Shown here piece after piece: positions 1-36,858 of a stretch of 36,858 nucleotides of DNA. This DNA comes from a virus. Position numbers and translations under genes: made by a program. How positions within the stretch are numbered: the first letter of the stretch is position 1; every line of letters starts with the position of its first letter. The stretch is from the IMG/VR virus record IMGVR_UViG_3300008267_000363, positions 1 through 36,858 of that record, one strand, 5' to 3'. Under the pieces are notes generated by a model. It saw only the letters and a program-made list of their open reading frames with translations, was not told the origin of the DNA and did no database searches.

Positions 1-519
1 CACCAGAGTAGGATATGCACCGTGCCGATCAGTTTCTTGCTGCCAAGTGCTTGAGAACTGCGGGCTGCAATAGCTGCATGCAAGGTTGCAAACATTGTTA
101 AAATTAACTTCCACGTAACTGGGAATAGCATCTTCATCTCCTGTTGATTTTGTAATTACTGAATAATCTTTGGCTGCCCATGGCTCACCTGATCTATAGT
201 GTCTATCACTCAGCTTGTTGTGTGCTTCCATGTTCCAGCAATAGCTGCACTCTGCAGGTTTGATGCCTGCTAGCATGAGTTTGCGCTGTTCTTTCTTGTG
301 CGGAGTGTTATGTAATGCTGCCGGATTACGTCCAATGTCTTCGATGGGTATTCGGTGCAAGGGCGGATGATAGCATGAGTTGTTGAGACCTGTGGGCAGG
401 TGCAAGCTGACCTGTTTCCATTTGGCAAGACATAACGCAGGACCCAGATCGGCCTGCATTTTTTCTGCGGCTGTTAGGAAATGGCTTTTGTTGTCAGTGG
501 CTCCATCGCCTTTGTTCAT
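1..519 (-). CDS. Radical SAM enzyme with N-terminal auxiliary-cluster (twitch/SPASM-like) region, partial (3' end off window)
   Basis: An uninterrupted reading frame of 173 codons runs from the ATG at 519-517 off the left edge. The signature CX3CX2C motif of radical SAM enzymes appears as VCNLACSYC (Cys144, Cys148, Cys151). These cysteines bind the 4Fe-4S cluster that cleaves S-adenosylmethionine. Before it lie four more cysteines (Cys30, Cys49, Cys91, Cys94, the last two in ECSYCW), placed as in twitch or SPASM auxiliary cluster domains. Here they precede the core, an arrangement I associate with radical SAM proteins of marine phages. The start codon overlaps the stop of the upstream glycosyltransferase-like gene (TAATG), so the two are probably translationally coupled. 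The substrate is unknown. Peptide or sugar modification would fit the gene neighbours but is inference. The C-terminal half of the enzyme lies outside the window. Confidence 0.85.
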   Translation of the reverse strand, partial: MNKGDGATDNKSHFLTAAEKMQADLGPALCLAKWKQVSLHLPTGLNNSCYHPPLHRIPIEDIGRNPAALHNTPHKKEQRKLMLAGIKPAECSYCWNMEAHNKLSDRHYRSGEPWAAKDYSVITKSTGDEDAIPSYVEVNFNNVCNLACSYCSPQFSSTWQQETDRHGAYPTLV

Positions 520-1445
520 TACCAACCTTCTTGTGCTCGAATAACATCAATCTCTCGAACCATGATGCCCTCATTGTGCCAGTTGCTTCGGTAGTGATGC
601 TTGAAAAACTTGCTTTGTTCTGCTTCCAGCGCAGCCATGGGAAGATCCAGTTGTTGGTCCAGATCTTCTGCCACACGTCCGGCTAACAATCTTGGATCAC
701 TGGATTCCACAGTCTTCCATAAGTCGGCTAGTGCATCAAAGTCCTGCACCTGAGTATGATCCCAGTTTGTGAGCATGGTCATGTAGGTGCCTTGTCTTGC
801 ACCTGCCATGCTCCAGTAGCCGTGATCAACATCTGCACCTATGTTGTGCCAGATGGTAAGGTGGTCCAGGTTGCGTTGATGCACACGATCCTTGAACTCT
901 GCCAGTGTGGGCTTGGCACCACGATTCAGGCACATCTTTACACCTTCACGGAATCCTGCACGCCAGGCATGAAAAGCAGATCCATTGGGATAGGTAGTTG
1001 AGTAACAGTCGTGCATGGCCCAGTATAAGGGATCAAAACAAAACTCCACTTGTGTTTCTGTGCGGCCATCAGTGGCTTCGTGTGTACGCATGCGGTTCAC
1101 AAAAGTTTTTGTCCAGGAACTCAGTCCACCATTGCCGTACATGAGCCCGTTGACGGCGTTTCTTGCTCGCCAACGAAACACAGCAGAGTCATAATCAGCT
1201 GTGGGAAACTCCAGGGTTTGATTGAAGAATTTGGCGTCAGGCATGTTGTCGCCGTCAATCAAGATAAATCGTTCGGTGGCACTGGCAGCTGCCGCAGCCT
1301 TGTGTGCTGCATCTGATCCTCGAACACCATCCACACGCTGAGCCCATGGCACCATGTTGCGTATGATTGCCCAGTATTCTTCTTTCTTGGGTTCGTCGAA
1401 TGTCAAAAATACTACATCTAGGTCTGCTATATCAATTTGTTTCAT
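519..1445 (-). CDS. Glycosyltransferase-like protein with DGDN motif
   Basis: This encodes 308 residues from the ATG at 1445, which precedes [15 protein letters not shown], a typical first strand of a GT-A glycosyltransferase fold. An in-frame ATG at 1484 would add 13 residues, but they lie within the upstream gene and look unlike protein N-termini. An ILIDGDN motif about 60 residues further on resembles the DXD metal/nucleotide-sugar binding site of GT-A enzymes, and a later aromatic-rich segment ([13 protein letters not shown]) is probably part of the acceptor side. The gene overlaps its upstream neighbour by 14 bases and its stop overlaps the radical SAM start. I recognise it only as a glycosyltransferase-like family seen in marine phages. 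Donor and acceptor are unknown. Confidence 0.65.
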
Positions 1446-1800
1446 AAGTTTTCTTTGTCCATTTTTGATGGTGCTTGTGCTCACTGACGATTACAGCGAC
1501 ATTGCGAATATCGCAAGGGGATCCAGAGTCAGCAGGCACAAGTTTTGTGGTTGTTGTCCACACACGTTGTATTAATTTTCCGTCACGCACACACACATGC
1601 ATGGGACTGCGAGCAAAAGTCACAGCGTCTATTTCAATGTATGTACCTGGTAGATTATCCATGCTGTAAAATAATGGATTGCCATCCAGGTCGTGATACA
1701 ATCTATAACTTACTGCATGCGCAACAGGTTCGTGATGTAATATGTTCCAGAATTCAGTCAAGTCCACGGTGCCACTCCTTGACATTGTAGTGGAATGCAC
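1432..1800 (-). CDS. Conserved small phage protein, function unknown
   Basis: This encodes 122 residues. The N-terminal half has the pattern [11 protein letters not shown], then [21 protein letters not shown], then YIEIDAVTF. It is a compact, aromatic and acidic style seen in uncharacterised marine phage proteins that accompany glycosyltransferase genes. It has no signal peptide, membrane segment or catalytic motif that I can identify. The first 16 codons overlap the end of the upstream glycosyltransferase gene and the last 14 bases overlap the next one. A start further inside (GTG just before DLTEFW) is possible. Close packing in a glycosyltransferase and radical SAM unit suggests it serves the same pathway, perhaps as a binding partner, but that is inference. 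Confidence 0.6.
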
Positions 1801-2572
1801 CTGACTGTGCCACGGTATTTACTCGCAGCAGACAGTCCCGGTATTCCCAGTTGAGTTCACGTGTCCAGTCTTCGGTTTGTGTGCCTGCTACATGGCGTTT
1901 CATGTGTACTATGCGCGGATAATCAGCAAAGGGCATGGTACACTGTTCGGCACCAACGATGTTTGCTGCCATGGCATACACCACATCAGTAGATGGCACA
2001 TCTTCGGGAAACTTCAACAGTTTGCGATACTCGCTCCAGTTTTCAAAAATGCTGCGCACAGTGTTGAAAAACGTCTGAGATGTTTTGCTCCTGCGCCAAT
2101 AGGTAATGGCATTGTACACATCTGGCAGATTGTTGTTGTCAAACACCTGTCGATAGTGGCGTGTTTTTGCTGTCTGATCTTTCCAGTCTCTACAGCCAGT
2201 TGACACCACAACGTCGCGATGACGTAGCATGTTCCACCAATGATCAATTGGACTAGTAATCAGCATGTCTGCTTCTAGTTTGATAGTTTCGCGAAACGGA
2301 GTCTTGTCAACCACTTGCCAGTCATTGGCATAGGGATTGGTATTCAAGGGCTCACTCAATTGATGAACATAGTTGAACAAGGTGTTGCTGATGGCGGTTT
2401 CATCGGTGAGTAAACAGATTTGTGCATCAGGGTGCCAGTGTCGAATTGTTCCGGCAAGTGTGACCGCACAGTCAACATAATTGACTTGACTGCTATTTTG
2501 TGCCACAATCAAGTAGCCCTGTTCAGCTATGGGTCGCAATGATGTCTCCAAGATGTTTTTTGCCCATGGCAT
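1754..2572 (-). CDS. Glycosyltransferase-like protein (second of a tandem paralogous pair)
   Basis: This encodes up to 272 residues. After about 17 residues comes [10 protein letters not shown], a typical first beta strand, then [15 protein letters not shown] and [15 protein letters not shown] takes the place of the DXD-containing strand of GT-A glycosyltransferases. The same landmarks occur in the same order in the upstream gene, so the two are likely paralogues from an old tandem duplication. The ATG at 2572 lies 50 bases inside the upstream gene. TTG or GTG codons just after that gene's stop (around 2500-2510) would give a protein starting at the conserved strand, so the true start is uncertain. 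In EAD the first acidic residue is Glu instead of Asp, and activity should not be assumed. Confidence 0.6.
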
Positions 2573-3335
2573 GAAAGTCTACGCCATTTAGAGAACAGTA
2601 CAAATTTCCTCCATCAGACGCACGATGTGTGATTTTGAATGTTTCGTCAGCCTTGGCAATTTGTTCCAGGTCATACTCGGGCAGTATACTGGCCAGGCTC
2701 CAGGGAATACTGTCAACTCTCCAGGTGCCGCCGCTGATGATTCCCAGGGCGATGCTCAGTGCAAAGTCATTGCGATAGGTACTTTTTTGAATCTTGTACA
2801 AGGCTCTGTAATGGTCCCAGTTGTCTCGCACCATGTGCATGCAGTCAAATATGTAGGCTGCGGTGTTGCTCTTGCGAAACATCATCACAGTGGCCCAGCT
2901 CATGGGTAGTCGATGTTCACCAAATGTGTTCAGTTCATCTAGGTATCGAGATTTTGCAATATCATATGCAAGATCGTGACACATGAAATCACGGTTACTG
3001 TCCAGCACAAATTTCAATTGCGAACTGGCCACCACATAGTCCGCATCCAGTACCAGTGTTTGTTCCCAGGGAGTGAGAGCGTATGCATCTACTCTACCAG
3101 CATTGTGCCAGGTCACAGTTGAGTTGTAGTCTTCAAAAAATCTTGTGCCACCTGATTCAGGTTCTGCGTAGATAACTTGATCAAATGTTTTGTTCAGTGT
3201 ACTGTCTTGACTATTGGTCACAACAGCAACTGGTATGCCCAGATGGTGGCGAATACGACCTGCACTCCAGGCGGCCATGCTCACATAGTCAGTGGCTTCG
3301 TTGTTGAAGGCAAATATCAGTGCGCCGCAGGTCAT
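2523..3335 (-). CDS. Glycosyltransferase-like protein (first of a tandem paralogous pair)
   Basis: This encodes 270 residues. CGALIFAFNNEATDYV forms the first strand and helix, followed by IPVAVVTNS. TLVLDADYVV has the DXD motif (Asp-Ala-Asp) expected of a metal-dependent GT-A enzyme using a nucleotide sugar. Further on, a conserved block around MVRDNWDHYRALYK is matched in the downstream paralogue by [13 protein letters not shown]. The start codon overlaps the stop of the upstream small gene (ATGA), indicating translational coupling. The protein is cytoplasmic by appearance, with no signal peptide or membrane span. Possible targets are a virion protein, a host surface glycan or DNA. The sequence does not decide between them. 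Confidence 0.65.
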   Translation of the reverse strand: MTCGALIFAFNNEATDYVSMAAWSAGRIRHHLGIPVAVVTNSQDSTLNKTFDQVIYAEPESGGTRFFEDYNSTVTWHNAGRVDAYALTPWEQTLVLDADYVVASSQLKFVLDSNRDFMCHDLAYDIAKSRYLDELNTFGEHRLPMSWATVMMFRKSNTAAYIFDCMHMVRDNWDHYRALYKIQKSTYRNDFALSIALGIISGGTWRVDSIPWSLASILPEYDLEQIAKADETFKITHRASDGGNLYCSLNGVDFHAMGKKHLGDIIATHS

Positions 3336-3637
3336 CGTAGTTGACGTTGTTGATCAAGTTCCACCAGCCATGCATTCATTTGCTCTTGCCATAACTGCAT
3401 GGCCAGGCCTCGTAGCTGTGCAGGATTGACCTGTACCGGAGTTTCATACAGGTCCAATACCACTGCATCGCCCGGAGGTACAGTGGCCAACAATACCAGC
3501 AGTTCAGGATCAGCACGCCACATTCCGCCGCGGTAGGCAAACAACATGCGGGCTTGGTATTTTTCTTTTAGTACGCGGCGAGCAGCCACATGATCAAAAC
3601 GTACTCGTGCGTGGGCAATTAAAGCATCAGTATCCAT
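3332..3637 (-). CDS. Conserved small phage protein, first gene of the glycosyltransferase/radical SAM unit
   Basis: This encodes 101 residues, with no domain I can name. It has a basic N-terminal helix (ARVRFDHVAARRVLKEKY) followed by MLFAYRGGMWRADPELLVLL, a pattern I have the impression of seeing in uncharacterised marine phage proteins. The C-terminal third is helical and charged. No Shine-Dalgarno sequence precedes the ATG. A perfect TATAAT lies only five bases upstream, so the message may be leaderless. Its stop overlaps the next gene's start (ATGA). As the lead gene of a six-gene unit it may be a small structural or accessory protein for the enzymes. This is inference from position. Confidence 0.6.
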   Translation of the reverse strand: MDTDALIAHARVRFDHVAARRVLKEKYQARMLFAYRGGMWRADPELLVLLATVPPGDAVVLDLYETPVQVNPAQLRGLAMQLWQEQMNAWLVELDQQRQLR

Positions 3638-3642
3638 GCTGT

Positions 3643-3671
3643 ATTATACGACAAATCCAGATAAAAGTAAA
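3643..3671 (-). promoter_or_regulatory. Sigma70-like promoter of the glycosyltransferase/radical SAM unit
   Basis: On the minus strand a TTTACT box (3666-3671, four of six matches to TTGACA) is followed after exactly 17 bases by a perfect TATAAT (3643-3648). Transcription would start at or next to the ATG at 3637, giving a leaderless message, which fits the absence of a ribosome binding site. The -35 box overlaps one arm of the terminator hairpin. TATAATAC also resembles the T4 late core TATAAATA in six of eight positions, so late sigma use is an alternative. Confidence 0.5.
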
Positions 3672-3688
3672 GGGGCAACTGCCCCTTT
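3669..3688. terminator. Symmetric hairpin terminator between tail operon and modification unit
   Basis: AAAGGGGC, loop AACT, GCCCCTTT is a perfect eight-base-pair stem with a four-base loop. It is followed by T-rich sequence on both strands, so it can act in either direction. It starts 4 bases downstream of the stop of the 322-residue tail protein gene (stop at 3692-3694), exactly where the long minus-strand structural operon would end. Confidence 0.8.
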
Positions 3689-3691
3689 TGG

Positions 3692-4660
3692 TTAAGCTGT
3701 TGTGGCAAGCACAGTAGGTGTTCCCCAACTTGCGGTGGTTAGGTATGTGCTTGATGGTGGAGTATAGGTGCAAATTGTGGTGGGTGCTGTGCCAGGTGTT
3801 GCGCCAGAACTTGCGGTGCCGCCCGAAATCGCATCTCCGTCAGCAGCACTCCAGACTGTGGTGAATGTCAACACAGTAGATCCTGCATTGAGAGCCACCG
3901 AATGCTGAATAAAGTTTGCGGTATACGGAGCCGTATCAGCAAACTGCTTGTATATAATTGTGGCTGCTGCCCCGGGTGTTAGAGCATAGAAACCAGTGGC
4001 TGTGCTGAGTGTGCTGGGTGTGCCTGTTCCGCCAATTTTGGTTGTTCCTGTGTAACTAACTGCTGCAATGGTGTGGGCTGCTGCTGCACCTGAAAAAAAG
4101 ATTGCGCCAGCCAGTGTGTTGGCCAAGTCATTCCATTCTGGATCGCCCAGGGCGCCTGTGGCAGTTTTACTGGTCTGCAATTTGATCAGGCCGCCGCCAT
4201 TGAAGAAATGCCTAGCTGCTGCTGCGCTGGCAAATGTTACTGTGTTGGTAAACGTGATGGTCCAGGTTGCTCCTGATGTGGCCAATAGCTTGCTGTTGAC
4301 TCCGGTGTAGCCCGTGAATTGTGATCCCACAGCCACAGCATTGTTTCTGTTGGCGGTGATGTTGGTTAGATCTGTGTTCAAGGCTGCTAGCACAGCAATC
4401 AAGGTGCCTGTGGTGGGTGCTGTTCTTGCTGTGAGAGTGGTACCAGTTTGACTGCCCATGCTTGACAAGGTGTTGACCAGGCTGGCCCAGTTTGTGGCAG
4501 TGACTGTACCGAGTGCGCTGACTGTGCTCAGTGCCGATTGCCCCCAGCCCTTGTCTCCAGATCCTGTGCTCCAGATGTCATTGACATTGGCACCTGCAGT
4601 GGTGCTGACAAAACCGTTGTAGTCGGTTGCTTGAATTAATCCGCCTGATGAATATGCCAT
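3692..4660 (-). CDS. Tail/virion protein of marine T4-like phages, function unknown
   Basis: This encodes 322 residues, very rich in Ala, Thr, Gly and Ser, with few charged residues and no cysteine-rich or enzymatic motif. It is typical of beta-structured virion surface or tail fibre proteins. The N-terminus (MAYSSGGLIQATDYNGF) and a central segment (AAARHFFNGGGLIKL, then WNDLANTL) look like the conserved parts of a protein family common in marine myoviruses and prophages. It is the last gene of the structural operon, just after the tail fibre and just before the terminator. An AGGAAA ribosome binding site lies upstream of the ATG. A receptor-binding or fibre-associated role is inferred from position and composition. 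Confidence 0.6.
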   Translation of the reverse strand: MAYSSGGLIQATDYNGFVSTTAGANVNDIWSTGSGDKGWGQSALSTVSALGTVTATNWASLVNTLSSMGSQTGTTLTARTAPTTGTLIAVLAALNTDLTNITANRNNAVAVGSQFTGYTGVNSKLLATSGATWTITFTNTVTFASAAAARHFFNGGGLIKLQTSKTATGALGDPEWNDLANTLAGAIFFSGAAAAHTIAAVSYTGTTKIGGTGTPSTLSTATGFYALTPGAAATIIYKQFADTAPYTANFIQHSVALNAGSTVLTFTTVWSAADGDAISGGTASSGATPGTAPTTICTYTPPSSTYLTTASWGTPTVLATTA

Positions 4661-4674
4661 TATCTATTTCCTGT

Positions 4675-6423
4675 TTAGTTCTTGATTGTTACAATAGCTT
4701 CAATTGTACCTGATTCAGGGGTGGTCTTGTCAACCAGACTTCGCCCAATTACATTGAATGCTGTGGCTTCACCGGGTTGTGCTGCTCTTGCAATGCCGTC
4801 GCCGGCCGCAACCAATCGATCACCCTTGCGGATGTATCCAGTAACTTTGACAGGTACACGTCCAGTCATGGCCACTTTGGGGTGGGTGTCGTCCTCGCCA
4901 GCGCCACCATTCATGGTATAAGCTGGTCTTGTACTTATGACACCAAATACTTTTTCACTTAAAGCAGTAAGACTTCTTGTGATTTCCTGGGTACCGCCCA
5001 GTTCAACCACTGTGCCTGGCTCTAGTAATTCATCAGATGCAAAACGTTCCGCAACGTCAGCGTAAAGTGCTGTGGTGGCCTGCGCAAACACCTGGTTAAA
5101 GTAGTTGCTGGAACTACCAATGTTGCCTACTGCATTTGTTCCTGTTTTGGCAATCGAAGCCACACTTACCACGTTGGCATAAACTGTGCTGGTGTCGATG
5201 ACCACAACGTTTGATACACCACCAACATTGAAGTTGATGTTGCCGTTGGTAACACCAACGTTGCCTTCTGTTGTGCCGTTCACAAACTTGGTAACACTAA
5301 CGCCCAGGCTCAAGCCTGTGAGTTGACTACCGTTGCCCAGGAAAAATGTTCCTGCTATGTTGGCTGCACTGGAAATATTGCCAGTCACACTAACTAGACC
5401 CGTTGATCTCAAGTTGCCCGAATCAACGTTGCCGCTGGCCACGATTGACACACCTGATATTGCAGCAGCACTGATAACATTGCCTCCGCGCACATTGCCA
5501 ACAGCAGTTACCAGGCCGCCTGTGTTGATATTGCCGCCGGTGACATTGCCTGTTGCTGATACTAGGCCGCTTGTTAACAAATTGCCGCCGGTGATATTAC
5601 CAGTAGTGGCTAACGGACCGCCCGGGGGTGCAATAACATTACCTATAAAGTTTAGACCAGTAACATTTCCAGTAGCACTGACTATGCCAGCAGTTAGAAT
5701 ATTGCCGCCAGTGACGTTGCCAGTAACAGAGTTGAACCCTGTAATCAACACACCAGTGGGCTGAATAATAGCAGTGGTAGCACCGCCAGAAGTAACAACA
5801 ACGTTGCCTGTGTTTCTGACATTGCCGGCCATCACAGTGTCTGCTGAGTTACTGATTGTGATACCTTTGTAGATTGTGGGGAACAGTGTGGAAGTAGGAG
5901 CAGCAGCAGTAAAGTTTGCATCTTTGCTCACAATAGCAACACGAGTACCAGCCACATACAAGCCGGTTACATAATGTGGTGTTGCTGTGTTGTCATTAAC
6001 AGTTTCAGGAATTGCGCCAGCTGTACCTTCAGTTGATGTAAATGCAGGGCCCACAACAATAAAACTAGAACCAGTATATACTTTGACCTGCTGATTTGTG
6101 GTATCATACCACAAGTCGCCTGTTACATTGCTGGTTGGTGCAGATGCACTAGAAGTAGCAGCACTAATGGTTTTGAACAGTGTGCCATTGTAGACTTTTA
6201 ACAAGAAATTGGTTTTGTCCCACCATAGTTGCCCTGTTAGTGGAGCAGCAGGTGCTGTGGTATTTGAACCGCTTTCCAACAAGTGGATAAAGTTTTCGTC
6301 CAAAAACTCTCCGTAACCTGCATAGTTTTTGCCCACCAGTGTCATGCTACTAGCAGTATTAACTGTGCCGTCGTTGACGGTAGCAAAAACTGTACCGTCG
6401 GTTAGATTGATTGTATATGCCAT
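4675..6423 (-). CDS. Tail fibre protein with repeat shaft and likely self-processing C-terminal domain
   Basis: This encodes 582 residues. Residues about 30-130 hold a phage tail motif twice: GQLWWDKTNFLLKVYNGTLF and GDLWYDTTNQQVKVYTGSSF. Residues about 214-370 are a series of short degenerate repeats built on TGNVTGGNxxTxGxVSA, most likely a beta-helical trimeric shaft. The C-terminal 130 residues (YADVAERF, VFGVISTRPAY, MTGRVPVKVTG, IRKGDRLV) resemble the Peptidase_G2-like intramolecular chaperone domains found at the ends of phage fibres, which help trimerise and then cleave themselves off. That is family-based inference, and I cannot identify the cleavage residues. Upstream lie an exact TATAAATA and an AGGAAA ribosome binding site. 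The protein is probably the host-recognition fibre. Confidence 0.75.
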   Translation of the reverse strand: MAYTINLTDGTVFATVNDGTVNTASSMTLVGKNYAGYGEFLDENFIHLLESGSNTTAPAAPLTGQLWWDKTNFLLKVYNGTLFKTISAATSSASAPTSNVTGDLWYDTTNQQVKVYTGSSFIVVGPAFTSTEGTAGAIPETVNDNTATPHYVTGLYVAGTRVAIVSKDANFTAAAPTSTLFPTIYKGITISNSADTVMAGNVRNTGNVVVTSGGATTAIIQPTGVLITGFNSVTGNVTGGNILTAGIVSATGNVTGLNFIGNVIAPPGGPLATTGNITGGNLLTSGLVSATGNVTGGNINTGGLVTAVGNVRGGNVISAAAISGVSIVASGNVDSGNLRSTGLVSVTGNISSAANIAGTFFLGNGSQLTGLSLGVSVTKFVNGTTEGNVGVTNGNINFNVGGVSNVVVIDTSTVYANVVSVASIAKTGTNAVGNIGSSSNYFNQVFAQATTALYADVAERFASDELLEPGTVVELGGTQEITRSLTALSEKVFGVISTRPAYTMNGGAGEDDTHPKVAMTGRVPVKVTGYIRKGDRLVAAGDGIARAAQPGEATAFNVIGRSLVDKTTPESGTIEAIVTIKN

Positions 6424-6441
6424 ATCAGTTTCCTATTTCAA

Positions 6442-6449
6442 TATTTATA
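6442..6449 (-). promoter_or_regulatory. T4-type late promoter (exact TATAAATA)
   Basis: The minus strand reads TATAAATA, the T4 late promoter core recognised by the gp55 sigma factor. It ends 18 bases before the tail fibre ATG, and the AGGAAA ribosome binding site lies between them. The element contains the TAA stop codon of the upstream 201-residue gene. It would allow the fibre gene and the gene after it to be transcribed separately from the operon. Confidence 0.65.
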
Positions 6450-7050
6450 CAGCATTGATATTGCTCAATGTCTGAATTCTCACTGTGTAATCAATTTGAA
6501 TCTGGCGATTCAAACTCTTTTGTACTGGGTGGAAGATCACATGAGTGATCAAGCGCAAATTATCAGCAGCACCATTCCAGGCCTTGAGGCCCAGTTCGTC
6601 AAACACAAACTCACCGTTGAAATTGGTTGAGTTGTCAAAGGCCTGCTGTTCTGCGGGCTCGCCGTAGTCCAACAAACATGTCACAAGAATGTCAGTATAA
6701 ACATTGCCTGCTGTGTGTAGCACAGTCATTTTGTTGTTGGTGGGGTCAGTGTCTGCTGCTGAATTGTCATCCACTACCTTTTGATAGGTTTGGTTGTACA
6801 AGTCTGCGTTTTGTCCTGTGGTGTTTGGCGGCAAATACGTGATCACGCCAGTGGGATCAACAGAACTTCCGCCGTTGCCAAATGCCATTTGATAGATGTA
6901 TCCCAGGTTACGATCGGCTAGACTTTGAGCCATGGCCACAGAGATATTTTCGTAATGGATAGCATTCTTTTTGTCTACCAAAACTTCACCTGTGGCAGGA
7001 TCAGTGATCTTGATAAATCCTTCAATTTTGCACAATCCTGGAGTTATCAT
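6445..7050 (-). CDS. Conserved tail-module protein of marine T4-like phages, function unknown
   Basis: This encodes 201 residues. The N-terminus, IEGFIKITDPATGEVLVDKKN then AIHYENISVAMAQSL, leads to MAFGNGGSSVDPTGVITYLPP. Near the C-terminus comes FVFDELGLKA, followed by LITHVIFHPVQKS and IQIDYTVRIQT. I recognise the pattern as a conserved virion protein of marine myoviruses sitting next to the giant baseplate protein, but know no experimentally assigned role. The beta-rich composition and position between giant protein and tail fibre suggest a connector or fibre-attachment subunit. The ATG overlaps the stop of the 49-residue gene upstream, whose C-terminal half resembles this protein's N-terminus. 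Confidence 0.65.
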   Translation of the reverse strand: MITPGLCKIEGFIKITDPATGEVLVDKKNAIHYENISVAMAQSLADRNLGYIYQMAFGNGGSSVDPTGVITYLPPNTTGQNADLYNQTYQKVVDDNSAADTDPTNNKMTVLHTAGNVYTDILVTCLLDYGEPAEQQAFDNSTNFNGEFVFDELGLKAWNGAADNLRLITHVIFHPVQKSLNRQIQIDYTVRIQTLSNINAV

Positions 7051-7196
7051 GCTCGCCCCTCCACGTAGGTTTTTTGTGTTTTTGGATCAAAAATTCTCAT
7101 GTGAGCCTGTACGGATACTGACCCAGTTTCGTTGGGCTTGCGAGGTTTTTCCTCTTTTTTAAGCTCAACCGTTTGTGTAGACTGTGTGTTTGGCAT
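7047..7196 (-). CDS. Small 49-residue protein related to the N-terminus of its downstream neighbour
   Basis: This is a short frame of 49 codons plus stop, from the ATG at 7196 to the TGA at 7047-7049, which overlaps the next ATG (ATGA). The first 25 residues are polar and lysine-rich (QTVELKKEEKPRKPNE). The rest, SVSVQAHMRIFDPKTQKTYV, aligns with IEGFIKITDPATGEVLVDKK of the following gene: hydrophobic pair, DP, T, then the V and charged ending. The intact frame, coupled start and fit into the gap between two structural genes make it likely to be real. It may be a partial duplicate or a strand-exchange partner. No Shine-Dalgarno sequence precedes it; a GGTAAATA lies just upstream. Confidence 0.65.
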   Translation of the reverse strand: MPNTQSTQTVELKKEEKPRKPNETGSVSVQAHMRIFDPKTQKTYVEGRA

Positions 7197-7203
7197 GATA
7201 GTT

Positions 7204-7211
7204 TATTTACC
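7204..7211 (-). promoter_or_regulatory. GGTAAATA octamer (late-promoter-like) upstream of the 49-residue gene
   Basis: The minus strand reads GGTAAATA, seven bases before the ATG at 7196 and just after the stop of the giant gene. It shares the TAAATA core with the exact late promoter at 6442-6449 and is identical to octamers at 26149-26156 and 34509-34516. With no ribosome binding site after it, its promoter role here is uncertain. Confidence 0.35.
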
Positions 7212-7215
7212 TAGT

Positions 7216-10200
7216 TTAAAAGCCTCGCAAAAACCTTGCGGCCTGGGTGTCTGTGTCTTGCAGTGCAATACCGTTGCTGGCTTCGCCCACGCCCTGTTGG
7301 TACCAAGTTACGCCGTGACGTACCAGGATTGTGACTTCTGCCCCTGCTGTCGGTGCTTCTAGTGGGGGATGAACATTGCCATCAACCACAAAGTCCACTG
7401 CCAGCGGATCATAGTCAGTCACAAACCAACGATAACGACTGACTGCTGTGGTGTCGCTGTAGGCATATTGTCGGATTCCGCCCACATAAACTTCCACAGC
7501 TGGACGCTCGCTGCTGGAATCCAAGAAGTCATCAAACAAGATACTTGGTGCATAGAACACGCTGGTTGTGCCATCACCCAGTGTGGAATCGCTCACAATA
7601 TAGTCCTGATACTGTGCAGGCAACAAGTTGCCACGACCAATATCATATACCTCTGCGCCACTCAAATGAGGCGCTGCTGCTGTTCCTGTTGTACCACGCA
7701 TCAGTCCTGAGATGGTGTTGAGAGCTGTGTTTCTTTCGCGATACATGATACGCTCGCCGTCAATAGTTACTGCTCCAAAAACGCCCTGAGTCAAGTTGGG
7801 ATCGCTCAGGGCCGCAGCATTGACCACATATGCAATGTTGTCTGTGGCTGTGAGATTTTGTGCCAGTGTTGTGGTTGTTGCATCAGTAATTCTGTAGGTT
7901 GCTTGAACACCGCGCATGTCCTGAAACACTCTAAATGTCATGGCTTCCGGCACTATGCTGTTGGTGAATTCTGTAATTACCAGCACCTGTGCTGCGCCAA
8001 TGACTCCGGTGGCCAGGATCAAGTAGCCGTTTTCAACCACATAATCTGCACCTTCAAACAGTCTATATCCATCCAGTGTGACCCACAGTCTGCCTGCGGC
8101 AACTGGATCACGTTGCAGGTAAAAGTCGTTGTTGGCTATGAGCACACCAGCTGAATAATCATAAGATCCTGGAGCTTCAGACACTGCACCTTCGTCATAT
8201 GTGGTGCTGTCATAGGGTTCGCTTACTGTGAGCCCAGTAAAGATTGGTCCCACAAATACCAGGCTCAGTGCGTTTTGTTGTGCAGTATCGTTCCAGGTAG
8301 TAACAGCAACAACGTCGTCAATATTGAGTGCAGACACAATCTGCAATGTTTGACCAACCACATCAAAGTCTGCTTCAGTATTCACTGTGATCAAAATTCT
8401 TGATCCGCTGGCAGGTGGTGATGTAAACACCACTTGTCGTCCAGGTGTGTTTGAACCTGTCCAGTTTGTGACGCTGAATGATCCCACAGTTGCACCCACG
8501 CTTTGAACCTGCAGGATGTTGTCAACCCAGACCACAACGTCTGTGGGAGCATTGATAATGTTTTGTTGATATCCACCTCGTTGCGGCAGTCCAAAGCTCA
8601 CACTTGAATCATCACCCAACCATTCAATGCCCTCTGCTGGCTGCAGACGCAGTCCGTTGCGAGTAACAATCATGTTGACTGAATTGGTGCCGCCTGCACT
8701 GTTGGTCAGGGTGAATATTTTTGTAGTGGCTTGTGAAGGTGTGACCACAAAATACTGCACCTGTGGTGTGCTCCAGCTGTAGGAAACCGTTGCTTTTCCT
8801 GTGCCGCTGCCAATGCCGGTTGCAGTAAACACAGTGCCCACAGTGTTTGCCGCAGCACCCACAGCAACAAAGTTGGTGGTGCCCACAATAGAAATAGTGT
8901 ACTGTTGACCAATTACAAAATAGCCAGCTACTACAGTGGTCAAGCCCAAAGCAGTTAACGAAATACCTGCTCCGGGGCCGGGACTAGAGCCAAGATCCAC
9001 TTGTGATTCCAGTGTGGGCACAAACAGCAACCAGTATGCCACATCAGTAATGGCCACACCCTGTGGTACTGCCTGGATTGCTCGATAGTAGTTGCCACTG
9101 TTGTTGACCACGTCTAGTTTGGCATAGGTGCCAAGAACATTCCAGTTAGCACTGTCTATATATGGTTCCCAGGTAACTCCGCTGATGGCTTCACCGTTGA
9201 CAAACACAGCCATGATATTGATTTCTGCGCTGTTGACCGGAATAACAACTGTTTGCCCAGTAGTACTACCTGCATAGTTGGCACGATACAATTGATTGCT
9301 GCCACCTAGTTCGTACACACTGATGTTGATACCATCGCCGTCAGCCACTGTCAGCAGAGTAATTGTTTGATCTTCCCACTCAACTGAATAGTCTACACCG
9401 CTGGCAAGATCTCGTCCGGTAGTTTGATTGCTGACCAGAATCTGTACCGGATGCTCGACTACTCCGGCCCAGCTGTAGACATCGGTGACTGCTGCTTCAT
9501 AGGTGTAGCGTATGCTGGTTATCTGGAATCCATGTCCATCACGGTTCCAGTCTGCGCCCGGACGAGTATACACTCGCATGTCTAGTGTGTCAAATTCAGC
9601 ACCGTTGACCAATTCTTCAGGAGAATGTCCTTCGTACAGTCCAATAAACTCACCACCCGCAACATTGATGTCAGTGGGCAAGGTACCCAAGGTTAGATCT
9701 GTAAACTCGCTGGTGTAGTCTGCATCCACTGCCAAGGGATCGCGCAGGAAGTAGTCGCCGTAAACTTGTACGCCAGGATAGTCGACTCCATCAATCAAGA
9801 GTGGTAATTCAAGTCCAGGTTGATTAACTCCCGGAACATACAAGCCCATGGTACGATCAACACCTGTTAAGCCATAAGGTCCAGTGCCGTAGTTGAACGT
9901 GGCAGCATTGACCAGAGTCCAGTCTTCAAGATTGAATGTTGGTCCCACAACCGCAGTACTGGTACTGCTGGCAGCTTGCCATACACGGTCATCGTAACGA
10001 ACCAACTCACCGTCTTGATATGTTCCATTGGTGTTCCAGTCTCTCACGTCAGAGAAATACTGGAAGCGATCATAACGAATCACAGTACGGAAAGATCTTG
10101 TCAGGGCATAAGATTCTATAGTGGTCGGAACTGTGGCTGCATTGTATACCTGGCCACTGCCTTGGCCGTTTACCACAGCATAGTATTCTGCACCACTACC

Positions 10201-13200
10201 GTTACCGCCTGTGATTGTGATTGTGGGAGCGGCTCGATATCCAGATCCTGCTTGATCAATAGTAACTGCTACCACTTGGCCCAGACTGTTGATTACTGCT
10301 GTTCCGGTTGCTGTCACACCTGCATAGCTCAGGGCTGCTGTGCCATCTGCTTGTGATCCTGTAGTGAACAACGGAGCAATTGTTCCAGTAACGCCGCTGG
10401 AGGTTACTGTGTACAAATTATCAACGTAGAAGATTTGTTGTCCTGCTGTGATTGGGGTAGATACTGTCCATTCTGTACCAAATATCACAGCTGGTGGTGT
10501 GCTGTAGCCAGATCCTTGATTGACCATGAGAGTGCTGTCAACGCTCAACCAATGATTGTTGTACCATTGTGAATAAGGCCAGGTGTTCCAGATTGTGCTG
10601 GCAGCAGATGCGTCACTAGCAGCGTTGATACTTGAGTTAAACGCAGTACCGTGTTCGTATGGCAACAATATCGGGCTGATGTATTTTGGAATTTCCAGAG
10701 TTGTGTCATAGTAGGCCGGCACATCAAAGTCAGTCAAGTCGCCTTGAGAAATATCAAAACCAGTGTACTTGAGATTGAACTCGCGCACCTGCACATGGTA
10801 TGGCTTGACTTCTTGAATGTAGTCACTCACAAATTCTTGATTGTCACGCACATAGTTTTGGTACGGCAACAGTTGACGAATTCTGTGATCCACGTCAATC
10901 AAGCTGGTTTTTACCAGCCACTCAGGTGCAGAGAATTCGCTCAACACAAAGTTAAACATCAGTACCAGAGCTCGATTGCGCTCAATGGCTAGATCATCAA
11001 CAAACAGTTCTTGATTGATGGCTTGTATAATCTTGCGGGTTTCTGTTACAGGTTCTTGATCATAGTATTGTGCATCAAACACTTCGATATCAAATCCAAA
11101 ACGTCCCACAGCATAGTCCCAGAGTTCACTGGAGAATGCAATTGTGCCATCTTGTAGGCCCACACGTTCATAACCAAGGTCAGTCAACAGATATATTTCA
11201 TATTTGCCTTGTGCATTGGCTGTGACCTTGACACTGCTGCCCACAGGCACATTGATTGCGCCCAGAGCAGAGTACGTTACCACTTGTGTTGTAATTTTGG
11301 TACTGGAATTGTAGCCCGGACGATACCAGTCAATGTAACTCCAGTAGTCTGGGGTATTGTATCCTTGTACGCGAGTAAGAATCAATACTCGAACACCAGG
11401 AGTGGTATCGCTGGCCGACACAGTGTAAATTGTCCACAGTCCGCGATTGAGGCTGTCTGTTACCACCAGGTACCGGTAGCCCAGAGCCACAGTGTAGATA
11501 TTCTGAAATCCCAGAATTTCCAGGTTGGCAACTCTCAGATTCCACAGCCCAGAGTTGGCAGTTGGTTCAGGTTCTGAAGAGTTCAACAGATTGAAACTAC
11601 GGCTTTCGCTGATGGGATACTGTGCCAGCACTGTGTTGGCATGAGTCAGATAGTTGCGCAGTGCTTCAAAGCGGTCTGTAAACATTGACTGGCGTGGGCG
11701 GAATTGCACACCGTATTGTTCAGCTGGTCCTAGATTGGGATCTGGAACTTGGTTACCAAATGTGTCAACTCCGCAGAAACTGTCTTGTAGTTTGCGATAC
11801 AGGTTGTCACTCAAGAATCCATTGGCACGATCTTGTGCAATTAATTCATATTCAGTATGCACGTTGTCATTGGTCAATTCTCGATCAAACTCAATACTGA
11901 TCACAGTGTCACTGGCTTCAATGTAGTCCCCAGAATTGTACAACGCAATTGTACTGGCGTTGATTGGGGCCATGAAGGGGATGCCACTGGCCTTGGGATC
12001 AGCAATGTAACTGGCCACAGTGGATGCTGGCAGAGTCTTGTTGATTTTTGTGGATGTTGTGGTAATGCCGCGCACCCAGAAATAGTATTCTGTGGCAAAC
12101 GTACCATCCTTGGTCAGTCGAGTGTTCACAGTGTAGGACAAAGACGACAACGGTGTGCCTTCTCCTGTGTAGTTAGCAGGAGCCACTGGGCTCACAATCC
12201 ACTGATACACATCAACAACACTGCCTGGGAACAACTGACTCCAACGACGGCTGGCATACACAATGCTGTCTTGATTGGGGTCAATAAATCTTACTGACGA
12301 AATATCCCACCAAATTTCGCCCACATGATCTGTATTCCAGGTGGTGCCACGAATGTTTGTTGGTCCCACGTTGTATGCTGCTGGATCAATTGCACCAATG
12401 TAGTCTATGTTTTGGCGAGCTGCACCAAGAATCTTGCCTTGCAGTGGATTGATAAAATCCAAGAACTCAGATGTTGCTCTGGTTACTCGATCGTACAAGA
12501 ACACAGAGTTCAGCAATCTCACGTCTACCACAGGTTGTTGCTGTTCCAACACAGTCCAAGCAAGAGCACGAGTGGGATTTTCAAACACAAATACTGCGCC
12601 GAAATCTGCTGTGCTGTCTCCAGAATCATTCTTGGGGGCGCCGACCATGAGCACACCAGATGTGTAATTGACTGCTGTGCCAAACCCGTCCAGGGGCTGC
12701 ACATTGCTGTTGGTAATTTGATCGCCAAACACAAATTTGCCTGGATTGTTTATGTTGGATGTTGAGCTAGGCAAGTAATCGTATGTGTATACTTTAATTG
12801 CACTGTTGTCTATACCAACACTGGAACCAAACCCGCTGAATTCTACTGGGTAAGGACTGAGAATAGTTTGTGTCCATGCATATGTATCAAACCCCAAGGT
12901 AGTAAATGTTGTTCCAACTGTGCCGGGTGCTACGGTAACTTTGTCTAGAGCTGCGGCTGCTGCCGAGTTCTTGACTCCAATGGTCAAATATCCAGTGGCG
13001 TCAACTGTGGCCAACACATTGGGTACCGTCACATTGATCTGTGCAGCAAGAGCACGTACTTCCACGCTGGCTGCAACTGTGGTAGTCGACACCACAGTCC
13101 AATAAGCAGTGTTGGTTATCAATGTTGACACTGGTACAGCCTGGGCTGCCACATAAATTGTAGTGGTTGTGGTCACAGCATTGTAGACCACTGTGTTTTT

Positions 13201-16200
13201 GTCGTAGGTTACAGAGTTGGACCAAGCCGCAGGAACCACAACATCCATGTCATTGATACGAATAGTATTGCCGCTGGTGAGATTTGCATTGGCCACTGTG
13301 TTGGTAATTGTGCCATAGATTTTGCTTTGATTTACAAAACGTTCAACCACACCACCTTTGTAGATTTGCACACTGCTTTGAGGCTCGCCTATGTACAAAC
13401 TGCAATTGTTGGCACAAAGGTCTAGTGCCTGGCCAAAGTTTGAAAAATCTGCTACTGTCTGTTGATCAACTTGTTGTAGTTGTTGGAACTGGTTGGTTTC
13501 AATTTCAATTATGTCACCAATCTGCAGATCAGCATTGATAGTCACCACATCACCAGCAATGGTGAATGAGTTGGCTGCATTGATCACGCTGTCGGTTTGA
13601 TTGATCAAGAATTGATTGTTCACAATCACACTAACAGGACCAGTTGGGGTACCACCTAACACTGTGAATGTGATGCTGGATGTGTCTGTGCCGTAGATGA
13701 ATCGTTGTACATTGCGATCAAACACATACACTGTGCCTGCTTCGGCTAGAGCATCAATGGTACGGTACGGTGCACCAATCATGACCTGACGACCATCTGT
13801 GCTGCACGATACTGACTGTCCAAATCTATCACCGGCAGTGAGTCCACCTGTGACCGAGGCGGTGTCAATGGTGTCTACATATTCAAAATAGCTGCCAGCA
13901 AATGCTACCACAACGTCAGTTGATATACGTGCAGTAATAAATGTTACTGTGGTACCTGAAAACGTGTAGTCAATATTGGGACGCCATAGATCTTCGTTGA
14001 CCTTGATACTGAACGAATATATGCTGTCGACAGTGAACAAGCCCACGCTATTTCCACTTGCATCAGTGTCATTGGCCAAGTTGAATGTTGCGTCATTGTA
14101 GGGAATCTGGAAGCTGTTGTATCTTGCAAATTCAATTAGTACCGAAGCTAAAACTGTTCCTGTGCCTGTGCCCGCTGCTGTGGCCACAAATTCAACACCA
14201 ATTGTATTGCTGGCTGCACCAATTAGAGTGTAATTGGTATCACCAACTGTTAAAATTGTGTAGATTTCCCCGGGTACAATTGCTGTTGCTGTAAACACAC
14301 CTGGTGGTGTTGTAAGTCTTACTTCACTGAAGTTATTAACAATAGTATAAGTTGCGCCGTAAGTTTGAATTTGTCCATTAAAGGTCACTTTCAATTGGCT
14401 GTTGTTATTAACTTGTATCTTGGAGTTTATATTATAAACTGTGGTTGCGCCGTCGGCTGTGGTCTTGATTGATTGATTTTCCCAGTCAACCCGACCATAT
14501 GCATGAACTGAATTCAATCCAGGTGCGCCAATATACATCCAACGTTCGTCGAGACTCACAACCACTGAGTAGCCAAATTCTCCTGCGCCTGTGAGCAATG
14601 TGCCATAACCAGAGGGCTGTGTCAACAGTTGCCATTGTGCATAAGGAATAACTCCGGGCTGGCCCAGTGCTGGATCACGATATATCACAGAGACATATCC
14701 ATTATTGGCTTGGCTGCCTGCTCCTAGACTCTTGCTGGCGCCAGCTGCGGCCCAGGTTTGATTTCCAAAGTCCACAGCATTACCGTATCCGCGCACACCG
14801 GGCACATCCAGGGTTAGTATACCATCCCCGCTAGATATTGGGCTTACGGGGCTGTATTGATCGCCATAGTTCTTGACATACACATACACTGCACCTGTTT
14901 CGGTTCCTGATCCAAATCCATATTTGGGACTACCTACCAAGGCGGCCAGGCGATTCTGTGCCTGAGCAATGCTGACACCATATTGTTCGCCTGCATCCAG
15001 CAGCACAGGGTTCAATTCCACAACATCCGAGAATACCGAATTCTTTTGCAGCACTTGCCATAGCCCGTCTCCGTTGTCGTCTACCCAGACCTTGGCGCCG
15101 GGCAAGATGTTGTTGGCATAAGGTAAATTGAGCACATCGCTGGCCTGTGCCACACGCATGGTCTTGAGTGTGAATCCCAGCCCTGTTCCATTGGCCACAA
15201 CTCTGTCACCAGTGAATGCAAACGCAATGTTCACTGTGGTCAAATTGGCCACACTTAACACCTGGTAAACTCCGTTGATCTCTATGTCAAAGAACTTGAT
15301 GATCAGTTTGTCGCCAGCGGCAAGACCGTGTTGAGTACTGAAAATTACTCTGCTGGTACCGTCTAGGTTGTCGCAAACGTGCTGTATGATTCCAGGCACA
15401 GCCTGGGCACGATAGATGTTCCAGTCGTAGTTGTTAATCTTGGCTACCCAGACACTGGTACCAACTTTGATTGAGTCAATGTTGGCGCTCAAGCTGGCAG
15501 AATCCACAATGTCAAACACTGTGATATCAGCATCATCCAGGTTCACATAGCCGGCAGTGGGCAGGCCAATGTCAGTGGGCAGAGTGGTGGTGGTTGGTAA
15601 AATGTCAGTGCTGGTCAACTTGTAGCTTTGACGCCACACATCACTTAGCAAGATTTGTTGGTCAGCTTCGCTAACTTGTTGTGGTACTACCACTTGCACT
15701 AGACTAGGGTTGGCATCAAGCAATGCACGGTTTAATCGCAGTTCAAAAAAGCTGCGGTTAGCGTTGGCACCGTATACAGCACGTTGGACTGCCCAGTTTT
15801 CATAGATGTCATAGTCAGCAGCTTCTTTGCCCAGGTTGGCCTGTTTGAACAATTCAGCAGATAAAATTGTGCCTTTTGAGCCTAAGAATTGACGGTACAC
15901 ATTGACCTGACTCACGTCGTCAAGATTCAGCGCCGCCATGTACTGTCGTGGATGAAAACCAATCAGGCCGTAGCTGAGTAAATCGTTGTCAGTTTCAATA
16001 TTGGCTGCATTGATGTCGTAGCTGTTGGCCAATTGATTTGCTTTGTTGGCCAGATTAGGTAACAATCCCAGCTCAGTTTGTGTGTAATCGCTTTGAGTCC
16101 AGACATCAAAATCAAATGTTTCTGACGGTTGTACAATTTTTAGTGCAGACCAATAGACATTTTTATATTTGACAATCTGACCTTTGGTATACACTCGCAA

Positions 16201-19200
16201 ACCGGTCCATTCTTCTACATTGTCTTGGTTGAGAATAAAGCCCGGGGCATCAACCGACCCATTCCAGTCACCGCTGGTCACAGCCACAAGATTCAGTCTG
16301 CTTTGTCTTGCTCCAGTGGTCGGATCGTATATGAGATCACCAAACACACTTTGATTGCTCAGCACAATCATGTGTTCATAATTGGTAAAGCGCATGTTGA
16401 TAAAGCTGATACTCTGAGTACTCAAGGGTTCAATACTAAAGGAGTTGCCCAGGCGTACAACATTTAGAGTTCGAGTGGGAAGTTCTCTGGAATTTTGATC
16501 CAACAGCAAGTTTTCAGTGGTCTCTGTTCGTATACTGTCAACCACAGCCTGTGCTTTAGTCACACTGAGTTTACTTGCCAAGGGATTGATGTTGATAATG
16601 GCATCTGTGTCCCAGCCTTGTTGGCTCCAGTACAAGAATTCGTTGACCATTCTTGGCCAGTCTAGCACATAACCATTGGCCATGTTGTCAAACGCAAGCC
16701 CTTGTTGCTCGAGCAGTTTACCATAGCTCAACAAGAAGTCTGCTACACTGGTTTCATTGCTGAACACAAATCCATATGGTACTTGTGTTACAGTATCAGT
16801 ATAAAATGTTGGTACACGAACTGTGATGCCACCCGAACTGTATGTTTGTAACTTGCCGTTGGGATAACTTTGCAGCACCTTAAAATATGGCTGTGCATTG
16901 CCGTACCCAAACACAGCATATCCGCCTGTGACTTTTTGTACAGCTACGCTGGAGTAAATGATCTGATCAAAAGGCTGATTCTTGTACAACAGGATATCGT
17001 AGCTTTCGTCAGGAATCATCAAGGCGGTGTTGGTTGAATTGGGGCTGGACTTTTCAGTAAACAACTTGATGTATTGTTTGTCTGAGAAAGATGCCATGCG
17101 ATAGCACAGTCTTACATCTAGACTCTTGAGATCAGCTGTTAGTAGTTTGGTTGAATCAACTCCGGTCTGGCGATTGTAATCGACCAACCAGTTGATGTAA
17201 CTGGCTTTTGACACACCGTCGCCATATACTTCTACGCCGTTGGCATCCAGTCGGTAACGATCGTTGTAGAGATACTGTTGATAGTCTTCGTTGTAGCGAT
17301 ACAAATCACGATCAGCAAACAACGCAAAGAATTTTGCAGGGCGTGTTACTGCCAACATGTGCATGACCGAGAATGGATATGAGCTGGAATTCCACCATGA
17401 TGCTTCCACCGGGCCGCCATCGCCAAGAGTCCAGCTCTTGACAAATTCTGTAGCTGGATTGTAGTTTGGAGGCAATGCACCCACAACACTGTTGAGTGGA
17501 CTTAGTAATTCACCTTCAGATCCTGTGGGGATTACGGGCAACATGCTGGGGTATGGACCTGAGCCATACTTTTCAAACCAGATGCCTTCACGCTTGGGTC
17601 CGGCTACCAGGCTAGCAGCTCTGGCAAACTCAGGTTTGAAGTATGGTGTGATAGGATCAGCAACATAACCGGCTGCCAGGTCATCCCACAACACCAAGTT
17701 ATCACTGGTATAAGGTGCAGGGCCATAGGTATCTTGCCACCATGTGGGTTCTACGCTGATGCCCAGCATTTCCCAGGGAGTCAAACTTGGTTGTTGAGTA
17801 TCGTAGTAGTATCGATAGATACCGCGCCAGGCGCCCAGCAAATTTTGTTTGTCCAGTCGACTTTGTGCCCGGCTATAGTTCCAGGTGAGTTCGTTGTTGG
17901 CTCTGTAATTTTGTTGGCCGTAGTCTAACCGGTTCCAGCCACAATAGCTCAAAAAGTCACTAGCAAAAATAGTATTGATTTCTTCGAAGCTGTAACCAGT
18001 TGAACGAAACTGGCCGGGCAACACATCTTCTACTACAAGTGGTACTGGGTTTCCGTCCAGTTTGAGATTGTTGTAAATTCTTGTTTCAAATTCCAACAAC
18101 ACCGCATCACGGATATCACCAAACACTGGAGTGGTACTACCGTCGTGTCCCAGTACAAAATTACTGGTACCGTTACTGGTCACTTGCGGTATAACTGCTG
18201 GTTTCCAGGCCGGATACAAACCAAGTTTGGTTGGCGTGTTGGGTACAAATGAGCCGTATGTGGCCGAGTATTCATTGATGGTAACTACATCACCAATGGT
18301 CAACGTACTCAGTATTGTGATGCGTGGACCGTCAATGGCCACCGTGTAATCAACTCCACGAGTCAACAGTTGATCATTTAGATATACCAGCAAGCCAAGA
18401 TAATTTGCTGAAGTGTAATTGTACACCTGCACAGTATCAAATACTTGAGTGGTAATAAAACTCACAGTGTAGGCGTTGCTGTCTGTGATAACTCCAGCAG
18501 GCAACATGTCACTCCAGTAAAACGGTTGATTATCAAGTTTGCCCAGTGTCACTGACTGCATGGCAGTATCCAGCACCTGTGCTGTGGTGTCAAATCCAAT
18601 GTTCTGAGACAGCACAGCGTCCAGCAATTGTGCTTTGAACTTGATATACTCGCGGCTGTTGTATTGCAACGACGCAAAAATATTGTATTCAGGGCTGCGC
18701 ATAAAGTAGCCGGCCAGAGTCAGCGGCGCACTTTGTTGCAGAATCACCAGACCGTAAGGAACAATGTCTCCAAGATCTCTAGTGTTGTTGGCACCGTTGA
18801 CTGGTCCACTCAAGGTTGTCAAGTTTTCGCAAATACTCTGATAGTGTGTGCGAATTGTGCCCAGGGTGAATGAGCTTGAGTTAGCATTGAGCGGATTTGA
18901 TTCAAGGTTGTTGGGCACTTGATAAAATGCCACCTTGCTGGTTTGATCACTCAGCACCAGCACCTCAATAATATCTCCAAGAACATACGTGCCCAACAAT
19001 GTGATTGTGGTACTGTCTGCTGTGGTCACATAAGAGTATGTTGAAGGATCCTGAAATATGCTACCAACATATATTTTAATAACTGGAACAGCAATAGAAG
19101 TTTGTACAATTGGCTCTACATCAAGTTTAAGTGTGGTAGCAGCATAAGAGAACTTAAATTGCTGATAGATTTGCTGCTCTACTGCTGCGGTTTTCCATCC

Positions 19201-22188
19201 AATCAGTTTGTTGTATGTCAAGCGAGAGTCATATTCTCTAGCTGAACCTGAACTGATGTCGTTGGTCACACTCACATTGTCCACAACATACAAGAATGTA
19301 TCCAGGTACAAGTTGTTGTCAAATACAATATCACCAACGTTGTTAATATTCAAATATTGTAATGGAAATTGCAATACTGGATCTAGTACAGAGGTGTTAC
19401 CCACAGCATAGCTAAACAATTTACTGCCGCTAAATGTGGTTGACTGATACTTGACACCATCACCAAAGCTGACTCCGTCAACGTCATAGATATTGTACAA
19501 CGGAGCCTGTTGAACCGCAATTTTTTGTTGTGCTTGGGTCCATACTGCTCCATCATACCAAAAAGTCAATCCAGCTAAAGTAGTGCCACTAATACAAACA
19601 ACTGCTTGGTCCAGTAGTACGTCTCCATCCTGAGCCAGCGTTAATACAATAATAGGTTCTGGAATTAGTGGTGGCACAGTGTCGGGTGTAACAAAACTTA
19701 CAACATAAATTTTATCTCGAACAGCACTGTCTTGATCTGCTGCAAATATTACTCGTGTGCCTTCAACAAAAGTGTAGCCATCAACACTGTAACTGGTCGA
19801 GCCTTCAATATTTGAAAATGCATCAGTTTCTTCAAAGTCAAAAATGTCCACAGGTGCTTTGCCTTGTGTGCCCATGTTCCAGAGTCTAATACCTGGACGA
19901 AACTGAACAATTGGTCGTTTGGCACGGTAGTTGTTGTCAAATACCGCAATGGTCTTGTTGTAGGCTGCTGTAGCATTGATAACATCAACGTGGAACCAGC
20001 GGTTGCTTCGTGTCCATGCATTTAGATCCTTGCTGGCACGATCAATTGTGAGATAATCTAAGTTATCAGGTTCTACGAGTGCTGTACCAGCGTCTGCATC
20101 TTGAACATAAAGCTCAGGTGTAACAAAGTCTGTGACTGGTAAAAGTTCAATTGCTGTACCTACCCCAGACACATAGTATTCTCGATTGCTGATGGCAATA
20201 CTGCTCATGGTGCCTGTGCCGCTGGCAAGAGTCACAGCCGTGCTACCGTACTGAATTGCACTCACCGTAAACTTTGTGCCGTTGGCAGCAATTGACCGCA
20301 CATAATAGGTGGTACCTGCATTCAGTCCACCAAGTGTGGGGCTCACAAAAACCACAGCCTGACCAACATATAGATCAGTGCTTGACGGGCTGGTAATATA
20401 GTTGGTTCCTGCTTCAGTTTGAGTACAGGTGAATGTAGTTGTACCAGAGGCGTAACTGGTTGGAACAACATCACCAGTAAATCTTACTTTGAGACCGTTG
20501 GTAAATTTAACACCATTTGGTGAAGTGTAATCTTTACGGCCAATAATTTCATCTACATCTATGGTGTTGCTGCTGGTTTGATCTAGAAGTTTAATTTCTC
20601 CAAATATTTCTGGATCAGTACCATCTTGATAGTACAAGGTATTTTGTACTGCACTTAACAAGGGTATTTGTTGGAATTCACCTGTAGAATCCTTGTACCA
20701 CTGCGTACTACTGTAGGTAGTACCATTGGAGATTGTGAATTTTTGCAAGGGAGCAATGTCAGCAATCTTGTTCAGTTGAATATAGGTTACTCCAGCAATA
20801 TCCACATAGGTGATTTGATATTTTTGATATCGTTGATCTGGAGCAATGTCTATGGTAAGATCAAATGGTATGCTGTCATAGCTGCCGTTTAAGCTGTTGT
20901 TGGCAGGGTCTTGAACCAAGGGATCAAAGAAACTGGTGCGATACCATCCACCATCTTGTGCGTCCACAACTGGACTTGTGAAGATAATAGTACGGCTGTT
21001 GAGGTTGGTGTTGCCGTCGATGCCGCCATAGGTGGCTATAAATTCATTCACTGGCTGATTGTTGATTTGTGCAAACTGCATGTCAGTCAGCAGGTCAACG
21101 GTACCAATGTTGGTAAGATTGTAGTAGAAATCTTGGGCTGTTTTTAGAGGCACGTTGAACACCACAGTTCCAAGATCTTCACCGTTGTTGACCACGCCTA
21201 GCACATCTCTTGAACTGATGTTGGGGGTAGATGTTACTGCGCCCGAAACACCGGGTGTTGACTGAATCCAGAATCCTGGACCTGTACCTGGCGTAGAATT
21301 GACAATATTCAATGTGCCTTGCATCAACACTTGATTTTCTGAAGCATAGTACAGAGTATCTGGGGCGTCTTGCGGCACGGTAAATGTGACCAAGCCAGTT
21401 GTGGCACCGTTGCGAGTCACTCCTGAGCTGTATAGTTCGCCAAGGCCTGTAACAGGTTCAGTCTTGATATAGAATGGAAATACACCATTCAAGGTCAAGT
21501 TGAATACGTAGGTGTTGCCACGAGCAAGAGTCAGGGTGGGATTGTTTTGAAAATCAATCACATAAGCACCAACACCAGAATTACGAACTCGATAGTTTAC
21601 AGTTTCCTTGGCATTTTGTGACACTTGAAAAGTGTAGCTGCCGCCACGTACCAGTTGAATAATTGGATCTGTGCCAGTAATTCCAGAAAAGTTGTAAACA
21701 CCATTTTCTCTTGTGACTACAAAATTATCAGTGATTGGAATGCCAACAGACGCAACATCAACTGCCGCAGGGCCTGCCGGAACCCAAAAATATTGACTAA
21801 AGTTTACGAATGCATCAAAGTCAACAAACGGATCCCAGGTATAGTATTCGCTTGAATACAGTCTATCAGGGCGCGATCCTGCGCCGCCCTGAAAGGTCAC
21901 AGCATCATTGAGACCTGGATATGTTATGACATCCTTGATTGTGTCTGTGTCTGGCTCCAGACTCACAACACCGGGCTCTAACTGATAGTCAGCTCTGGTT
22001 GTAGTTGGCTCAATTACATATCGGTCGTTGGGATTGACACCTGGACCTACTGTGCGGCCAATAAACCCTTGTGTTTTTTTAAAGTTGGGCTCTTGAATCA
22101 GTTGATCAAGGGTAGCTGCCAGGAACTGCTTGTTGGCGTCAGTTTGAAATATTTCAGGAAGAAAATCTACACTACGAACATTAGCCAT
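7216..22188 (-). CDS. Giant modular baseplate/adhesin protein (4990 residues)
   Basis: A single uninterrupted frame covers 41 percent of the window. The N-terminus (VDFLPEIFQTDANKQFLAAT, then FIGRTVGPGVN and YYTWDPFVDFDAFVNFSQYF) and the C-terminus (LQDTDTQAARFLRGF) look like the ends of very large structural proteins of marine T4-like phages. Visible modules: a cupredoxin-like fold at about residues 211-298; a Trp/Tyr-rich core at about 1415-1860 (LGAWRGIYRYYYDT, PWEMLG); four CBM5/12-like segments near 1991, 2983, 4046 and 4344; a seven-repeat FG-GAP propeller at about 2400-3185; a duplicated GA-ANT-G motif near 2640 and 4420; GSGY-type repeats near 3890-4010. The start overlaps the gp6 stop (TAATG). 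It occupies the gp7-gp10 position of T4 and probably forms peripheral baseplate arms that contact the cell. That role is inferred. Confidence 0.8.
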   Translation of the reverse strand: MANVRSVDFLPEIFQTDANKQFLAATLDQLIQEPNFKKTQGFIGRTVGPGVNPNDRYVIEPTTTRADYQLEPGVVSLEPDTDTIKDVITYPGLNDAVTFQGGAGSRPDRLYSSEYYTWDPFVDFDAFVNFSQYFWVPAGPAAVDVASVGIPITDNFVVTRENGVYNFSGITGTDPIIQLVRGGSYTFQVSQNAKETVNYRVRNSGVGAYVIDFQNNPTLTLARGNTYVFNLTLNGVFPFYIKTEPVTGLGELYSSGVTRNGATTGLVTFTVPQDAPDTLYYASENQVLMQGTLNIVNSTPGTGPGFWIQSTPGVSGAVTSTPNISSRDVLGVVNNGEDLGTVVFNVPLKTAQDFYYNLTNIGTVDLLTDMQFAQINNQPVNEFIATYGGIDGNTNLNSRTIIFTSPVVDAQDGGWYRTSFFDPLVQDPANNSLNGSYDSIPFDLTIDIAPDQRYQKYQITYVDIAGVTYIQLNKIADIAPLQKFTISNGTTYSSTQWYKDSTGEFQQIPLLSAVQNTLYYQDGTDPEIFGEIKLLDQTSSNTIDVDEIIGRKDYTSPNGVKFTNGLKVRFTGDVVPTSYASGTTTFTCTQTEAGTNYITSPSSTDLYVGQAVVFVSPTLGGLNAGTTYYVRSIAANGTKFTVSAIQYGSTAVTLASGTGTMSSIAISNREYYVSGVGTAIELLPVTDFVTPELYVQDADAGTALVEPDNLDYLTIDRASKDLNAWTRSNRWFHVDVINATAAYNKTIAVFDNNYRAKRPIVQFRPGIRLWNMGTQGKAPVDIFDFEETDAFSNIEGSTSYSVDGYTFVEGTRVIFAADQDSAVRDKIYVVSFVTPDTVPPLIPEPIIVLTLAQDGDVLLDQAVVCISGTTLAGLTFWYDGAVWTQAQQKIAVQQAPLYNIYDVDGVSFGDGVKYQSTTFSGSKLFSYAVGNTSVLDPVLQFPLQYLNINNVGDIVFDNNLYLDTFLYVVDNVSVTNDISSGSAREYDSRLTYNKLIGWKTAAVEQQIYQQFKFSYAATTLKLDVEPIVQTSIAVPVIKIYVGSIFQDPSTYSYVTTADSTTITLLGTYVLGDIIEVLVLSDQTSKVAFYQVPNNLESNPLNANSSSFTLGTIRTHYQSICENLTTLSGPVNGANNTRDLGDIVPYGLVILQQSAPLTLAGYFMRSPEYNIFASLQYNSREYIKFKAQLLDAVLSQNIGFDTTAQVLDTAMQSVTLGKLDNQPFYWSDMLPAGVITDSNAYTVSFITTQVFDTVQVYNYTSANYLGLLVYLNDQLLTRGVDYTVAIDGPRITILSTLTIGDVVTINEYSATYGSFVPNTPTKLGLYPAWKPAVIPQVTSNGTSNFVLGHDGSTTPVFGDIRDAVLLEFETRIYNNLKLDGNPVPLVVEDVLPGQFRSTGYSFEEINTIFASDFLSYCGWNRLDYGQQNYRANNELTWNYSRAQSRLDKQNLLGAWRGIYRYYYDTQQPSLTPWEMLGISVEPTWWQDTYGPAPYTSDNLVLWDDLAAGYVADPITPYFKPEFARAASLVAGPKREGIWFEKYGSGPYPSMLPVIPTGSEGELLSPLNSVVGALPPNYNPATEFVKSWTLGDGGPVEASWWNSSSYPFSVMHMLAVTRPAKFFALFADRDLYRYNEDYQQYLYNDRYRLDANGVEVYGDGVSKASYINWLVDYNRQTGVDSTKLLTADLKSLDVRLCYRMASFSDKQYIKLFTEKSSPNSTNTALMIPDESYDILLYKNQPFDQIIYSSVAVQKVTGGYAVFGYGNAQPYFKVLQSYPNGKLQTYSSGGITVRVPTFYTDTVTQVPYGFVFSNETSVADFLLSYGKLLEQQGLAFDNMANGYVLDWPRMVNEFLYWSQQGWDTDAIININPLASKLSVTKAQAVVDSIRTETTENLLLDQNSRELPTRTLNVVRLGNSFSIEPLSTQSISFINMRFTNYEHMIVLSNQSVFGDLIYDPTTGARQSRLNLVAVTSGDWNGSVDAPGFILNQDNVEEWTGLRVYTKGQIVKYKNVYWSALKIVQPSETFDFDVWTQSDYTQTELGLLPNLANKANQLANSYDINAANIETDNDLLSYGLIGFHPRQYMAALNLDDVSQVNVYRQFLGSKGTILSAELFKQANLGKEAADYDIYENWAVQRAVYGANANRSFFELRLNRALLDANPSLVQVVVPQQVSEADQQILLSDVWRQSYKLTSTDILPTTTTLPTDIGLPTAGYVNLDDADITVFDIVDSASLSANIDSIKVGTSVWVAKINNYDWNIYRAQAVPGIIQHVCDNLDGTSRVIFSTQHGLAAGDKLIIKFFDIEINGVYQVLSVANLTTVNIAFAFTGDRVVANGTGLGFTLKTMRVAQASDVLNLPYANNILPGAKVWVDDNGDGLWQVLQKNSVFSDVVELNPVLLDAGEQYGVSIAQAQNRLAALVGSPKYGFGSGTETGAVYVYVKNYGDQYSPVSPISSGDGILTLDVPGVRGYGNAVDFGNQTWAAAGASKSLGAGSQANNGYVSVIYRDPALGQPGVIPYAQWQLLTQPSGYGTLLTGAGEFGYSVVVSLDERWMYIGAPGLNSVHAYGRVDWENQSIKTTADGATTVYNINSKIQVNNNSQLKVTFNGQIQTYGATYTIVNNFSEVRLTTPPGVFTATAIVPGEIYTILTVGDTNYTLIGAASNTIGVEFVATAAGTGTGTVLASVLIEFARYNSFQIPYNDATFNLANDTDASGNSVGLFTVDSIYSFSIKVNEDLWRPNIDYTFSGTTVTFITARISTDVVVAFAGSYFEYVDTIDTASVTGGLTAGDRFGQSVSCSTDGRQVMIGAPYRTIDALAEAGTVYVFDRNVQRFIYGTDTSSITFTVLGGTPTGPVSVIVNNQFLINQTDSVINAANSFTIAGDVVTINADLQIGDIIEIETNQFQQLQQVDQQTVADFSNFGQALDLCANNCSLYIGEPQSSVQIYKGGVVERFVNQSKIYGTITNTVANANLTSGNTIRINDMDVVVPAAWSNSVTYDKNTVVYNAVTTTTTIYVAAQAVPVSTLITNTAYWTVVSTTTVAASVEVRALAAQINVTVPNVLATVDATGYLTIGVKNSAAAAALDKVTVAPGTVGTTFTTLGFDTYAWTQTILSPYPVEFSGFGSSVGIDNSAIKVYTYDYLPSSTSNINNPGKFVFGDQITNSNVQPLDGFGTAVNYTSGVLMVGAPKNDSGDSTADFGAVFVFENPTRALAWTVLEQQQPVVDVRLLNSVFLYDRVTRATSEFLDFINPLQGKILGAARQNIDYIGAIDPAAYNVGPTNIRGTTWNTDHVGEIWWDISSVRFIDPNQDSIVYASRRWSQLFPGSVVDVYQWIVSPVAPANYTGEGTPLSSLSYTVNTRLTKDGTFATEYYFWVRGITTTSTKINKTLPASTVASYIADPKASGIPFMAPINASTIALYNSGDYIEASDTVISIEFDRELTNDNVHTEYELIAQDRANGFLSDNLYRKLQDSFCGVDTFGNQVPDPNLGPAEQYGVQFRPRQSMFTDRFEALRNYLTHANTVLAQYPISESRSFNLLNSSEPEPTANSGLWNLRVANLEILGFQNIYTVALGYRYLVVTDSLNRGLWTIYTVSASDTTPGVRVLILTRVQGYNTPDYWSYIDWYRPGYNSSTKITTQVVTYSALGAINVPVGSSVKVTANAQGKYEIYLLTDLGYERVGLQDGTIAFSSELWDYAVGRFGFDIEVFDAQYYDQEPVTETRKIIQAINQELFVDDLAIERNRALVLMFNFVLSEFSAPEWLVKTSLIDVDHRIRQLLPYQNYVRDNQEFVSDYIQEVKPYHVQVREFNLKYTGFDISQGDLTDFDVPAYYDTTLEIPKYISPILLPYEHGTAFNSSINAASDASAASTIWNTWPYSQWYNNHWLSVDSTLMVNQGSGYSTPPAVIFGTEWTVSTPITAGQQIFYVDNLYTVTSSGVTGTIAPLFTTGSQADGTAALSYAGVTATGTAVINSLGQVVAVTIDQAGSGYRAAPTITITGGNGSGAEYYAVVNGQGSGQVYNAATVPTTIESYALTRSFRTVIRYDRFQYFSDVRDWNTNGTYQDGELVRYDDRVWQAASSTSTAVVGPTFNLEDWTLVNAATFNYGTGPYGLTGVDRTMGLYVPGVNQPGLELPLLIDGVDYPGVQVYGDYFLRDPLAVDADYTSEFTDLTLGTLPTDINVAGGEFIGLYEGHSPEELVNGAEFDTLDMRVYTRPGADWNRDGHGFQITSIRYTYEAAVTDVYSWAGVVEHPVQILVSNQTTGRDLASGVDYSVEWEDQTITLLTVADGDGINISVYELGGSNQLYRANYAGSTTGQTVVIPVNSAEINIMAVFVNGEAISGVTWEPYIDSANWNVLGTYAKLDVVNNSGNYYRAIQAVPQGVAITDVAYWLLFVPTLESQVDLGSSPGPGAGISLTALGLTTVVAGYFVIGQQYTISIVGTTNFVAVGAAANTVGTVFTATGIGSGTGKATVSYSWSTPQVQYFVVTPSQATTKIFTLTNSAGGTNSVNMIVTRNGLRLQPAEGIEWLGDDSSVSFGLPQRGGYQQNIINAPTDVVVWVDNILQVQSVGATVGSFSVTNWTGSNTPGRQVVFTSPPASGSRILITVNTEADFDVVGQTLQIVSALNIDDVVAVTTWNDTAQQNALSLVFVGPIFTGLTVSEPYDSTTYDEGAVSEAPGSYDYSAGVLIANNDFYLQRDPVAAGRLWVTLDGYRLFEGADYVVENGYLILATGVIGAAQVLVITEFTNSIVPEAMTFRVFQDMRGVQATYRITDATTTTLAQNLTATDNIAYVVNAAALSDPNLTQGVFGAVTIDGERIMYRERNTALNTISGLMRGTTGTAAAPHLSGAEVYDIGRGNLLPAQYQDYIVSDSTLGDGTTSVFYAPSILFDDFLDSSSERPAVEVYVGGIRQYAYSDTTAVSRYRWFVTDYDPLAVDFVVDGNVHPPLEAPTAGAEVTILVRHGVTWYQQGVGEASNGIALQDTDTQAARFLRGF

Positions 22189-25100
22189 TAAATTACTCCG
22201 CTACCAGGGGCAGTACGCAGATTGGTACTGGTAAGTGCTTCAATCACATCAACATTGTTGATGGTTGCGCCATTGACAAATATTTCGTTGGGGGCTGAAC
22301 GTATTTCGTACAGGTCACCAAAGTATTTTTGTGTGTCAAGCGGTACCAAGACCACTGAGCTAACTATTGTTCCAAGTGTTCTATGCAAGTATGCCGCCAA
22401 TTCTGAGAAGTAAAAAGTATCGCCAAAGTTCCATTTGTCAATGGAAAAATATGTGTTCATGGCTGCTACCACTGCGCTTTTGATTTCGCTAGTGCTGGCC
22501 GTGCTGTTGGATGCACGTATGACCTTGATAGTGGCTCGCAGATTGGACGCGGCTTTTTCACCAAACAAGGGTTTGAACACCACTGAATTCAACACAATGT
22601 TGTCGCTCAACATTTTGTAATCTTGTAGTTTTTGATATGCTGTTGACAGTTCGTCGATGCTGGGCACATCTGGCTCAATCACTGTGCCTGTGGTGTCACG
22701 AATCCAGTTCTGGTATGCTGTGTAGTATGCCAGAGTCACCACATACAAGTCAATGATATTGGTTGTGCCTGGATCAATTCTGCTGGTCAGTGGACTGTTG
22801 TGACGGTATTGATAATACAAATCTTGACGCCCTGTTCTAACCGTCCATTCATCTGACACGTTGACAAGTGTTCGCAATCCTGTGGTGCCGATGCTGAGTT
22901 GATAGAAGGCCTGATCAGTATAGGCGTAGAATATTTGTCCCGGACTCCAGGCCAATTTGACCAATTCAATATCGTCCAAGGTGGCATAGTCACTGGTCAC
23001 ACGACCAGATTCTACCAGCAGGTATCTTTGTAGATTGTCAAAGTCCACGGTCTGCTGTAGGTATATGTATTTTTGAGTGCTGTCTACTGTGGGTGCCACA
23101 ATCTCAGAGAAAAAGTCTGGGTTATCTGGCACACCATCGTTGTCGCTGTCACGGAATCCTACCAGGACCTGGAAGTCATCAACATAGCCGTCACTCTCAA
23201 CTGGTTGTCCAGTTATGGTCATGAAGATGTCGCCAGGCAAATGATCAGTAGAATCAGGTTGTGTGTTTACTGCCAGGCAGTTGATGTAGTCTTTGATCAC
23301 AGTGCCTGATCGACTGTCGTACACCTGTGCGCCATCATAGAAGAAGAAACGAGTTTGCAGTACTGATCCAAAGTAGTAGGCCAGTCCACGGAACGTGATT
23401 GTGTAGTTTTGATTTTGCACCACAAACTTCACCAACCAAGATGAGTCTGAATTTATGCCATTAGTATTTCCTGCATTACCGTTTTGAGGAGAGTTTGCCG
23501 CTGGGCTTTCAGGAATTTGTGCCCACGTTGCGTTGTCTCCATTAGACTGTGTGCTGTATAAGTTTGTGCTAGTGATTAGATACCACGAATATGGGGTACC
23601 TGTGATATCTCCGTTGTTGTCATAGCCAATACCAAAGTTGCGATTCAACAAAATTTGTTCAGCTATGGCCTGCTCCAGGCTGAATGGCAGGTCTGTCACA
23701 AACAACGGAATAATAGTGTCTACCAGTGCGCCCGAAGGTACAAAATTGTTGAGTGCAACTGGTCCTGAACCAGAACTCAAGTTGCCCAGGCCGTTGTTGT
23801 AGCCGTCGCCTTGTATGCTCAATGGACTGGCCCAGATTTCCAGTGTTTCGTCAGCGCGACTTGGTGTGCCCTGTTGCAACTTGTTGTTGCTGTCAAAGTA
23901 ATAACCTGATGGTGCAACAAATTTGATCAAGCTGCCCACAGCCACATATTTGAATGCTGTGGTGGTTGTGGAGCCAACTGGAATTGGTGTTCCGTTGGGC
24001 CAGGTGGCTGATGTTATTGCGTTTCTAAAATAACCTGTGGTCTCATTGGCCAGTGTGGTGCTCTGATTCCAGGTGGCACCGGTGACCCAGGTGGTTGATC
24101 CGTATGTGGGCAGGGTGGTTGCGGTGACTCTGGGAAAGTTCTCATAGTAAAACTGCCGCATGGTGGTTTCACCAATGCCGGGCTGTACCTGGTTGGTGAC
24201 CACATCTGCAATTTCATTTCTGTTGGTATAGGCAAACAAGATGGTGGGCAGAATATTCTGTTCCCATAGTCCACCGTCGCTGCCAAAGGTATTGGTACTG
24301 GAATATTTTCCTGTGTTATCTACTAGATCAAGATAACGACTGGTACCAATTGACGCACGGTTCAGAGCCTTGCTTTTCACAATTGAATTGTATTGTGTGT
24401 AAGGAAACAGGTTGTAGTCCTCACCGTTGACCATGCGGTCTTGTGTGTAGTATCTAGCAGGCGCACGTTGCTTGATAGCATCAATGCTTTCACGTGCCTG
24501 ACTGTTGCTGACAGGTCTTGTGATACCACAAGTAAATGTCATGGTCTCAAGGTTGCCGTCACGACTGATATAACTGATGGGAACAGTCACAGCCTGCATT
24601 TCTTCAGGATTGATAATGTATTGCAAGCCGTTGGATGCACGAACATATGCACGATATGTCCCCACTGGAATTTCTGAGAACACACCGTCACCAAACACCA
24701 TGGTGATTTGGTCATTGGTTCTGGATGTCACTGTGTAGATTGGGCGCAGTGAGGTGCCCACTTGTTCTGCGGCAGCGGCATAGATGTTTTCGGTATAGGC
24801 CCATTCACGACTCACACTGCCCACGTTGTCCAACTGGAACAACCAACGGTCTTCGTTGTTGACGCCCTCAATGTTGATGTTTACTGTGCGATTTGATACT
24901 TTTTCAGCCAGGTTGAAGTCTTGGTTTTGCAGCACGCCTTGCTTGAACATAAAGAAGTAGCCAGTATTGGCTGACTGGAATCCCAGTTGATCATTGCGGA
25001 ACAAGATGTTGAATGGTTGGTTGGCTCTTGGTGGAGGCTCATATAGATATGTGGCACCCACAGATGTTGAGCTCATGGCCTCAAAAGGCATGGTAACACC

Positions 25101-25718
25101 ATCAACCACAGCGGTGTAAGGCACTATGGGCAAGAATCCTGGCACCAGGTTAACTGCATATTCATCTGTGCGCACACCCAGAATAGTCTGGCGGTTGCCT
25201 GGACGGCCCACACGCTGAGTGTCTACTAGGCTGCTGTTGATGATTGTGGTGAACTGTTCTTGCCAGTCAGGATTGGTTGGATCAGACCAGTTCACAGTGA
25301 TGTTGGAAAGATTTACACCTTGATAGTCCACAACATTTTCTGTTGTGGTTACTGAGAATACCTTGAGTAGGCCTTGTGCTGCTATGTTGCGCTTGGCGGT
25401 GTAGCTTACTAGATTGGCCAGACGAGTGACACTGTCTCTGCGTTCAGCAGTGTCCATGTAATTTTCACGAGTGTTTAGGTCGGTACGGAAAGCAAGAGCC
25501 TGTCCCATGAACGCAATAACGTCCAGCAGGGCAATGTATTCTGAACTTTCAATGTAGTCATTGAATGTTTCTGGATAGTACAAGCGCAAGTAATCAACAA
25601 AACTCTTGCGAAGAGTTTCAAAGTCATAGCTCTGGAAGTCTGCTTCGCGATAGGTTTGATAGATCTGTTTCCAGTCCTCAACACCAAATATCGCTGTTTG
25701 TCTAGTTGTTTTTGCCAT
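22188..25718 (-). CDS. 6: Baseplate wedge protein gp6-like
   Basis: This encodes 1176 residues. The N-terminus (FGVEDWKQIYQTYREADFQSYDFETLR, in two parts, then YIALLDVIAFMGQALAFRTDLNTRE) is the signature of the T4 gp6/gpJ baseplate wedge family, which dimerises to form the inner ring around the hub. A DGVFSEIPVGTYRAYVR segment and the C-terminal SIDKWNFGDTFYFSELAAYLHRT also fit. T4 gp6 has about 660 residues; this one is far longer, as in marine relatives, with extra beta-rich domains in the middle. It follows gp25, its normal partner in the wedge, and is coupled to the giant protein by TAATG. A GAGG ribosome binding site is 12 bases before the ATG. Confidence 0.88.
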   Translation of the reverse strand: MAKTTRQTAIFGVEDWKQIYQTYREADFQSYDFETLRKSFVDYLRLYYPETFNDYIESSEYIALLDVIAFMGQALAFRTDLNTRENYMDTAERRDSVTRLANLVSYTAKRNIAAQGLLKVFSVTTTENVVDYQGVNLSNITVNWSDPTNPDWQEQFTTIINSSLVDTQRVGRPGNRQTILGVRTDEYAVNLVPGFLPIVPYTAVVDGVTMPFEAMSSTSVGATYLYEPPPRANQPFNILFRNDQLGFQSANTGYFFMFKQGVLQNQDFNLAEKVSNRTVNINIEGVNNEDRWLFQLDNVGSVSREWAYTENIYAAAAEQVGTSLRPIYTVTSRTNDQITMVFGDGVFSEIPVGTYRAYVRASNGLQYIINPEEMQAVTVPISYISRDGNLETMTFTCGITRPVSNSQARESIDAIKQRAPARYYTQDRMVNGEDYNLFPYTQYNSIVKSKALNRASIGTSRYLDLVDNTGKYSSTNTFGSDGGLWEQNILPTILFAYTNRNEIADVVTNQVQPGIGETTMRQFYYENFPRVTATTLPTYGSTTWVTGATWNQSTTLANETTGYFRNAITSATWPNGTPIPVGSTTTTAFKYVAVGSLIKFVAPSGYYFDSNNKLQQGTPSRADETLEIWASPLSIQGDGYNNGLGNLSSGSGPVALNNFVPSGALVDTIIPLFVTDLPFSLEQAIAEQILLNRNFGIGYDNNGDITGTPYSWYLITSTNLYSTQSNGDNATWAQIPESPAANSPQNGNAGNTNGINSDSSWLVKFVVQNQNYTITFRGLAYYFGSVLQTRFFFYDGAQVYDSRSGTVIKDYINCLAVNTQPDSTDHLPGDIFMTITGQPVESDGYVDDFQVLVGFRDSDNDGVPDNPDFFSEIVAPTVDSTQKYIYLQQTVDFDNLQRYLLVESGRVTSDYATLDDIELVKLAWSPGQIFYAYTDQAFYQLSIGTTGLRTLVNVSDEWTVRTGRQDLYYQYRHNSPLTSRIDPGTTNIIDLYVVTLAYYTAYQNWIRDTTGTVIEPDVPSIDELSTAYQKLQDYKMLSDNIVLNSVVFKPLFGEKAASNLRATIKVIRASNSTASTSEIKSAVVAAMNTYFSIDKWNFGDTFYFSELAAYLHRTLGTIVSSVVLVPLDTQKYFGDLYEIRSAPNEIFVNGATINNVDVIEALTSTNLRTAPGSGVI

Positions 25719-25739
25719 TCTTAATACGCCTCTATTGTT

Positions 25740-25747
25740 TATTTAGC
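25740..25747 (-). promoter_or_regulatory. GCTAAATA late-promoter-like octamer before gp6
   Basis: The minus strand reads GCTAAATA, followed by AACAATAGAGG and the gp6 ATG about 21 bases downstream. The element lies in the 48-base gap between gp25 and gp6. A start site about seven bases downstream would leave the GAGG ribosome binding site in the leader, so it is a plausible weak late promoter. Confidence 0.4.
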
Positions 25748-25766
25748 GGCAACAAAAACGGCTTAG

Positions 25767-26144
25767 TTATACATAGGAGGCGTTGCGCTGTTGCAGATCA
25801 AAGAAAATACTCAGCCGCTCGGCATCGGTAGACGGGGTCACAGTGAGCTCTACCTGAATCAGGATACCATTTTCTTGTGGGAAGGTCACAACTTCGCTGA
25901 TGAAAATTCTTGGGTCGCCGCCTGCCACACGTTGCACTTCTCGCTCTATTGCCTGCTGTGATGCTTCCACTTGATTTTCAAACAAAAAGTCCCAGAGCAC
26001 TGTACCGTAACCTGGGCGGCCAGGTAACTGACCTTGACGTATGTTGAACGCATTCAGCAGGTCACGTTTGATCAGTTCAAAATCTGTAAGAGTAAACTTT
26101 TTGTATTGCCCCTGAGTGTTGAAGCCAATGAATTTTTGTGCCAT
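25767..26144 (-). CDS. 25: Baseplate wedge protein gp25-like
   Basis: This encodes 125 residues, close to the 132 of T4 gp25. The central GYGTVLWDFLFE, then AIEREVQRV and PRIFISEVVTF, and the final strand ILIQVELTVTPS are typical of the gp25/TssE family. gp25 joins the gp6 inner ring to the tail sheath and is one of the most conserved parts of contractile injection machines. The gene is directly upstream of gp6, as in many contractile phages. The usual EPR motif is replaced by GDPR. The ATG is preceded by GGTAAATACACT and no clear Shine-Dalgarno sequence, so translation may depend on coupling with the upstream gene, 17 bases away. Confidence 0.85.
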   Translation of the reverse strand: MAQKFIGFNTQGQYKKFTLTDFELIKRDLLNAFNIRQGQLPGRPGYGTVLWDFLFENQVEASQQAIEREVQRVAGGDPRIFISEVVTFPQENGILIQVELTVTPSTDAERLSIFFDLQQRNASYV

Positions 26145-26148
26145 AGTG

Positions 26149-26156
26149 TATTTACC
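26149..26156 (-). promoter_or_regulatory. GGTAAATA octamer upstream of gp25
   Basis: The minus strand reads GGTAAATA, four bases from the ATG of gp25, in the 17-base gap after the Ala-rich gene. It is identical to the octamers before the 49-residue gene and the gp48/54-like gene. If it is a promoter the message would be leaderless. It could instead act in translation initiation. Confidence 0.3.
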
Positions 26157-26161
26157 GGTGC

Positions 26162-27748
26162 TTATGCATTGCGACCTTCAATTTTGAACTGCAATTGATT
26201 AATCCGTTGTTTTAGATCTTTGCTGAGTTTTACAACTTCAAGTGTGTTGGTATCCAATTCCTTGCCGTCGGCAGTGGTTTTTTGTGCCAGGATGCCTGCC
26301 TTGAATTGCGCCAATACATACTCTGCTATTTTTGGAACCACAGTTGTAACATAGTTATTTTCTGCCGCTTGATATTCAGCGTTGACTGCTGCCCATTCAC
26401 TTTCTTTTATTGTCTGTTGATTTTCCAGAGCCGCAACTTTGCTAACAAAACTAGTCAAGAAAGCTGTACGAGCTTTGGTCAGTGCAACTACAGTTTTTAA
26501 TGCTGATTGTGCTGTTGCTTGTGCCGCAGGATCAGCTGCGGTTGGTGTACCATAGTTGACTGGCGGTATTTTATCGTTGCCTGCAATACGACTGCTGGCA
26601 GCATCCACTGTGGCTCTACTCACAGTGTCAGTTGATGGAATAGGTATCTGCATGTCTTTGAAAGTGTCTGGTATTTTGGTTGCAACGGCATTGACTGCAA
26701 ATGCGCCATCGCGGACTGCGGTGTTCATGGCTGCTTTGACTGCACCTGTTGCGTCTCCGGGTATGGGCAGGCCTTTGGCAAACGCTTCAGCATTGGGCAG
26801 ACTCTTGGCAGCATTTAGTGCCATGCCTGCAAGACCTTGTGCAGATAAATTAGCAACTGGTATTCCCACTGCGCCCAGGCCTGCTACTCCTTTGGCCATG
26901 AGATCCTGCTGTATCAGGCCCTGAGTTGACGGACTGGCCAGCAATCCACTCAGCCCTTGTATTCCATCTTTTCCAGTCCAGCTTGCGGGACTTTTTGCAA
27001 TTGCTGCTAGGCTACTGGTGCCCTGTGCAAGCAGATTGCTGATGCCTGGCTTGACATAGCCAGCAGTTTCAAGTTGTTGAATGTTTAGTCCATACTCGCC
27101 AATGCCCTTGGCGTTGCTGATTGTGCTGGCCGATTGTGCCACTAGATTTTTGGCCTGTGCCAATACTCCAGTAACTTGTGCTGAGGTCATGGGTCCTATG
27201 CCACTCACTGCTGGTATAGTTTTGGCAAAATTAGCAACGTTGATTGGACTTGCGCCTAGAGGTGTTTTTGTCAATGCCGTGTTGATTGTTTGCAGTGCTG
27301 ATGTTGCAACACTGCCAGCCTTGGCGGCTGCTCCAACCAAGGCAGATCCAACTCCGCTGATGGAAGACACTGCTGGTCCTACCAATGCTGTCAGTCCTGC
27401 TGCTGTGCCCGCTAGACTGCCGCCCAGTGCGCCACCAGCCTGTGCCAGTGCGCTGGATGCTGATCCCAGTGCAGAACCAAGTCCAGCTTGTGCCTGTGCA
27501 ACTGACGCCTGAGCACCCGGCAAACCGTCTGCTGCTTGAGTAGCTGCACTGAGTACATCACCAGCTTTGAATCCCACCAGTCCGCCTGCAGCGGCTTGTT
27601 TTTTAAAAATCTCAAGTGCTTGTTCGCGAGTAAGATCTGGAGGTCCTTTGATCTCAAATAATTTTGTTGTACCATCTGCATTGGTTGTGGCACCTGCTGC
27701 TGCGGCAGCATTTTTCAATTGGTCAAGGTTGAATGTAAAATTGCCCAT
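26162..27748 (-). CDS. Alanine-rich tail-module protein, function unknown
   Basis: This encodes 528 residues from the ATG at 27748 (MGNFTFNLDQLKNAAAA), directly after the gp5-like stop. An in-frame ATG at 27823 lies inside gp5 and is unlikely. The first 45 residues look like a small globular domain (LTREQALEIFKKQAAAGGL). Residues about 45-400 are Ala/Gly/Ser-rich with repeated AQA, GLGSALG and SAL patterns, either helical bundles or a flexible region. The last 110 residues are strongly helical with likely coiled coils (KVAALENQQ, LSKDLKQRINQLQFKIE). Its place between gp5 and gp25 suggests a central hub or spike-associated part. I do not recognise a family, and no PAAR tip motif is visible. 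Confidence 0.6.
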   Translation of the reverse strand: MGNFTFNLDQLKNAAAAAGATTNADGTTKLFEIKGPPDLTREQALEIFKKQAAAGGLVGFKAGDVLSAATQAADGLPGAQASVAQAQAGLGSALGSASSALAQAGGALGGSLAGTAAGLTALVGPAVSSISGVGSALVGAAAKAGSVATSALQTINTALTKTPLGASPINVANFAKTIPAVSGIGPMTSAQVTGVLAQAKNLVAQSASTISNAKGIGEYGLNIQQLETAGYVKPGISNLLAQGTSSLAAIAKSPASWTGKDGIQGLSGLLASPSTQGLIQQDLMAKGVAGLGAVGIPVANLSAQGLAGMALNAAKSLPNAEAFAKGLPIPGDATGAVKAAMNTAVRDGAFAVNAVATKIPDTFKDMQIPIPSTDTVSRATVDAASSRIAGNDKIPPVNYGTPTAADPAAQATAQSALKTVVALTKARTAFLTSFVSKVAALENQQTIKESEWAAVNAEYQAAENNYVTTVVPKIAEYVLAQFKAGILAQKTTADGKELDTNTLEVVKLSKDLKQRINQLQFKIEGRNA

Positions 27749-27749
27749 G

Positions 27750-29267
27750 TTATTTTGCCTGTATCTCCACGCCAGGTGGCACTGGGCTTGCACCCGGAGG
27801 TGGTGTGGGCTTGCCTTCTTCAAATGCCACTTTTACATCAACGCCTTTGTTGTGATATGGATACGGTTCGTGAGTAGGAGCTCGACTCACCACACTTTCC
27901 AGACTGTTGGCACTGACTTGCCAGCCTTTGCTGGTGCTGAATTTGGTGTCATCAAACACAGTTTTTACAATAGGCGCGGCTGCGGTTACCTTGCCTGCCT
28001 TGGGACCGTTCAGGTCAAGTGTGCCGCCATCAAGCACCAGTGCCCCTGCTGCTCCCCAGGCGCCCGATGCACTGTTCAGCGTTAGCACACCATCGGCCTT
28101 GACGCCAATTGTGCCAGCACTGTACAAGGTAATATCTTGTTGTGCTCGTAGTGAAATAGTAGTGTCACTTTCAATCTGAAATCCGCTGCGGGCTTTGGCC
28201 TTGATTGAGCGTCCAGCAAACATGTTGATATCTCGATCAGCGTGTAGATTGATGTCGCCACGGGTGCGCACGTTGACTGAGTTTGTGGCATACACATCCA
28301 CTGTGCCTTCTACACCGAACTCCAGCCAGGCCTGTCCATTGGCATGAGTGATGTAAAAGAAATTGCCTGTATCACTCATGGTGATTTGATGACCTTTTGA
28401 GGTTCTCAATCTAAACAAGGCATTGTCGCCTTCAAGATCGCCGTCATCCATCACTAGACTGTGTCCGCCCACTCGGCCAATGACCTTGGCATCGCTGGGT
28501 TTGATTTCTCCGTCATTTAGTTTGGTTCTAATGTCATTGGCATTCATGCCACCCTGATAGATAGCCACTCCCGGAGTACTGACACCAAACACAGCACTGG
28601 GAGTTTCGCGCTGACTGCTGGAACGTATGGTGCCACGTTCTAGGTCATTGATTAGTCCTTGTTGAAATAGACTCTGTGCCAGATAACCATGCACAGGTTT
28701 TGGTTGCTCAAAGAATCTGGGATTGTTGAAAATCTCATCATTGAGGGTGTTGATTTCTGTCACTGGTAGGCGGACTGCGTTGGCAAAATATGCTTCTTGA
28801 TTCTTGTTGCCTGTGACATAACGATTCGACGATGCGATTGCAGGCACCATGTTGCCCAGGCCTTGCTCAGGAATCACTCCAATATAGAATCCTTGACTAC
28901 GATCACCATTGACAAATATACACACCACAGTGATGCCCACGTCCGGTGGGGTGAACCACATGCCGTAGCTGTTTTCATTGCCAGGATAGGCACCTACTCC
29001 ATCAGTGGTGCCACCTGTGGCCGGCAACGGAGTTGATCCAAAGAATGACGGCATGTAACTGACAGTGGTCCAATTGGTATCGTCATCCATGCTGGCTTTG
29101 CCTCCAGCAGCAAATGCTTCAATATACACACGCAATCTTCCCGATCTTGTGGGGTCTACTGTGCTCATTACTAAACCAGTAAACGGTCCAAATTCTGCGG
29201 GCATACCTCCGCGATCTAGTTTAAAATTGCCTGCTCGGCCTCTTGTGCGTGGGTTAATTTCTGCCAT
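27750..29267 (-). CDS. 5: Baseplate hub spike protein gp5-like, without lysozyme domain
   Basis: This encodes 505 residues. Residues about 25-140 form the OB-fold of the gp5/VgrG family (FTGLVMSTVDPTRSGRLRVY, WFTPPDVGITVVCIFVNGD). Residues about 310-425 show alternating short strands with an eight-residue rhythm (VDVYATNSVNVR, DINLHADRDINMFAG, SIKAKA), the triple-stranded beta-helix needle. Between them, where T4 gp5 carries its lysozyme, I see only about 100 residues without a catalytic Glu-Asp-Thr pattern. The end contains the THEPYPYH motif I associate with marine phage spikes, then a proline-rich tail. An AAGGA ribosome binding site lies upstream. The protein should form the membrane-piercing spike below the hub. 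Confidence 0.8.
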   Translation of the reverse strand: MAEINPRTRGRAGNFKLDRGGMPAEFGPFTGLVMSTVDPTRSGRLRVYIEAFAAGGKASMDDDTNWTTVSYMPSFFGSTPLPATGGTTDGVGAYPGNENSYGMWFTPPDVGITVVCIFVNGDRSQGFYIGVIPEQGLGNMVPAIASSNRYVTGNKNQEAYFANAVRLPVTEINTLNDEIFNNPRFFEQPKPVHGYLAQSLFQQGLINDLERGTIRSSSQRETPSAVFGVSTPGVAIYQGGMNANDIRTKLNDGEIKPSDAKVIGRVGGHSLVMDDGDLEGDNALFRLRTSKGHQITMSDTGNFFYITHANGQAWLEFGVEGTVDVYATNSVNVRTRGDINLHADRDINMFAGRSIKAKARSGFQIESDTTISLRAQQDITLYSAGTIGVKADGVLTLNSASGAWGAAGALVLDGGTLDLNGPKAGKVTAAAPIVKTVFDDTKFSTSKGWQVSANSLESVVSRAPTHEPYPYHNKGVDVKVAFEEGKPTPPPGASPVPPGVEIQAK

Positions 29268-29275
29268 GTTGTTCC

Positions 29276-32119
29276 TTAACGGTCTTTAACTATTTGCTGT
29301 GTTGACGAGCCGCCTGTGGTACCCGGAACTGCGCCACGACGTGGTCCAGCCGCAGCTTGAGTCAGTTGTCCAACTATTTGTGTAGCCGACAAGTTTGTCT
29401 GCCCTGACAACACCTGTGGCAATTTTGGAGGTCCAAGGCCTATTGTCTCAGATACTATACCAATAGCGCCACCAGTGCCACTAGTAGCCGGGAGTGGTGG
29501 TCCAGCAGGCAGCAAGGTAGGGCCAAGAGTGGTCAGTACTCCCGGCTCAATAGTGGCACGACCTACTGAGGCACCTGTTTTGAATGATCCTTGTGCTCCT
29601 AGAAGTGCTGCTGAAGCATCAATAGAGTTATCAACACTTCTTGCTGTGGCAAGTCGGGTTGCAGGGAAACGAGATGCTAGGCTGTTAGTTTCAGCGGTGT
29701 TGGCTGCTGCTGTGGCTGCGGCTGCTGCCTCAGCACGTTGTTGCGGATCTTGAACTGTGTTTGCACCTTCTGCAGACGGTGCACCAGGTGCGCCTTCTTC
29801 AGCTGTAGGTTTTGGAAACAAGAACAATGTTCCTTCTAGTGTTTGTTCAAATTTTCCACCTCTAAATTCACTAACCACCTTGACGGCTTGATATACTCTG
29901 CTTTGAACTGCTTCTCTTGTGGTATTGGCATTGCCAGAATAGGCGCCCGAGTAAGGATCCGCTAGGCCAGTGTCTATGTTGTAGTCTTCGGGGCGTTGCC
30001 ATAGCATTTCAAACAGCACATCGCCAGTTTCAAAAGAGATACTGCCATCTGGTGCAAAACCTGTGAGTACTTCTACTTTGTTTTCACCTTCTTTGATTTC
30101 TTTGAACAAACTGCCTTGTTGTATCCAATCAGGGTCACCAATTATTTTTACTTTGCAATTTCTCATGTCTCCAGGACTGAACAAATATTCAGCTGCATTG
30201 GCAGCAGGTTCGTTGACTGGGCCTTTTTGTCCTGAACTGGTTTCGTTGCTGCGAGGAGCACTGGTATATTTCACAATATTATTTGCATTGCTGGTATACA
30301 GTAATCTTGTGTCTGCTGCTATGCTGTTGGTTTCGCTATTGCCCGACACTGTGATTGTGTATAATGCATTCAGCGTTTCTTGATATTCTAGCACCGCCAC
30401 ATTTTGTCCAGTAAACCAATAGGGATATCGTTTGTGTATCCCGTAAAATTTACTGACTGGGAAATACTTGCTGTTGAGATTTGACGGAACAAAAGGTCTA
30501 ACCACATACTTGATTTTGTAAGCGTAATCATTTCTCAGCGGATCAATGTCGTCACCAATACGTGTGGCAAACATTGTTATTATAAACCAGGATACTGGCT
30601 TGTTTCTAGCATTGGGATTGGGCAATGCTCTGCCATCTGTTTGCAATATAACCAGCTGCTGATTTTGGATATAACTGCTGTTACGAATAGTAAGTTCTAT
30701 GGCCTGCGTTATCATTTGTCCGGCCGTGATACTAAAACTCTCACTTACTGAGTCAACTGTGGTTGTTTCTTGATTGAGACTTTTGGGATCTTTGCTAGCT
30801 GTTTGACCAGCTGCAAATTTAGCCTTGTCATTCTGGACCTGGCCAAGTGGTTTCAGTGTTGCATCTGAAATAGCTGATGCAGGAATACCAGGAATACCTT
30901 GAAATTCAATTGAATATTCATCGGCTATTGTAAAGGTGCCATCCTCCACTAGCTGTTGAGCGGCGGCATTTAACGCCCCCATGAGACCTTGTGTGAGTGT
31001 TGTCTTGGCAGTTGGTGCTGCGGCAGCATTAGACGGTGCTGTGCCTTGTTTTGCAAATCTATTGTCACTTCCGTCTGGCGTAGCGGCTGCTGTACCCCCT
31101 TGTCTTAAATTTCTTGCTGCTGCGGTATTCCTGATTTGTGTTCTTTCAGCGTCGGCAGTGGCATCTAGTGCCTGGTTGTCGCCGCCTAGTAGTCCGCCCA
31201 CGGTGCTGTCTACCAACTGCATGTCAGATTGCACTGATCCTCGTCCGGTAGAGCCACCAATCTGTTGTCCAACCGGAACACAGTTCCATTCATACACTAC
31301 AGTTTTTGATCCTACACTCCAGTTGATACTGTTTAGTCTAAAGGGTATGAATTTTTCAATCACAACTTTGGGGTCACTTGACCCACTATCTTCGCCCAGG
31401 CTGCGTATTGGATATACTATATTTCCACCTTCGTCGTAGCCGTAAAATCGTATCACCGTAAGATATTCAGTGGCAGTGTAATTTACTCCCACATCAGACT
31501 CACTACCTTGTTGTAAATTTTTTGCAGCTTCATACAGTCGGTCAATCAGAGTCATGCCCTGTGGTTCAACCACTGTTATTTTCATGGTCGCTGCCATTTG
31601 ACTAGCACCAACGGCTTTGCCTAGAGGCAAAGTATCCACTGTCAACGCATCAATATAAAAGTCATCTCCAAAAAATGGATTTCTACCACCACCAACTCCG
31701 GTAGCAGATTTTGTTGATCCCATTCCATCCATTTTTCCACCTACGTTGGGACCTGCTCCACCGCTTTGAAACAACAAAAAGTAGCCATCAATTTTTTTAC
31801 TCTTGCTGCGCAAAAGCGTTTCGTACTGTTTGCCAGCCAGCATATAAACTGATATTGAATATGAATAGCTGTAGTAGTTGTCTAGGGGATTGGCACGGGG
31901 AGAAATTTTGATGCTGGTATAATCGTCCGTTTCGGCATTTTGATTTGCAGCACCGGCATTTTCGGCAGCGTCATCTCTAGTGGGTGTGCCCGGATTTGTT
32001 GCAAGTTGTGCCGCTTGTGCAGGATCTTGACCAAATGCAGTATTGGGTGCCGGAATTGCTCGACCACTGTTGCTGCCAGGACCAGTTGCTTGTGTTTGTA
32101 CCGTGGTGCGGGTGGCCAT
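29276..32119 (-). CDS. Large baseplate hub candidate (gp27 position), tail protein
   Basis: This encodes 947 residues. The N-terminal 70 and C-terminal 160 residues are Ala/Gly/Thr/Gln-rich and probably disordered. The ordered part starts with YYSYSYSISVYMLAG, continues with FYIDALTVDTLPLG, MAATMKITVVEPQGMTLIDRLYE and YLTVIRFYGYDEGG, and ends near VVSEFRGGKFEQTLEGTLFLFP. The last segment recalls the C-terminal strands of gp27/gpD-type hub proteins. Lying directly upstream of gp5, whose partner is gp27, it is the best candidate for the hub ring. It is more than twice the size of T4 gp27 (391 residues), and direct similarity cannot be shown by eye. The same family is seen in marine T4-like phages as an unnamed structural protein. 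Confidence 0.5.
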   Translation of the reverse strand: MATRTTVQTQATGPGSNSGRAIPAPNTAFGQDPAQAAQLATNPGTPTRDDAAENAGAANQNAETDDYTSIKISPRANPLDNYYSYSYSISVYMLAGKQYETLLRSKSKKIDGYFLLFQSGGAGPNVGGKMDGMGSTKSATGVGGGRNPFFGDDFYIDALTVDTLPLGKAVGASQMAATMKITVVEPQGMTLIDRLYEAAKNLQQGSESDVGVNYTATEYLTVIRFYGYDEGGNIVYPIRSLGEDSGSSDPKVVIEKFIPFRLNSINWSVGSKTVVYEWNCVPVGQQIGGSTGRGSVQSDMQLVDSTVGGLLGGDNQALDATADAERTQIRNTAAARNLRQGGTAAATPDGSDNRFAKQGTAPSNAAAAPTAKTTLTQGLMGALNAAAQQLVEDGTFTIADEYSIEFQGIPGIPASAISDATLKPLGQVQNDKAKFAAGQTASKDPKSLNQETTTVDSVSESFSITAGQMITQAIELTIRNSSYIQNQQLVILQTDGRALPNPNARNKPVSWFIITMFATRIGDDIDPLRNDYAYKIKYVVRPFVPSNLNSKYFPVSKFYGIHKRYPYWFTGQNVAVLEYQETLNALYTITVSGNSETNSIAADTRLLYTSNANNIVKYTSAPRSNETSSGQKGPVNEPAANAAEYLFSPGDMRNCKVKIIGDPDWIQQGSLFKEIKEGENKVEVLTGFAPDGSISFETGDVLFEMLWQRPEDYNIDTGLADPYSGAYSGNANTTREAVQSRVYQAVKVVSEFRGGKFEQTLEGTLFLFPKPTAEEGAPGAPSAEGANTVQDPQQRAEAAAAATAAANTAETNSLASRFPATRLATARSVDNSIDASAALLGAQGSFKTGASVGRATIEPGVLTTLGPTLLPAGPPLPATSGTGGAIGIVSETIGLGPPKLPQVLSGQTNLSATQIVGQLTQAAAGPRRGAVPGTTGGSSTQQIVKDR

Positions 32120-32122
32120 CCT

Positions 32123-32425
32123 TTAGATCCCCAGGGCCGATTTCAGCGTGGTCATTTTTGGCAGATATATTTGTACATCAACCGCAAAGTCCAGGGGTGG
32201 TGCAGTCAGTGTGTTGGGATTGCGTTGATAAAACACCCACCACAAGGAAGCATTTTGATACAGGTCATAGGCCAACAAGTCAGGTCTATACTGATATGTG
32301 GTGTTGATTGTAAACGACAAGTCATCATCCTCTCTGGGTATGGGTCTATTGACCATGGTGTCAAGAAAAAATTGACTGTAACCTGTTTCAAAATACGGGC
32401 TAGTAGAATCATATGCAATTGCCAT
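32123..32425 (-). CDS. 53: Baseplate wedge protein gp53-like
   Basis: This encodes 100 residues. The C-terminal half, YRPDLLAYDLYQNASLWWVF then YQRNPN and DVQIYLPK, matches the LysM-like domain of T4 gp53: a helix with D-LA-DLY, the LWW helix, then a strand ending in LP. T4 gp53 has 196 residues, so this version keeps the conserved domain and a shorter N-terminus. gp53 clamps the wedge complexes together around the hub. The gene starts within the stop of the upstream gp48/54-like gene (TAATG) and is four bases from the next gene, consistent with coupled translation of baseplate parts. Confidence 0.8.
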   Translation of the reverse strand: MAIAYDSTSPYFETGYSQFFLDTMVNRPIPREDDDLSFTINTTYQYRPDLLAYDLYQNASLWWVFYQRNPNTLTAPPLDFAVDVQIYLPKMTTLKSALGI

Positions 32426-34488
32426 TACCAGAATCCTCCTTTGAGTAGTCTACCGCTGGCAAATCCTTCAAGGCTGAACTGTTTGCTGACTTGGCTGCGA
32501 GTTTGCACAGGTATTAGCGTGATATCAATTTCCATCTTGGTTGGTACATAGTTGGCTTCGTTTGTGTTGTTTACACTGGCAAACAAGGAATTTTGAGCTG
32601 GTTTTGTTGACATTCCAGCCGGGGGCAGCAGCGCATTGGCCAGTCGTAACGCTCCAGCAAAGTTGATACCACCAGGGCTTGTGGATCTAGGGGTTTGCCG
32701 ATTGCTCATGTTGGGACCAAAGTTGTTGGGTGCGTCTGTTCTTATGTAGTCTACTTCGTTGGGCAGACTGTAATTAAATGACGATACTACACAGGCATGA
32801 TTGTTAAATTGCCAGCCGCCGTAGCCGCTGAGATACACCAGGGGCGGCGGTGTTCCGCGCTGAGCGTCTTGGCCGTAAAACATCTTGGTCACACTTCTGA
32901 AAAAGTGTATCACTGCCAGCAGGTATGCTGCTTCTCTAGTGTCTTGCGCTGTGAATGTAGCACGTATCTGCACGTCTCCTACACTGCTGCTTTTGTAAAA
33001 CAGGCCGCGATAGTTGGAATGTATCAGATTGTATTTTTCATAGTCTGCGTTGTAGCTTGTGGTAATGTTGGGAGTGTAGGGAAATATCACTCCGTTGGTG
33101 GCAGTGAGTGGTGCCAGGACACCTGCGGCACTGCCTGCATTGTACAGGTAGTTGCTGTTGGGGGCCAGACTGAGTCTAACACGCCAGTCACCGTTGTTGG
33201 GCTGCTTGTAACGACTCTGCAGGGTGCCTTGACTCTTGGCATTGCCTCTGAGTCCGGCCAGGAAATTTGCTTCGTTTTGAGCTTCTTCATCAGTTTGCTC
33301 TGGAATACCAAATTGACTATCTTGTTGGGCAGTTTGTTGATTGTTAAGACTTTGATCTGAACTGGTCTCAACTGGCGCAGGGTCGGTTGACAACTGAGTT
33401 GGATCAGCTCCGGCAGTTTCGTCGCTGGTAAACCTGTAATCATTTCCCAGTTCTTCAGCACCAACATTTGCGGGTTCAAACTTGGCCACTGGCGGATCAT
33501 TGAATCTTGTTTCTGCATCAAGTCGAGCAGCTTCAAACGGATCATCCGCAGGATCAACTTCCATTGGCACCTGGCGCATTGGTTGCCCATCAGCACCCAG
33601 CGGTGCTGCTTGACTATATGTGCCATCGCTTGCACCCGGAGTACTAACTGAGACTGGTTCAAATGGCACCTGTGGTATTGGTTGGCCATCAGCACCTAGT
33701 GGTGCTGCTTGTTTGTATGATCTATCAGTAGCCAACGAAGTAGTAGCATCCAGTTGAGTTTCGTTTTGTTGTGATAACTTTTGATCTTCATTTGGATCAA
33801 CTGCCTGGTTAACACTTGACTTTCCTGTGCTAACTGTTTGCGTGGTTGTTGTGGTATTGGGTACCGTAGTTATGGTTGCTGGGGTTGTTGACTCGGCATC
33901 AATTTGCTGATTTTTAAGTGCGCCTCTTTCAGCCGACAGTGTGTCAAGTTTTTCTTGACGTTGCTGTTTTTCTTCAGCACTAAGCGGTGGTAGGCCTTGT
34001 TTTTTTCTAGCAAAGTCGCTGGGATTGTCTTTGGTAAATTGATCAATTTCGGCTTGCTTTGCATTAATCGCCGGTTGTATTGCTGTACTAGTTGAATTGG
34101 CAACTCTAGGTCCAGCAGTAATTGTAGTTGACCCGCCACCACTTACTGTTGCTGTGCTGGTAGTAGTATATGTTACTGGGGTAACTTTACCCGGTGGGGC
34201 TTTGGCATCTTCGGCATAATCAACTTGCTCAAAGTTAGATGAAGACGCTAGGCCTTGATTAAATCTATTACTTTCTGCAACATTAGCAGCAGTTACTTTA
34301 TCATAATCAACACCTGCAACTTTACCGCCGCCGGCTATAGTGGCGCCCAGTTGGCCATTACTGCCAAGGGAGTAGTTACCGGTGTCAGCTTCAGATATGC
34401 CGGATTGTATAAACGCCGCATCTTGAGACATGCCCGATTGCACCAGCCTGTTATAAGCTGCTGCTTTGTTTGCATCATATCCTGCCAT
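32425..34488 (-). CDS. gp48/gp54-like tail tube-baseplate junction protein with long disordered N-terminus
   Basis: This encodes 687 residues. Roughly the first 420 are Gln/Thr/Ala/Ser-rich, low complexity and probably disordered, with a 33-residue spaced duplication (AAPLGADGQP twice). The C-terminal 260 residues are globular: VRLSLAPNSNYLYN, VIFPYTPNITTSYNADYEKY, TREAAYLLAVIHFFRSVTK, a CVVSSFNYSLPNEVDYI strand pair and PTKMEIDITLIPVQTRSQ. The order of these elements resembles T4 gp48 (helix in the middle, final strand before the C-terminus), which caps the baseplate and nucleates the tail tube. The assignment to gp48 rather than gp54 is not possible here. It is the first gene of the minus-strand operon, with an AGGAAAC ribosome binding site. 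Confidence 0.6.
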   Translation of the reverse strand: MAGYDANKAAAYNRLVQSGMSQDAAFIQSGISEADTGNYSLGSNGQLGATIAGGGKVAGVDYDKVTAANVAESNRFNQGLASSSNFEQVDYAEDAKAPPGKVTPVTYTTTSTATVSGGGSTTITAGPRVANSTSTAIQPAINAKQAEIDQFTKDNPSDFARKKQGLPPLSAEEKQQRQEKLDTLSAERGALKNQQIDAESTTPATITTVPNTTTTTQTVSTGKSSVNQAVDPNEDQKLSQQNETQLDATTSLATDRSYKQAAPLGADGQPIPQVPFEPVSVSTPGASDGTYSQAAPLGADGQPMRQVPMEVDPADDPFEAARLDAETRFNDPPVAKFEPANVGAEELGNDYRFTSDETAGADPTQLSTDPAPVETSSDQSLNNQQTAQQDSQFGIPEQTDEEAQNEANFLAGLRGNAKSQGTLQSRYKQPNNGDWRVRLSLAPNSNYLYNAGSAAGVLAPLTATNGVIFPYTPNITTSYNADYEKYNLIHSNYRGLFYKSSSVGDVQIRATFTAQDTREAAYLLAVIHFFRSVTKMFYGQDAQRGTPPPLVYLSGYGGWQFNNHACVVSSFNYSLPNEVDYIRTDAPNNFGPNMSNRQTPRSTSPGGINFAGALRLANALLPPAGMSTKPAQNSLFASVNNTNEANYVPTKMEIDITLIPVQTRSQVSKQFSLEGFASGRLLKGGFW

Positions 34489-34508
34489 AATTATTGTTTC
34501 CTATATCT

Positions 34509-34516
34509 TATTTACC
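34509..34516 (-). promoter_or_regulatory. GGTAAATA late-promoter-like octamer at head of tail operon
   Basis: The minus strand reads GGTAAATA, then AGATAT and the AGGAAAC ribosome binding site, with the ATG of the first structural gene 20 bases downstream. The spacing to the ribosome binding site is nearly the same as at the exact TATAAATA before the tail fibre. It is the best candidate for the main late promoter of the operon. Confidence 0.5.
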
Positions 34517-34547
34517 CAAATTTTTAACGGCGTAGTTAAACAAAAGG

Positions 34548-34575
34548 TTGACAACTGCTGCAAATATGTTATACT
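34548..34575 (+). promoter_or_regulatory. Sigma70-type promoter of gp55 gene
   Basis: A perfect TTGACA (34548-34553), a 16-base spacer and TATACT (34570-34575, five of six matches to TATAAT) point rightwards. The expected start is near 34582, giving a short leader with AGGAG (34588-34592) before the ATG at 34604. This is what one expects of a promoter read by host RNA polymerase early or in mid infection. Confidence 0.75.
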
Positions 34576-34603
34576 AAGTACATATCAGGAGACTACGACA
34601 CCT

Positions 34604-35506
34604 ATGTCATTACTACCCAAGGCGGCTCCCCGCGTCAACTATCTCAACAACAGGGATATTCTCAAAGAAATTCACCTTAGCAAAAACAACTATTGCTGGT
34701 ATCAGGATCCGGCGCTGGATCATCAATTTGATATTATTTTGCCATCCCTTGACAAGATCAATCAGAGAACCATAGCCGAAGCCCGGCGCAACCGAGCCGA
34801 TCGACTCCGGCGTGAGGGCACCATTGTGGATCCAAAGAAAATTCCCAACACAGACATTGTGTTCCGCATCTCATGCTGGGATCACATTCCTCGGGCACCC
34901 AAAAAAATCACCAAGGCCGAAGCCAAAAAGCGCAGCCGACTGGAAGATATTCTGGATCTTGATGACGTGGTAGAAGACGATCCCTTAGCGGATATTCTGG
35001 ATGCGCCTGTGCTGGACATGAATCATGTGCGGGTGAACTTCCCGCCGTTTGAACACTACAGAATAGACGATGCCAAGGTGCCGTTTATTGTGGGTCGTAG
35101 TCACTGGCAGGGAGACTTAGCCACTGGTGTATATTCCAAGGACCACGGTGACATGACACGCAAGCTGGCCATGATGTTCATGAAACTGTGTGAGCGTTAT
35201 GCCACAAGATCCAACTGGAGAGGATACACCTACAATGAAGAAATGCGTGGACAAGCCCTGCTGCAACTCAGCCAGATTGGCTTGCAATTTGACGAGTCCA
35301 AATCGCAGAATCCTTTTGCGTATTATACTGCCGCTATTACCAATAGCTTTACTCGTATCCTGAACATCGAAAAGAAAAGTCAGAACATTCGCGATGACAT
35401 TTTGGAGATGAACGGACTCAATCCTTCATGGACACGACAAAATTCTGGCAAGCACTCAATGGCAGCCATGAGCGGTCCGGTCACTATCACTACCTATCCA
35501 GAGTAA
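34604..35506 (+). CDS. 55: Late transcription sigma factor gp55-like, with long N-terminal extension
   Basis: This encodes 300 residues. Residues about 185-258 carry the gp55 signature: LAMMFMKLCERYATRSNWRG, YTYNEEMRGQAL, then FDESKSQNPFAYYT and SFTRILNIEKK. This is sigma region 2, which binds RNA polymerase and opens late promoters. T4 gp55 has 185 residues. Here about 160 residues precede the core, including an acidic stretch (LEDILDLDDVVEDDPLADIL). The start ATG at 34604 follows AGGAG by 11 bases and yields MSLLPKAAP. An upstream in-frame ATG at 34466 lies inside the divergent gene and before the promoter, so it is excluded. gp55 would switch on the minus-strand structural operon across the intergenic region. 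Confidence 0.85.
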   Translation: MSLLPKAAPRVNYLNNRDILKEIHLSKNNYCWYQDPALDHQFDIILPSLDKINQRTIAEARRNRADRLRREGTIVDPKKIPNTDIVFRISCWDHIPRAPKKITKAEAKKRSRLEDILDLDDVVEDDPLADILDAPVLDMNHVRVNFPPFEHYRIDDAKVPFIVGRSHWQGDLATGVYSKDHGDMTRKLAMMFMKLCERYATRSNWRGYTYNEEMRGQALLQLSQIGLQFDESKSQNPFAYYTAAITNSFTRILNIEKKSQNIRDDILEMNGLNPSWTRQNSGKHSMAAMSGPVTITTYPE

Positions 35507-35509
35507 TTT

Positions 35510-36508
35510 GTGTCGTTTTTACTATTGCACAACGGCAATTGCCTGGTTAAACCCTGGGCCAGCAAATTTTACAATTGTACCCAGATGGTGTGCCTAAACG
35601 ATCCCTGGCCTGATGCAACAGACTTGCAAGAAAAATATCAGTTGGTTAGTGCAACATCTATTTGCACTGATTTGACCACTGCTGATGTATTTGACATTAA
35701 AGAATTATTTAATGCCAAACAAAGTTTACAAATAGTAAAAGTTATTACAGCATATGAGAATGATCTTGCGAATCTTGAACCTGTCTGGGGAGACAACTAC
35801 AGCAAGGAACAATGGTTAATCTCTACATTTAGTCGGTTAAGTTGTGCTGATCAAGTTGTTTTCTTGCAGCCGGTGGTATTATCGTGTCTGCAGTCGGGTC
35901 CTGACATTATCTTTACACCCGGGAGATCAGGTACACATGTACTCAAAGGTATTACCAATGTACATAATTATTTGCATCATGACGATAATTTGTTAATATC
36001 TAACAAGTTGACAGAATTGGTTAATGCTAAAAAAATTATTAGTGTATTACGTAAGAAATTCATTGACCAGGTTTGCAGTGATGCTATTGGTCAAAAGTAT
36101 GGAATAATAGTATCTAATAGACACAATATTGACAAGAATTGTCAAATTACATCCAAGTGGAAACCAATAAAACTTTCAACTACCAACTATCAACTTACAT
36201 TGGAAAAAATTTGCAATTATGTAGATGTGCTGTTGGGTTTGAAAATGTTATATAACAAACATGTTGAATTTAGTTTGCTGGACAATTTACAAGAACATTT
36301 TGATAATATTTTTTTTGTAAAGAATCCTTATCGGTCTCAAGACATCATATCAAATTATTCAGAAGCAGTGGCCGTGTGTGAACAAAAATACCAACCAATA
36401 TACGATCAAATTATTGCCACCTTGCAGAGAGTATTTGGCACCAATCTATATAATCTCTTGCCAAAGGAATTGACTTCAGCAGCTATAGACTGTAAAATTG
36501 TGGATTAA
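35510..36508 (+). CDS. Sulfotransferase-like P-loop protein
   Basis: This encodes 332 residues with a GTG start three bases after the gp55 stop and no clear Shine-Dalgarno sequence, so coupling to gp55 is likely. Residues 132-147, DIIFTPGRSGTHVLKG, match the 5'-phosphosulfate-binding loop of sulfotransferases (strand, P-x-RSGT, helix). Residues 174-193, KKIISVLRKKFIDQVCSDAI, match the 3'-phosphate site with Arg181 and Ser190. Together these suggest use of PAPS as sulfate donor. The first 125 residues and the C-terminus are not recognisable. The gene is visibly richer in A and T than gp55 and gp47 on either side, a sign of recent acquisition. The acceptor is unknown. A nucleotide kinase-like P-loop is a less likely alternative because no GKT/S motif is present. 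Confidence 0.55.
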   Translation: MSFLLLHNGNCLVKPWASKFYNCTQMVCLNDPWPDATDLQEKYQLVSATSICTDLTTADVFDIKELFNAKQSLQIVKVITAYENDLANLEPVWGDNYSKEQWLISTFSRLSCADQVVFLQPVVLSCLQSGPDIIFTPGRSGTHVLKGITNVHNYLHHDDNLLISNKLTELVNAKKIISVLRKKFIDQVCSDAIGQKYGIIVSNRHNIDKNCQITSKWKPIKLSTTNYQLTLEKICNYVDVLLGLKMLYNKHVEFSLLDNLQEHFDNIFFVKNPYRSQDIISNYSEAVAVCEQKYQPIYDQIIATLQRVFGTNLYNLLPKELTSAAIDCKIVD

Positions 36509-36516
36509 AGGAACCG

Positions 36517-36858
36517 ATGACAAATCTATTTCGCAAAGCCGCGGTCTTCACAGACATACATTTTGGACTCAAGAGCAACAGCACTCAACACAATGAGGAC
36601 TGCCTAAACTTTGTGAAGTGGGCCACCACCAAGGCCCGAGAACAAGGTTGTGAGACTTGCTTGTTCCTGGGTGACTGGCACAACAATCGTGCTAGCCTAA
36701 ACATTGTTACCTTAAACTACAGCCTGCAAGCACTGGAGCATATGAATGACAACTTTGAACATGTGTATTTTATTCCTGGTAACCACGATTTATATTATCG
36801 CGATAAACGTGACATTCAAAGCGTGGAGTGGGCAAAGCACCTCCCTCGTGTTCAAATC
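36517..36858 (+). CDS. 47: Recombination nuclease subunit gp47-like (SbcD/Mre11 family), partial
   Basis: The first 114 residues are present; the gene runs off the right edge. The metallophosphoesterase motifs follow in order: FTDIHFG (Asp13, His15), LGDWHNNR (Asp53), and IPGNHD (Asn89, His90). These residues bind two metal ions. In T4, gp47 is the nuclease subunit of the gp46/gp47 complex, which resects DNA ends for recombination-dependent replication and helps degrade host DNA. An AAAGGAA ribosome binding site lies six bases from the ATG, eight bases after the sulfotransferase-like gene. gp46 would be expected to follow outside the window. Confidence 0.88.
   Translation, partial: MTNLFRKAAVFTDIHFGLKSNSTQHNEDCLNFVKWATTKAREQGCETCLFLGDWHNNRASLNIVTLNYSLQALEHMNDNFEHVYFIPGNHDLYYRDKRDIQSVEWAKHLPRVQI

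Follow-up and report, generated by a model that had tools for sequence, protein, structure and literature searches.

The host recognition cluster (HRC) of pelagimyophages, T4-like phages of aquatic habitats, is an island in the tail region that carries glycosyltransferases (GTs) and radical SAM cassettes, GT8 being the family most represented in these phages, and the sections of that report dealing with the island describe it as nonsyntenic and hypervariable (PMC7029224). The T4-like genome TARA_ERS488813_N000010 (183 kb) carries 12 radical SAM genes and an A-type Fe-S carrier, with no GT linkage or fixed array described in the sections of the report that concern these genes (PMC5332604). Among cultured relatives, Sinorhizobium phage Phosso and Agrobacterium phage Atu_ph07 have cassettes with several radical SAM genes downstream of t2, at the same site after t3-t2 homologues as the operon studied here. 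The latter was found in an uncultured T4-like phage, in a window of 36,858 nucleotides (IMGVR_UViG_3300008267_000363, positions 1-36,858). It resembles the HRC in that the tail region combines GTs with radical SAM genes, and TARA_ERS488813_N000010 in the occurrence of numerous radical SAM genes, together with an A-type Fe-S carrier, in one T4-like genome. In contrast to the HRC as described in those sections (PMC7029224), the operon has a fixed core order, five orthologous radical SAMs and a carbamoyltransferase. The fixed-order array is the new part, cassettes of GTs and of radical SAM genes having already been reported from islands of this kind in pelagimyophages. For the HRC boundary (VrlC to neck gene gp14), PF11649 had no match anywhere, controls included.

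Gene boundaries were set by comparison with relatives. Six reading frames, all on the minus strand, follow one another: sm2 (3332..3637), the first gene of the operon, with no function assigned; GTc (2523..3335); GTb (1754..2539), with a TTG start codon shared by 156 of 157 loci; sm1 (1432 to about 1761, its start uncertain and up to 1800); GTa (519..1445); and rSAM1 (1..519), which runs off the contig end at base 1. The overlaps are 4 bases for sm2/GTc, 17 for GTc/GTb and 14 for sm1/GTa, and the junction of GTa and rSAM1 is TAATG at 519. A sequence-only reading of this DNA had described a unit of six overlapping genes; the overlaps are real, as described and far from chance, and a fortuitous row of six unrelated genes is ruled out by the synteny among related loci. 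The five genes from sm2 to GTa are constant, but the tight junction with the sixth is not general, as rSAM1 directly abuts GTa in 46 of 138 loci with an rSAM1 orthologue and is separated by intervening genes in 92. The limit of six genes proved to be the contig end: relatives continue further, and 173 of roughly 465 rSAM1 residues lie in the window because the contig stops.

A search for conserved synteny, suggested by the same reading, found the core gene set complete: t1, sm2, GTc, GTb, sm1 and GTa were all present in 77/77 and 64/64 related loci with enough flank. MAG-binned contigs retained the order sm2-GTc-GTb-X-GTa even where GTa identity had fallen to about 40%. Variable genes are inserted into the fixed core order at certain points. 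When a divergent sm2 was used as bait, GTc was found in 80/80 and t1 in 79/80 kept loci. The scattered, independent arrangement that the earlier reading had named as contrary to its view was not seen in near and most distant relatives; the genes were partly independent in the GTa-GTa' fusion group, with sm2 in 26/65 and t1 in 25/65 loci, many of them short. A tblastn search of 50,697 phage records with GTb, rSAM1, GTa and sm2 of the window, and with distant versions of sm2, GTa and GTc, gave no match; by these queries, no isolate with the operon was found in that collection.

The AlphaFold model of GTb (pLDDT 93.5) shares the glycogenin/GT8 fold, with Z 16.1 and rmsd 3.5 to glycogenin over 198 aligned residues at 12% identity. 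Its invariant E89-x-D91, accompanied by an invariant His, is an E-x-D where GT8/glycogenin has D-x-D. As no Pfam family matched any window protein at E up to 1, GTb and GTc included, we consider that these two work like GT8 enzymes, without filing them as GT8 members. GTc, with invariant D97, D99 and H255 in 84 sequences and hence a D97-x-D99 motif, is by profile homology a paralogue of GTb (hhalign probability 99.0, E 9e-18). The model of GTa (pLDDT 92.6) has a GT-A-like N-terminal half with an invariant DGDN motif and a helical C-terminal half. Its best PDB match by Foldseek was the PBCV-1 capsid glycosyltransferase (2p6w, E 2.8e-4; 13% identity, 194 columns, rmsd 6.1), an enzyme from another kind of virus whose entry title refers to major capsid glycosylation, and with VIA, Z was 9.2 and rmsd 3.2 over 141 aligned residues; the match of the model to GT-A folds is middling. 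GTa as a homologue of GTb was rejected, hhalign finding nothing (probability 0.5). Of the three GT-like enzymes proposed earlier, GTb stands by fold, GTc by profile homology only and GTa by this middling match, and the absence of a GT-A fold is ruled out for GTb by fold and for GTc by homology.

The rSAM1 fragment matched NF033640 with E 2.4e-40 and 138.9 bits, which is under the curated cut-off of 170 because the fragment is truncated; the full orthologue in record L167 scored 312.2, and all six radical SAM proteins scanned in that one record scored 260-405. By its sequence, rSAM1 is thus assigned to the N-terminal-twitch radical SAM family. The cluster motif CX3CX2C (C146-C150-C153) is invariant in 46 sequences and present in the window fragment. 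The extra cysteines pointed out in the earlier reading also hold, as Cys 32, 51, 93 and 96 in the N-terminal part are all invariant, consistent with an auxiliary Fe-S cluster. In 12 of 12 large records, rSAM1-c1-rSAM2-rSAM3-rSAM4-rSAM5-c5 occurred in order, comprising five orthologous radical SAMs and one gene of no assigned function. All 12 also had a carbamoyltransferase, and 9 had a member of an A-type Fe-S carrier family. These 12 records form one clade, the one in which the array of five enzymes was seen complete. In nine loci no rSAM1 orthologue followed GTa although the sequence extended 3.5 kb or more beyond it; the radical SAM genes are less tightly linked than the other parts of the operon.

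Upstream of sm2, also on the minus strand, lie t1 (3692..4660), Ser/Thr-rich (29%) and of structural type by neighbourhood only, with no PHROG above chance; t2 (4675..6423), a virion structural protein (phrog_14394, E 1.5e-11; phrog_6427, E 6.9e-13); and t3 (6445..7050), a conserved tail-region protein (phrog_11259, E 1.4e-73) that served as marker for the nearest cultured relatives. A 4990-aa neighbour is phrog_10938 'virion structural protein'. The features between t1 and sm2 are on the same strand. A putative intrinsic terminator (3668..3690), read from the sequence, closes t1; a pattern of our own found it in 103 of 115 distinct upstream regions, in agreement with the insulation proposed earlier. 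The shared promoter proposed with it is likewise borne out by a TATAAT box (3643..3648), which with at most one mismatch starts at -13 to -11 in 113/115 regions against 27.5/115 in shuffles. In control upstreams the same box was found in 0/106 for GTc, 3/93 for t2, 3/94 for t3 and 36/112 for t1, none of the last being exact. The hexamer starts at -12 in 78/113 relatives and at -11 in the window, a position that would place the transcription start at or beside the first ATG of sm2. A candidate -35 box, TTTACT (3666..3671), sits inside the tail of the terminator, with 17 bases between it and the -10; of the 113 regions that have a -10, 111 gave 17 as the best spacer, most of their -35 boxes differing from TTGACA at 2 positions. 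The operon thus appears to have a sigma-70-like promoter and its own terminator.

The predicted promoter of t2 is of T4-late type, TATAAATA (6442..6449, minus strand), exact in 55/103 related regions against 0.95 by shuffle, and so differs in type from that of the operon. The attachment of the unit to the phage tail operon, described in the sequence-only reading, is therefore one of position and probably not of transcription. The operon may be expressed early, and this would suit modification of the host or of DNA no less than decoration of the virion. Distant relatives do not all share this promoter type. TATAAT at -12/-11 was found in 5 of 15 distant sm2 upstreams (exact in L183, L190, L192 and L199, with one mismatch in L197) and not in the other 10 (L181, L182, L186, L187, L191, L194, L200, L201, L205 and L207), among which L191 has an exact TATAAT at -24 and L181 an exact TATAAATA before sm2.

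No fold could be assigned to sm1 (alignment A6, 61 sequences), for which one member each matched two weak PHROG families and the best PDB match (E 0.055) was not credible; it was recognised in 1/11 MAG contigs with the core and in 0/225 loci among distant relatives. For sm2 (alignment A5), none of 59 members matched a PHROG at E 0.01, and no PDB match was found at E 1. Between the pairwise distances of t1 and of the GTs the correlation was weak (r 0.34-0.40, compared with 0.65-0.71 among the GTs), and hence gave no sign of t1-GT coevolution.

We propose that this six-gene stretch opens an enzyme operon with transcription of its own, on the host-recognition side of the T4-like tail genes, in which GTc, GTb and GTa would transfer sugars, the twitch radical SAM array would edit the sugar, for instance by dehydrogenation or epimerisation, and a carbamoyltransferase at the end would cap it; sm1 and sm2 would be, at a guess, accessory or substrate-docking proteins. 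That the enzymes act as one glycan pathway is probable, and fold, family and strong synteny support the dedicated modification pathway of GT-A enzymes and radical SAM advanced earlier, with the tail, the capsid or a host glycan as its possible target. The whole reading, a glycan-building, radical-editing operon at a host-recognition locus, we regard as evenly balanced between right and wrong. That the product sits on a protein of the tail or baseplate, for example the Ser/Thr-rich t1, rather than on the host surface, comes close to that balance, perhaps just short of it. More tentatively, and with the chances rather against it, three GT-A enzymes, five non-equivalent twitch radical SAMs and the carbamoyltransferase may form an assembly line that builds a carbamoylated glycan, edited by radical chemistry, on tail proteins of the phage itself; the GT core of this line persists in distant lineages of uncultured T4-like phages. 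If the proposal holds, an elaborate virion or surface glycan would be made via a chain of radical enzymes in many uncultured phages, and part of the tail-side islands held to be hypervariable would be a stable functional module. The conserved order also singles out roughly a dozen enzymes as a set and offers a route to the function of N-terminal-twitch radical SAM enzymes; no report on the chemistry of such radical enzyme chains was found among the open-licence PMC papers searched.

The operon could instead remodel a host surface glycan, O-antigen-like, early in infection and block superinfection, its tail position only marking a host-recognition island. The sections of PMC7029224 on GT8-rich islands show that Zaragoza-Solas et al. 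propose the same for pelagimyophages, and both a promoter that is not of late type and a GTa homologue beside GT2-like genes in the locus L195 agree with it. A fixed order beside tail genes across deep divergence would, however, be unusual for an exclusion gene, and the late-type sequence before sm2 in the distant locus L181 also speaks against this reading; we consider host-surface remodelling unlikely, though worth keeping in view.

Radical chemistry of the RiPP type on a tail protein, the GTs serving a minor or separate step, would be in keeping with Phosso and Atu_ph07, whose radical SAM genes at the same site have weak matches to SPASM peptide maturases and adjoin a protein ending in repeated CHxSCH motifs, of 306 aa in Phosso. 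These peptide-maturase-like enzymes are, however, only weakly like rSAM1 (best profile E 1.4e-5 in 26 proteins; NF033640 E 7.3e-5), profiles of GTa, GTb, GTc, sm1 and sm2 found nothing below E 0.1 beside them, and a Cys-rich tail peptide is absent from t1 and t2 of the window, which have 1 and 0 cysteines; such a modification is improbable. We judge DNA hypermodification, with carbamoyltransferase and GTs acting on a modified base, quite improbable as well. Carbamoyltransferases also modify hydroxymethylcytosine in phage DNA, and a virome enzyme acting on 5-hydroxymethylcytosine is known, to which the constant carbamoyltransferase of the large records could be likened; the same source, however, in its sections on these genes, also has contigs without the modification in which glycosyltransferase genes flank carbamoyltransferase domains (PMC8670742). 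Moreover, only 1/12 large records, which may be fragments, had a match to PF00303, the thymidylate synthase family responsible for the hydroxymethyl base.

A diffusible saccharide-like small molecule made during infection, as the resemblance of the radical SAM, carbamoyltransferase and GT combination to saccharide-antibiotic pathways might suggest, is highly improbable in view of the steady tail linkage of the operon.

A joint action of the GTs and radical SAM enzymes, as in the glycan pathway proposed here, is also suggested from outside the phage loci. In three Bdellovibrionia MAG contigs (L185, L189 and L193), read as chromosomal, a GTa homologue adjoins an rSAM3/rSAM4-like radical SAM gene, which argues that GTa and radical SAM enzymes work together.

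The window, a virus record of 36,858 bases, comes from a T4-like myovirus, with matches to baseplate wedge, gp25-like, hub, late sigma factor and SbcD-like proteins. On the minus strand, left of the baseplate genes, lie the tail-side genes t3, t2 and t1, followed by a terminator and then by the six-gene unit: small gene sm2, glycosyltransferase-like genes GTc and GTb, small gene sm1, a third glycosyltransferase-like gene, GTa, and the radical SAM gene rSAM1. A virion structural protein of 4990 aa (7216-22188; phrog_10938, E 1.1e-288) is encoded between a gp6-like gene and t3. Pfam searches with E up to 1 gave no match for five of the six unit proteins, and only sub-threshold matches, Radical_SAM among them, for the sixth; NCBIfam placed this protein in an N-terminal-twitch radical SAM family, with a score below the curated cut-off because the contig end cuts the gene.

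A GTa search of viral contigs found at least 600 stretches, the best 80 of which were kept, and a GTc search found 99, of which 80 were kept; these near loci are the closest relatives, near-duplicates included. The genes t1, sm2, GTc, GTb, sm1 and GTa were complete in all 77 GTa loci and all 64 GTc loci with enough flank. Junctions were tight (at most 30 bases) at sm2-GTc in 159/159 loci, GTc-GTb in 160/160, GTb-sm1 in 118/153 and sm1-GTa in 149/153. An rSAM1 orthologue adjoins GTa in 46 of the 138 loci having one and lies more than 400 bases away in the other 92; none was found after GTa in nine loci with at least 3.5 kb downstream of it. The six-gene organisation seen in the sequence-only reading is confirmed, but its extent needs revision: five genes are firmly bound, the sixth less tightly, and the unit is larger than was stated.

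Comparison with relatives also revised the gene starts. GTb starts, by the GTc stop, with TTG in 156/157 loci (window 2537-2539), a conserved weak start overlapping the end of GTc, and GTa starts with the ATG at 1445. The revised overlaps along the unit are 4, 17, about 8 and 14 bases, with TAATG ahead of the radical SAM gene, an arrangement that would fit translational coupling.

A GTb model built from 70 sequences (mean pLDDT 93.5) had glycogenin as its top match (Foldseek, VIA-align; Z 16.1, rmsd 3.5 over 198 residues, 12% identity), and GTc and GTb are paralogous (hhalign probability 99). In the GTa model (66 sequences, pLDDT 92.6), residues 2 to about 159 resemble GT-A enzymes and related nucleotidyltransferases, with Z up to 9.2, which the tool itself rates as middling. 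Among PDB entries, Foldseek ranked a PBCV-1 enzyme named for major capsid glycosylation first for GTa (E 2.8e-4), and two long uncultured-phage proteins matched GTa in a viral structure library (E 4.4e-14 and 3.9e-13). DGDN is invariant in GTa, and the radical SAM orthologues carry CX3CX2C and four invariant N-terminal cysteines.

The array beyond the window was examined in 12 large related records of 192-347 kb, in which a radical SAM profile gave 5 to 18 matches per record, some being pieces of one gene. The order rSAM1-c1-rSAM2-rSAM3-rSAM4-rSAM5-c5 was found in 12/12 fetched stretches, with extra genes inserted in some. Against the reference record L167, the radical SAM orthologues have 65-88% identity, save one at 46%; the lowest values for c1 and c5 are 34% and 39%. 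The carbamoyltransferase gene c9 was in the fetched stretch of 10/12 records and, by genome search, in all 12; an A-type Fe-S carrier family was present in 9/12 and a thymidylate synthase family in 1/12. Variable genes ahead of rSAM1 include, as read from translations, SGNH-like, sulfotransferase-like and dTDP-glucose dehydratase-like proteins. A conserved Lys/Arg-rich ORF of about 33 residues directly precedes the carbamoyltransferase gene in 5/6 starts inspected (L167, L168, L170, L174, L176).

With a divergent GTa as query, the order t3-t2-t1-sm2-GTc-GTb-sm1-GTa was found in 12/12 loci, in three of which (L197-L199) no clear radical SAM gene came next. Three further queries gave the following counts, some loci being cut by locus ends: a distant sm2 (L182; 80 kept loci), GTc 80, t1 79, GTb 74, GTa 65 and radical SAM 55; a GTa of another lineage (L191; 80 kept loci), sm2 70, GTc 75, GTb 72, t1 66 and radical SAM 64; and a GTa-GTa' fusion (L188; 65 further loci), sm2 26, t1 25 and radical SAM 57. 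sm1 was not recognised in these sets (0/80, 0/80 and 0/65), and one to three unlabelled ORFs lie between GTb and GTa in 5/8 distant loci inspected. One genome scan of MAG contigs gave 16 loci, among them L188, whose contig carries 12 tRNA genes. GTa comes after sm2, GTc and GTb in 11/16, the contig ending inside GTa in two (L190 and L196); in those 11, t2 was recognised in ten, t1 in eight and sm1 in one. Four others (L185, L189, L193 and L195) are GTa homologues in Bdellovibrionia contigs whose neighbours look chromosomal from their translations; L195, for instance, encodes DnaB and ribosomal proteins nearby. In three of the four, a GTa pair is accompanied by a radical SAM gene resembling rSAM3/rSAM4, so GTa and radical SAM genes are also partnered outside the setting of phage tails.

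Among 115 distinct regions upstream of sm2, a TATAAT box (at most one mismatch, starting at -13 to -11) was found in 113, against 27.5 in shuffles, and 111 of the 113 have a TTTACT-type -35 with a best spacing of 17. A terminator-like hairpin is present in 103/115. In the window, the predicted promoter lies at 3643-3671, its -35 box overlapping the tail of the terminator that ends the preceding operon. For a hexamer at -12, transcription is predicted to start at the A of the ATG, so the sm2 messenger would be leaderless. Of the control genes only t1 comes near sm2 (36/112 with one mismatch, none exact). Exact TATAAATA, the T4 late box, was found within 70 bases of t2 in 55/103 loci and of sm2 in 0/114. 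Judged from these motifs, the sm2 operon and the t2 module probably depend on different forms of polymerase for their expression in the clade of the window. In distant upstreams, TATAAT was missing at the sm2 position in 10/15.

Pairwise distance correlation among 87 loci was highest among GTc, GTb and GTa (0.65-0.71), followed by that with sm2 (0.54-0.59); against the glycosyltransferases, t1 gave 0.34-0.40 and t3 0.36-0.53, and sm1 gave 0.50 with t1 and 0.53 with t3. By these distances the enzymes have for the most part evolved together, with exchange that is to some degree independent of the tail genes. L006 is a mosaic of this kind, with 99% identity to the window in sm2, 94% in GTc, 66% in GTb and 52% in sm1. 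The unit and array together likely form a glycan pathway, which may act on the tail or on the host surface. Decoration of the tail would agree with the constant tail-side position of the genes, but the promoter type and the weak correlation of t1 with the glycosyltransferases speak against it.

Related arrangements were already known: PMC7029224 describes pelagimyophage islands that hold GT8 enzymes together with radical SAM cassettes, read there as host O-chain modification, and PMC5332604 a T4-like genome with 12 radical SAM genes. The new part is the fixed-order array, of which no description was found in the open-licence PMC literature searched. A t3 search of cultured phages gave 60 records; among the 30 listed, identity was 56% for Phosso and 53% for Atu_ph07, then 43-46% for Salmonella, Klebsiella, Escherichia and other jumbo phages. 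No radical SAM cassette is annotated after t2 in the stretches seen of GAP32, XbC2 and Vibrio 2.275.O. Phosso and Atu_ph07 differ from the window phage in having other radical SAM cassettes downstream of t2. At that site, both encode a protein of roughly 300 aa ending in repeated CHxSCH motifs (L178:19306-20226 and L179:20098-20988), a candidate for a radically modified tail peptide; the radical SAM genes adjoining it match peptide maturases weakly.
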